A DNA stretch of 64,000 nucleotides from positions 4,128,359-4,192,358 of the forward strand of contig NC_087075.1 of assembly GCF_026151205.1 (NCBI RefSeq), written 5' to 3'. A program made the translations under genes and the position numbers. This document shows, piece by piece, positions 1-64,000 of the stretch; the first letter of the stretch is position 1; each line of letters begins with the position of its first letter. Under the pieces are notes generated by a model. That model was not told the origin of the DNA, did not search any database, and saw only the letters and a list, made by a program, of their open reading frames with translations. The DNA is from Bolinopsis microptera. Lineage: Eukaryota; Ctenophora; Tentaculata; Lobata; Bolinopsidae.

Positions 1-197
1 TAATACTATCAAATCAGAATATATAAATCTACTTTTTACGTCAAATTAAATCAATTCAAATTTTGTCTCTAAAAATCTTAATACAGTGCATAAATAATAA
101 TAGAAAATTTAAAGGCACAAAATTCGTAGTAACCATTTTCAGTGTTACATATTTTTAATATCAAATTATCTCATGCAGTAGTTTCTTGATGGTTTAT
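1..197. other. 3' flank of the LIM gene
   Basis: AT-rich sequence downstream of the LIM stop codon. On the minus strand AATAAA immediately follows the stop, so this stretch is probably 3' UTR or flank. I see no other gene. Confidence 0.4.
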
Positions 198-3100
198 TTA
201 CTTTTTACAATCGGCGTGTTTAAAGTCCTTTCCATTTACAATCCTTATGTTCTCGTGGTCACCAACTTTGAATGCTTCGTCTGAAATAGAAAATGTTATG
301 TTGAACTGAAGTAAGAAGAAGAAAGGTTAGAAAATAGAATATAGCATCTATATAATATGTTAGTTAGTTGTCATCCGGCCAAACATTAAGCAACTTATAT
401 TGCAGTACCATTTATCATTAGTATATCAAAATATGTCATTGTAATTTTGCATGGCTGAAATGTGACGCTTGATTTATATATATAATAATTAATTGAATTT
501 TCAAATAAAATAAAAAATAGCATGTATTTACTATTATCAGTGTCGTATAAATCAAATAAAGTCGTATAAATCAAATAAAAACAAAAACTACAGAACTGTA
601 GTGCACCAATTACCACGGGACACTGTGGCTTAAACAAACACCTCCACACCATTCGCAAATCAAGCACCAGTGCTTGTCCTATGTGCGGCGACGAAGAAGA
701 GACTGTCTCACACTTTATTGGACAGTGTCCTGCTATTGTCCAAATAAGAGGTCAATATTCCCAGGACTATTACCTTTCCGTCAACGACATATTTGACAAC
801 CTGAACCAACACATTTCCACTATTGTCAATTTCGCAAACCGCACTAAACGCTTAATTGAGCCCTAGGGGCTGGACCAGACCGGTGTGACATAGCGACTAC
901 TCACATGTTGTCTTAGCTCATCTTCCTTTTCCACATCCAGCTGGCACTTAAGTGTTTCTTCATGACTCATCCCCCCTCATAACACTTTCCATTATCCTCC
1001 ACTATACAGTGTACAGTATTTGACCAAAACCCATAATCATGGGTAGAGTGGACCGCTGCCAGTGTCTCTCTTTTCCAAACAAAAGGAAATGATATTAATT
1101 TGAATAACCGTCCGCAAATGCAAATTGATATCGAGAATAAAATCGGTCGCTCGCTTTTCCCATTCATTTACGGCTTACGAATTGTAATAAAGCTTATTGA
1201 ATGGGAAAAGCGAACGACCGATTTCATTCTCGATATCAATTTGCATTTGCGGACGGTTATTCAAATTGATATCATTTCCTTGTGTTTGGAAAAGAGAGAC
1301 ACTGGCAGCGGTACACTCTACCCATGATTATGGGTTTTGGTCAAATATCATCTCCTTTTGATTATAATGTCAGAATAATTTGCTAAGTCGAAATGTAAAC
1401 TCATAACTTCATGAATATCAATATTAATAAGGAAGTAATTTCAACAATTTTGAAATTTTACCTTTGAAAATATTTCCTTGTGTTTAGGTAAGCATATCTG
1501 TCGATAACTGACTGAATACGAAACTTTTTATGCATTCAAGTTGGCATTACATTAATATATAATGACATTTAAAATATCGTGGGTAAGCAGAATTTATTCG
1601 AAATCACGAATGAGAAAAATTCTCGCCTTTCGCACGTGCAAACTTTTAGCGGACGTTGCCTGCGCATACAATATTGAATCACCGTAAATTTTTGCATAGT
1701 GTTATTTTATATATAGTTTGATAAGCATGCAAAGTTTCATGAGAAGGTTTCAAAAAGAACTTGGATCACAACGGGACTCCAAAGTTGATAAAAATTGTGA
1801 AAACAACAATTTTCAGTGATTTTAGTAATTTTAAATCAATTTGGGCGTGTCAAAAATCAAGTTTTTAAAACGGTTTACTTGATGACTTCACCAAGTGGTA
1901 ATTATGACGTTGAATTATTTTTCGTGTACCGTAAACTAAAGTCTAAACAATTATCCTCAAGACCTGTGGTCTGAAATGGCTGTATCGTTCATACTTTTGA
2001 ATCTACGGACACTTGAATTACGGACTACATTTGACTACAATTGACTGCCAAAGCGTTTATACATACATCTATATACATATACTTCACGACAATCTGTTGT
2101 AAAACAGGGGTTCCATAAAACCCACTTCCCGATACTCTTGAAACATGAAATTTTTTACAGTCGATTTAGTCAGCGTCTAGACGCCCTGCAAAGTTTCAGA
2201 TCTCTAACTCAATTTTAACATGGTTTTTAAGGCACCTGAATATGGCGATTTTGGGTTTTTTACCGAATTTCGTATAACATGCTGGCGCATATTTTGCGCA
2301 AATTTCTTAAAAACCTCCACATTACTATTTCTTATTCCTGTCATCTTTAACATTGAATTAGAATGTTTTGAGCTTAAATATACCTACTGAACTACTTTCG
2401 ATGAGTCTTAATGCCTGAAAAACAATAAAGGGGTATAATAGTATAAGGGGTAAATAGTATTGTGAATATAAGGGCGACGGTAATGCTTGCCAGCATTGTG
2501 ATACACTTTGAATTCTCCGGCATCCTCCCCTATAGGACTACCATACCCCAGAGGTAGGCAAAGCATCCACATGCTTGATGATATCCTCTCGGGAAGAAAG
2601 TTAAAGTTCCAACAAACAATTTCGAGAAGAAAGTTAAAGTTCTGACTTAAAGCTTTAAAGTATGCAAAAAATTTAAAGCTCTTGTAAACTCACCACAGAC
2701 ATAGCAGTTCACACAGGCATGATGAAAGGAACTCTCTTTGTAGATTAGACTAGTGCCAGCGATAGGTTTACTGCACACCGCACATTTGCTACGAAAGTGA
2801 TCGTTGTTGCAGCCCATGCATACTGGGTTACCTGTTGTTGTTTTAATCAATTACTATTATTAATCATTATTATTAGAGGTCTTTAATAAACTAGTTTAAT
2901 TTTAAATTGTTGTTGAATATTTTCACCTCACCTTTAAGAACCGCTGATCTGCAGCTCATCTGACATGGTTAGTACCTGACACTTGTGTCAGTTGCTAACC
3001 ATATGGGCGGTATAATGCAAGCATATCATTTCAAGAAGTATGAAATGTTCTTGCTTCTATTTTACTATTTAAGAGAATTTTTCGAATTATAAGTAAGATG

Positions 3101-6100
3101 AGAAATGGAGAAATCATCGATTATAGCACGGCAACATTTTTCTGATTAGACGTTTCTACTATTATTATTTGTATTAAACTTATAAATTGTGAAAAAATAA
3201 AAACCTACCGAGGTTAGTAAGAAACTGTTCCTTAGAATCAATCTTCCTATCACAGTGAGAACACTTGAAACAGTCATGGTGCCAGTGTTTGTTCAGGGCC
3301 ACTACCCACGCTGACTCTATTTCTTTTTCGCATCCTGCACACACCTTCTCCCTGTACATTGGTAAATTAGTTTTAAATTGTTAGTTTAAAACTTTAAAAT
3401 ATACTGATTTTAAATACTAATTTTACCACGACAAATAGTTTTATCCTTAACCGTTTTGGCGTCTTGCGTAGCATAAATAGTAAATTTAACATAGTTACAG
3501 ATAAGTATTAGTTCATCAAATTCCGACGAGATATCAAAAATTCGGAATGACACTGTGTTAATAGTCAACTGATAAATAGAAACCAATGAAGGGGTTTGAA
3601 ACCAATTAACAGATCAATATCCTTCACGATGAATTAAAAATTGATGTGCAGCATTATTTAGAAATATTATATAAAATATGTACATACTTGACATCAAGAC
3701 CAGCAACTCCTTTGGTAACCTTACAATCGCCACATTTTGGAACATGTTTACCGTCAACTTCCACCTGGAACATACGAAATTAAGTTAATTAATTGATCAA
3801 TTAATTAACTTAATATAATTTAATTGGATTCAATCAAATGACGAGTCAGAGAGTAAAGCGATCTCTACAAATTTAACTTTTAAACATGGCCTTAGTGCCT
3901 TTCATTGCAAAATGAGGGGCAGCCTTACATATTGCTATGTAGTCAGGGTTTAAACTGACTAAACCAGGTTAAAACATTCCCATACCAACACACAGTGAAT
4001 AATACACAGTACACAGTACACAAAAAAGGTTGTATCATACCTTGAAGAACTTTTCCTTAGGGTCAATAACTCTGGTGCACTCAGTACACTTGAAGCAGCT
4101 GGAGTGCCAAGTGTTACCTAGCCCTATAACCCACGCCTTGTCTATTGCCTCCCCACACCCTTGACAAGTCCTGGGGGAGTAGTAGTTACTTAGTTACCTA
4201 GCAACTGTAACCTAGCAACTGTAACCTAGCAACTGTAACCTAGCAACTGTAACCTAGCAACTGTAACCTAGCAACTGTAACCTAGCAACTGTAACCTAGC
4301 AACTGTAACCTAGCAACTGTAACCTAGCAACTGTAACCTAGCAACTGTAACCTAGCAACTGTAACCTAGCAACTGTAACCTAGCAACTGTAACCTAGCAA
4401 CTGTAACCTAGCAACTGTAACCTAGCAACTGTAACCTAGCAACTGTAACCTAGCAACTGTAACCTAGCAACTGTAACCTAGCAACTGTATCCTAGCAACT
4501 GTAACCTAGCAACTGTAACCTAGCAACTGTAACCTAGCAACTGTAACCTAGCAACTGTAACCTAGCAACTGTAACATAGCAACTGTAACATAGCAACTGT
4601 AACCTAGCAACTGTAACCTAGCAACTGTAACCTAGCAACTGTAACCTAGCAACTGTAACCTAGCAACTGTAACCTAGCAACTGTAACCTAGCAACTGTAA
4701 CCTAGCAACTGTAACCTAGCAACTGTAACATAGCAACTGTAACATAGCAACTGTAACCTAGCAACTGTAACCTAGCAACTGTAACCTAGCAACTGTATCC
4801 TAGCAACTGTAACCTAGCAACTGTAACCTAGCAACTGTAACCTAGCAACTGTAACACAGCAACTGTAACCTAGCAACTGTAACCTAGCAACTGTAAACTA
4901 GCAACTATAACCTAGCAACTGTAATCTAGCAACTGTAACCTAGCAACTGTAACCTAGCAACTGTAATCTAGCAACTGTAACATAGCAACTGTAACATAGC
5001 AACTGTAACCTAGCAACTGTAACCTAGCAACTGTAATCTAGCAACTGTAACCTAGCAACTGTAACCTAGCAACTGTAATCTAGCAACTGTAACCTAGCAA
5101 CTGTAACCTAGCAACTGTAACCTAGCAACTGTAACCTAGCAACTGTAATCTAGCAACTGTATCCTAGCAACTGTAACCTAGCAACTGTAATCTAGCAACT
5201 GTATCCTAGCAACTGTAACCTAGCAACTGTAACCTAGCAACTGTAACCTAGCAACTGTAACCTAGCAACTGTAATCTAGCAACTGTAACCTAGCAACTGT
5301 AACCTAGCAACTGTAACCTAGCAACTGTAACCTAGCAACTGTAATCTAGCAACTGTATCCTAGCAACTGTAACCTAGCAACTGTAACCTAGCAACTGTAA
5401 TCTAGCAACTGTAATCTAGCAACTGTAACCTAGCAACTATAACCTAGCAACTGTAATCTAGCAACTGTATCCTAGCAACTGTAATCTAGCAACTGTATCC
5501 TAGCAACTGTAACCTAGTAACTGTAATCTAGCAACTGTAACCTAGCAACTGTAACCTAGCAACTGTAACCTAGCAATTGTATCCTAGCAACTGTAACCTA
5601 GCAACTGTATCCTAGCAACTGTAACCTAGCAACTGTAAACTAGCAACTATAACCTAGCAACTGTAACCTAGCAACTGTAACCTAGCAACTGTATCCTAGC
5701 AACTGTAACCTAGCAACTGTAACCTAGCAACTGTAACCTAGCAACTGTAACCTAGCAACTGTAACCTAGCAACTGTAACCTAGCAACTGTAACCTAGCAA
5801 CTGTAACCTAGCAACTGTAACCTAGCAACTGTAATCTAGCAACTGTAACCTAGCAACTGTAACCTAGCAACTGTAACCTAGCAACTGTAACCTAGCAACT
5901 GTAATCTAGCAACTGTAACCTAGCAACTGTAACCTAGCAAGTTATCAGAAACACAGAACATTGCTGTGCTTGTTTACAGTTTTTAGTAACAATCTTATTA
6001 ATATGAAGGATGGATCCTATATATAAAATCGACCAACAACAAATAGACGATAACATTAGTAGCAGCTATATAGCAACTGTAACCTAGCAACTAGATAACA

Positions 6101-9100
6101 TTAGTAGCAGCTATTAGAAAACTAGTAGTAGCAGCTATATATATATTAGCAACTGTAACCTAGCAACTAGATAACATTAGTAGCAGCTATTAGAAAACTA
6201 GTAGTAGCAGCTATATATATATTAGCAACTGTAACCTAGCAACTAGATAACATTAGTAGCAGCTATTAGAAAACTCGGACTGAAAAAGAACCAGGTATGC
6301 AAAGATAACATTATCAACATAAATTTATAAATTTATAAATTTATAAATTTATAAATTTATAAATTTATTAATTTATTAATTTATAAATTTATAAATTTAT
6401 AAATTTATAAATTTATAAATCAACATATCAACATATATATTACGAATAGCTTACTTGGATTCTCCGATAGAAGGATCGTCTTTTTTAGCGCAGTCTACAC
6501 AGGTTCTCACACCTGGGGGTGAAGTTATTTTAATCACTTAATGAGAAGAGAAGGTTAGTTGTTACTTCTTTAGAGAATCAATCCTGGTTTATTTTGGGGA
6601 ATTTTTAAATGGGCATCGATAAAATTTGATTGAGCACTTTAAGTTTAATGGGTGAAAATTTCGATGGAAATTTAAGACTTTTATTATTTATATGTGCACC
6701 TCTAATAAACCCATTGCAAATAAAAAGGAAAAACGCATTGTTTGACTGATAAACTAGTACCTTCATTAAATTTGTAAGGTAATTAAACTTAAAATTATTA
6801 TTTACATTGTATTAACTTATTAATATTCATAACATAAAAGAATTATTCATCAGTATACCTCCGTTATGTTTAAGTGACTCATGAGCCCCAATCATCCGGT
6901 GGCACTTATGGCACGTAAAACACTCCTTATGGTATTTAGCCTTAGAGAAGAGTATCCAGGTTTTGTCTGTTATCTTGGTGAAGCAGGCCGGACACGTGGC
7001 CGATGACATGATGCAGCGATTACTCTATATACAAACGTATGCTATTAGTGTAGGGCTGAAATGTGCTTTAAATATAGATTAGATAGGAACTCAAGAAATT
7101 GCAAAGTCAAGAAATTGAGAAAACAACAAAAGTACAGTAATATAATGATGAGACAAACAAAGCACAAATAAAGCACAAATAAAGCCCAAACAAAGCACAA
7201 ATAAAGCACAAACAAAGCACGTGCAACCTGCGTCAGAGCCTTGAGTATCCACGTGAGATTGTCGCACACGTGGAAGAGGACATTCGAGGAGGAGACATTA
7301 TTAGAAGAGGACATTTATAGTCATTACTCTTTTTTACCTAGTTCAAGGCTTGTAAGAGTCTACATATTTCGCAGCATTTGTAGGATCATAACATAGTTTT
7401 AAAAACTATTTCTAATTGATATGGTTCAGCGAGACTCCCAATAAACTCAAACAGAGCCTTTTGATATTTATATCCTTATTTATAGCTTAGTAAGTTAAAT
7501 TGCATTCCTACGCAAATGTTAAAGAGGCCCCTTCCAGCCATTGCCACTGCGAATTTAACCTAAAACCTGCCCAGTTAATAGCGAAGACTGCGAAATTACC
7601 ACTCCTGCCTAGTAATCTAATTTACCCTGTCCAGATCAGCAGTATATTACACTAAATCCGCAGGTTTTCTCTTAATTTTTAATGTCAAAACCTGCCTAAT
7701 TAACTAGTGATCCTGCATCAACAGCGCAGGTATTTGTTATTTGGCAGGTTTTCTATTAACTTGGCAGGATTTGCTATAAAATTATCAATCCTTTCCGGAT
7801 GGATTACGGCAGTGATAAAGTTAAATCGGCAGGTTTTCCATTAACTTGGCAGGATTTTTTATAAAATTATCAATCCTTGCCGGATAGATTACGGCAGTGA
7901 TAAAGTTAAATCGGCAGGTTTTCCATTAACTTTGCAGGATTTGTTATAAAATTATCAATCCATGCCAAATAGATTATAATACTATAATCTTATTATGGCA
8001 GCGTTAAATTTATAAATTGGCAGGTTTCTTTTATCTTTCTTTTAAGTTCTTAAGTTATTTGGAATTTTGCTTATTTGGCACCAAAACTAAAATTCAATAA
8101 AACCGAGTTGATTAGCGCAGTCAAGAAATTGGCCGGAGTTGATAAAAAGCTGACAACCATGGCACTGAATCTCTATATACTTATATAGTACGGTACCGCA
8201 ACAATTGACCCCCTCCCCCCCCCCCCCCCCCCCCCCTCCGACAAATGACCCCCTGATGCAATCTACCCCCGACAATTGACCCCCCATGTAATTACACTGG
8301 GGTCAATTCAGGGTTAGGGTAAGGGTTAGGGTTAGGGTCAGGGTTAGGGTCAGGGTTAGGGTCAGGGTTAGGGTCAGGGTTAGGGTCAGGGTCAGGGTCA
8401 GGGTTAGGGTCAGGGTCAGGGTTAGGGTTAGGGTTAGGGTTAGGGTTAGGGTTAGGGTTAGGGTCAGGGTCAGGGTTAGGGTCAGGGTTAGGGTTACTGG
8501 GTAACACGACTCCTGTCAGCGACATCTGTCCGACAGCGACATCTGTCCGACTCAGGGTACCAGAAAAAACGACATTTGTCCGAAATTTTGATCTGATTTC
8601 AATACAACACATTTCCAATTAGAGACGTGATCTGAACTGTTAATTTGAATACGTAACATTGCCAATTTGAGATATGATCTGAGCCATAGTGTACTACTAG
8701 TTTATTTTCGACCTAGGCAGGCAGGCATGAAGCAACTGCGTTGTGAATGGCGAGCTCGTAGTCCATGAGAATTGAGAATGTATTGTGGTTGGTAGCCCCA
8801 AGGCCTCAGTAGCCCAGGTGTCTATGTCCTCGAACATGTTGCGGTAGAGGGTCGTCGATTTTCCAGGAATGAGTCCTTAGAAGAGGGGGAGGTGCCAGCC
8901 GTCAGGGAAGAGTCCGTGGACTGTGAAGAGCTGATGGAAGAGATTAGGTGCGGATTTGAAGGTACCGTTGGGCGTTGACTACGCAATGCTCCGCGTCCAC
9001 CATATGATCTGCGTTCTTAGGAGTCCCCCAAAGGAATGATCGACGAGTCTATTCGTCCCATCCAGAGTCCCAGAGCATCATTGGACTGTCGTCGGTAGAG

Positions 9101-12100
9101 AGGATTTAGTTTGCAGGAATGGATAGCGTTTCCAGATCTCTCGGGTCTGTTTGCTGCAGATCTGGGTCTGTTTACTGAAGATTGGTTGCCATTGTGAATT
9201 GCGATAACTGATCTCCATACGGCTGCTATCCTATATGTACTCATGTAGGCTGTGTCCTGTGATGTGATCGACAGCTTGTTAGTGTACGGCTAGCACAATC
9301 CTGTCCTTAAATAGTCAATCACGTATCGATGGATCAGATCTCAATGGATCAAATCAGCATTCGAACAATGGGAGCAACGTCACGAAATTACCCGTGAGTT
9401 TGTGAAATACGAATGTGAACCGAAATTACAATATGATCCGAAATTCGGACAGATGTCGCCAAAAACGACTCCTGTCCGACAGCGAAATCTGTCCGAAATC
9501 CCCAATTCGGCTGTCGGACAGATGTCGCTGTCGGACAGATGTCGCCCAATCGGGTTACTGTTAGGGTTAGTATAATAAATATATTTGTTTGGTCAATTGT
9601 CGGGGGGGGGGGGGGGGGTCAATTTTCAAGTATTATATCACTTGCACCGTTTAGCTCCACGTGGTTTCTTAAGCTTAAATACTTAACTGTCCTGTCAAGA
9701 TAAAGTAAATCACTATCACCTCTCATTCTTAATAAGTTAGTAAGCAAGCATCTGATCATTTTAAAACAGTCACCTCCCAATTTAGCAAGTTCTTACATCT
9801 ATATTACAGTCTACACCCTTCAATAATGGGATAATATGTTTGGCCGGTAGAGGGTCCGCAGTAGTCCCATTACAGCATTACCTCATTACCTTAGCATTGC
9901 TGTACAGTCTACAACTACTATAAGAGTATAAGATATACATCCTTCACCAAAACTGGTTTGTCCGCTTTCTATTACTAATTTTCCGCTGAAAGTGCCACAT
10001 CAGTGATCAATTAATATTGGTAAATAGCAATAATTTGAGTTATAGGTTGACCTCCCACTTAGAGCATATGTGGGAGGTCAACCTATAAATTATAGTACGA
10101 GCTATTTCCAATTCGTGAATACGAATTTCGATTAAGGTCCAACTTATTAAGTGTCACTTTAACGTGTGACAAATTTCCGATCAAATATCTCATAATCTGA
10201 AAATAACTGCATATTTAGAACTATTATATTAATTGTAATTGAAGATTCTTTCAGAATCACTTCATTCACTAAATCTTACAATGTGAACAATGAACAGGTA
10301 GAGGCACTGCAACTGAAAAAGTGCTGTCCTCACTACTTAAGTACATAGCAATCTAATCTAAAAATGGCAACCTAAGAACTGAAGTTAAGCAAACAGTTAT
10401 TTTCCAATAATCGGATTTTATACATACTTTTATACTCAAACTTATCATAGACCCCGTGTTGGTAACAGTGGATAATATGCAGTGGCGAAACGTACCTAAG
10501 AGGCCGCAGCTGCACCCCCCCCCCCCCCCCCCCCCCCCATCCCCTTCCGCATAGCAGGGGTTGCCGGAGTGTCGGGCGGTCGTTTCGCCACTGACTAGTG
10601 ACTGCATGTATAAAAGTATAATCTATAGAGCCATGTAGGCATGTACCTAGCATTCTGTACTTCTGTAGCTTTGCACAAACCAAGTCTCAGTCCTACACCC
10701 TACCTAGTAATAAGGTTATACGATCATTACAGTATTCCACATTGTACACTCAAATTATCCAAAACCCCTGCCAATATAGGTTTAATCACGCCACAAGTTG
10801 ATTCAAATTATCTCAACTTACGCAGGAATTGCGTTAAATCTGCAGCATTCGACTTTATATTTAACGGAAAACCTGCCAAAATAGAGCAAACCTGCCGAGA
10901 GTAGGTGAAAGGTGAGGCAGGTTTTGTGTTAATTTTGCAGGCTTTTCTATAAATCAACAACTCGATTAAATAATTAAATCTCTGCACGAATACGATAAAT
11001 AGGCAGGTTTTCGGTTAATTTTGCAGGAATCATTTTAAGACTTCAAATTGATTATCAGTCTTAATGTAAAACCTGCCAAATTAGGTGGCAGGTGGCAATG
11101 GCTGGAAGGGGCCTTTAAAGGTTCACATGATTCACAACCTAATGAAATTGAGTAGAGATTTAAAAAGTAAGAAACTAAGAAATGATAACAATAAAGTGAG
11201 CAAGAAAATCCATGATGACGAGACAAACAATGTCCGTTTACAGTTTACACTCGCAAGGAGGAGGACAGATGTTAACATTAACCAGAAACCCTGGTTTTAA
11301 CAAGTTTTAACAGGTTCTACTACTGACGCTCGGAGTACAGCTGTCGAGTACTGTTGACTGTTGAGTACTTCAGCACTCGACAGCTGTACTGCAGTTGTGC
11401 AGTGAAACTGTGGCTGTATAATAGGGTGATTAATAATAATTAGCACTCATTATATTCTAATAATAGGGTGATTAGTAACAATCTAGTAATAATGTAATAA
11501 TGTAATAATGTTAACTGCTAGGAGCTGCAGTTAACATTAACCAGCAACTTTGGTGTCTAACGTATTTTAACAAGAGACGTTAGGAGAAAGCAGCGAAGAT
11601 AGTTGAAAGATTGGCAGAATAAAGTGCCGAGTACTTACTAATAAACAATCTACGATAAAACTGTGTGTCTACCCATACAATTATAACAAGATGTAGACGT
11701 AAGCCACGTAAAGGTAAATATTCACGAGCAACAGCTTTGTTTAACCATCTTTAACACGGTCAGACACATCTCTGATCAGCACTTGTCAGAAACATCTCTG
11801 AGCAGCATTAACAGAGCTGCTGGAGCCTGGAAGCGTGACAGAATGGACTTTTAACTTATTAAGTAGGTATAGCACTCATCAACACGTGTTATTTGTCACG
11901 TGTTATTTGTCACGTGTTATTTGTCGGTGGTGAAGTAGGAGTTAGTGACCTCTTATTTCTCCGGTTCAACGCGAAAGTAACAAGGCGAGAATAAGTAGTG
12001 CTGAGAAAGAATAGACGAGACTAAGCTGCCTAGAATAATCTAAAAATAAATCGTCACGTGTCACATGTTTTATAATTCCTCAGTTGTGCGGCGAGAAACA

Positions 12101-15100
12101 GAAGCAGCAACGCTAAGGAAAAATAAAACCAACCGTATTATATACAACCACTAAAAGTGTGCGTATGTGATGTATATATTAAATAATATATATCAGCAAT
12201 ATATTGGAGAATCTTAGGGCTTTAATTGGGACAAAGGAGTCTGACAAGTGAGCCAGACATATCAACTGTAACCTAGCAACTGTAACCTAGCAACTGTAAC
12301 CTAGCAACTTATCAAACTGTAACATTGGGTTGTCTGGCTCAGCGAGGTATTGACATTGGTCAGTAGCAACGTGTGCAAAGGGAGGGGTACAAAAGATATA
12401 CAACAAGAGCTATAATATAGCAGTAGAAGGGCTTTCTAGCAACTTTTAATCAGGTTAGAAAAAGCAGGGAACAATTATAGACTGAAACAAGAATCTGAAA
12501 ATAAACAATAGACGCCTATAAATATGCGGCTCCCAGACATTTGTCGAGGAAGTACTAGGGGTGGAGCCAATACAGAAGAGCTATATAATAACATCTAATC
12601 GAGGACTTGTCACCAAGTTATTGACAGGTAGGGAGCAGTATCCCTATAATCCTAGCAACCAGGGCGCAACCAGGGAGCAATGAACATAGCATCCCTACAA
12701 TCCTAGCAACCAGGGCGCAACCAAGGAGCAATGAACATAGCATCCCTACAATCCTAGCAACCAGGGCGCAACCAAGGAGCAATGAACATAGCATCCCTAC
12801 AATCCTAGCAACCAGGGCGCAACCAAGGAGCAATGAACATAGCATCCCTACAATCCTAGCAACCAGGGCGCAACCAAGGAGCAATGAACATAGCATCCCT
12901 ACAATCCTAGCAACCAGGGCGCAACCAGGGAGCAATGAACATAGCATCCCTACAATCCTAGAGCAACCAAGGCGCAACCAAGGAGCAATGAACATAGCAT
13001 CCCTACAATCCTAGCAACCAGGGCGCAACCAGGGAGCAATGAACATAGCATCCCTACAATCCTAGCAACCAGGGCGCAACCAAGGAGCAATGAACATAGC
13101 ATCCCTACAATCCTAGCAACCAGGGCGCAACCAGGGAGCAATGAACATAGCATCCCTACAATCCTAGCAACCAGGGCGCAACCAAGGAGCAATGAACATA
13201 GCATCCCTACAATCCTTAGCAGGGGTAATACTGAGCTAGCGGCGATTTTGTGAGTTCCTAACTACTGAGTCTAAAACTAGTACTACGTTTTTAATGAAAC
13301 TTATAGCTATAATTCCTTGGAAGCTAATTGGTCATGAGAAATCTGAATTTAAGATCACTTTGTTTTTAACAATGCAAATTTTATGTAAAATAGTAACATT
13401 AGTATGACGACGGGTTTACTACTACTACTACTATTACATATGAAATATCAATAGGAAACCACAGGTAAAAGAAAACTCGCTTATTGGGTCATAAAATGTC
13501 GACAGAAACATGGCTTGTTTTACTGGAGTACGTGATGCTAGTGCCATTAGCTAATAGATATTATTAATGACACAAATATGTCACACTAATGTGACATCAC
13601 CTGACAGACATTATCGGGCTCTCATACCCATTATGCTGAGTATCCTCGTTATTGGTACGTACTAAGTTCAGTCAACAGCTGTGCAACAGACTAATCACGA
13701 GATTCTTATTGTCCTAGCGAATTGTCGTTCGATTTTATGAAGCTTAAAACGTAAGAGTAACGGTTTAAGTAACGTTTAGGTAAAGTAGCGTCTCGTCAGT
13801 TGATGAATTATAAATATAAGCAGCCAAACAAAACAGAATAAGGAAACAGAAAGATCCAGTATCCACAACACGACGTCAAAAACGAAACAAACTCATAACA
13901 AATTCTACAACATGACCTAAAAAATAAAATAAAACAAACTCATAACAAAATCTACGACAAGACCTTAAAAACAAAACAAACTCATAACAAATTCTACAAC
14001 ACGATCGAGCACTCAGCACTCAGCACAACCTAGCTTTGTGAAGCATGTAAAGGATTGTCTGAATGACTGACCCGTGTAGGAGCTAATCAAGAGAACTACA
14101 CGTTACCCACCACACATAATGTTATGACACGATCATTCATGTAATTTCATGAAATCATACCTTTATAAATAACACGTGACGTACATAATATGTCACGTGA
14201 CGTATGTTTTGTGTGACGTGTGTTACATATTTAATATTTATGTCACATAATGTCTTGTATGACATTCACCCCAGTCTCCTAATAAGTTACAGCTATACGC
14301 GACAAATATTTGTAGTGTGGAGATCTTGGGAATTCTTAATATGCTGGTGATGCCATAAATATGTTAAATATGTTAAATATGGTATGTAAGATCCTTATTG
14401 CGTAATAAGTCAATAAACGACTTTGTTAAATTCAGACTTCTATTCAAATCAAATCACAAATTTTATGCATCAACATGTTCACGATTTTTAGTCCAATATG
14501 AAATAATTGAGTGAAATCGAAAAGAGAAAGATCACCAAATCATGTTTATATTTTAATTTATTCAGTATTTTCTAGATTGGGATAAATCCAGCGAAATAAC
14601 TTTAATATTAATAAACCAACTTTTATTTCAAATCACGGAATTCCCAAAATCATTTCTAATTCACTCGAATTTGATACAACATTTTTTGAATTACTAAACT
14701 ATGTCTGTGAGAGTCTCTAAGTTTCGATGGAGAATGTTAGGACATATCTTAAGAGGACAGGAAGACTCACCAGCATACACCTCTATGTTATTTGCTATAA
14801 ATTCTGATATTTTTATGGAAGGGAGACGGGGTAGACCATGTTTAAACTTATTAGATGTTATTAGAAAAGACTTGACTAGAAGAAATCTTGATATTAGACT
14901 TAAGAATTTGACTGATTTCGAAGACCTTAGATTTTTAGCTTTAGATAGGGAGGAGTGGAAGAAGTTAGAAGATGGTTGATGTTTTTGTTTTCTTTTTTAT
15001 GCGTTTTGATATCTATAAGGTGCCTAGGATGCTCTTTTAAAGAGATATTTCGTACTTTGAAAGATTTACTACTACTACTACTAAACTACCAATAAGTTTA

Positions 15101-16139
15101 GCCTGTCGCCCTTAAAAGACTTTGAGGCAATGCAAGCCATAGTATAGCATTCACTAATGTGTAATAACAAGTATCCAATGCATGGATACTATCCATCAAA
15201 AAAGGTAGGGTAAATTTTTGAAATACCATTGAAACCTTACTTGAACTTACATTAACTTTAAGATTTATTTATTATTTATTTATTTACTAAATGTGCGTCA
15301 TGACACAGCCATAAAACTACCTTACTTTATGTTACAGTTATAAAACTGTGTAATGTCGGAATGTGGTGAATGATTATCGGCGTTTTAAGTTTACAATTTG
15401 AAGACCTCGCCTATATCTCATGACGTGTTAGCGTGTTAATAATACCTGACAACTATAACAAGCTATGAGAGTATGAGGTATTTGACACATTTTTATGACC
15501 TCATATTATACTTACTTATAACTTTGTTATTTTTTTATTAAATTTCTGAGTTTTAGATTGTTAAAAAGTTTGTACGGCTTAATTTACCTTCCATATACGT
15601 GCAATAAACGATAATACAACGTCACACACATATGTGATTTATTAAAATTTAGTTGCATTTTATATTTAAATGAATAAGTATAACAACACTGAGCAGCACA
15701 TCAAGAATTACAGAAATAAAACATTTGATCAAACATTCAAACCAAACACCAAACACCAAACACCAAAATTAAACTATTAAATGATAAAATCTACTGAAGA
15801 ACTTACCCTTATCAAAGAAGAAAGACTTCTTAGAGTCAATGGGCATTTTACAGGAGTCACAACTGAAACAGTACCTGTGCCACTTCTGGTCGAGCGCTAC
15901 CACCCACTTCATACCTGCCACAACATATGTCATTTTAATTTAATCTGTATCACTATCAAATTGGTATCAAATTTATTTTATGAGTAGTATTGAAAGTACG
16001 TACAAATAAAACTAAAAACTGAAAAAATAAAAGTATTAAAGCTTAAAAGTATTAAAACATTAAATTAATAAAACTTTATACCTATAGGTTTAGAGCACCC
16101 TGCACAAAGTGTTTCTCCTTTTGTAGACTTCTCAGCCAT
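198..16139 (-). CDS. Four-LIM-domain protein, two alternative first-exon sets
   Basis: Zinc-binding LIM-only adaptor of the general FHL/PINCH/paxillin type; I do not assign an orthologue. Minus-strand exons: isoform A begins 16139-16082 and 15914-15807; isoform B begins 7009-6859; both join 6512-6455, 4170-4041, 3764-3688, 3351-3209, 2831-2694 and 280-198 (stop 200-198). All junctions are GT-AG and phases match (1,1,2,0,2,1,1). Isoform A sums to 795 nt (264 residues), isoform B to 780 nt (259 residues). Each LIM shows C-x2-C-x17-H-x2-C-x2-C-x2-C followed 18-22 residues later by a C-x2-C pair. LIM4 ends with H-x2-C instead. Repeated core motifs are WVVAL/WVIGL, DCFKC and IDSK/IDPK. There is no other domain, so it is probably a protein-interaction scaffold. 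An AATAAA on the minus strand overlaps the stop codon. Introns are heavily invaded by repeats. Family assignment is from zinc-ligand spacing only. Confidence 0.87.
579..866 (+). pseudogene. Non-LTR retrotransposon 3' ORF fragment
   Basis: An open frame running 579-866 to a TAG contains a TGHCGLNKHLHTIR stretch followed by a CPMCG...H...CP zinc-knuckle-like motif. That combination is typical of the extreme C-terminus (after RNase H) of LINE polyproteins. In-frame stops occur just upstream at 567 and 576, so it is 5'-truncated. It lies in the last LIM-gene intron in antisense orientation to the host gene. Confidence 0.75.
1018..2503. mobile_element. Foldback-type element, copy A
   Basis: Begins with a near-perfect 329-bp palindrome (1018-1346, arms about 160 bp) with outer edges ATTTGACCAAAACCC / GGGTTTTGGTCAAAT. 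A non-coding body follows, running to TGCTTGCCAGCATTGTGAT at about 2503. The entire unit reappears inverted at 47287-49070, and a deleted copy lies at 42442-43006. The body of this copy is about 285 bp shorter than that of copy B. It encodes no recognisable protein, so it is presumably non-autonomous. Confidence 0.8.
4190..5941. repeat. 14-bp satellite (RFX X-box in nearly every unit)
   Basis: About 125 uninterrupted copies of GTAACCTAGCAACT, with single-base variants (TCTAG, CATAG, GTATCC) becoming commoner toward the 5940 end. Each canonical unit fits the X-box consensus GTNRCC-N-RGYAAC bound by RFX factors. The array lies in the LIM-gene intron between exons 6512-6455 and 4170-4041. Three more units occur at 12268-12308, and isolated units sit inside the composite repeat at 6049-6271. 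Confidence 0.95.
6049..6271. repeat. 76-bp composite tandem repeat
   Basis: About 2.6 copies of a unit that combines an ATAACATTAGTAGCAGC segment, a TAGAAAACTAGTAGTAGC segment and one GTAACCTAGCAAC X-box unit. It directly follows the large 14-bp array. Confidence 0.85.
6322..6420. repeat. AT-rich 8-bp tandem repeat
   Basis: About a dozen copies of AAATTTAT, palindromic overall, in the same LIM-gene intron. Confidence 0.9.
6859..7009 (-). CDS. LIM gene isoform B first exon (alternative first LIM half)
   Basis: A 151-nt exon from an ATG (MSSATCPACF) carrying CPAC...H-KE-C-FTC-HKC, ending at a GTATAC donor in phase 1. It splices to the same exon (6512-6455) as isoform A and leaves the same 18-residue spacing to the CVDC pair. 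No in-frame acceptor giving phase 1 is visible immediately upstream, so I take the methionine as a real start. A TATATAG string lies about 25 nt upstream of the ATG. Confidence 0.75.
7200..7320 (-). pseudogene. Possible decayed copy of LIM exon B
   Basis: The segment shares GAGTATCCA, CACGTGG and GAGGACATT-like blocks in the same order as exon 7009-6859, with a large internal gap and loss of the zinc ligands. It lies about 200 bp upstream of that exon and is flanked by short AAAGCACAAAT repeats. This is weak similarity judged by eye. Confidence 0.25.
7743..7995. repeat. 85-bp tandem repeat, 3 copies
   Basis: Copies start at 7743, 7828 and 7913. Each begins GGCAGGTTTTCYATTAACTT and contains an ATTACGGCAGTGATAAAG block. 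The GGCAGGTT motif recurs inverted through the surrounding TIR element, as expected for subterminal transposase-binding repeats. Confidence 0.85.
8309..8495. repeat. Interstitial telomere-like array (TTAGGG/TCAGGG)
   Basis: About 185 bp of GGGTTA and GGGTCA hexamers. TTAGGG is the common metazoan telomere unit, and the admixture of TCAGGG indicates decay. The apparent Asn/Pro-rich reading frame on the minus strand is an artefact of the repeat. Confidence 0.9.
8500..9551 (-). mobile_element. MULE-type element with 9-bp TSD (decayed)
   Basis: Flanked by GGGTTACTG at 8491-8499 and 9552-9560, a 9-bp target duplication as expected for Mutator-like elements. Ends are GGTAACACGACTCC (left) and, on the complementary strand, GATTGGGCGACATC (right). 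Both run into repeated GCGACATCTGTCCGACA subterminal motifs. The interior on the minus strand matches the element at 18981-20150, including its transposase remnant, but with many stops. It is inserted in the telomere-like array, so that array predates it. Confidence 0.8.
10036..10087. repeat. Perfect hairpin
   Basis: An 18-bp stem (TATAGGTTGACCTCCCAC and its complement) around a loop of about 10 nt, inside the 7525-11114 element. Confidence 0.85.
10480..10593. mobile_element. Small hAT-like MITE, TSD not preserved
   Basis: TIR CAGTGGCGAAACG at 10480 and CGTTTCGCCACTG ending at 10593 flank a run of 24 C. The TIR resembles that of the element at 39720-40009 (CAGTGGCGTAACG). The flanking 8-mers do not match, so the assignment rests on the TIR alone. 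Confidence 0.6.
11335..11390. repeat. Perfect 16-bp-stem hairpin
   Basis: AGTACAGCTGTCGAGT and its exact complement are separated by about 24 nt that itself carries GTACT/AGTAC repeats. Confidence 0.85.
12268..12308. repeat. Three-unit outpost of the X-box satellite
   Basis: Three perfect GTAACCTAGCAAC units at 14-bp spacing, identical to the large array at 4190-5941 about 6.3 kb away. Confidence 0.9.
12637..13216. repeat. 51-bp minisatellite
   Basis: About 11 copies of a 51-bp unit (CATCCCTACAATCCTAGCAA...GGAGCAATGAACATAG). Because 51 is divisible by 3, it generates long repeated pseudo-ORFs on the minus strand. One unit near 12960 is irregular (CTAGAGCAACC), and AAGG/AGGG variants alternate. 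Confidence 0.95.
13218..14700. other. No gene seen
   Basis: AT-rich intronic DNA of LIM isoform A. It contains a weak repeat of about 60 bp (AAACAAACTCATAACAAATTCTA, about 3 copies, 13870-14005), several CACGTG/TGACGT motifs around 14170-14225 and ACT microsatellites. Confidence 0.5.
14701..15090 (+). pseudogene. LINE 3' end (5'-truncated)
   Basis: Open frame 14701-14979 encodes a FRWRMLGHILRG...GRRGRP...DVIRKDL...ALDREEWKKL pattern, typical of the C-terminal tail of RTE/CR1-like reverse transcriptase polyproteins. A short 3' UTR follows and ends in (ACT)n at about 15067-15085, as many LINEs do. The catalytic domain is missing. It lies antisense in the long intron of LIM isoform A. Confidence 0.7.
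15091..15806. other. No gene seen
   Basis: AT-rich intronic sequence with ATTT repeats around 15265-15290 and a short CCAAACACCAAACA repeat near 15740. I see nothing else. Confidence 0.5.
15807..16139 (-). CDS. LIM gene isoform A 5' exons (alternative first LIM half)
   Basis: Exon 16139-16082 starts at ATG (MAEKSTKGET) and encodes the first zinc-ligand pair CAGC. Exon 15914-15807 supplies the WVVALDQKWHRYC stretch and ligands CFSCDSC, and ends at a GTAAGT donor in phase 1. It fits directly onto exon 6512-6455, which supplies the CVDC pair after an 18-residue linker, the same spacing as LIM3. A TTCCACAG acceptor-like site lies about 25 nt upstream of the ATG, so a non-coding 5' exon further upstream is possible. 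The intron to 6512 would be about 9.3 kb and contains the 7525-11114 element and the 51-bp minisatellite. Confidence 0.75.
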
Positions 16140-18149
16140 ATTCAGGGTTCCGTTCCCAGCTGTGGAATTATGATTTAATAAATCGCGTTAAAATGTACTT
16201 AAATTCGAGTTATTCAATATTTGCTTTAGATTAGAAGATCATTATAACTTTTCAGCAGTTTGGGGTGGCCAGCCAATTGTGGTAAAAAGTTTCGAACCGA
16301 CAAATATGGTGGCTGCAGAAATATAAAGAAAAAACAGTTTCTTCAAAAAGCCGAAAGCAGACCCGGAATCAAACACATATATATTTATATATATATATTA
16401 TGTGTATATTAATATATAATACTGCCACTGACAATATGTGAACTAAAATGAGGAACAAACATGCGAACTTTGAGAAGTCACATAAATATGCAGATCTTTT
16501 ATTTCTAGAATCTCACAAATCAACATCGGTTGTGATTAGTGACTGTCATATGAGGTGGTAATATTTTAATAAAAAGCTTTATCAAATTTAAGTTATACAT
16601 AAAAAAGTAGGATATAACAAAAAAGAAATTTAAAAAAGAAAAGACAAAAATTACAGCCATCAAATAACACATAAATATTCATAAACTGTTGTGTTGATAT
16701 AAAGATATATTCATAAGTGGTGAAGTGAGAAACAGAATGATGTAAGGGAAGGTGGTACCAGCGATCAAGTTACACGGGTTAAATGTCGTAACTGAGGCTT
16801 ACAGGGATTAAACAAACTGCCATCTGAGGACCGTTTCGCTGACAACGAACACACGTGTGATGTATAGGATTAAATAAGTCATGTTGAGACGGCTGACGGC
16901 TACAAATTCTTTGTTGCATCAAAATGGTCAATCTGGTTATTAAGATCATGCGGCAGACATAAATTAGCTTTATTCCGAATATCCACAAACATATAAACAG
17001 TAAGAATGCACAGATAATTCCATTAACAAACTCACACCAGCATGATGCTAAGTGCAGTTGAACGACAAAAGGGCAACAAAATGAAATCAACTCAGCACCA
17101 CGCAATACACTGACAAATAATAAAACCTCCTCTGCGTTATTTAAACAATACCCATATATTAATATAATATAATAATATATTATGATATACCCCATACTGT
17201 ATTGTACACTGATTTACCCTGGACTCTATTCAAACGGAGATCGATTTACGTCGGAGATCGATTTACGTCGCCATGGCAATGGTATAAGAGCTCGTGTTTA
17301 TAACCTAACGTACTCATATCCAATAAGGTATAGTCTGTAACGAACAGGAACGAGAAACCCAGCTGTGATATAATGCCACTGCGCAGTCACAAACTTGACA
17401 AATGAGATGTGTTACGCCTGGGTGGCTGACTCGGTAGATTTATAAAATGCATCTGATTTGTGACTTGATATCTGATGTCAACTGGTCACTTTGTTACTCG
17501 TGTTAATAGGAAACCGTGTTAGCGAATCAACAAGGGAGGGAGAGAATTAAGTTTCAACTGGACTGATCGCGCTAGGTGCTATATATTAATATATTCGTTG
17601 TTTAAATTATATTATGGATAATATTATGAAGGAGCAGCTCCGTTATTTGATACCGATAAATATGATTTGTCAGATCCCTGTAATGGTCATGGATCAGTTA
17701 AAAACGACAGCTATTCAAGGTATTAAAGGTATTAAAGATATGATGAGATACAACAATGGGGCAAGGTCTCTATGTTTCGAACCTTGGAGTTGGAACATTA
17801 GAGATATTACATTACACACCTGGTGCCTCCCGACATCTTCCTGACCAATCAGAGGGAGGGTAACCGATCACGTGACCATTACCCGACCAATCAGAGGGCT
17901 GGACAATAGGAATTCTTCTGGTGGCGTAAGTGGCTGTTCGGGGGAGCACTTTTCAGAGGGGTTTATTACTACTTTACTAGATGTCAGGTGGTCAGGGGAG
18001 GAAAAGAATGTTGGAATGTTGGATATAGATTGAACAGACGGTCCTATGTTTGAACTACTTAATAGATTGAGGCCCTGGATCGGAAAGACTGAAAGAAAAA
18101 TAAAAAATACTCAGAAATAAAGGTTGCTATTATAAGTATAGGGCTGTTA
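16140..18149. other. Upstream region of the LIM gene; no confident gene
   Basis: Holds the presumed promoter of LIM isoform A. A 138-codon open frame (16779-17195, minus) is hydrophobic but matches no family I recognise and shows no splice or promoter context. The frame at 17614-17844 also lacks support. A tandem GTCGGAGATCGATTTAC pair lies near 17240-17270. Confidence 0.4.
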
Positions 18150-19265
18150 CCTTATCGGACCTTATTTGGACGGACATTAAATGAACGGACATAATTATAA
18201 ACGGACATTAATATGAACGCTAGAAGGCATTCAAAGCCATCAAAATTAAAAATCCGAATTCTTTTTTTTTTTTTTTACGTTTTTTTATTTCAGCAAATGA
18301 TTTTTAAATCCATTTTTTATACAGTAAGTAAGAAAAGCAGTCGTTCAGCAGTAAACATTTAAAAATATGTGTACATGACCAGTGTCTAATATCACATATC
18401 ATTTTCATCAAATGGGGTTTCGTGCATGAAATACTAAATAGTCCATGCTTAATTAAAGCATCAGTGATTTATAGCTTTATATGGAAACCTTTTTTCTTCA
18501 AACTACCCCAGTCCTGCATTTCAGTGTTAACTTTTACAAGCCATTCGGCGTGAAGTGGTTTTATCTTAGACAACTTTAGGTTAACCTTAACATCACGTGG
18601 AGCTTTCCTAGCACAGTTTCATTACCTCCCCTGAGTAATATGAACTATATCAACGTCGGACAATGTCCTTGGAAACACGATTAACCGTAATATCTAGAGG
18701 CTAGAACAAGTTTGTCATGTTGGCGGGGACTAGCTCATGAACTATGTCATTGAGTACCGTAATTTCGTTGACTTTTTTCGCCAAGTGACCCTTGAAAACA
18801 TCATATACCAGTAAAGTTTTCTGTTCCTCCGGCAGACCAAGGAGAACCGTTCCGTTGTAAACTTAATACGGCACAATAAAGTTCTCATAGTTGTCATATT
18901 CTGGACGAAAAGTTAGAATTTTTGAAAAAATTTCAACGGACTTTAACTTGGACGGACCTTAAATGAACGGACTTTATTTGGATAATGGATTGGGCGACAT
19001 CTGTCCGACAGCGACATCTGTCCGACATCTGTCGGACAGATGTCGCTGTCGGACAGGAGTCGTTTTTGGCGACATCTGTCCGAATTTCATATCATATTGT
19101 AATTTCGGTTCACATTCGTATTTCACAAGCTCACGGGTAATCTCGTGACGTTCTAATGCTAATGTGATCCCTTAATATCTGATCCATGGATACGTCATTG
19201 ACTAGTTGAGAACAGGATCGTGCTAGCCGTACCCTACTAACAAGCTGTCGATCACATCACAGGAC

Positions 19266-19873
19266 ATGAGTATATATAGGACAGCAGTATGGAGAACAGT
19301 TATCACAATCCACAATGGGGTAGTCTACGGTACCTTCAATTCCGCACCTAATCTCTTCCATCAGCTCTTCACAGTCGGCTGGCACCTCCCCCTGTTCTAT
19401 GGACTCCTTCCTGGAAAAACGACGACCCTCTACTGCAACATGTTCGAGGAGATGGGGGCTACCAACCACAATCCATCCTCATGGACTACGAGCTCGCCAT
19501 TCACAACGCAGTTGCTTCCGTATGGCCCTCCACTACCAGACGTGGATACAACTTCCACTACAAGAAAGCCCTCCTGAAGCATGTTAACCATACCAACATC
19601 TGGGAGGAGTATCTGACTCCAAACTCTCCTGTTCCGGATTTCTTTTTTTCTCGATTGCCTACGTACCGGAGAATGACGTCCATCTGGAGACACCTGAAGC
19701 CCCTCCTTCCTATAGACATGGCTGAGTTTGCTTCATACTACGAAAACACTTGGATCGGGACATCAACCACCAATATTGGCATCACGGATTCCATTCAATG
19801 CTCTCCTGCTCGAAGCCCACAATCTGGAAGTTCCTTGATCGCCTTAAAGCAGAAAAAGCCCTTACAGACGTGA
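19266..19873 (+). pseudogene. MULE transposase remnant
   Basis: In one frame, FYGLLPGKTTTLYCNMFEE resembles the segment just before the catalytic core of MULE transposases. A frameshift near 19470 leads into MDYELAIHNAV...FHYKKALLKHV, the usual D-F/Y-E-x-A-x-x-N-A block and following H, and then YYENTWIG. A second frameshift follows near 19780. It is inactive as it stands. The antisense of 8700-9250 is a more decayed copy. Confidence 0.75.
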
Positions 19874-20202
19874 AGAAAACCAATCTGTGATATTGTAATT
19901 TATTGAATTAATTTATATAACATTTATATAACATTTAAACTATTGTCCAATTTATCGACATCAAATGAAAATAAACTATGGTAGTAAACTATGGCTCAGA
20001 TACATACTATACAACTTAGCAAGTAACAGTTCAGATCATGTCTCTAATTGGAAATGTGTCGTATTGAAATCAGTTCACAATTTCAATTTCGGACAGATGT
20101 CGTTTTTTTCTGGTACCCTGAATCGGAAAAATGTCGCTGTCAGACGGTAATCGTACTATATAGTGACAACACTATATAGAGACAATCACTTTATAATGAC
20201 AG

Positions 20203-20243
20203 CTGATCTTTGTCATTATATAGTGTGCAAAACGCACACTATA
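20203..20243. repeat. Hairpin at the inner MULE end
   Basis: A 17-bp stem with one mismatch (GTCATTATATAGTGTGC / GCACACTATATAGTGAC) around AAAAC. Further CTATATAGTGAC copies lie at 20157-20190. These probably represent subterminal repeats of the inner element. Confidence 0.7.
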
Positions 20244-20444
20244 TAGTGACTTTTATCTTATATATATCGACTTTTCCTTACTTTTCTTTAATTCTACTTT
20301 TAGAATACTACTAAAGCAAATAATTTCATTTAAGTAAAATGTATAACTGTCATAGAAATATAGTACAATCGAAAATGTAAATATCAATATCATATAAAAT
20401 CCCAATATCATAAAACCGATAATATCAATAATCAAATGTCGAAT

Positions 20445-21556
20445 TCATAGTGCAGCAGAAACAGCAGAGAGATAATCAATGACTTCGTACTCCTGGTTAT
20501 CGTAGGCTTGCATGAAGGATTCCAGAAGGGAGTCGTACCCAGACGTGGGCGCCGCCGCCGGTACGCCGCCGCCGCCGATAAATTCGACACGCCGCCGCCG
20601 CCGATAAATTTCGATCGGCGCGCCGAATGTAAAATTTTTGCCTAAACAGTTAAAAAAATGAGTGACACGCAACAGATAATTTAATTTACGCAACGGATAA
20701 ATTAATTTGGCCAGCCTCCAAGTCTTGACGTATTCGGGTGTTACAAAAGAATTTGAAACTACATTTCGTAACATCAGTTGTGCCGTTATCGTAGCCAAAT
20801 ATCTGCTTGTTGCTGAACAGAGTATAAATAGTTGCTCTTTCAAATCGTCATACAATTTTGAAATGAACCTTAGCATACAAAGTGTAAATTAGCTTATAAG
20901 ATGTCAGTCAGTGGTACAATGACTATGTTGCCAAAAAATTGGTTCCAGCCGCCGATACGCCGCTGCCGCCGAGTGAAATACGGCCTCACGCCGCCGCTGC
21001 AGCATTTTCGGCGGCGCCCACGTCTGGTCGTACCTTATACACTTGGAAGCTCTCTGGGATGGAGGTCTTCTCATCAGTCTTTCCGTGATCATCTGGTCTG
21101 TTAGTCCTTGCTCTAGTTTGAGGGCTTCAAGGAATTTCCAGATGGTAGGATTTGAACACTGGACGAGGCTGCGGAAACCATTATGCCATCCTTCTGCAAG
21201 GTTCGAAAAGCGTGGGAGACCAGCTAGACAGCAGTCGTACTGGTTCCAGGACAGGTGATCGAAGCGAGCAGGTCTGTTTGGTGTTATCATCCACGTAGAC
21301 TCAAAGTATAAGGTTAAGGCATCCATATCTGCGGGGAGGGTAGGTCTAAGGGTCTGCTCGCAACCGCTCGTGCTGTTCGCACCATCTTCGAGAGGCTGTT
21401 GGTCTGACACCCAAGGTTAGCTCTGCACTCGAAGTCCAGTCCTGAAAGAACTTCAGCAACGATCCGTTTAGTTGATGTGTCCGATGTCACTGCACGTTCC
21501 TTCATCGTCTTCTTAGAGCGATGGACCAAGATCTCTGCTCTTTGTTCATCGTGGTT
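20445..21556 (-). pseudogene. MULE transposase with internal deletion, split by an hAT insert
   Basis: Reading right to left, 21540-21360 encodes a KERA...IVAEVLSGL...NSLSKMVRTAR pattern, as in the N-terminal part of MULE transposases. After a frame change it moves straight to LYFESTWMI, NLAEGWHNGF, VQCSNPTIWKFLEALKLEQG, the C-terminal region. The DDE core that should lie between is absent. The coding sequence is then interrupted by the 487-bp hAT element at 20540-21026. Past the insert the same frame continues to a stop at 20445. It cannot encode an active enzyme. Confidence 0.75.
20540..21026. mobile_element. Non-autonomous hAT element (487 bp)
   Basis: TIR CAGACGTGGGCGCCGCCG and its complement, flanked by an exact 8-bp duplication GTCGTACC (20532-20539 and 21027-21034), the hAT signature. 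Ends are rich in GCC repeats while the centre is AT-rich. Open frames across it are artefacts. It is the youngest visible layer of the nest. Confidence 0.9.
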
Positions 21557-21682
21557 GTCAGACAGATGTCGCTGTCGGACAGGAGTCGTGTTACCCTTTA
21601 TTTGAACGGACATTAAGATGAACGTTATATTAGGGCCTCCAGCGTTCAATTAATGTCCGTCCAAATAAGGTCCGATAAGGTA

Positions 21683-22317
21683 GTTAGCAAGGAGTATTCC
21701 TTTAAAGAAAGTTTTAATCACATCAACAAAATATCCATCCCATACAGCCCAATGAAACATAAAATTAAAACACTTTAAACAAAACACAGTTGCCACAAAA
21801 CCGATCAAAATGCTCTTCCAGCAACCTTTGCTTATCTTGTCAAATTCTAACTTGTTCTCTTCATTGCTTCGCCAGAGAATCTGCAACAAACAAGTATATT
21901 ATATTTGAGTAATAGTTAAGATTCTGTGATTGTTTTTACCAAACCCCATAATTGGGTAGAGTGGACTGTGGCCACTGCATCGTCTGTCAACTGTGTCTGT
22001 ATTTCCTTTTTCGGCCCGCGTTATAGCGAGGGGCGTTTTACTTATAGCGAGGTACTTCTGTAATTATTATGAAGTTATCGTAATGTAACTGTCACTTCTT
22101 TCTCAGCTCCAATAGTTCATTGTCCGTTTATTTCTAGATTTCCATTGAAGCCACAAAGTAAGAGATTAGATTCTGAATTCAATGGTAAAACGATTTACCA
22201 TGCCCTCAGTAACTTGCCACTAGGATCATTGTGCTAAGAGAATACATACTATAACTATTGCAGTCACTCTAACTCTTGTTAAATTTACCAAGCCTGTCTG
22301 TCCTTGTTAATCTCATA
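21683..22317. other. No gene seen
   Basis: Contains a diverged copy of a foldback-element edge (21938-21985: ACCAAACCCCATAATTGGG, GTAGAGTGGACTG, GGCCACTG) and two TATAGCGAGG motifs. Nothing else is recognisable. Confidence 0.45.
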
Positions 22318-23360
22318 CATGGGCACATATTAGGTGCGATGGGTGCGGGATCGCACAATTTACCGTTTTTCGCACACTTCCGCATAATTTATTGTTTTCC
22401 GCACATTTCCGCACATTTTGTAATTATCGGCATATTTCCGCATAATCTAGCATTTTCTGCGTAATTTCGCATAATTTTGAATTTTTCGCGTTAAGATTTT
22501 CGAGTGTAAAAACCAAAATATGTTAAAAGTCGGGCCCTTTTAGGACCGTGACTCAGGCCCTTTCGGGACCCTGACCCAGGCCCTTTCGGGACCGTGACCC
22601 AGGCCCTTTTGGAACTCATGCTTAGGTCATGTGACCCGGTTACCACGTGACCGAGGCCCTTTCGGGACCGTTGCCCAGGCCCTTTCAGGACCGTTACCCA
22701 GGCCCTTTCAGGACCGTTACCCAGGCCCTTTCGGGACCGTGACCCAGGCCCTTTTGGAACTCATGCTTAGGCCACGTGACTCAGGCCCTTTCGGGACCGT
22801 GACCGAGGCCATTATGGAACCCTCGTCGTTACCGTACTTCGATAATAGTGTATCAGTTATCATTCGTAGGTGATAATAGAAGAATTCGTTGTAGCGTTGG
22901 CTTTATAGTGGGCTTAATGGATCTTGGATCAAATGGTTCACAAGTACTGACGATCAATGCCAACAAGCGTGTCACATATTTGCGATCATGCATGGGATCT
23001 GATCGACTCTATCAAGAGGCGTCTTCAAATAACTGTATCCTGATTCCTGATCTCTACCAGATCAAGTCACTGTTCTTAGATAACTGAATCTCAACATTCA
23101 ATTATGGTCTTAGTAAAGAACTACATCCTCAGTAACACATAAACAGACCTATTTTTGATAAGAGCGGCGGTTATACGTTTAGAATTTCCAAAGTCCTTGA
23201 GAAAATGCAAAAGAAAACCGCTCAAATTTCGAAAAAATCGCAGCACATTTGCCGCATAATTGGTAAAAATTTACCGCACCTTACCGCACATTTTACCTTT
23301 ATAGTCGGGTGCGGTACCGCATAATTTCGATTTTTTTACCGCACCTAATATGTGCCTCTG
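22318..23360. mobile_element. Non-autonomous hAT element (1.04 kb)
   Basis: Ends CATGGGCACATATTAGGTGC (left) and, complemented, CAGAGGCACATATTAGGTGC (right). They are flanked by ATCTCATA at 22310-22317 and 23361-23368, an exact 8-bp duplication. Subterminal regions carry many CCGCATAATTT / CCGCACATTT repeats. The centre holds a 24-bp GGCCCTTTCGGGACCGTGACCCA minisatellite. No transposase is recognisable. Confidence 0.85.
22525..22820. repeat. 24-bp minisatellite inside the hAT element
   Basis: Roughly ten units of CAGGCCCTTTCGGGACCGTGACC with variants. A higher-order unit including TTTTGGAACTCATGCTTAGG occurs twice. Confidence 0.85.
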
Positions 23361-23368
23361 ATCTCATA

Positions 23369-24046
23369 CGGGATTACAAACAGACTAAGTCATCTTATAT
23401 TTAAAGAGAAGAACAAAAAGCACCGTTTAGGGCACCGCCACAAGTATTAGTAGGCTGTAGGACTATTAGCCGGGCTGCTGCGAGCTTAACGTATTTATTT
23501 AAGGTACTGCAAGGGAGCCTGTTCGTATAGTCGTTGGCCATAGGAAGATCGATTAACTCCAAGTAGAATTATAAAGGAACGTGAGGACTGAGAGGATTTT
23601 CAGGACGCGACTCTGCAGTGGTCGTTTTGACCATTGTTAATGGTCTGGCCCGGCGCGCGCTACTTCGTAGCACTTGCCGTTTTGAGGGATACCTGAGGTT
23701 TTTTGAGGGATACCTGAGGAAAATCAAATTTGGGTAGGAAAAATTGTATTTACCAAACTGTTAGTCAGAAATTTATAAAAGTTTTAGTTTACAATCATTT
23801 TTATGATATCTTTTTGACTTTCAGTATTTTTATGATTATTTGTCAGACCCATCATCTTTTCGTAGACGAGACAGTAAAGGTAGTGTGCATGTTATTCTGT
23901 ACAAATGATTAAACTCACATCCATCTACCTTAGAAATCCCCATTCTTCTAATTATTAAAAAACGGCTCATGAATTGTCGTTCTAAGTTGCATTTTTTTCT
24001 AAATATGCAGTAGAGTTTTTATAAAAAGAATTTTGTTAATAACTAA
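23369..24046. other. No gene seen
   Basis: Contains a duplicated GAGGGATACCTGAGG motif (23683-23720) and a short GC-rich CCGGCGCGCGCTAC patch. The 60-codon open frame at 23730-23912 matches nothing I know. Confidence 0.45.
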
Positions 24047-24631
24047 CTGGACCGAATTATATTGACAAGAATTTACCGTCTTCGCAAAAAACTATATTTT
24101 ATAAATCTGTGTAAAACATCTCAGTCCACTATTTCCGAACAGCACTGTGTGTCCCTTTGTCCAGGCGGGTTTAATCGGTTTTCATTACTGCACTCGGCAA
24201 ATGCCAGCCTCTTCCACGAGAAATCGTAATAGTTCGCGGGGTATTCGAGGGATGCTGACTTAGATTGGAGGATCCCTGGAAGAGGCGATCAAGATTCTTA
24301 ACAGCTCGGTCCTAATCACATAATGGGCCGAATGTAGTGAATAGAATGACGCGGTTATATAGGAAACGATTAGCCGGGCTGCGAGCTCGAGCTCGACGCC
24401 GGTTCTGATCACTTAATGGGCCGAATGTAGTGAATAGAATGACGCGGTTATATAGGAAACAATTAAAACTCACATAGAATCTCTTGTGCGCTCTTTTACT
24501 TGCGCTATTTCCTAACTGCACTGTTTGTCCCTTTGTCCAGTTAACCAGTTAATAAGGTTATACAGATTCACAAAATATGGTTTTTTGCGAAGATGATATT
24601 GATAAACTCTCGGTAATAAAATTCGGTCCAG
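24047..24631. mobile_element. Inverted-repeat element (585 bp)
   Basis: The left edge CTGGACCGAATT...TCTTCGCAAAAAACTATATTTT is repeated inverted at the right edge, ending at 24631, over about 70 bp with small indels. The interior has a tandem duplication of about 94 bp (ATGGGCCGAATGTAGTGAAT at 24323 and 24417) and two direct copies of TGTCCCTTTGTCCAG. No clear target duplication is visible. Confidence 0.6.
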
Positions 24632-25533
24632 TCAGAATTTCAAAATTCACGAGTGGGATCATTATCTAAGGACTAGGAGTAGGTATGTTACCTGTTGGGC
24701 TGTAACTGTAAGTATTTTGTGAGCATGATATCATTAAATCTTTAAATGATCTTTATCTGCACTATTCACGATCCCTCACCTTTTTTTATTGCATGGCGCA
24801 TGCCATGTACTGCAAAGCTCTTCGGCCGGGTTTTCTGGTAAGAATAAATATTCATATAATCAAATCTGCTGTACTATAAGGAGAAGAGACCTGATTATTT
24901 CACTGACCACTTGGCTGGCCCAAATTTTCTAGTAACGATGCATTTTCAAACCTACAGATGAGACCTGCAGATTCTCTCACAAATCATTGGGCTGTCCCAA
25001 CTCACGAGCTTAATCGTGCATTAATTACCAGCTTATCTAAGAACCTCGAAAGAGGCATCAGGTCAAAGGCGGTTGCAAAGCGATGCCGATGGGTACAAGT
25101 GACACACAAAGATCATGCAACCTCGGTCCTTTTCTTGTAGATCAGTACACTATTTAAGGGTTAGGGTCAGGGTTTTCTTTTGCACGCTCTCATATCTAGA
25201 ACACTGAACAGTGCAGACTGCAGCGTACAAATTATTCGATTGATGCCGGCTGCACATAAACTTAAAGGGTTAACGCTATCCTGGCCAAGTGTATCGCGTC
25301 GGGGAGCTTATAAAAGTCTTTTTCTTTACCATTAGTTCTTACTATTATTTTTTTGTTTAAGTTAAGGAAGAACTTATGGTGAAAAATAATATTTTTAGAG
25401 ACAGACTTTAATATTTCACAAATCTGTGCTCAGTAATCGAAATGAGTTTATAGTCTTTTCCATATAGTTTTATTTTATCCATAAGGTGTCCAGTTCCAGG
25501 GACATCAATGTCCCTAATCACTATTCAATTCCA
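24632..25533. other. No gene seen
   Basis: Mixed sequence with a short GGGTTAGGGTCAGGGT telomere-like stretch at about 25158. No supported coding region; the frame at 24958-25140 has no support beyond being open. Confidence 0.45.
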
Positions 25534-26277
25534 CGCGCACAGGAGGGGCTAAGTGCAAAGAAACTGTTGCTAACTGCTGCTCACTGCTGCTATTGCTAAC
25601 TGCTGCTCACTGCTGCTCACTGCTGCTCACTGCTACTAACTGCTGCTCACTGCTGCTCACTGCTGCTCACTGCTGCTGTCGCGCGCGCCCATAGCAGCAG
25701 TGAGCAGCAGTGATTAGCAGTGATTAGCAGTGAGCAGCAGTGAGCAGCAGTGAGCAGCAGTTAGTTGTCATACGTTGTATGACCCGCCGTTGTCATACGT
25801 TGTATGACCCGCCGCGTCACGAAGCGCGGCTCCCCCTGTATCGTCGAAGACGATACAGGGGTGACTATAGTGAAGCGACCGTGGGGGTCACCACGTGATA
25901 CAAGCAATTAGTAGCAGTGAGCAGCAGTTGCGCGCGGCCCAGTAAAGACACGCATATAACTGCTGCTCACTACTGCTCACTGCTGCTGTCAGTGAGCAGC
26001 AGTGAGCAGCAGTGAGCAGCAGTGAGCAGCAGTGAGCAGCAGTTAGTAGCAGTGAGCAGCAGTGAGCAGCATTGAGCAGCAGTTTCTTTGCACTTAGCCC
26101 CGCCTGTGTGCTGCTGTCGCCTGTCAGTGAGCAGCAGTGAGCAGCAGTGAGCAGCAGTGAGCAGCAGTGAGCAGCAGTGAGCAGCAGTGAGCAGCAGTTA
26201 GTAGCAGTGAGCAGCAGTGAGCAGCAGTGAGCAGCAGTTAGCAGCAGTTTCTTTGCACTTAGCCCCTCCTGTGCGCG
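25534..26277. mobile_element. Foldback element with 10-bp repeat arms
   Basis: Terminal inverted repeats of about 33 bp (CGCGCACAGGAGGGGCTAAG, then TGCAAAGAAACTG). A 10-bp repeat TGCTGCTCAC is in forward orientation on the left and reversed (GTGAGCAGCA) on the right, so most of the element can fold on itself. An internal extra copy of the terminus (26082-26112) suggests a composite of two elements. The centre contains a duplicated CATACGTTGTATGACCCGCC and a GC-rich hairpin. Not coding. Confidence 0.8.
25833..25861. repeat. Perfect hairpin, 13-bp stem, GAA loop
   Basis: CCCCTGTATCGTC-GAA-GACGATACAGGGG at the centre of the foldback element. Confidence 0.9.
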
Positions 26278-26517
26278 GTAAGGCCGTAACAGAATTACAG
26301 GGATCAATGGATCATACAGTCGATCAAAATTTTTTAGATTCTGTCAAATATTTTTAAGTCTCCGAAGTCCGCTGATATGAGATTATCAAACAATAATAAA
26401 AGATTTTTGTCACATTTGATATCCAAGGTAAAAATATTTTTTTTGTTTTATTTACTCACTTTATCAGTCCTAATAAACTACATATACAAGAAAATTAAAT
26501 ATATCAGAAGCCAGAAC

Positions 26518-28056
26518 ATGAAAACGACGGTGATCCTTATTACGACTTTGCTTTGGTTACCCCTAAAAGGTAAGGATAAATTTAATTTAATGATGAATTT
26601 AAATATTAATAAGTATTACAGTAGCTTACGTCGTTATAACGCGCATCGATGGAGGAGATTATTCCTCAGGAGATAATTTAGCCCAAAAAACCACGTTATA
26701 GCAAGGTTTGCATTTTAACGAGGTTTGATTTTGAAGGCAAATTATCACATACCGAGCTTGTGTTATAAATATAAGCAGTTTTGTAGAGTTAAACACATAT
26801 TATATAAGATCAGTATTTGGTGCACATATTCCCTTGGCGCTATTTTATACTGAAAGAGCTTTTTCATGTACAAATCCATACTGCACGGTGCAACTTTAAG
26901 TTTATCATAAACTTAAAATTGTAACTTTGTGTACTATTTTCATTTTGCATATTACATAGTATTACATTGTAAAAGAGGGAGGAAACCCCAAATACCGCCT
27001 TATAACGAGGTCCGTAGCGTCGCTTTATTATAGTGATCAGGTGCGTTTTAACGAGGTTATACAGCAATATCATTTGGTTTAAGTTAGTCAACCAATTGGT
27101 CAATCAGGATACATATTACACATATTATGTAATTATGTAATTCAGGTTTTTATAATTTAGTCAAATCAACACTATTTCTTTAATTTGACTGATTGGAAAT
27201 GGTATAAATTGTAATGTGACAATCTCTTAAAGTGTTCACTACTTCAGGTGCTCTAAGACCAGAGGAACCAGGAGAGATAGTACCTGCCTCTGTGTCTCAG
27301 TCTGCGACTTATAATAATGGCGTGGCTAAGTATGGAGCAGATAAGGCTATAGACAGGGACCTGGACACCTTTGCTTTTGCAGTACCAGGAGGAGGTTTGG
27401 CCTGGTTTAGAGCGTCTCTAGATAAGGAACACTGTATTAAGCAAGTAGTGCATTATAGGTCCTCAGCTAACGCGAACATTCACACCTGCTCTAGAGACTC
27501 GTGTACCTGTGAGGGACAAGGATCAGCGGTGGCTTGTGATAACTATCTCCTCACATTGTACCATGAAAACACGGAACCTGGAGACTATGTCCCCTCCGGA
27601 TGTAAGCTTGGGGACACTGTAGAAATAAATAGGCAGAGAGATTTCGGCGTGGTTGAAATAGTGATCATCGCAAAATTAGGTAGTCTATTGAACTCATTAA
27701 TTTTAAGTTGCTTTTCCTGATATTATTCAGAAATTATCAAATTATATCATGTCGTAGCTTGATCATGAGTTATGCTTAGCTATATTTTTAAAGTGACATT
27801 AGATTAAGACGATATTTCACGACAGTTTACTAGTTGCGCGCAAAACGACATTCTAAAATTATAATATCTACCGAAGGTTGCGAGGAACTGAGCCTAGAGA
27901 ACGGCGTATCAACGGAGCCTGGACTTCCTGTAGCACATGGAACACTGATGACGGTACAATGCGAAACAGGCTTCATCAACAAAAGAGGGAAAGCGAGGTG
28001 TATGGATGGAGAGATAGTTGGCCTTGTCTATGATGCACCACTTTGTGATATCATAA
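26518..28056 (+). CDS. Secreted lectin-like protein: signal peptide, fucolectin/F5-8-like domain, sushi domain (3' end open)
   Basis: Exon 1 (26518-26569) is a signal peptide, MKTTVILITTLLWLPLK. Exon 2 (27248-27679) encodes SQSATYNNGVAKYGADKAID...W.R..LDKEHCIKQVVHYRSS, the pattern of fucolectin/F5-8-type carbohydrate-binding domains, with extra paired cysteines. Exon 3 (27877-28056) is one complete sushi/CCP module, from CEELSLENG through VQC and ARC to PLC. All three exons are phase 1 in and out, typical of shuffled extracellular modules. The product is predicted to be extracellular, or membrane-bound if a later exon supplies an anchor, with roles such as glycan recognition or innate immunity inferred from domain type only. 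The frame remains open at the GTATGT donor at 28057, so more exons must follow. Confidence 0.8.
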
Positions 28057-28629
28057 GTATGTTAACACCTTAAAACCCACTTAATAAGATTATTATTTAA
28101 ACTCTTAAATTAATATTTATATCATGCACGAGGAAGAGATACTGCGAATTTCTCGAATATATTAGCGCGAGTTACTTTGGTAACTAAACCGCAGAGCAAA
28201 ATAAAACTTTCGAGATTGCGATGAAGCGCTGCAAACATTCCACACTATAATTCTGTCTGGTCAACAGAACTTAATTAACATATGCCCATTATATATGTAT
28301 ATGGCGCGAAATGGCGCGAAATCTGGCAATAACTCAATAATTTTCGAATAGGTTTAGGTTGATACTTTAGCTATTTTCCTTACCCAAGATATCATACGAA
28401 CCTACAAATAAAAGTTTGATTATTTAGCAGAGTATGGCGGTGATCAGTGAGTACAATGTTCAATAAATTTTGTGTTATTTAAATACAAAAATGTTGACAA
28501 ATAAAATATTGATTCGGGAATCATGTTTTTAGATAAATAAACAAATTCGTTGTGAAAATGTACATTGTGCTTAAGCATAAAAAGATAAAAGAGTTGGTAA
28601 GGCAATTATGAAGCTATCTAAAATTTCAG

Positions 28630-29583
28630 AAAAACAGAAGAGAGAAGAAAAACAGAAGAGAGAGGAATTATGATCGCGGAAAGAAAAATGTCCAGGCGGT
28701 AAGCATTAATTCGTTATTCTCAGTATCGATAGGGTAACTTAAATTCAATATTTATTAGTCTTATGAGGTATTATTCTAATTCAGTGATTGTGTGAAACTC
28801 AGCTTATTTTAATCGAATAACACATTACTCTCTGCAGGGACAGTTGCGTAATCTGCAAACCAGAATGAACGAAGGTGACACGGAGGAAACCACACACTTT
28901 GAACTTGAACAGGTACCACTTCAGAAACTAAACAATCAATTGTAGTTGTGTTTGCATTTATCAGAAACGTTCCCATTCTCAAATATAAATATGATAGAAC
29001 TCAGTTTTCAGTATAACTACGGTCATTACCTCAAAGAGTATTCATCATAATTATTTTTAGTCAGAGTTGCACTTATTTGGATCGATATCGTAATAGTAGT
29101 ACTTCGTGATATCGATCCAAATTAATTCTAATCAGTTAGATCTTAGCTAAATAGTGCGGAGTCAAGTAGGAAGCTTTCAGCTCAAACAAATACCAGGGTA
29201 CGTGCCTAAATTAAAATAATAAAATCTATACAGCACCGTTAATAAAGAATAAAGGGGCCGTATCAAAAGTTAATTTTTAATATTTAGTCATAACTTTTTT
29301 AAGATCTTGAAATTAAATAGCGGTTGTGAGACGTCGCTCTTCTTCAAGGAGTTTTGAATTAGACTTGTGAAATAAGAATTTCAAATGTAATTGTTTGATT
29401 CTATTGATATTTGATTGACTATTAAAATCATCAGCTAATATTTCAGACAACGGACTAAATGAAAACTCTCCGCCGAAAGAAGCGCCAACTGTCTGGAGAC
29501 AAATTAAAGGACTGACCTTGAAGCTAAAAAACTTGCATATCATATATTTATATATGCATCACTATCAGAGACAACTTAAATAA
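28630..29583 (+). CDS. Candidate 3' exons of the lectin/sushi gene (charged tail)
   Basis: Four phase-consistent candidate exons: 28630-28698, 28838-28912, 29170-29197 (28-nt microexon) and 29447-29583 ending in TAA. All have AG/GT borders (phases 0-0, 0-0, 0-1, 1-stop). They encode a basic then acidic, hydrophilic sequence (NRREKKNRRERNYDRGKK..., NEGDTEETTHFELEQ, ...KEAPTVWRQIKG), resembling a cytoplasmic tail. A linking exon that would convert phase 1 to phase 0, and would be expected to encode a transmembrane segment, was not found between 28057 and 28629. Alternatively these exons belong to another transcript. Confidence 0.4.
29077..29124. repeat. Perfect 15-bp-stem hairpin
   Basis: ATTTGGATCGATATC and its exact complement around an 18-nt loop, between candidate exons of the lectin gene. 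Confidence 0.85.
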
Positions 29584-29895
29584 AAAATTACCCTTACGGG
29601 GGGGGGGGGGGGGGGGGTTCACCCTGATTTTTTTGTGAAACTTGGATTCGAGATAGCAGTTGACCAACAAACTAGGCCCCGTGACCAAACTTTTGAGGGG
29701 GTCCCGAACTTCAACCGCCAAACGGTGCCCGCGGGGCAGCCACGTCCATATTTGGTCCAAATTAGGCCAAATACCCGGAACATGCCCAAAATCCAAATTT
29801 TAGGTGTTCGGGAGGACCCGAACCCCTAGCAGAACACAGAACGTGCTAACATCATCGCAAGTTGCAAGCTTACCTAGTCCTGATGGTCGTCAGGT

Positions 29896-32800
29896 ATGAT
29901 CAACAAAATTTTGAGAGAAAACTGTAACCATTGCCTGAAAAACGTTTACATAGGTCAGCCGATGTTTGAGTGCAGTAGATGTAATTGTATTGCCCACTCA
30001 AAGTGTTTTTCACAATCAAAAGCACAAATTATTAATGACAACTTCTACTGCTTTTCGTGCAAAGATAAAATAGTACACAAGTACAATCCCTTCAAACACT
30101 TTGTAGATGACACAACCTCACCAGATGCACATGACGAAACATATAAAATATCCTCAATCTTAGACAAATGCCAAGCTTATTCTGCTAATGAAATCAACTC
30201 ATCGCATGGAGAAAATCTTAAAAAGTTTTCCAGCTCCTACTTTCTTAACATTGATGGCAATAAAAGCAATTTTGATAGTCTATTAACTGAACTGCACCGC
30301 ATTAACCAAAACTTCACCGCAATAGGTTTATCAGAAACTAACATAGGTCCTGATGAAAGCACCGTGTATTCAATTCCTAACTACAATAGTTTTTACCAGA
30401 ATACTGTAGGTAATAAATCCAAAGGAACTGGTGTAGCATTATATGTTCAAGATAGACTTAGCAGTATTGTGAACGAACTTGCGTCAGACGTTACCGAGAA
30501 TTTAGAATCACTATTCGTAACTAGTCGTAAAAACTCAGAAGAAGTAACTTTTGGGGTTATTTACCGACCACCCAGCGGTAATTTTGCAAGCTTCCTGACA
30601 GAACTATCTAGAATACTCCAGATATTGCCTAAAAAATCTGCGTATATAATGGGAGATTTTAACGTCAACCTCCATGTTAATAGTAAAGAAGTTAGCAATC
30701 TCGAGGAGATAATGTTTAGTGCCGGTTTCTCGCCTCTTATATCAACACACACGCACGAGAAGCCGGGATGTAATCAAACGTGTATTGACAACATTTACAC
30801 AAATGATATAAACAAGGTTGTTGCCTCAGGTACAGTATCTGACAGAATCTCGCATCATCTGCCAGTTTTTCATATTTTTGAAGACCTAGCTGTAACTAAC
30901 TCTGAACCCCAAGTTAAACATACCCAATATTATGATTACAGTGAATCAAACGTTCGAGTCCTTGTTTCATCCTTAAACCAACATTTCTCTGAGCACCCAC
31001 CAATAAACTTTATTGAATTTCACGACACATTCAAAACGAATCTAGACAAATCATGTAAACTCAGTAAACCTAAAGTCTCCAAAAGAACGCCAATGACAAA
31101 TCCGTGGATAACAGGAGGATTAATCGCGTCTATAAATAAAAAACATGAGCTGCACGACCACTGGCATAAAGCGAAGAGAGAAAAATGTTTGCATAATCCA
31201 GGTAAACTTTGTTGTGAGATCAAGGAAGCCTGTCACTGCAATCCTTGTAATGATGCCAGGGAAAAGCATGCTAATTTTACTGACAAACGTAGGAGAGTTA
31301 AACACGTAATAAGACTAGCTCAACGCCTCTACACGTGCAACAAAATTGAGGAGTGTCAGGGTGACAGTAAAAAAACCTGGCAGTTAATTAATAAAGTGCG
31401 AGGAAAGCAAAATAAGCAAATGAAACCGTCATTCATGATAAACAATGAGCGTGTTATTTGTCGACGAGTTATTGCTCATGAATTTAACAGGTACTTTGTG
31501 TCAATCGCCTCCAATCTGAACGAGGTCTATGAGAGGAGGATTGATGAAGATCCTATAATTGCTAAATCATTCACTGACTACTTGCCACAGTCCTGTCCGT
31601 CAAGTATTTATCTTGCTGAATGTACAAGCTCTGAAATAATACAAATTATAAGTGAATTTAATAACGGTAAAGCTAGCGACATACCGGCACATGTAATGAA
31701 GCAGTGTAGTCAAACTATATCAGAACATCTTGCCAGAATTTATAACAACTGCATGAATGAAGGTGTCTTCCCTGATCAACTGAAAACGGGTAAGATAACC
31801 CCGATATATAAAAAAGAAGATGAGGAATTACTAGAGAATTACAGGCCAGTATCAACATTACCAGTATTTGGTAAAATATTTGAAAAAATTATTTACAGTA
31901 GATTATACAACTTTTTCTTATCTCGAGGAATAATATTCGAAAATCAGTTCGGCTTTAGAAAAAACCACTCGACAAGTCATGCTCTTAACTACTCCGTAAA
32001 TCACGTCGAAGAAAAACGGAATAATAAAAACCACGTATTAGGAATATTTATCGATCTCTCTAAAGCATTTGATACCTTACCATTTGATATGCTACTTAAG
32101 AAACTTAGTAATTACGGAGTTAGAGGAAACGCACTAAAGCTGCTCTCCAGCTATCTAAATAATAGATACCAGTATGTTAGTGTACTTGGTGAAGAATCAG
32201 AGCCTCTCCCAGTTAAACTAGGCGTACCTCAAGGATCCGTTTTGGGCCCCTTGCTTTTTCTTATCTATATAAATGACATCTATAGATGTAGTACATTAGG
32301 AAAATTTGTACTATTTGCAGATGACACAAACATCTTTGTAGCTGCTGAAACTAAGGAACAAGCATACAAAATAGCGAATGAAATTCTCGACTCTGTGTGC
32401 CAATATATGCGCCATAACCTACTGCACATTAATGTTAAAAAATCTTGTTACATGTACTTCTCGCCTACTAAACGTAAGACCATTGATAATACTGAAAATG
32501 ACTTGAATCTAGAAATTGATGGGATCCCGATCAAACAGGTTACTGAAACGAAATTTCTAGGTGTAATTATTGATGACAAACTGAGTTGGACACCTCATAT
32601 CGAGAAACTAACTAAGAAATTAAACAGCATATGTGGCCGTATTTATCGAATAAAAAACTCCCTCCCCAGCCAGCTGTACAAACAGATATACCACACTCTT
32701 TTTGAATCTCATCTAGGATACGGTATAACTGTATGGGGTGGTGTATCAATTAATAAGCTTTCACCACTATTCATTGCACAGAAGAAATGTGTCCGAATCT

Positions 32801-33372
32801 TATTTGGGGACTCGGAAGCATTTAGCGACAAGTTTAAAACTTGTTCTCGTAGCAGGCCAATCCAGTGCAGTATAAACAAGAAAGGTCAAATATCCAATGA
32901 ATCAACTATACCTCACATTAAACCGTGTTCTATATGTATCAGCTTGAGGAAGACTGGTGATAAACAAGCAAGGCCACATCGCTGCCAAATACTTGGGGCA
33001 GAATTCCACTCTAGAGAATCAACAAAACCTATTTTCCAATCTAAGGAACTAATGACAGTACATAACATATATAGATACAGATGCATTACTGAAACAATGA
33101 AGATAGTGAAGAGTCATCAGCCCATATCCATGTATTCTCTCTTTAAGAAGTCTGAGCTCAGAGATGACAGATTTGTGACACCACACTCATCTCACAATTT
33201 CGCATATAAAGGGGCAAATTTATGGAATAGGTTTCTTGAGCAGTCAAATGCACGTGGTAAAATAGGTTCACTAGGTTCAATTAAATCCCGATTGAAGCTT
33301 TCTATCATGAAGGCTCAACACCAACCTGACAATATTAACTGGCAGGACTTAAACTTCAACACTTTCCTATGA
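29896..33372 (+). CDS. Intact LINE polyprotein: PHD finger, AP endonuclease, reverse transcriptase
   Basis: A 1158-residue uninterrupted ORF. Residues 10-55 form a C4HC3 PHD-type finger (C10, C13, C26, C29, H34, C37, C52, C55). About 100-330 is an exonuclease-endonuclease-phosphatase domain with SETNI, IYRPPSG, MGDFNVN and SHHLPVF motifs. About 630-870 is a reverse transcriptase with [56 protein letters not shown] and the catalytic FADDTN at about 807. The C-terminus has a Cys/His-containing tail. PHD plus endonuclease suits the CR1/L2 group, but the clade is not proven. No separate ORF1 and no poly-A tail were recognised. An ORF free of stops over 3.4 kb suggests a recent insertion, unlike the decayed fragments elsewhere in the window. 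Confidence 0.9.
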   Translation: [1158 protein letters not shown]

Positions 33373-34370
33373 AAAGACCCCCATTTATATTTATATATTT
33401 TAGATTTTACACCTGTCACTCACATCATATATGCACCACAAAAGAAAAAAGATTCATTCAATCATTACATTATACACTCACTCCACCACACATGCACACA
33501 AAACATTAAAGCAGGTTACACGCGGGTGTAACGTTCACTTTATCCGAAGGGAAAAATAATACTTTACGTAACGCGCGATTTACGTCTTGGTAGCTAAATT
33601 ATTCAAGTGCTATTTGTCAGAGCGACACAAATGCGCGAGCGCTTGCGCGGCTCACCTATCCAACACTCTTGTTTACATCGTATCAGGCAATGGTTCAGTT
33701 TAATTATGGTAAGGGCACAGCCTGTCAAAAACCCTTTTCGCATGATCCGTCGACACCGCCTGAAGGTGAATGCATAATAACGGATCATGAACGTACGGAA
33801 TCAAACGTTAATAAGCTTGCAGCTTCCGATGAAAATGTATTCAACTTTGTGTCATGCTTGAATTGGTTTTGGACCTCTTCAATGCTTTTAATTTATTTAT
33901 TATTGTTATTTGGTATTATGAGCTGATATGTATATATACATACGGTATTTAAAATTAAGCGTATAGCGAGCATATTTAACAATTTTTAAGCAATAATGTA
34001 TTGCGAGCAGCTGTAACTTAAATATCGCATAAAAATCATATAATTATAACACAAAACTAAAATTTTATTGGAATCTAGGTTAAAATAAGATAAAATTGAT
34101 ATCAGCCCCTTCGCCACTCTCAGCAGTCAACCAGGGCTCATAAAAGCTTAACAGCGCCTGGGTCCGTTCACCAACTGTGCTAATGTGAGTGGCGGTGTGG
34201 TAAAACCCATTTTAACAGCGTGAATATTTATCAAATATAAGCGCGCTAGCTGCTAGCATACTTGTATCATTTAATTTTTAATCAAATTTATTCGGATATA
34301 TATTTATTGATTATGTATTGAATTGGTGATAAATAATAAAATTGTCTTTTCTCAAAAAAATTGTCTTTTC
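33373..34370. other. Sequence downstream of the LINE ORF; no gene
   Basis: Probably LINE 3' UTR at first, then AT-rich DNA. The open frame at 33669-33926 has a hydrophobic end but no recognisable domain. Confidence 0.4.
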
Positions 34371-35010
34371 TCTCTACTTGTAGCTAGTGGTCTCCTGAAC
34401 TCGTATATGAATTTTCATCAAGATTGGACAAAAATGACTGAGTTATGAGCCAAAAACCATATGACCATATTTGGGCAAACGCACTAAATTTGATCGATTT
34501 TGGCCCATAAATTGGTCAAATATCAATCTTTTTGAATAAAATATTATATCAGCTCATTATCTACCTAACTGTGGATTCTGTGTTCAAATAATCGCAAAAA
34601 ATGAACAAAATTGCCCATATCTCAGTTCGCGATATTTGCAAAACTGATTTCGCTCAAAACAATATGTCATATGGTTTTTGGCTCATAACTCAGTCTTTTT
34701 TTGTCCAATCTTGATGAAAATTCATATACGAGTTCAGGGGACCACTAGCTGCAAGTAGAGCACCTAAAATCTGGATTTTGGGCATGTTCCGGGTATTTGG
34801 CTAAATTGGGCCTAATTTGGACCAAATATGGGCGTGGCTGCCCTGCGGGCACCGTTTGGCGGTTGAAGTTCGGGACCCCTCAAAAGTTCGGTCACTGGTC
34901 CTAGTTTGTTGGTCAACTGCTATCTCGAAACCAAGTTTCACAAAAAAATCATAACCCCCTTAAGTTATTTTCCAACTTATAGTATCATTATGATAATATG
35001 GTTTCAAAAC

Positions 35011-35086
35011 ATTTTTAAACATTTTTAAACATTTTTAAACATTTTTAAACATTTTTAAACATTTTTAAACATTTTTAAACATTTTA
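35011..35086. repeat. 10-bp tandem repeat
   Basis: About 7.5 copies of ATTTTTAAAC, ending in a degenerate unit. Confidence 0.9.
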
Positions 35087-35865
35087 AAAATCAATTTTCT
35101 TGGTTTAAAAATCGATCTTTAATAGGGGTGAATTTTAATCTACTGCGGCGTATGTTCTATTGAAATGTTATTACAAGATTATGAGACTTTTATTTGCATT
35201 TTGCAAGGTGAAAATTGATTTTATCATACCTGTTTGTCTTTGTGCCATTGTAAGGTTAGTATTTATTTAACTGGGATTTTAGGCAATAAAAATAATTTTT
35301 CGGTTTAAGTAAGTGGTTAGTACATGAACTAAAAAGGTTAGTACATGTACTGTAAATTTTAGAGCACAGTATTAATGGAGTTAACATTTTTACGGTCCCA
35401 GTTTAATACACTTTGGGTTATAAAGTTAATTGAAACGGAGTATTCTGGATTTGGCGTTTACAGATTTTGTTAATAATAAGATAATAGATGTTCTGATTTG
35501 AAAGATGTATTAGGATAAGAAATTAGTTTGGGCTAGGTTTATATATGTTGGGTTATAAGATGTCACGTGATATTTAGTTAGAAAGATTCTAAAGTAATAG
35601 GTAAGATTTGAACATTGGCCCACTTCAGGCTCCTGAATATCGCATTAGTTAATTGTACAAAGCATTAAAATACACTACAATCAAAATTGAATTTAATTCA
35701 AATAAAAGTTCAACCAGTTTCACATGAAATTTTTGATTTTTTTAGTTTACTAATCGTCTAATCTATTTACATCAACTTTATCAACTGAATGTGAGATTTA
35801 ACTGGCTAATAATTGGTTATTTATCAACTATTGACTGGCTATTACCTGGCTATTAACCAGTAATT
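35087..35865. other. No gene seen
   Basis: AT-rich, with a repeated GGTTAGTACATGNACT motif near 35310-35350. Nothing else is recognisable. Confidence 0.45.
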
Positions 35866-36376
35866 GCGCAATTAGGATGAGTGATGATTTAAGAACTCTA
35901 ACTGGATTTTAGCCTGCTATTAACCGGCTATTACCAGACCATTAACCGGCTGTAAACCGGCTATAAACCTGTTATTAACTGGCTATAAACCAGCTATTAA
36001 CCGGCTATTAACCTGCTATAAACCGGCTATTAACCAGCTATTAACCGGCTATAAACCAGCTATTAACCTGCTATTAACCTGCTATAAACCGGCTATTATA
36101 ACCAGATATAAATCAGCTATAAACCAGCTATTAACCAGCTATTAACCGGCTATTAACCAGTTATTAACCGGCTATTAACCAGCTATTAACCGGCTATTAA
36201 CCGGCTATTAACCTGCTATAAACCGGCTATTAACCAGCTATTAACCGGCTATTAACCGGCTATTAACCGGCTATTAACCAGCTATAAATCAATTATAAAC
36301 CAGCTATTAACCTGCTATAAACCGGCTATTAACCAGCTATTAACCATCTATTAACCGGCTATTGACCGGCTATTAA
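35866..36376. repeat. 11-bp minisatellite
   Basis: About 45 copies of AACCGGCTATT with CAG and CTG variants at the third position. Degenerate TGGCTA units precede it from about 35800. Confidence 0.92.
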
Positions 36377-36382
36377 GTATTA

Positions 36383-36464
36383 ACCTTTATTTGAACGGAC
36401 ATTAAGATGAACGTTAGGGCCTCCAGCGTTCAATTAATGTCCGTCCAAATAAGGTCCGATAAGG
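36383..36464. mobile_element. Mini-copy of the TA-flanked TIR family
   Basis: An 82-bp inverted-repeat unit (CCTTTATTTGAACGGACATT ... CCGATAAGG) matching 21596-21680, followed by TA. It is a deletion derivative of the 18150-21680 family, directly after the 11-bp minisatellite. Confidence 0.75.
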
Positions 36465-36615
36465 TATATCAGTTCGATTAGTGGATTAGAACCTCCCTAT
36501 CTCACAGAGACATGAATATTTCAGTGCGGCGAAAAGTGCGATTCCGCCCTTGCCAAAAATGTTTAAGGTGCAGCAGGTGTGCCGGTGTGCGGCAAATTTG
36601 GCAAATAGTGCAGCA

Positions 36616-36792
36616 AGTCTGGGCCTTGCTGGTCTGGGCCTTGCTGGTCTGGGCCTTGCTGGTCTGGGCCTTGCTGGTTTGGGCCTTGCTAGTCTTGGCC
36701 TTGCTGGTCTGGGCCTTGCTGGTCTGGGCCTTACTGGTCTGAGCCTTGCCGGTCTGAGCCTTGCTGGTCTGGGCCTTGCTGGTCTGGGCCTA
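36616..36792. repeat. 15-bp minisatellite
   Basis: About 12 copies of CTGGGCCTTGCTGGT. Because 15 is divisible by 3, it creates repeated pseudo-ORFs on both strands. Confidence 0.92.
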
Positions 36793-36799
36793 GCTGACT

Positions 36800-38950
36800 T
36801 CTTCAAAAATGGCTAAAAAACTTGCCGACGTAATTGATGAAATAAAGTCTTTTAGATGAATTATCAAATTATTCTCTAGTGATATCTTGATCTTGATAAA
36901 ATGTTGTAATATCTACCTCGACTGCTCGACAGTCGACTTGTAATTTTCTCTCTCGTTCAATATAATTATAGCGTCCCTTTTTAGACACTCTCACCCTCTC
37001 AGACTCTTCTCAAAATCTTACATTTAAAAAATTCTTACATGTTTTTTAACACGTTATATGGCTATTATAAACAACCGAAACTATATAATAACCCTGACAC
37101 AGTCCGAACTCCTTCATAAGCTTTCGATTATTGGTGGACAAAGATTAAAACACTGGCACGTGAGTTGTGACCTATAAAAACTGTTACGTGACCAAGTTGC
37201 AGCTGTCTGATGCCTCGCCCTTGGTTCTGCAAATCACAAGTCCCGAACAAATCATAACTTTAAGGCCCTAACTGGGCTAGCCCAGCTTTTAACTGAGCAA
37301 TACAACACATATAATTGAGCACTGGTTCATGAGCTTTACCTTTTAGTTTTATATTGATAAGTACAAATTTAGAAAGATTTGAACTTCAGGACAACCATAA
37401 TGATAAGTATACAGAAATTTGTTTTCTAACTTCCTTTGAATTTAGCGAAAAATAATTATAACCTCATGTTCGAGAGTTATAACAAGAGTTTTTGTCGTTG
37501 GTCCAGTCCACCTCTAATAATAAAGAGTAATTATTGCAAGGCCATCTGGTTATCGCTTTGATTTCTTGTCTGACTGATCTCATCTTGTAACGATCCTTCT
37601 TAGCTACTGATAATTATAAGCCAAGAAGGATAATTATAGGACAATATTGTCAAACGGGTGGTACTGGTACTGAAGTTTTTTAGATTTTAAACGATTATAA
37701 TTTTCTTCGTATGTGTTCGCCGCCGATAACTCATTATTTCAACTGGTATTTTGTTTTGCTATATCAGATCAAAATACTGTGCGTGACCAGGCGTTGTTTG
37801 CACTTTTTGTGGAACACAACAAGATCAAGAAAATTGAGAATTATCTTGTGCGAGGGTAGGGACCCAGATGTCGTTTCTAACCCAAATAAACTTTAAGGAG
37901 GCTTCTCATCATGGTTATAGCCGCACCTCCTTACTCGGTTTCTGAACTGGAATTCTATGGGCTTCCAGACGGCCAGACCAAGTATTACCATCCCATCCTT
38001 CTAGAGTTCATCACAAGTAGCACCCACCTTGAAGATCTTTGACACCCAGACACACCCCATTGGCGAACAAACTTTGGATATAATCTTACATGCCTCCGAA
38101 GTTTAAGTTTATAAAAGTTATAGTCGGTAAACCTTCGGGAAACTTGTTATTTTCCCTACGAATTATCTTCATTATAAGGTAGTTTATATAATGTTTAACT
38201 TGCAGCTAAATTACTATAAATGTATGAGAAACTCTTATTCGAGCAAGATCTTAGATATTTAAAAAATTGCCTGATTCTTTAATTAACAGTTGGATTTTTT
38301 CTCGCCGGAAAAAATTGTAGCTGTGGAGAAAGCCTATTCAAGTAATGTTTCTTGTTCTATTCAGTATTCTATTACTATACTACACATCAGCCTTTAATTT
38401 TAGTTTCTGACAACGGCCATAAAATTAGCACGTACTGTTCCTATCAGCATTCTCCAATTCCTAAATTGAGCTTTGCCGTGACCCTTAACCTTTGGTATTT
38501 ACCAATCACAGCTCTTGTATTTATAAAATAATGGTTGGCAAAAGTCGAAACCAACCTTTCTGATGTTCAAATAATTAATAAAACAGGAGGTTTCGATTAA
38601 TTTTCTGAAATTCATAAGCTGAAAAGATTCCATATTGAGCTTTGTAGGTAAATTTATATTATGGTTCATAAATTTATGAAAGAAACTAACATTGATGCCA
38701 TTTAGAGACTATTTAAGTCATGACTCATTTTTAATTTATTCAACACAATTTCGCCTATAATAAAGTAAAATGATTCAGCGCCAGCAGACCACCATAGACG
38801 TGTAACTCGAACAAACGATTACCAATCATCTCATTTGTTGACGATTTGAATTAGTTAAATCACAAATTTCTCCAAGTCATCTCAGCTGCCCTACTTGTGC
38901 TATATTATGATAATATATATATATATAAAATATGTGCACTGATGATTGGT
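36800..38950. other. No confident gene
   Basis: AT-rich intergenic sequence. Short open frames at 37711-37896 and 37911-38042 (MVIAAPPYSVSELEFYGL...) look protein-like but have no family match I recognise and no supporting splice structure. They could be remnants of a retroelement. Confidence 0.35.
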
Positions 38951-38962
38951 ATTGTTTTATAC

Positions 38963-39383
38963 CATAGTTGGTCAGTTCGTACAAAATTTGTAAAAAATTC
39001 GTACAGTTCGGCACCTTTTAAAAGTTCGGGATTAGTTCGGGAAAAATTCGCCTCATAAATTTTCGAAAAGCTAACTACAAAAATCTTATAATTTGAAATA
39101 TGAGGGGTTTAAGTTTTGTGTTTTGACAAATGATACAAATTGTATAACTGAAGTATTAGTAAGCATGAAAATCACTTCTCAACTTTATCAAGGAAATCAA
39201 TGCAATAAGTCACATCAACTTTGCTATCAGTATCACCTGTTAATATTGTAAATCTGAAGTGTAAAATTTTCTCCAAAACAAAATTTGTTCATAAAATTCG
39301 GTAAAAATTCCTCGACAGCTTTTTAAAATTCGTACAGTTCGGCACCTTTTAAAAGTTCGTACAGTGCGTACTGACCAACTATG
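38963..39383. mobile_element. hAT MITE (421 bp)
   Basis: TIR CATAGTTGGTCAGT and its complement, with an exact 8-bp duplication TTTTATAC (38955-38962 and 39384-39391). Subterminal GTTCGTAC and AAAAGTTCG repeats. Non-coding. Confidence 0.9.
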
Positions 39384-39719
39384 TTTTATACATATCATGA
39401 AACGGATCGTTTTTCCGCCTAATTGAATGTTCCTCTTTGTTTGAAATATATGATAATTTAGATTGCACTGCGGGCGTCAGCTATTACAAAACAATTTAGA
39501 TCATAGGCATTAGGCGTTATCATAAATTTGGTCCACGTAGGTACTGTAAAATTGTAGCTCAGCTAAAACACCTGTGCGGTCCATTTGATTTTCTTTCTCG
39601 CCAATTATCAAGAACAGTATAGTTCCAGAGTTGTTCGGCTTCAATGTGGTGTTTTTAACATATTAACATATTATTCGAGCTTTTCATTTAGAATTAAAAC
39701 AAGTCCTCGTGTTATGGAG

Positions 39720-40009
39720 CAGTGGCGTAACGAAGGGCCCCGCTGACCCCGCTGTGCGGGGGGGGGTGGGGGCCGTCTTAGGGGGGCGCCAAATCGTCGT
39801 TTGAATGTGGGACAATTTCAAAAACTTAACTGAAGTACTAGCAAAAAAGCGCGTTTTGCTCTAGACACACACTTTTTTAGAGACTCTACCGGCGTATCCT
39901 CTAAAATCACCTAATTTGTTAAATCCTAGGGAGGGGCACCAAAAGGGGAGGGGGCGCCAACAGGGGGGCGCTTTTTGCGGGGGCGACAACAGGCAACGTT
40001 ACGCCACTG
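39720..40009. mobile_element. hAT MITE (290 bp)
   Basis: TIR CAGTGGCGTAACG and its complement, with an exact 8-bp duplication TTATGGAG (39712-39719 and 40010-40017). G-rich interior. Lies about 160 bp upstream of the GPCR start codon. Confidence 0.92.
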
Positions 40010-40172
40010 TTATGGAGTCAGGGACTAATTGGATTAGTTAATCAGTTAATCAGTTAATTAGTTGTGGACTAATTGCATTTGCAGTTTAACTTCTTTATAG
40101 TAGTGTTGCGGAAGTATTAAAACTTTAAAATTATCATGTTATACTAATATGCTTATACTCTTATAGCTCAAC

Positions 40173-43100
40173 ATGCTCTTGGTCGACACAACAAACATCA
40201 CCAATATTTCCAACATCAACAAAACATTGGGATTCCCAGAAGCAGGCTACTGGTTCCTGGTTACCTACCATTCTCTAGTTCTACTACTTACAGTTATTGG
40301 TAAATCTCCATCTGTAAATACGTTAGAATATCTTAATATTGGGGATTTGGGTGTGTGCCATTATACGGCACTTAATTTCACAGTTTCACAGTTTAAACTA
40401 CGCTGTTTATTTTGACAAATTATCTGTTTATTTTGATAAATTATCTGTCTATAATCGGTGTGAACACTTTAGTTAATCGTGTAATGTTTTTATTTGCTGA
40501 TTATAATACATCAACTTATTACGTGAATTAACCACGGTAATCATCGGTATCACGTGATTATCACGTGATTGTGAACCTGCAAAGTGTTACCATGGTAACT
40601 GCGCAGGTAACCTGACGGTGTTTGCCAGTTCGCGCCTGTATAACGAAGTAAACGTGGACAGTATCTCCATAGTGTTTGTTGAGATGTTGGCTATCTTGGA
40701 CCTTATCATTGCTTTTAGCTACAGTTTACCTGTTGCTATCACCCTTGCCGCTAACAAATTCATCTTAGGTGAGCAGTTCTTAAACCTAAGTGTAACAATG
40801 CATGTATAATTAATATGTGAATATGTGAATATGTGAAAATATGTAAAAACATGTGAAAATATGTGAAAACATGTGGAAATAAACTAAATACAACCTAGGG
40901 TTGAACTATGGATCATCATCAACTACTGTATTTAAATTTTCTTAAAAATTAGTTAAATAAACTGATCAGAAAGATAGTTGGGTGTGGTTACTCAGGTTTT
41001 ATCACAGGTGCAGCAGTGTGCTTCATTCAAGGAAATGTCAGCTACATAACCATCTTTATCCAGGTTTGTGTTTACGTATTCGTAATTTACGTAGGGTATA
41101 TAGTATCCATGGTAACACTACCATATAAGGTAGTGTTGCTGTGGTAACACTACCATATAAGGTAAAACGTTTCTATTCTCAGTCTAACCACCAACTCTAC
41201 ACAGTTGATAACTATCCAGACTATCTCTCTCTACAAACTGTTCACCTTACTCCGACCTCTCTCCTCGTATTCTCTAACTTCTAAACAAGCCAAACTGTTT
41301 GTAGCAGGTACTAATCTCAAGCTTGTTTGTTTGTTTGTTAACTTGTTCGATTAAACAGACTTATCAGATAAGGTAACACTACCGTGTCCGCGTTCACGCA
41401 ATGTCCGGTCAAATAAAGTCCGATAAGATATTACCAAAAATTGTATTCTACCGAATACGCTGGTGCTCAATAATAAATAATAATTGCACAATGATTACCA
41501 CCCATCCAGGAGTGACGGCGTTTTCTACATTTTACATGTTCTGCTGCCTGGTGATGGGACAGTTTTACTACTTTGATCCTTATCTTCTTTCTTGCCAGAT
41601 ATCAGGTGATATTTTGGCTGTAATGTATTTGTTACCATGGTAACACTTAATTACTTAACTAATTAACCAAGCAACCAATTAACCAATTAAACAATTAACC
41701 AATTAACTAATTAACTTATTAACTAATTAACTAATTAACTTATTAATTTATTAATTCAATCCTCTCCACCAGGTCAAACGGATCCCAGAAAGTCCATGGT
41801 TATCTCTGCTTTAGTAGCGCTCGTTCTCTTCGTCCTTCTCCCCATCACAACTATACTACTCTCCAACGCTTACATCTTGAGAATAGTTTATCGGAGCAGC
41901 AAAAAGAAGAGCAAGGTAAGTCACGTGCAAAGTGCAAGGTAATTCACGTGCAAGGTAAGTCACGTGCAAGGTAAGTCGCGTACTAATTACGTTGTTGCTC
42001 TCTACACTGATTGTGGAAAGAGAACAACAAATCATACCCATCCTACTTAACAATTTCTCATCAAATTAATTCAAATTATTTGGAAATGGTTTCTGACTTC
42101 TTACTTGTGGAAATTAAAACAGTAGTTCATGTCCAGTTATAATATTATTTTCATAGTCCTATGATAGAGATCCCAGTACTTGAACTGTATAAGATCCAAC
42201 GCATGTACACTGACTGTTGCCCCCACCCCTGCAGTTAGTAAGTATATATATTATATTTATATATATATATATATTATTAGTTAGCCACAACTATCAGTAA
42301 AACAACGCCTTGACTTCAAATGTCGGTAAAATGTACCTTTACAGTCATCCTCAAATTATTTGTTATATAGTAGTGTTGAAAGTATTAAATAATATATATA
42401 TATATTAATTATATTTACTTATAAGTTCTCTTCTCCTATTTAATCACAGTGCTCATGGCAAGCACGACCGCCGCCATTATACTCACCATACTATTTACCC
42501 ACTATACTATTATACCCCCTTTACTGTTTTTCCAGGCATTAAGACTCATCGAAAGTCGTTCAGCAGGCATATTTTAAGTTCAAAACATTTTAATTCAATG
42601 TCACAGATGAAAGGAATTGATATGTGGAGGTTTTTAAGAAATTTGCGCTCAATACGCACCAGCACTGTTATACGAAATTAGGTAAAAAACCAAAAATCGC
42701 CATATTCAGGTGCCTTAAAAACCATGTTAAAATTGAGTTAGAGATCTGAAATTTTGCAGGGCGTTTAGATGTTGACCAAATCGACTGTAAAAAAGTTTCA
42801 AGTTTCAGGAGTATCGGGAAGTGGGTTTCTGGAACCCTTATTTTCCGATAGATTGCCGTGAAGTATCTGTATATGTATATAATATGTATGTATCTATTTT
42901 AGAATTAGATACAGACCGCTGCCAGTGTCTCTCGTTCCCGAATGATATTAATGATTAATGACCGTCCGTAAATGCAAAATAATACCGAGAATGAAATGAG
43001 AGATTTGTATTTAAGGCGCTGATTTGCAATTTAAATTTAAAACTATGATAACTCCCTCTGATTTCGCAGCTTCTCGAGTTTTAAGGAGCTTGTGTATAAA

Positions 43101-46100
43101 CTGAATCGGGCCTTAAACTTAAAGGTGTTTTCAGTTAGCTCGATATAAGAACACAAATAAAACTCTCGAATTATTGCAATGTTCCCTTTGAATCACAAAA
43201 TATTATAAACTTTCTGTCACAGCAAGACTGCTTAATCCACAATAAAAACTTTAAACAGAACCCTGATCTTAGTCAACAATTTAAAACTCATCCGAACTAA
43301 CGTCTAGCATTTTAGTGTGTGCAAAACCTTTCGGGCCCGCGCATTCCTTACTCGGTTAATTGTTTGTGCTTCCACGCAGCACTATCCGATTAGCAGTCAA
43401 AGATACAAATTCATACATCAAATCGGCATTATCTTTATCGTTATGTTTATATTTAAGTGAATTGTACCTAAGAGTATACCCAGTATCAAAATGCTGAAAA
43501 TTTGGCAAATCGTTCAGCTTAATTTTTATATTTTTACATTGGGGGCAGTGTGTAAAACTGCTGATAGTTTATTTTATCGTTTGTACTTCCCTCACAATAA
43601 CTATAAGATTAATGTATAGTTCCAAGAGGAACTAACTCCATGCATTGTAAACTTATAAACGAATAAGTAGCAGACTATGCCATAAGATTTTTTTCCCGAT
43701 CCATGACTCAAAGTGCCGAAGGCACAAAAGAGTCAAGGACAAGGGTTAGCGAACGAAGTTTTTTTTTGTATATGGTAGCTTTCGTCCGCACCTGCGAGTG
43801 TGCGTACGTGTCGCCCACGTGTCTGCCTGCGCAAAGTTATTTTGCGCGAAAATCTGAATTAAACAATTGTTTGCGCGCGGTGCTGAAATGTTCAAGTACA
43901 TTGTTAATTTCACCATGTACGCATCCCGCTAGGGACTAATTGATAGCATTGTATTATTATTTTGAGTTAGTATTACTATTTTGCACAGATCCGTGTCTAG
44001 TCAGGTTGCATAAACAATAAACATATGGTTACATAGAAATATACACGATTTTCAAATTAAATATGGAATTATATCAACTGGGCGGCGCTCGGCCTGTCAC
44101 TCCGCCTTATCTGCATGCTTATAAACAGTAAAGACTGGGGTCCCCAGGTGGTATGGAATATGATCAAATACTCAAACACGGATCGGGAAATTGAGCGGCC
44201 ATCCACAAAAGAAAAGCGGCCGCATTTCTTGTTACGTCCCATGGTCGCTGTACTGGCAGGAAATATGAAAGGGAGAAGGAAACGTTGTAGAGTAGGTATA
44301 AGGTGTGACAACAGATTCACCAGGTGAGAAGGTGAGAGGAGCTGCAAGGTTGATAACTGGAGAAGAAACTGGGAATTAATCTGGAACTGGAAAGAAAGGG
44401 GTCAGAAAAGTTCAGGGGCTTTACAAATGTGAGAGGCTTCACGAAAGGTAGAGGCTTAACAAAAATGGGTCCTCCAACGCAACTGTTTTGGACGTAATTC
44501 GAAGCCTGACCGCTTTCGTGAGAATGATGTGATTTCCTTTCGATATCGTTCCGCTGATACGGTTTTTCGCCTGTATGAGTCATTTGATGGTAAGCAAGTG
44601 TTGATCTGTGGCTTCCACTGAAGGAACATTCAGAGCATTTAAACGGTTTTTCACCGGTATGAGTCATCTGATGTTTAACTAGGGTTTGTTTTAAGCTTGC
44701 ACTGTAGGAACATTCGGAGCATTTAAACGGTTTTTCACCGGTATGGGTCCGCTGATGGCAAACCAGGTTTGATCTGTGGCTTGCACTGTAGGAACATTCA
44801 GAGCATTTAAACGGTTTTTCACCGGTATGGGTCCGCTGATGGCAAACCAGGTTTGATTTTTGGCTTGCACTGTAGGAACATTCAGAACATTTGTACGGTT
44901 TTTCACCGTTATGAGTCATTTGATGGTAAGCAAGTTTTGATCTGTGGCTTGCACTGTAGGAACATTCAGAGCATTTAAACGGTTTTTCACCGGTATGGGT
45001 CCGCTGATGGCAAACCAGGTTTGATTTTTGGCTTGCACTGTAGGAACATTCAGAACATTTATACAGTTTTTCACCGTTATGAGTCATTTGATGGTGAGCA
45101 AGTTTTGATCTGTGGCTTGCACTGTAGGAACATTCAGAGCATTTAAACGGTTTTTCACCGGTATGGGTCCGCTGATGGCAAACCAGGTTTGATTTTTGGC
45201 TTGCACTGTAGGAACATTCAGAACATTTATACGGTTTTTCACCGTTATGAGTCATTTGATGGTAAGCAAGTTTTGATCTGTGGCTTGCACTGTAGGAACA
45301 TTCAGAGCATTTAAACGGTTTTTCGCCGGTATGGGTCCGCTGATGGCAAACCAGGTTTGATTTTTGGCTTGCACTGTAGGAACATTCAGAACATTTATAC
45401 GGTTTTTCACCGTTATGAGTCATCTGATGATTAAGCAGGTTTGATTTTTGGCTTGAACTGAAGGAAGATTCGGAGCATTTATACGGTTTTTCACCGGTAT
45501 GAGTCATATAATGGCAAACCAGGTTTGATTTTTGGCTTGCACTGTAGGAACATTCAGAACATTTATACGGTTTTTCACCGTTATGAGTCATCTGATGATT
45601 AAGCAGGTTTGATTTTTGGCTTGAACTGAAGGAACATTCGGAGCATTTATACAGTTTTTCACCGGTATGAGTCCGCTGATGTTTAACAAATTCTGATTTT
45701 CGGCTTGCACTGTAGGAACATTCAGAGTATTTAAACAGTTTTTCACCGGTATGAGTCCTCTGATGTAAAATTAAAGATGATTTTTGGCTTGTACTGTAGG
45801 AACATTCAGAGCATTTGAAAGGTTTTATGCCGGTATGAACGCTTTGGTGGGAAACTAAAGACTTTTTTCTGGAAGCACTGTAGGAACATTCAGAGCGAAT
45901 GCAAGCAGTTTTACTGGTATAAACCAATTGGTGTGGAACTAATGCTGATTCCTGATTGGGACAATACAACTGAGAAACACCATTCGAATACACTTCTGAT
46001 TTAATAGATAAGTTATCTTCGGACTCCTTCTTAATCTCTGTCTTGATCAATTCTGGTGGAAAACTTTCTTCTTCCATCTTCATCTCATCTTTAAGGTCTG

Positions 46101-47145
46101 GAACATTTTTCTGCTCCATTCTGATTCACTAAAACGACCTAACTAACGGTGCCTTTGAACAGTCGTCACTAGAAAACAAAATGAATATAAGTTCGAGATA
46201 TCTCCTCTCCAAAACTAAATTCCAGTGTTAATTTAGTTACATTAGGAGGAAACAAGTAGTATAATTAGTAACCCAGAAAATAGAAAATAAGCGAAGAAGG
46301 TTACCAAATTGGATACAAGTGTGACTGAAGCAGCAGTGAGCAGTGCAGACATTGGCACCACGGAGGTATTGCTGATAAGGCAGCTCATGTTGCAAAAATT
46401 GTTTTTCAAAGATTCCTAAGTTTGTGGAATATTTGGTAATTCATACCCCAGCCCCATTCTTTCCGTTACAAACCGTAAGTTAAGTTACAGTTATTTGTTA
46501 TAGATTTTGAGTTACTCAGTTACATAAATATAAATTCTGGTGAGCCATTTGTTAGACGCGTCACGTGTCTAAATTCGGTTCGGTCCCGGTCAAAATTCGG
46601 CATTTTAGCTGGGACCGGGATTCCCGGTCGATTTTTGACCGGGATTAAGCCGGGATCCCGGTCGAACCTTAGACACGTGACAGTGATACTGGGTTTTCAT
46701 CGGTCAATTATAGAATTATAGAGGACACTGATATTGGTTAATTAAAACTATTTAATCAGTGATGTTTCCAACAGATGCCGAGTAAAGCCGCGCTGACAAC
46801 TCTGACTTCCATCTCCCTCTCTTTCCTGATCTTCACTACCCCCACCTTCGCTAGAGTCCTTCTTCAGACCCTTTTCAAAGGTTATTCATCTAGGATTCTA
46901 AACAGGATTGAAAAAAAACAATAATTCATTCTCGAGTACAAGCCCAACAATCCTTTACCTGTAATATTTATTAATTACACTTTAATTAATTAACAGTTAA
47001 TTACACTTATTAATAACCCTACAACCCAGGTACGATTCCCTCGTGGTATTTTGTGACCCAGCTAGAGCTGTTATTCCTTAACTCTGCTACTAATCCCATC
47101 ATCTACACCTTTACCAATACTAGGTACTGTTCGTTAGACATGTGA
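40173..47145 (+). CDS. Class A (rhodopsin-like) GPCR, 302 residues
   Basis: Eight exons: 40173-40299, 40607-40768, 41008-41063, 41205-41307, 41510-41605, 41773-41915, 46775-46880 and 47030-47145. They sum to 909 nt in frame. The extracellular N-terminus has three N-glycosylation sequons (NIT, NIS, NKT). TM1 has GN (1.50); TM2 has LAILD (2.50). C3.25 in AAVCFIQGN and a cysteine in extracellular loop 2 (LLSCQI) can form the conserved disulfide. TM3 ends ISLYKLFTLLRPL, so DRY is replaced by LYK. TM5 has a proline in LLPITTILL; TM6 has FTTPTF without the usual C-W; TM7 has NSATNPIIY. The position of the opsin retinal lysine is phenylalanine, so it is not an opsin. Ligand unknown. AATAAA at 47150-47155 closely follows the stop. 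Intron 6 holds the zinc-finger gene on the other strand. Confidence 0.88.
41100..41180. repeat. Duplicated GGTAACACTACCATATAAGG motif
   Basis: Two copies of TAACACTACCATATAAGGTA in GPCR intron 3, partly palindromic, and each containing a CArG-like CCATATAAGG. Confidence 0.7.
41916..41980 (+). repeat. Tandemly duplicated splice donor
   Basis: The exon 6 donor (GCAAG|GTAAGTCACGT) is followed by three further copies with GT at 41939, 41955 and 41971. Spacing is 23, 16 and 16 nt. Only the first gives the full-length receptor frame; read-through meets a stop within eight codons. Confidence 0.85.
42442..43006. mobile_element. Foldback element, copy C (deleted)
   Basis: Matches the right end (CACAGTGCTCATGGCAAGC) and adjoining body of copies A and B, then jumps to part of one hairpin arm (GACCGCTGCCAGTGTCTCTC). 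The rest of the palindrome is lost. Lies in GPCR intron 6. Confidence 0.8.
43007..44316. other. No gene seen (GPCR intron 6)
   Basis: AT-rich, with a GC-richer patch at 43720-43890. Open frames here are short and unsupported. It includes the likely 3' UTR of the zinc-finger gene at its upper end. Confidence 0.4.
44317..46119 (-). CDS. Intronless C2H2 zinc-finger protein, 16 fingers
   Basis: A 600-residue single-exon ORF. Residues 1-70 are acidic and hold three sumoylation-type motifs: IKTE (25-28), IKKE (29-32) and IKSE (39-42). From about 73 to 521 are 16 C2H2 fingers of 28 residues with TGEKPFK/NGEKPYK linkers. Finger 3 lacks its first cysteine (Y instead) and finger 6 its second (S). Fingers 7 to 13 alternate two nearly identical types (QKSNLVCH, HRSKLAYH) in a 168-bp tandem pattern. 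The tail has three FVKPL repeats. It is probably a nuclear DNA-binding regulator with unknown target. No KRAB, SCAN or BTB domain is present. It lies entirely within GPCR intron 6, antisense to the receptor, and lack of introns suits a retrocopy or a naturally single-exon gene. Confidence 0.9.
   Translation of the reverse strand: MEQKNVPDLKDEMKMEEESFPPELIKTEIKKESEDNLSIKSEVYSNGVSQLYCPNQESALVPHQLVYTSKTACIRSECSYSASRKKSLVSHQSVHTGIKPFKCSECSYSTSQKSSLILHQRTHTGEKLFKYSECSYSASRKSEFVKHQRTHTGEKLYKCSECSFSSSQKSNLLNHQMTHNGEKPYKCSECSYSASQKSNLVCHYMTHTGEKPYKCSESSFSSSQKSNLLNHQMTHNGEKPYKCSECSYSASQKSNLVCHQRTHTGEKPFKCSECSYSASHRSKLAYHQMTHNGEKPYKCSECSYSASQKSNLVCHQRTHTGEKPFKCSECSYSASHRSKLAHHQMTHNGEKLYKCSECSYSASQKSNLVCHQRTHTGEKPFKCSECSYSASHRSKLAYHQMTHNGEKPYKCSECSYSASQKSNLVCHQRTHTGEKPFKCSECSYSASHRSNLVCHQRTHTGEKPFKCSECSYSASLKQTLVKHQMTHTGEKPFKCSECSFSGSHRSTLAYHQMTHTGEKPYQRNDIERKSHHSHESGQASNYVQNSCVGGPIFVKPLPFVKPLTFVKPLNFSDPFLSSSRLIPSFFSSYQPCSSSHLLTW
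46560..46681. mobile_element. Short MITE-like inverted repeat (122 bp)
   Basis: Ends GTCACGTGTCTAA and TTAGACACGTGAC, with further inner inverted CCCGGTC/GACCGGG repeats. No target duplication seen. In GPCR intron 6, about 95 bp before the TM6 exon. Confidence 0.6.
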
Positions 47146-47286
47146 CAACAATAAACCAATCAGTGACCAATCAGTGACCAATCAGTGACCAAACTAAATA
47201 GCTTAACCAAAGTTATCTCTTTTTACAGATCATGAATTGTCTCCAAACCATCTATAATACTATAATAGAGTCTTTAAAATCTCAGA

Positions 47287-49070
47287 TATCACAATGCTGG
47301 CAAGCATAACCGTTGCCCTTATATTCACAACACTATGTACCCCCTATACTATTATATCCCCTTTATTGTTTTCCAGGCATTAAGACTCATCGAAAGTAGT
47401 TCAGCAGGTATATTTAAGTTCAAAACATTCTAATTCAATGTTAAAGATGACAGGAATAAGAAATAGTTATGTGGAGGTTTTTAAGAAATTTGCGCAAAAT
47501 ACGCGCCAGCATGTTATACGAAATTAGGTAAAAAACCCAAAATCGCCATATTCAGGTGCCTTAAAAACCATGTTAAAATTGAGTTAGAGATCTGAAACTT
47601 TGCAGAGCGTCTAGACCTTGTCCGAATCGACTGTAAAAAAAATTTCATGTTGCAGGAGTATCGGGAAGTGGGTTTTCTGGAACCCCTGTTTTACAACAGA
47701 TTGTCGTGAAGCTATATATATATGTATGTATAGACGCTTTTGCAGTAAATTGTAGCCTACATTTAAGTGTCCGTAGATTCAAAAGTATAAAAGATACAGT
47801 CATTTCGAACCACAGGTTTTAAAGATAATTGTTTATACTTTAGTTTACATTATATCGAAAAATAATTTATCGTCATCATCATCACTTGATGACGTCATCA
47901 ATTTAAGTGTTTTTAAAACTTGATTTTTGACAAAATAACAACTTTTCAAATCGATTTTAAAGCATTAAGGAGTAATTTTATTCAAAATCTGAGGACATTT
48001 TCATCTTAGATAATTGTTCAAGCATTCTGAAAATCTACCGGAAAGTTTTCCTACCTTGCTTCTTCATAAAGATATTCGCTATTGAAGTTAGTGCTTTTTT
48101 GAAGAATAATTTTATAAAAACACAAAAGTTGTGAATTAGTATTCTCTGGTGTTGGGCCATCCCTTGGGTTGTGGAGCTCAATTTTGCTTCCTAAAGGTCT
48201 AAATTGTGTTATAGGCTAGTTTTAAAGTTGAAAATCGAAAAGTTGCACACGTGGGGACACGCCCAAATTCATTTAAAATAGCTAAAATCACTGAAAATTG
48301 TTATTTTCACGATTTTTACCAACTTTGGAGTCCCGTTGTGATCCAAGTTCTTTTTGAAATCTTCTGAAACTTTTCATGCTTATCAAACTATATATTAAAT
48401 AACACTATGCAAAAATTTATGGTGATTCAATATTTTATGCGCACGCAACGTCCGCTCAAAGTTTGCACGTGCGAAAGGTGAGAATTTTGCTCATTCGTGA
48501 TTTCGAATATATTCTGCTTTCCCACGATATTTAAATGGCATTATATATGAATTTAATGCCAACTTGAATGAGTAAAAAGTGCTATATTCATTCTGTTATT
48601 GACAGATATGCCTACCTAAACACAAGGAAACGTTTTAAAAGGTAAAATTTCGAAATCGTTGAAATTACCTCCTTATTAAGTTTCGACTGTGTAAATTATC
48701 CTGACATTATAATCAAAAAGAGATGATATTTGACCAAAACCCATAATCATGGGTAGAGTGAACCGCTGCCAGTGTCTCTCTTTTCCAAACAAAAGAAAAT
48801 GATATTAATTTGAGGAACCGTCCGCAAATGCAAATTGATACCGAGAATGAAATCGGTCGCTCGCTTTTCCCATTCATTCACGGCTTACGTATAAGCTTTA
48901 TTACAATACGTAAGCCGTGAATGAATGGGAAAAGCGAGCGACCGATTTCATTCTCGGTATCAATTTGCATTTGCGGACGGTTCCTCAAATTAATATCATT
49001 TTCTTTTGTTTGGAAAAGAGAGACACTGGCAGCGGTTCACTCTACCCATGATTATGGGTTTTGGTCAAAT
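47287..49070. mobile_element. Foldback-type element, copy B (longest)
   Basis: An inverted copy of 1018-2503. The body starts with ATCACAATGCTGGCAAGCAT. The element ends in a 343-bp near-perfect palindrome (48728-49070) with outer edges ATTTGACCAAAACCC / GGGTTTTGGTCAAAT. The body includes about 285 bp missing from copy A. No protein coding is recognised. It begins about 140 bp downstream of the GPCR stop codon. Confidence 0.85.
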
Positions 49071-49403
49071 TAACATATAAAATAACGCAGGTTCAGACGG
49101 TTTCTCAATACACAACTACAAAAGGTGGTAGGAAGAAGTGATCAGACTCTCTGTATAAATTATAATGGCAGCTCAAACCCCATTCCCGTTGATATAGCGA
49201 TACGAGGTGTTGCCAAGACGTCACCTAGTACCACCATGACGGGTTGTCAGCACTACCTGCGGCCTGCCTAAAGAGGAAGTATCTACAGCTGCTGTACTCC
49301 CCGTATTTACTGATCCCCCAATCAGACTAACCAGATCTCCCAGTTAAGAAAAGTAATACCTCGGCTACCTATCAGCCCTGCTTCCATAACGTAACATCAT
49401 GCA

Positions 49404-49600
49404 TCATCAGAACACCACGTGACGTCATTACAACACCACGTGACGTCATTACAACACCACGTGACGTCATCAAACACCACGAGACGTCATCAAAACACCA
49501 CGTGACGTCATCAAAACACCACGTGACGTCATCACAACACCTCGTGACGTCATCAAAACACCACGTAACGTCATCACAACACCACGTGATGTCACTATGA
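49404..49600. repeat. About 20-bp minisatellite carrying E-box plus CRE in each unit
   Basis: Nine to ten units of ACACCACGTGACGTCATCAA. Most contain overlapping CACGTG (E-box) and TGACGTCA (CRE). Variants CACGAGACGTCA, CTCGTGACGTCA and CACGTAACGTCA break one or the other. The minus-strand open frame through it is a repeat artefact. Confidence 0.92.
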
Positions 49601-50326
49601 CAACAGACATGTCTACCCGTTACCAGATCTCCATCAAGAGTTACATATCCGTTACATTCATTTCCTGCTTTTACACCGCCCCCACTAAAACTACCAGTCA
49701 TAATATTAATATACTATGATTCACGATGTCAATCCTATCGCAACTTTCACCTAACTATGTGCTTTCGCGCCGGTGCTCTTGTTTCAAGTTACTACAAGCG
49801 CAAGGGCTCTGGATAGAACAATTCGCAGCTCGACGTGGCCCATGAGTGGTGCATCTCGCTGATCTACCGAGATGTGGTTGCAAGAAACATTTTTTGATGA
49901 GCGGCGCGACCCAGCTAGTAGTACTAGTGCATCGCGCAACAATAATATACTGTGGATTAGACAGATTTTGAAAAATTATTAATATTTTTTGGTTGATTCA
50001 TATTTATTAGGTTACAAATAGAGATACACATATTAAAATTGAATTGAATGACTTATCGTACAGCTTTACAATGTTATACGGTATGTATTTGATTAAATTT
50101 AAACAGCCAAGATATGTATACTTACTTATATATTATTTAAACAGAAACATTTTATCAGACACGTGTCAATGCTTTCGTTATTGATTCGGTGAGAAAAAAC
50201 CGAGATTGCCACAAGAACACAAGACAATAATAATTACTTTAAAGATAATATTTACTTTTAACTTTAAGATTAAGAATACCTTGGCGCGGTACGAACTTTA
50301 TAAGATAAGCATAAGGGATCGTTCAC
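49601..50326. other. No gene seen
   Basis: AT-rich intergenic sequence with no recognisable coding or repeat structure apart from scattered short motifs. Confidence 0.4.
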
Positions 50327-50495
50327 ATATTAGTATTACTATTACGTAATCAATTTTTGGCCAATTTTCAACCCCCCCCCCCTCCGTAATCAGTTTTACA
50401 CATAGCTATTGTGTCAAAATTACATTAGCGTAATCATTTGGAAACCCCCTCCCCGGCCCCCCCTCGGCTGATTACGTAATATGTGAACAACTCCT
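50327..50495. mobile_element. MITE (family of GGGTCGTTCACATATTA), copy 1
   Basis: Ends GGGATCGTTCACATATTA and TAATATGTGAACAACTCC. The interior has a C-rich tract, CCTCCGTAATCAGTTTTA and ATAGCTATTGTGT. It matches the copy at 51155-51318 along its whole length. Confidence 0.75.
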
Positions 50496-51154
50496 ACTAA
50501 GCTAAAAGCACATCATACTAGCTGAACTCAAGTTGAACGACGATCGAGTAATATTTTATTGTTTTAGCTGATATTTTATATTCGCAATATTTTATTATAT
50601 TAGCTGAACCGGAAGTAATTTAGTTAGATATTCTACCAGCAGCGAAAAATTTATTACTTTACTGAGTTTAGATCATTATTTAATATTTTTTTCATCACAT
50701 GTCATTTGTGTTTAGAAAATCTAACTACATAACATAACTAAAAATCTACAGATTTAATTGTAACTTGCCAATAAATAATTCAAATATCACTTAAATAATT
50801 AATATATCAGCACAAATCGATAACATTAACTAAATGGAGCCATCCAAGGATATGAAGTACGCGGCACGCGGGTTTCTTATTTAACACGTGACAACTAGTA
50901 TCCAATCAAATTGCACGATATTTTTGTGTGCCCAATCAAATATTAATCCGCAGGTCTTCAGATAGCGCCATGAAATTATTTACATAATCGTGACAGTGCG
51001 ACTCTTGAAGCACAAACTAAATAAATATACATGTTAAAACTAAAAGCGGGTGATAAAACTAAAATCGTCGTAATATGTTGAAAACGTAAATGAAAAACCC
51101 CAACTCCGATCAAGATGTCCCCATTTACAAAATAACGTGTGTGTTGACACACGT
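50496..51154. other. No gene seen
   Basis: AT-rich spacer between two MITE copies; no coding support. Confidence 0.4.
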
Positions 51155-51318
51155 AAGGGGTCGTTCACATATTATGTAATCACTTTTTGGTCCATTTTTA
51201 ATCCCCCTCCCCTCCCTCCGTAATAAGTTTTAAATATAGCTATTGTGTTAAAATGACACGAACGTAATCATTAAGAAGCCCCTCCTTCCCCCTCAGTGAT
51301 TACACATGTGAACAACCC
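51155..51318. mobile_element. MITE (family of GGGTCGTTCACATATTA), copy 2
   Basis: Ends AAGGGGTCGTTCACATATTA and ATGTGAACAACCCCT. Same orientation and interior as 50327-50495. About 240 bp downstream of the INPP1 stop codon. Confidence 0.75.
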
Positions 51319-51559
51319 CTCCCACAAATAAAAGCTGTATTTATATTTGTTTATGGGACAAAACAGTGGAATATCATTAATTCCTGAATCATCACAGCTC
51401 AAATATCACGGCAATCCACCAGTAACATTTAAAAATTAACAACTAACCAACTTAACATGAAATAGTATTTCAAAAAGTACGCCAATCAGCAATCGTTAAA
51501 ACAACGATTCATATAAAGTTAAACATCATTTAATTGAATATTATCTACTTATTTAAACA

Positions 51560-54500
51560 TTATTTCAGCGACTCCAGCAGTTTCTCCGCCCCCTGCCTGT
51601 CTAAGTAAGCTACAAACCCCTCGTTAGGCTCCATGCTGTCGTTGTAGAAGATAGCTGTGTCGGGGGTGGATATGTGCACTACTTCCCCTCCCATAGCCCG
51701 GATTATAGCGTGCGGTCCACACGTGTCCCATTGGTATGTGCTGCGGAGAAGAAGGTATGGTTAATAGGGTTACTATGGTAACCACGTGATGTCATGGTTA
51801 CCACGTGATGACATGGTTACCACGTGATATTATGATGACCACGTGTTGTTGAGACGTGATAATAACATACATCATCCAAATCACAATCACAAAAACATTA
51901 ATAAATGTATTATACATATATATATATTTCTTCTTTTTAATCAATATTTTTGCTTATAACTCAACCTTTTCTTGGACACGTAGTAAAAAGAGGCTGTCCC
52001 CAGTATTATACCGCCTAATTTGAACCCAGCTCCTGTTGGTGTTTCCACCTGAAGAATATAAATCTCAGTTATTACAAGTTATTATTATTATTTAATACTT
52101 TTAACACTACTATATAACAAATAATTTAAGGCTCTAATGATGTAGTTTTACGAAGATTTCAAGCCTTACGTTGTGTGTTTCCCTGATCGTGTCCAAAAGT
52201 ATTATATTATAAAAATCAGTGTAAACTTCTCAACTCAGCTGCATATAATACTAAAAGACTGCTCGATTGAGTAATAAATCTGTCAAACAGTTATTGAGTT
52301 ATGAAAACATTTCAGCTTTAAATGCAGAGTTTATAAAGTTTCAGCTTTAAGGGGGGGGGGGGGGGGGGTGTTCAGGGTGAACCCCCCCCCCCTTAAATAG
52401 ACCTGCAGAGTTTATAAAGTATACCTGGTATCCTTGACTTCTTAATTTGTCTCGATTCTGTTCGGTTTCAAGATTACTCACAAAAACTGTCCTGTAAAGT
52501 GGTCATTAGAGCAATAATAATAATAAAATTTAACTTCAAAAACTTTTAAAAGTTCGTTAGATTAATAACTGATTATAACATTACTAAAAATAACTGATTA
52601 ATAATCCAACTCGTTAACAGTAATTAAAAGTAACTAATTAACAGTAACTTACTTAATCATACTGTTAACTACAGGTTTAGGAACACTAGTTACACAGCTT
52701 CCTTCAAAACAAACTCCCCAAATCTGCTGTTTTGAGAACGGATAAGTCATTACCCCTGAGGAATAAAATGTTCAATTAAATAAGGATAATTGTAAATCTT
52801 TTGTTCTATAGCTCCTTATATAGCTATTTAAAACTGAAAACATTTGATAAATATGCAAAATGAAAATAAACCAATCGCCGATGGGCTATAATTAAGTAAC
52901 AAGTGATTGATTTATAGATATATAAGTGTGTTGTTTGTTTTTATTTACCCACGATTGGTACTCCCTCGTGATGAACCCCGACTAACACAGTTACACTCTC
53001 CAAACTCTCTCCTCCCTTTATAAAGCTCTTGGTGCTGTCTGAAAAAGTAGCAAAGCTGAATAAAGCTGAATAAAGCTGAATAAAGCTGAATAAAGCTGAA
53101 TAAAGCTGAATAAAGCTGAATAAAGCTGAATAAAGCTGAATAAAGCTGAATAAAGCTGAATAAAGCTGAATAAAGCTGAATAAAGCTGAATAAAGCTGAA
53201 TAAAGCTGAATAAAGCTGAATAAAGCTGAATAGATCTCTGATTATCGTCTCTGATTGCGAGAGAAACTATAAGTTTCTTCAGCCTACAATTTATTACAGT
53301 ATCTGTTTCTTATTATTGATACAAATTTAACAACTGTAACTACTCCTTCCTGGCCATATAATAAGCGAACCATTAAACTATATAAAACAACCAAAAACCT
53401 AAAATAAAAACTGAAAACCCCTGAAAATTTCAAACTTTTCTCACCAATGGGGTCGATCCAAACATTGAGTACATCAGGTAGATGAACACCAGCTACTTTG
53501 TTAACCAGATCGTCGTGTACTTCTATATGCTTGTGGACTGCTCCACTTAACTTTTCCACAATACTCTTATCGTTTAAAACTTTACCTAGTAGGTTCCTGA
53601 AATATATCGTTCAAATATATTGTGTTATCTGTTGTGTACACCAGAGTAAAGGCAAAGCTGGCGCTTGCCTCTATTGTTAGTTGAAAAAGAACCAGAAAGA
53701 CCGAGAAATGTTTAGTCATGTTAACCGAACTTAAACCTTGACTTATAATGGACGATGTAAGTTTGTTTGTAGCTTCAATAGCTCTTGAAATGTAAAATAA
53801 TGAAATGTCCCATGAAGCTCGACTACAAATGAGTCATCGAATGTGAGAATACTCTTTAAGCAGACTTTTGAGGCAACTTAAATATCTTCTAGTTCTAAGT
53901 ATCAATTCAAATTTCGATATATCATCCATGCACTACAAAGTTTAAACGAACTTAATTGCTTCGCGCGCGCTAATTCCACTATTGTAAACAGTGTCTAACA
54001 TTGTTTTATATTTTAAAATGTCGTCGCGCGTTACATAATCTTTCGAGATTTCGCAACTTTCCAGAAGGACTTTCGACAAGTTCGAAAATCCAGTGTTTTA
54101 GTGAATATATTTTTGATTTTTTCCAGATTCGAATATACGACTTTCTCGAAACCTTCCAGATAGTTATATAGTCATAAGACAGATGATCTGTGAATGTTCG
54201 GGTGAATTTCTATGAGCCAAATTTGAGATATCACTTTAAACAAGAGAATATTTCTAAATGGGTGATTTGCAGTGGTACCATGGCATATATTTCCAGATAT
54301 GGCCATAAGACAGATAATCTGTGCAAGTTTGAGCGAATTTGTAAGTGCCAAATTTTACGGAACATAATATGCAGTTATCTCCAGATCCAACAATAGAGCG
54401 TAATCCATTAGAGTTAGAAATATAGACTTACCTCGTATTCTGAACGTCGTCTGTTATCTCCAGTATAACCTGTTTCCCGTCTTCAGAGGGAAATTTCCCG

Positions 54501-55829
54501 TCTTCCTCTCCCCTCACATTTATTTGGTGGTTTGGGAACTGAAATATTGCTGTATATCATTAAACTTACAGTTTAAGTTACGTGCAGCAAATTCTTTGGT
54601 ATATAAATGAACAAACTGCATTTTTATGTGAACCTTTAATCCTTATCGCTAAATATAAGTATAATTTTAAGGTATTTCCTGGAGATATTTCGAAAAGGTG
54701 ATGATAACATTAGGAATTAATTTCTAAGAGATACTTTCTGTAAAAGATAGTTCTACTCGTACACACACATATTTACATAGAGAGATAAATAAAGCTTTAG
54801 TGGCAATAGAATAACCAATAATATGATGAATAACTCTAAAACTAAGTTAAACTTGCCTAGGTTCAACCTAGTAATGAGTTAATAAATAATAACTAACTCG
54901 ATCAGTAAATAAAATTCAGGAAAATAACTAACGAAGAATGAATAACTTGATGAAAGAACAAGTAAATAAACAAAATATCAACTAAAATGACAAACCTTAG
55001 ATTTGAGCCCATGACTAAAAGTACACTGTATTAGGACATCAGCTAGTGTTTTAAAGTCAGCCTCTCCATTCATTCGTTTTGACTTGGAAGCAGTCAGTCG
55101 TTCGTTCAACTGCTCATCATCTCGTACCAAACTGGAAAATAGTCGCTATTATATATTTATATTATGTAGAGGCAATGTTTGGTTTGATGGATATTATGGA
55201 TATTATGTCACGTGATATGTTAAATTGTGTCACGAGATATTGTATGTTAAACACGTGTTTCAAAGCTACTAGCTCAATTGCGCGCGATTCAAGTGAGACA
55301 TTTCCTTTGTCAACAATGCAACATTCATTACATGTTCTGAGATGTTTACATCTTTGCAAATTGACGCACAATTGGAGCGGAATTCGGCAATTGTTCTGTA
55401 AATGCCTATCATAGTTCTTGACATGTAAAACATGAGTAATCGGCTGTATATTCTGCAATTATTGCTGAAATGCCAACATGCTCAACAGTCAACATATGAA
55501 TAATCACAACAACCATTATTAAACTTAAATAACAACATTCCTTAGTCAACACTACTGACACTGAGTTAGTATTTAACTTACAATAACGAGTACTTATTAT
55601 CGCCAGTTTTAATGTAATTTTGCAGAAAACGAACACATAGTTCAGCATTTATAAAATCAACCAATTAACTAATAATTAACTAACAATTAACTAACAATTA
55701 ACTAACAATTAACTAACAATTAACTAACAATTAACTAACAATTAACTAACAATTAACTTACCATGCTAGATTAGAGGCTTGTTCGGACAGGTTCAGTAGA
55801 CATTGTACGAATACCTTAGCGTCCATCAT
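51560..55829 (-). CDS. INPP1: Inositol polyphosphate 1-phosphatase, 328 residues
   Basis: Member of the Mg2+-dependent, lithium-sensitive phosphatase family. INPP1 removes the 1-phosphate from inositol 1,4-bisphosphate and 1,3,4-trisphosphate in cytosolic inositol recycling. Nine exons: 55829-55762, 55131-54996, 54538-54432, 53596-53445, 53038-52949, 52755-52653, 52491-52425, 52048-51966 and 51740-51560. They sum to 987 nt with matching phases throughout. Metal-site motifs: DFKTLADVLIQ near the N-terminus, GEED with E79/E80, WIDPIDST at 150-157 (D152, D155), TGAGFKLGG, and QWDTCGPHAIIRAMGG with D274. The order and spacing, especially WIDPIDST-x-FIKG and AI-RAMGG, match INPP1 better than BPNT1 or IMPA. 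The human protein is about 400 residues; the shortening is in loops and I see no catalytic loss. Introns carry tandem repeats at 53051-53232 and 55667-55760. Confidence 0.92.
52340..52397. repeat. G18/C11 hairpin in INPP1 intron
   Basis: TTTAA followed by 18 G, then TGTTCAGGGTGAA, then 11 C and TTAAA: a near-perfect hairpin with strong quadruplex potential. GTTCACCCTGA also borders the G run at 29598-29617. Confidence 0.8.
53051..53232. repeat. 10-bp tandem repeat in INPP1 intron
   Basis: About 18 nearly identical copies of CTGAATAAAG, beginning 12 bp from the acceptor side of exon 53038-52949. On the transcribed strand it reads TTCAGCTTTA and so offers a ladder of TTCAG acceptor-like sites. 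Confidence 0.92.
55667..55760. repeat. 11-bp tandem repeat in INPP1 intron 1
   Basis: About eight copies of AATTAACTAAC, ending directly at the exon 1 splice donor. The last unit changes to AATTAACTTAC and so forms part of the donor on the minus strand. Confidence 0.9.
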
Positions 55830-56544
55830 CACATAATGTATTACTACTGCACAGAGCCCTTACAAACTGTACTTTAGATACTGAACTCAGTATATCATTC
55901 CCCTAAGTGAAGGTATAGTAAGTACTAAGTTGTTAAAATTACAACCAAAGATATGCATTTATTAAACAATTAACCAATTAATCAGTTACCAGGTAAACAA
56001 GCAGAGTAGCCCTGCTTGATTACTGTTTGATTACTGCAATGATCAGTAAGTAATCAGATAATCAGATAATTACATGAACATTTTGTGATAATCACCACTC
56101 AATAACTCCATACTCCTCCAAGGTTATAAAGTCAATCCTATAGAGATACAGCTGGTGTTAATAAGACTTCAGGGCAAAATTGTTGAGGACCACAAAATTA
56201 AATAAAGAGCTACAAGTAATGAAACTATTGGGTTCCTTTAATATAGTAATAGAACTATAGGGTTCTTTTTATATAGTAATAGAACTATATAGGGCTCTTT
56301 TTCAGGTTCAGTTAGGAAAATAAAGAAGCTGAAGATGACAATCAGTACAGAAGTATACCAAGTTACACAATACACATGTTGAGTGTCACTATAATATCTT
56401 GTTGGTTTGTAGTAACCTATACCACGTCATTGAGTTATGAGGAATGTTAACAGTAAGATATGTATGAGAGCAGCCCACCACTACGTAGTTACTACTCTGC
56501 CGCATATTTTACGTTAGTACTACTCACATCGCTACTCATTATCC
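55830..56544. other. 5' flank of INPP1; no gene seen
   Basis: Presumed promoter side of INPP1. A short tandem repeat of about 38 bp (GAACTATAGGGTTCTTTTATATAGTAATA) occurs at 56222-56302. Confidence 0.4.
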
Positions 56545-56985
56545 ACTAACAACTACTGACAACTTACTGAGAACTTGCTGAGAACTTACTGAGAACTTGC
56601 TGAGAACTTGCTGAGAACTTACTGAGAACTTACTGAGAACTTACTGAGAACTTACTGAGAACTTACTGAGAACTTGCTGAGATCTTGCTGAGAACTTACT
56701 GAGAACTTATTGAGAACTTGCTGAGAACTTATTGAGAACTTGCTGAGAACTTGCTGAGAACTTGCTGAGAACTTACTGAGAACTTACTGAGAACTTACTG
56801 AGAACTTGCTGAGAACTTGCTGAGAACTTGCTGAGAACTTGCTGAGAACTTACTGATAACTTACTGAGAACTTGCTGAGAACTTGCTGAGAACTTACTGA
56901 GAACTTACTGAGAACTTGCTGAGAACTTGCTGAGAACTTACTGAGAACTTACTGAGAACTTACTGAGAACTTGCTGAGAACTACC
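56545..56985. repeat. 11-bp minisatellite
   Basis: About 40 copies of CTGAGAACTTA / CTGAGAACTTG, the A/G variants being interspersed in blocks. Confidence 0.95.
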
Positions 56986-59582
56986 TACTGCTTAACTGCA
57001 ACGCTATTGCAGTGCGCCTTAGTCAACACACCTTTACTACTTCATATCATAATACATACGGTATTACGTTTATTTTACGTCAGTACACTAATAGAACAAA
57101 GGCAGAGTGCAATAACTGTATTATAAGATTATACAGTTGTGCAATCTGATATATTGCAAGAAATATAGCTGTATACTCAAACATTCTGATCAATAAACCA
57201 AGAAGAGTTACTGCCACTGTCAAATTAGAAACTTATACATTTATCCAATGGTAATCAGCCTACTTATAATACTATTGCAGTCCTATTAACTATGGTAACT
57301 ATGGTAACTATGGTAACTATGGTAACTATGGTAACTATGGTAACTATAGTAACTATGATAACTATTCTGGTGCTGTTAACACCCATTTTACGTCACTAGG
57401 TTGTTGGGTAACTATAAATTTGTGTTTCTATTGATCAATAATGGAAGATGATTGGTTAATCGTTATCACGTGCTATAAACAATCCACAGCTCCCGATCAG
57501 TATCTAGAACTAGTGCCTAGTCTCTACTACGCGCATTATACGTCAGGCAATCGTCACCATGGCGACTATTATACATCATACGACCTTCGTCAGAATCTAA
57601 CTACTCATTGTACAATCAGGTTCGTAGTGCTAGTAAATTAGTAACGTTAAGAGTAAAGATGTAAAATAGCTAGTAGTTGTGTGCATCGAGAAATAGAAAC
57701 TTGTAACGGCTAACAATTACAGTAGTTAAGTAAATAAATAAGTAATAAGTATAATAATTAACTAAATAATTAAATGTAAACTCACTAAGTCTTTAATTGA
57801 ACAGTACAAGGACAGCACCATTTTAAAGTATGCACAGTTCACAAAGGTTTGCGCCTTTTTTACACAATATTTTAACACATTTTAACACGACATCAGCTGC
57901 GTTATGACGTAACATGTGAAATACCACTGCGTTATGACGTCACACGTGAAATACCACCACATTATCAAGTGAAAACTGTTCAACTTTTAAACCAGTTGCC
58001 AGCTGAGTGCCCACAGAGACTGAGAGTTAAAACATTACAACTAAACTGATACTGTTCGATAGAGTAGTAGAATGCAGTCGTGGTCAAATACTAAAATATG
58101 TTGAATTGTGGTTATTGAATTAGCAGCCTACACGTACACAGGATAAAACATGATTATTATATATAGTAATAATAGTGATATAATATTTGTGAAAATATAG
58201 TCATGTGAGGTTAGCTCCTGTGTAGAGAAATATTGGCTAATTTTGAGGGTCGTTCGTAAAAAGTTAAAGCAAGAAAACAAAAAACAGATTTATTTAATAA
58301 CTTAATAAGTAAAAGAGCTGATGTGAGCACAGTTAAAGAGAGAACTACATAATATCATTGAATAAGGTGTAAATAACTAATTCAGTTTCTATTTTCTTAA
58401 CTAATGACGTACATAACCATGACGCGTCTACATCATGACACAACTACATCATAAGAAAAGTGTCATTTTGTTCTATAGTATTCGAACCAAATGATTACGA
58501 CACGCACATAGCGATAGTGCTAAGCGGTTGCTAGGCGTTGCTAGGCGTTGCTAGGCGTTGCTAAGCCTTGCAAAGATGCGGTTTGAACACAGTGGTCGCT
58601 ATTGAATTGATATAAGAGAAATTGTGCATTTTGTTAAATTGCAAACATAGATCTCATAAGACTGAGCGTGAGTTAGGAATCATAAAACCCCGAATAAAAC
58701 CCCGAATAAAATCCCGAATAAAACCCCGAATACGGGCGGCGTTGCAGTCACCCTATACAACGTCTTCCATCTACAAACAAACAAACAAGCAAACAATTAC
58801 GACTCTTCGGCGATTCGTTCCTTTGAACTGATATTAGTTGTAGCGGTCTTTAGTCGAGTCTAAAAGATTTTAAATACTGGTTATTTGGTCGGTGGAATGA
58901 TCAAAGGGTTGTGCTATATTTCAAGGCTTACAATGTTGGTTTATAAATTTGAACCCGTGATTATCAAATAACGGAGACTTTAAGCTTGATTGTTGAGTGT
59001 AGTATTACTGGGTAGTGTACATTACCTAAATAGTAACTACACTACAGCGACTATAGTGAGGCCCTATTATACACTAAGCTAATACGTAGACCGTAGTGCA
59101 AATTACCTAACTACCAAGTCAATATATTAATAGGTACAAGATAATAGGTATATCATCATTATAACGATCGTACAGGATTGGTGGATTATCATTTATCATT
59201 AAGTTTATCATTAAGTTACCCTGTCTGACTAGTATGCTAAGGATAAACAGTACAGTTTATGAGTTTATGATAGTAAATAAGTAAATAGTTATCAAACACC
59301 ACAAGACAGATTATCAATTTTACGGCGCAATGTATGTTCAGTGTCCAACTTTCAAGCCAGACTCTTAAATTCTCAAGTTCATGAGTATGAAAGCAAAAGA
59401 GTATGAAAGCAAAAGAGGATGAAACCAAAAGCAATGTGCAAGAGAAACAGTGTACTTGAGAGGGAAATTAATTGACGAAATGACACACGTATCGTTATAT
59501 AAGGTATGCGTACCATTATATAATTTAACAAGGGTAGACGAAAGAATTGGATACTGGTGGGGAGTCAGGGAGCTGGGAGGTG

Positions 59583-59608
59583 ACATTGCCATATAAGGGC
59601 ATCACGTG
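59583..59608 (+). promoter_or_regulatory. CArG box plus E-box module, copy 1
   Basis: A 26-bp string (ACATTGCCATATAAGGGCAT then CACGTG) holding a perfect CArG box (CCATATAAGG) and an E-box. It is identical to 61126-61151. Function is inferred from motifs only. Confidence 0.4.
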
Positions 59609-59969
59609 TCAGGGAGGTTACATTTTACAAGTGAAAGTGATTAAACCTACTCAAAACAAATCTTATAATAAAAGCATTATTAAGTTAGAGTACTTTAAAC
59701 TTCAACTATTAGCTAAGTTCACGGAGAATGTCTTAAAGCTTTAAAGGAATTTCAAACATTGGACAACGCTAATAACAGTTATCTAAAAAGAGCAGTTTCC
59801 CTTTGTCGGAGTGTCAAGAACACAAGAAATTAGAAACATCAACCAATTACCACAGCAATAAACCAGTCGTGTCTACGCAACTACTAACTTACTAACAGAG
59901 ATACTAACCAATACACTAAGAAAACTCCTAACTCACTCGTGTAATTACATAAGTGATAACAACCCCTGT

Positions 59970-60100
59970 CATCAGCCAATAAGAAGCAGAGAATCGTGTC
60001 ACCTGATCGATCTTAGCCAATCAGGAGCAGGGAATCGTGTCACCTGATCGATCTTAGCCAATGCGATTGCAGTATTTTCAGCCAATGAGATCTGAGCGTT
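59970..60100. promoter_or_regulatory. CCAAT-box cluster with 46-bp duplication
   Basis: Two tandem copies of AGCCAAT...GAATCGTGTCACCTGATCGATCTT, then two more AGCCAAT boxes within 40 bp. Four regularly spaced CCAAT boxes suggest an NF-Y-type promoter, but no adjacent gene was found. Confidence 0.35.
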
Positions 60101-61125
60101 TGGTCTGTCAACGAGCTAGATTTAGCTAGAAGTTAGAACTACTGCAGAGATCTTAAGTATATAGACAATTTCTTTTTAATTCAGGTTTTACGCTGTTTTT
60201 AAAAAGTAGTACACCAAATTAGGAAGAAATCCGTCAAAGTGACAATACAAGGTAAAAGTATGAGGAGTATGATAACAAGAATTGCGCCCGTTGTTTCGTT
60301 TTGGTGGACGCTAGATTTCCATTTCACTATAACTATTAATATAAGCTCTAATCAGCTCACCTTATAATAATAATATTGAAACATCAGTAGACTACGCGTG
60401 CCACATTCAAGTTGGGCTTATTACAAAATACTATACATTACTAGTATACATTAAAATACGCTAGTGCCGCGCATTCATTGACCACAGACTAGCTATACAC
60501 CACATCTCCGCAAGCAATCCCCGTGCGCGTGCGCGCGGCAAGTTGACATGGAAACGAACGGAAGCAAGTAAGGAACACGACATATATTTGACCCACCTAC
60601 CGCTATTTCCAAAATCCACGTTTTTCTGCAAAAACGTCCATTCGTAACCTTTCACTATTGCCTTTTTTCAAAAGGGTGAAAAGGAAAAAATTCGCAATTT
60701 AGACAGATTATTTGGACACGTTCTATTGGAAGCCAAACAAAGATTCTCTGTTTATCAAATCTGAACATATAATGCATTAGTTAGAGTATACCTAAAACTG
60801 TAACAATTTACGGAGAACATCTTAAAGGACCGTCAAACACTGGACAACGTTAATTTACAATCACTAGCTAGTAAAGTTTAAAGTAGTCTCCTACATTACA
60901 ACTCCCACACTAAAAGGCTTTTCCTTTATCCTCGATTCCTTTTATGAAAAAAAAATTAACCGAGTATCTCGAATTTTGAAAAGTGTAATTTATTAGCAAT
61001 TTTAAATGGCGCACTATATTAGAATAATATGGTATATTATCAACTAAAAACTGAAACCTAATTGTATAGCTCCACTGTTAACAGCTGTTAACAGTGTAGT
61101 ACTCATGTCTGACAAACTCACAGTA

Positions 61126-61151
61126 ACATTGCCATATAAGGGCATCACGTG
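61126..61151 (+). promoter_or_regulatory. CArG box plus E-box module, copy 2
   Basis: Identical over 26 bp to 59583-59608. Related sequence outside the module (CGGAGAACATCTTAAAGG, AACACTGGACAACGTTAAT near 60810-60855) matches 59718-59780 imperfectly, so the module is part of an older segmental duplication. Confidence 0.4.
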
Positions 61152-62384
61152 ACAGTCAAGTTTCTACAGTACTGTAACATTTCTGTACTATCCTCCAGTA
61201 CGTGAGGATGCGTCAGAAAGCAGTTGAATGTCATCTGAGTAATAATTACAGAGTATTCCAGAATATTCACAGTACTTAACATGATAAACTCAACTTAACA
61301 ATACAGTAGTAACACAGTAGTAAGTAATACAGTAAGTAATACAGTAAGCAATACAGTAAGTAACACATAGTCCTGACAAATCACATTGATCTAAGAGGTT
61401 AGGATGATTGGTGGATTGGACCCAGTATGATAATAACTATATTAGTATATTATATAAGTATATAATATAGTGAGTTGACCAATGTTAGTAAGTTAAGTTT
61501 AACCAACCAGTGGAGAGAGTTGTAACACGTGTCCACCAATCACTGGCATGGAGGTAACGAGTAACCTTGAAATTGACAATGGATAAATACCTGATTATTC
61601 GTGGAGATTCCTATTAATTTGTCCATGAGACTGTAAATTTACATGAATATTGAGAGATTCTCCAGCTGTATCATTACTGTGTGGACCTACTATACTAATA
61701 TTCATGGTATGGGTGTTCTAAAATATCTTACCAATATACGGTATATAATATATAATATATATATATTATATATATTATATTATAATGTATAATATATGTT
61801 ATACAGTAGATAGTTGAACGAACCTAATTCAGGTTGAACGGCAAACTAAAGTCAAAGCCAAGCTTCCTCAAAATAAAATAAACTATAGATGAAATACTTT
61901 CATCTAAACCGCTCCATCATGAACCTTTATTAAAGTATTAAAGGGCCACATCCAGAAAGAGGGCAGATAATCTGAGAGGAAATTTTTGTCAAAATTTGGT
62001 GCCAAGGAAAAATACGTTGAGAAGACCTGAGCTTTTTAAGGCATACAAATGTTTCGTATTTAAGGGGAATAAAAACATGAAGGTATGAAGAGACCCACTT
62101 ATAATGAAACGTTCTCAGGGTGTCCTCCACGAAAGTTATATCGTAGGTTATATCGTATACTCTACATACCTGGTCAGGTATGATGTAACGTTCTGGTCAG
62201 GTTTGATGTGATTATTACTGTGTCCCCAGGGGAATAACACAGTGTTAGGTGTCCACTGTCGTGTGGTGAACGGTTAGTATTATAAAGGAGTTTTATAAGC
62301 TTAGTATTATAAAGGTAGACATTGGAGTCTATGGTGTTAGGGTTAATAAAATTATAACCTGGTAGGAGTAGTTAGGTAGCTGAG

Positions 62385-63525
62385 TGCGGGACTAAGTGTG
62401 GTACTGAGTGTGGGACTGAGTGTGGTACTGAGTGTGGGACTGAGTGTGGTACTGAGTGTGGTACTGAGTGTGGGACTGAGTGTGGTACTGAGTGTGGTAC
62501 TGAGTGTGGGACTGAGTGTGGGACTGAATGTGGGACTGAGTGTGGGACTGAGTGTGGTACTGAGTGTGGTACTGAGTGTGGTACAGTGGTACTGAGTGTG
62601 GTACTGAGTGTGGTACTGAGTGTGGGACTGAATGTGGGACTGAGTGTGGGACTGAGTGTGGTACTGAGTGTGGTACTGAGTGTGGTACAGTGGTACTGAG
62701 TGTGGTACTGAGTGTGGTACTGAGTGTGGTACTGAGTGTGGTACTGAGTGTGGTACTGAGTGTGGTACTGAGTGTGGGACTGAGTGTGGTACAGTGGTAC
62801 TGAGTGTGGTACTGAGTGTGGTACTGAGTGTGGGACTGAGTGTGGGACTGAGTGTGGTACTGAGTGTGGTACTGAGTGTGGGACTGAGTGTGGTACTGAG
62901 TGTGGTACTGAGTGTGGGACTGAATGTGGGACTGAGTGTGGGACTGAGTGTGGTACTGAGTGTGGTACTGAGTGTGGTACTGAGTGTGGGACTGAGTGTG
63001 GGACTGAGTGTGGTACTGAGTGTGGTACAGTGGTACTGAGTGTGGTACTGAGTGTGGTACTGAGTGTGGTACTGAGTGTGGTACTGAGTGTGGTACTGAG
63101 TGTGGTACTGAGTGTGGTACTGAGTGTGGGACTGAGTGTGGTACTGAGTGTGGTACTGAGTGTGGTACTGAGTGTGGTACTGAGTGTGGTACTGAGTGTG
63201 GGACTGAGTGTGGTACTGAGTGTGGTACTGAGTGTGGTACAGTGGTACTGAGTGTGGTACTGAGTGTGGTACTGAGTGTGGGACTGAGTGTGGTACTGAG
63301 TGTGGTACTGAGTGTGGTACTGAGTGTGGTACTGAGTGTGGTACTGAGTGTGGTACTGAGTGTGGTACTGATTGTGGTACTGAGTGTGGGACTGAGTGTG
63401 GGACTGAGTGTGGGACTGAGTGTGGGACTGAGTGTGGGACTTAGTGTGAGACTGAGTGTGGTACTGAGTGTGGTACTGAGTGGGGTACTGAGTGTGGTAC
63501 TGATTGTGGTTCTGAATGTGGTAAC
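62385..63525. repeat. 12-bp satellite
   Basis: About 95 copies of GGTACTGAGTGT / GGGACTGAGTGT with occasional GTACAGTGGT phase slips that recur at intervals of about 100-240 bp. Because 12 is divisible by 3, it creates long Leu-Ser-Val-Val and Thr-Glu-Cys-Gly pseudo-ORFs. Confidence 0.96.
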
Positions 63526-64000
63526 CTTATATAAGTGATACGATATGTTGTTTGTGTGAGGGAAAGAACTTACAATATTACAAGAGATACCTACAAACAG
63601 TTTACACGATGATTTGTGCAGTGCTCTACGGTCTGTATATTATATAATTTACTAATCACAGGACAATCATATAACAATTACCTAATTGAGAACGTCTCGG
63701 AGAGCCCACACGTGATGCCCTTATTATATAATATATGGTAATGTTACTGTGGTGAAGTGTGTAGTAACTTTCTAGCTATTACTCTATTACATGTATTAGA
63801 GAGGCACAATTTGCGTGCGCAAGGTGCGAAGTTGCATAACACACTTCTGGCAGATCATTGGAGGGAGGTAATGTTGTTAGACAAAAACAAATTGGCAACA
63901 TTGCTATACCAAATACTGATAAATTTAAAACGATGTGAGGGGAGAGAGGGGGAGAGAGGAAGGAGTGAGGAGGGGAGAAAGGAAGGGTGAGAGAGGAAGG
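63526..64000. other. No gene seen
   Basis: AT-rich flank that becomes purine-rich (GGGGAGAGAGGGGAGAGAGGA) at the window edge. The frame at 63757-63990 is unsupported. Confidence 0.4.

Follow-up and report, generated by a model that had tools for sequence, protein, structure and literature searches.

Minisatellite units are usually regarded as arbitrary. A locus in a 64,000-nucleotide stretch of the genome of the ctenophore Bolinopsis microptera (C4:4128359-4192358, here called the window) raises the question of whether the sequence of such a unit can carry a meaning. A long tandem array of 14-mers (the main array) repeats a word that reads as an RFX X-box, and a sequence-only reading had described it as a satellite of X-boxes inside an intron, possibly a single oddity.

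Read in register from position 4193, the main array (4193-5941, plus strand) consists of 125 head-to-tail 14-mers with the consensus GTAACCTAGCAACT, spaced by 14 bases throughout, and 84 of the 125 units are perfect. TRF delimits nearly the same array (4196-5940, period 14, 124.6 copies, 95% matches); the head-to-tail copies and their high identity make it a minisatellite or satellite, and its proposed size of about 125 units was borne out. Bases 1-13 of GTAACCTAGCAACT fit GTNRCC-N-RGYAAC exactly, as had been claimed, with the X-box oriented along the plus strand. The strict pattern GTNRCC(0-3N)RGYAAC is matched by 86 units, so that one tandem repeat gathers tens of copies of one transcription factor motif. 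We reject a chance match, since the consensus was satisfied by only 22 of 200,000 14-mers drawn at random from the genome and repeated in tandem, and by 1 of 20,000 shuffles of the unit. The junction between units also spells CAACTG, which we take to be a MYB word. A MYB site as the true common motif was rejected as well, with MYB words in array units at 5 against 5.2 expected. Moreover, of 89 units scored in a sister array (L002; 101 units, 75 strict X-boxes), 83 have A as base 14 and 6 have T; this change alters CAACTG and keeps the 13-base core that L002 and the main array have in common.

The 39 units that fail the strict match carry one or two changes each, mainly at positions 4-6. Of 42 substitutions in the main array, the left half (positions 1-6) takes 38 and the right half (positions 8-13) 3, with a single one in the spacer; T occupies position 14 without exception in the 124 units scored. 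The unit combines one perfect half-site with a weaker one: the right half-site pattern has GTTRCC as its reverse complement, and the left half, GTAACC, departs from this at its third base. Given how many changes fall in the left half and how many units fail, we see no protection of the X-box within the main array and no sign of selection for complete X-boxes. Because variants spread by duplication, they represent few events, and we draw no selection argument from them.

The main array lies within a putative intron of a LIM-domain gene, with the following features (window coordinates, here and below).

4171-6454, minus strand: putative intron holding the main array, with boundaries placed at splice signals and LIM frames on either side
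4035-4193, minus strand: open frame with a LIM exon, downstream of the array (PF00412 LIM, E 3e-10, 40.6 bits)
6827-7024, minus strand: open frame with a LIM exon, upstream of the array (PF00412 LIM, E 8e-8, 32.9 bits)

Further minus-strand open frames match PF00412 LIM at 3180-3380 and 2647-2850. The splice sites, read from the letters, would be an acceptor AG at 4172-4171 and a donor GT at 6454-6453; a short exon probably ends at 6455, next to the donor GTAAGC. So delimited, the main array makes up 1749 of the 2284 bases of the putative intron, about three quarters, and its edge lies some 20 nt from the predicted acceptor. From these frames and signals we infer the gene model around the main array, and the earlier placement of the array inside an intron is supported by the LIM frames on its two sides.

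Other X-box features occur elsewhere in the window.

6067-6275, plus strand: 76-bp composite repeat, 2.8 copies, with 3 perfect X-box cores (TRF and motif scan)
12263-12309, plus strand: short second array, 3.4 copies of the main-array 14-mer (TRF and motif scan)
40586-40599, no strand: palindromic X-box GTTACCATGGTAAC (motif scan)
41631-41644, no strand: palindromic X-box GTTACCATGGTAAC (motif scan)
51769-51849, no strand: 19-bp array ATGGTTACCACGTGATGTC, a half-site adjoining an E-box word; GTTACTATGGTAAC at 51769 matches the X-box
57287-57365, no strand: 9-bp array TAACTATGG, tandem GGTAAC half-sites (TRF)

The perfect units pointed out previously are present both in the composite repeat and at 12268-12308, where there are again 3 perfect X-box cores, and the palindromic X-boxes expected near 40587 and 41632 were found at 40586 and 41631. 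The window also contains an interstitial telomere-like array (8310-8496, AGGGTT, 31 copies by TRF). TRF finds 17-bp repeats at 8517-8551, 9510-9545 and 18994-19062, such as CAGCGACATCTGTCCGA and the reverse-complement-like GCTGTCGGACAGATGTC, which are perhaps pieces of a dispersed element. A 602-amino-acid open frame at 44317-46125 (minus strand) shows, by eye, a run of C2H2-like zinc fingers, and its DNA is an 84-bp tandem repeat; a 1162-amino-acid open frame at 29884-33372 resembles a non-LTR retrotransposon, its first part matching endonuclease families below cut-offs.

We scanned the genome (264.65 Mb in 232 contigs, of which 13 large scaffolds make up 97.5%) for the consensus at spacers of 0, 1, 2, 3 and 5, on both strands, with palindromic sites counted twice and the reversed pattern as control. 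Matches numbered 20,385 at spacer 1 (383 for the control; 53x) and 20,903 at spacer 2 (531; 39x), against 3,637 at spacer 3 (401; 9.1x), 2,020 at spacer 0 (558; 3.6x) and 2,028 at spacer 5 (341; 5.9x); these site counts are dominated by long arrays and do not equal counts of events. The excess follows the RFX preference for spacers of 1-3 bases. It also depends on a single base: when RGRAAC replaced RGYAAC (a purine for a pyrimidine) at spacer 1, 745 matches were found against 563 for the control. This pyrimidine dependence was measured over the genome-wide class, not on the main array by itself. Palindromic sites behaved similarly on one strand, where GTTACCATGGTAAC occurred 786 times (control 1; about 1.1 expected from composition) and GTTGCCATGGCAAC 123 times (control 0; 0.4 expected), and GTTTCCATGGAAAC, in which the pyrimidine is broken, occurred 10 times (control 1; 1.1 expected). 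Many of the arrays are direct repeats of one half-site that the permissive GTNRCC scores as an X-box; since GTNRCC is permissive at base 3, they are better named half-site (AGYAAC) arrays. Half-site arrays at spacer 5, outside the RFX range, are also present. Overall, the base and spacing preferences of the genomic X-box excess agree with RFX recognition. The idea that the array might be a single oddity did not hold, as it belongs to a very large class.

The genome also encodes candidate readers of these sites. Profile searches identified two RFX loci, one with an RFX DNA-binding domain at C9:5271502-5271687 (PF02257, 88.1 bits) and one on C4 near 11.987 Mb, where PF02257 matches in two adjacent pieces (49.3 and 28.2 bits). 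The C9 domain is identical to human RFX1 (1dp7) at 41 of 61 residues (E 2.3e-24). RFX is an ancient regulator of ciliary genes. A zf-C4 profile search of the genome gave no match, as would suit a ctenophore, but this is a weak result as its control likewise gave none.

Near the left end of C1, at about 8-720 kb, there is a dense zone of X-box arrays, which was not seen in small samples about 60 kb from other chromosome ends. Eighteen one-kilobase samples placed about 60 kb from chromosome ends (one of them all N) held 0 X-boxes with about 2 expected, compared with 23 in a 200-kb interior sample. A general subtelomeric satellite was rejected on these counts, which, with about 2 expected, exclude only strong enrichment.

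A less biased sample of 20 evenly placed 10-kb loci contained 24 X-boxes and 1 reversed match, with X-boxes present in 5 of the 20 loci. Together, the window and this sample (264 kb) hold 214 tandem arrays, which reduce to 147 non-redundant minisatellite units. RGYAAC was found in 13 of these units (5.0 expected) and RGRAAC in 3 (5.5 expected); RGYTAC, which overlaps GTAAC words on the other strand, was found in 10 (4.7 expected). A full X-box occurred in 4 of the 147 units, one of them the window array chosen beforehand, against 0.12 expected; this number was reached in 0 of 1000 draws, and the reversed control gave 0. Outside called arrays, X-boxes numbered 9 against 1 in 211 kb, to which arrays below the TRF threshold may contribute.

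Other words are enriched too. CACGTG occurred in 9 of the 147 units (1.0 expected) and TGACGTCA in 3 (0.1 expected). An earlier word count, which took in 160 units, ranked ACTAG first among 5-mers (16 v 3.7 expected), CTAGTA first among 6-mers (10 v 1.2) and CACGTGA first among 7-mers (9 v 0.6), with GTAAC in third place on the 5-mer list (18 v 6.4) and GTAACTA next after CACGTGA on that of 7-mers (8 v 0.6). The palindromic words CACGTG, ACTAGT and GACGTC were also enriched in array units; single words standing for MYB, ETS, FOX, GATA and nuclear receptor sites were not, at low power (0.65 to 5.2 expected). The concern that other minisatellites would score equally well for arbitrary motifs thus met with a mixed answer, holding for CACGTG, TGACGTCA and ACTAG/CTAGTA and not for the five factor words. 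Because ACTAG, CTAGTA, CACGTG, TGACGTCA and RGYTAC are enriched as well, something less specific than RFX may have caused the array excess; more broadly, the arrays of this genome may accumulate several words, the RFX word being the one measured genome-wide. As separate observations, the top rank of ACTAG/CTAGTA comes partly, perhaps not only, through GTAACTAG (window arrays and L009-L028); CACGTGAC/TCACGTGA are in excess outside arrays as well; and the window has CACGTG(A)-based minisatellites at 49404-49594, 51775-51849 and 11883-11925, with TGACGTCA words at 49404.

The 14-mer itself recurs at several loci, on at least C1, C2, C3, C4 and C7. Its two-unit 28-mer was found 247 times forward and 62 times in reverse, compared with 0 and 0 for the reversed pattern. 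In fetched stretches, 14-mer units number 44 in L065, 8 in L064 and 2 in L001; L003 has 18, mostly paired inside an 87-bp repeat. On C1, the 49 GTTACCATGGTAAC sites fall into 25 clusters when joined at 2 kb, and 20 of these hold a single site. We compared 40 palindrome stretches, made up of 20 C1 GTTACCATGGTAAC clusters, 18 GTTGCCATGGCAAC places, L069 (a GTTGCCATGGCAAC cluster at 1243-bp spacing) and L070 (a longer stretch round L043), two of which overlap; BLAST matches of at least 60 bp sorted them into 26 groups. The stretches of one group share a dispersed element whose X-box stands among CACGTG words (L036, L042, L043, L044, L047 and L070), found at 5 of the 20 C1 loci fetched; in the five C1 stretches L036, L042, L043, L044 and L047, this element may be the regulatory portion of a mobile element. 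In L069 (C1:14850301-14853600), a unit with GTTGCCATGGCAAC in each copy stands three times in tandem at 1243-bp spacing, and relatives of this repeat occur in eight other stretches, 9 of 19 in all. Pairs of GTTGCCATGGCAAC about 1243 bp apart were also noticed on C2, C3, C5 and C6. The X-box carriers are thus in part clearly unrelated.

Arrays were compared in a set of 21 stretches, consisting of 17 further ones together with L001-L003 and the window array. The 17 had been chosen for their hits (12 for X-box or 28-mer, 5 for spacer 5) and are uninformative on frequency. Their TRF periods include 7, 8, 9, 12, 14, 19, 20, 21, 22, 31, 91 and 109, and half-sites occur in both direct and inverted order. 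BLAST linked 14 of the 21 stretches into one group and left 7 standing alone. Outside the 14-mer family the links are mostly gapped and of 65-80% identity, which can arise without common origin among arrays that share one short word and similar periods. Fully independent array families, as first judged by eye, are nonetheless a weaker proposition after this linkage, and many arrays may share descent.

Because these preferences for base and spacing are in line with RFX recognition, we place the main array among the RFX half-site minisatellites, a large class. Tentatively, and at a little under an even chance, we propose that it is a homotypic cluster of RFX half-sites within this genome-wide class, and that predicted RFX recognition underlies the abundance of the word. 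A seed site with the half-sites GTNRCC and RGYAAC at spacer 1 would have grown into the main array by ordinary tandem duplication, joining a class that carries the same word in dispersed elements and single sites as well as in tandem arrays. The animal's RFX proteins would recognise these sequences, and this recognition would make the word common at these spacings, either because arrays that gather RFX sites are kept for action in cis (as enhancer or silencer modules in introns or near promoters) or because RFX-bound sites duplicate or survive more often. Today the main array would most likely respond to RFX as an intronic element of the LIM-domain gene, and chromatin may keep it silent. A bolder form of the proposal, which we think fairly unlikely, makes the RFX site itself a nucleus for the birth or retention of minisatellites, with binding or selection having repeatedly turned X-boxes into arrays until tens of thousands of sites formed a dispersed regulatory or architectural layer. 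The sequence, the copy number, the genome-wide excess with its dependence on base and spacing, several unrelated carriers and the RFX genes are observed; from these patterns we infer occupancy in vivo, any influence on the gene, the reason for the excess and the frequency of new array births. The RFX reading of the array is accordingly supported in part: the exact match, the base- and spacing-dependent excess and the RFX genes speak for it, and its status as a lone curiosity was lost.

A purely mutational origin strikes us as fairly improbable; on this view, words such as GTAAC/GTTAC with short linkers would duplicate in tandem with unusual ease in this genome, and the array would be inert, without any protein taking part. 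The genome is certainly rich in varied minisatellites, as the 214 arrays in 264 kb attest; array units are enriched in further words, several palindromes among them (CACGTG, ACTAGT and GACGTC), and the X-box is unprotected in the variation of the main array. However, such a process should tolerate RGRAAC or GTTTCC..GGAAAC about equally, and both show little excess. Palindromy is insufficient, as the 64 palindromic 6-mers pooled occur in 87 array units with 66 expected. Hairpin-driven growth of the main array was rejected, since a run of eight units, taken on the array strand, folds less stably than every one of 200 shuffles (z +2.97), and the X-box excess outside called arrays, possibly including sub-threshold arrays, also argues against an origin in tandem duplication alone. 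Diversification of one or a few ancestral GTAAC satellites into most families, with the motif kept by descent, would account for the spread of the 14-mer over at least five contigs, for the alignment of L002 to the window array (88% over 1429 bp by BLAST) and for the linkage among array stretches. Because of that linkage, we moved this explanation up from scarcely credible to simply improbable, lowered the preferred reading from an even chance to just short of one, and slightly reduced the weight of the nucleus proposal, which had been unlikely already. Against descent, the links outside the 14-mer family are of the kind expected of arrays sharing a short word; the stretches standing alone, and units that vary in period, linker and half-site orientation, fit it poorly, and it leaves the near-absence of RGRAAC variants and the single-site palindromes unexplained. 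Since the dependence on one base and on spacing is common to carriers that are partly unrelated, blind slippage or descent alone explains it poorly; this dependence suggests the trace expected of an RFX-like reader of DNA.

The spread of the X-box by mobile elements, with arrays growing from element copies by local duplication, has visible examples in the dispersed CACGTG/X-box family and in the 1243-bp repeat with GTTGCCATGGCAAC. We consider it quite unlikely as the general cause, because the 40 palindrome stretches fall into so many groups and no such element was noticed round the window array on local inspection of its flanks. Finally, the arrays might act jointly as a sink that titrates RFX protein, for which spacers 1 and 2 together supply about 40,000 matches to the consensus, with both strands scanned and palindromes counted double; but the arrays could lie in closed chromatin, and a sink seems to us highly improbable.

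The closest known kind of system is that of the MORC3-restricted repeats, among them a human IFNB1 element with 45 PU.1 sites that MORC3 holds silent (PMC13373173). As in the main array, each unit there carries one transcription factor site and repeat expansion gathers tens of like sites (PMC13373173). The factors differ, being SPI/PU.1, AP-1 and SP/KLF there and RFX, predicted from sequence, here; and large PU.1 clusters are described as exceedingly rare in the genome (PMC13373173), whereas X-box arrays are very many. The X-box of ciliary genes, with the restricted consensus RTNRCC N1-3 RGYAAC (PMC2375033), resembles our arrays in consensus, in spacer range and in the presence of RFX genes. 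It was sought upstream of genes (PMC2375033), whereas the sites described here lie in tandem arrays, in dispersed elements and within an intron. Satellite-like arrays of oyster Helentrons are likewise short, tandem and dispersed through the genome, but they are carried by one kind of mobile element (PMC7492417); here there are many periods and a common, predicted protein-binding word. In a ctenophore, the loop-anchor motif bound by CTEP1/CTEP2 is also over-represented and has regulatory meaning, but it is a GC-rich zinc-finger motif and not an X-box, and the term RFX is absent from the main text of that paper (PMC12221973). Among the open-access matches listed, from which most subscription papers and preprints fall away, none described an X-box satellite or minisatellite, none joined RFX, X-box and minisatellite, none treated RFX and the X-box together with tandem repeats and a transposable element, and none mentioned the letters GTTACCATGGTAAC.

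What the locus offers is a genome in which many arrays and single sites share one transcription factor half-site, with a specificity for one base and for spacing that can be measured. Should binding be confirmed, a natural experiment would be at hand on whether the origin and later course of tandem repeats are guided by transcription factor binding. It would concern RFX in an animal that is probably heavily ciliated.
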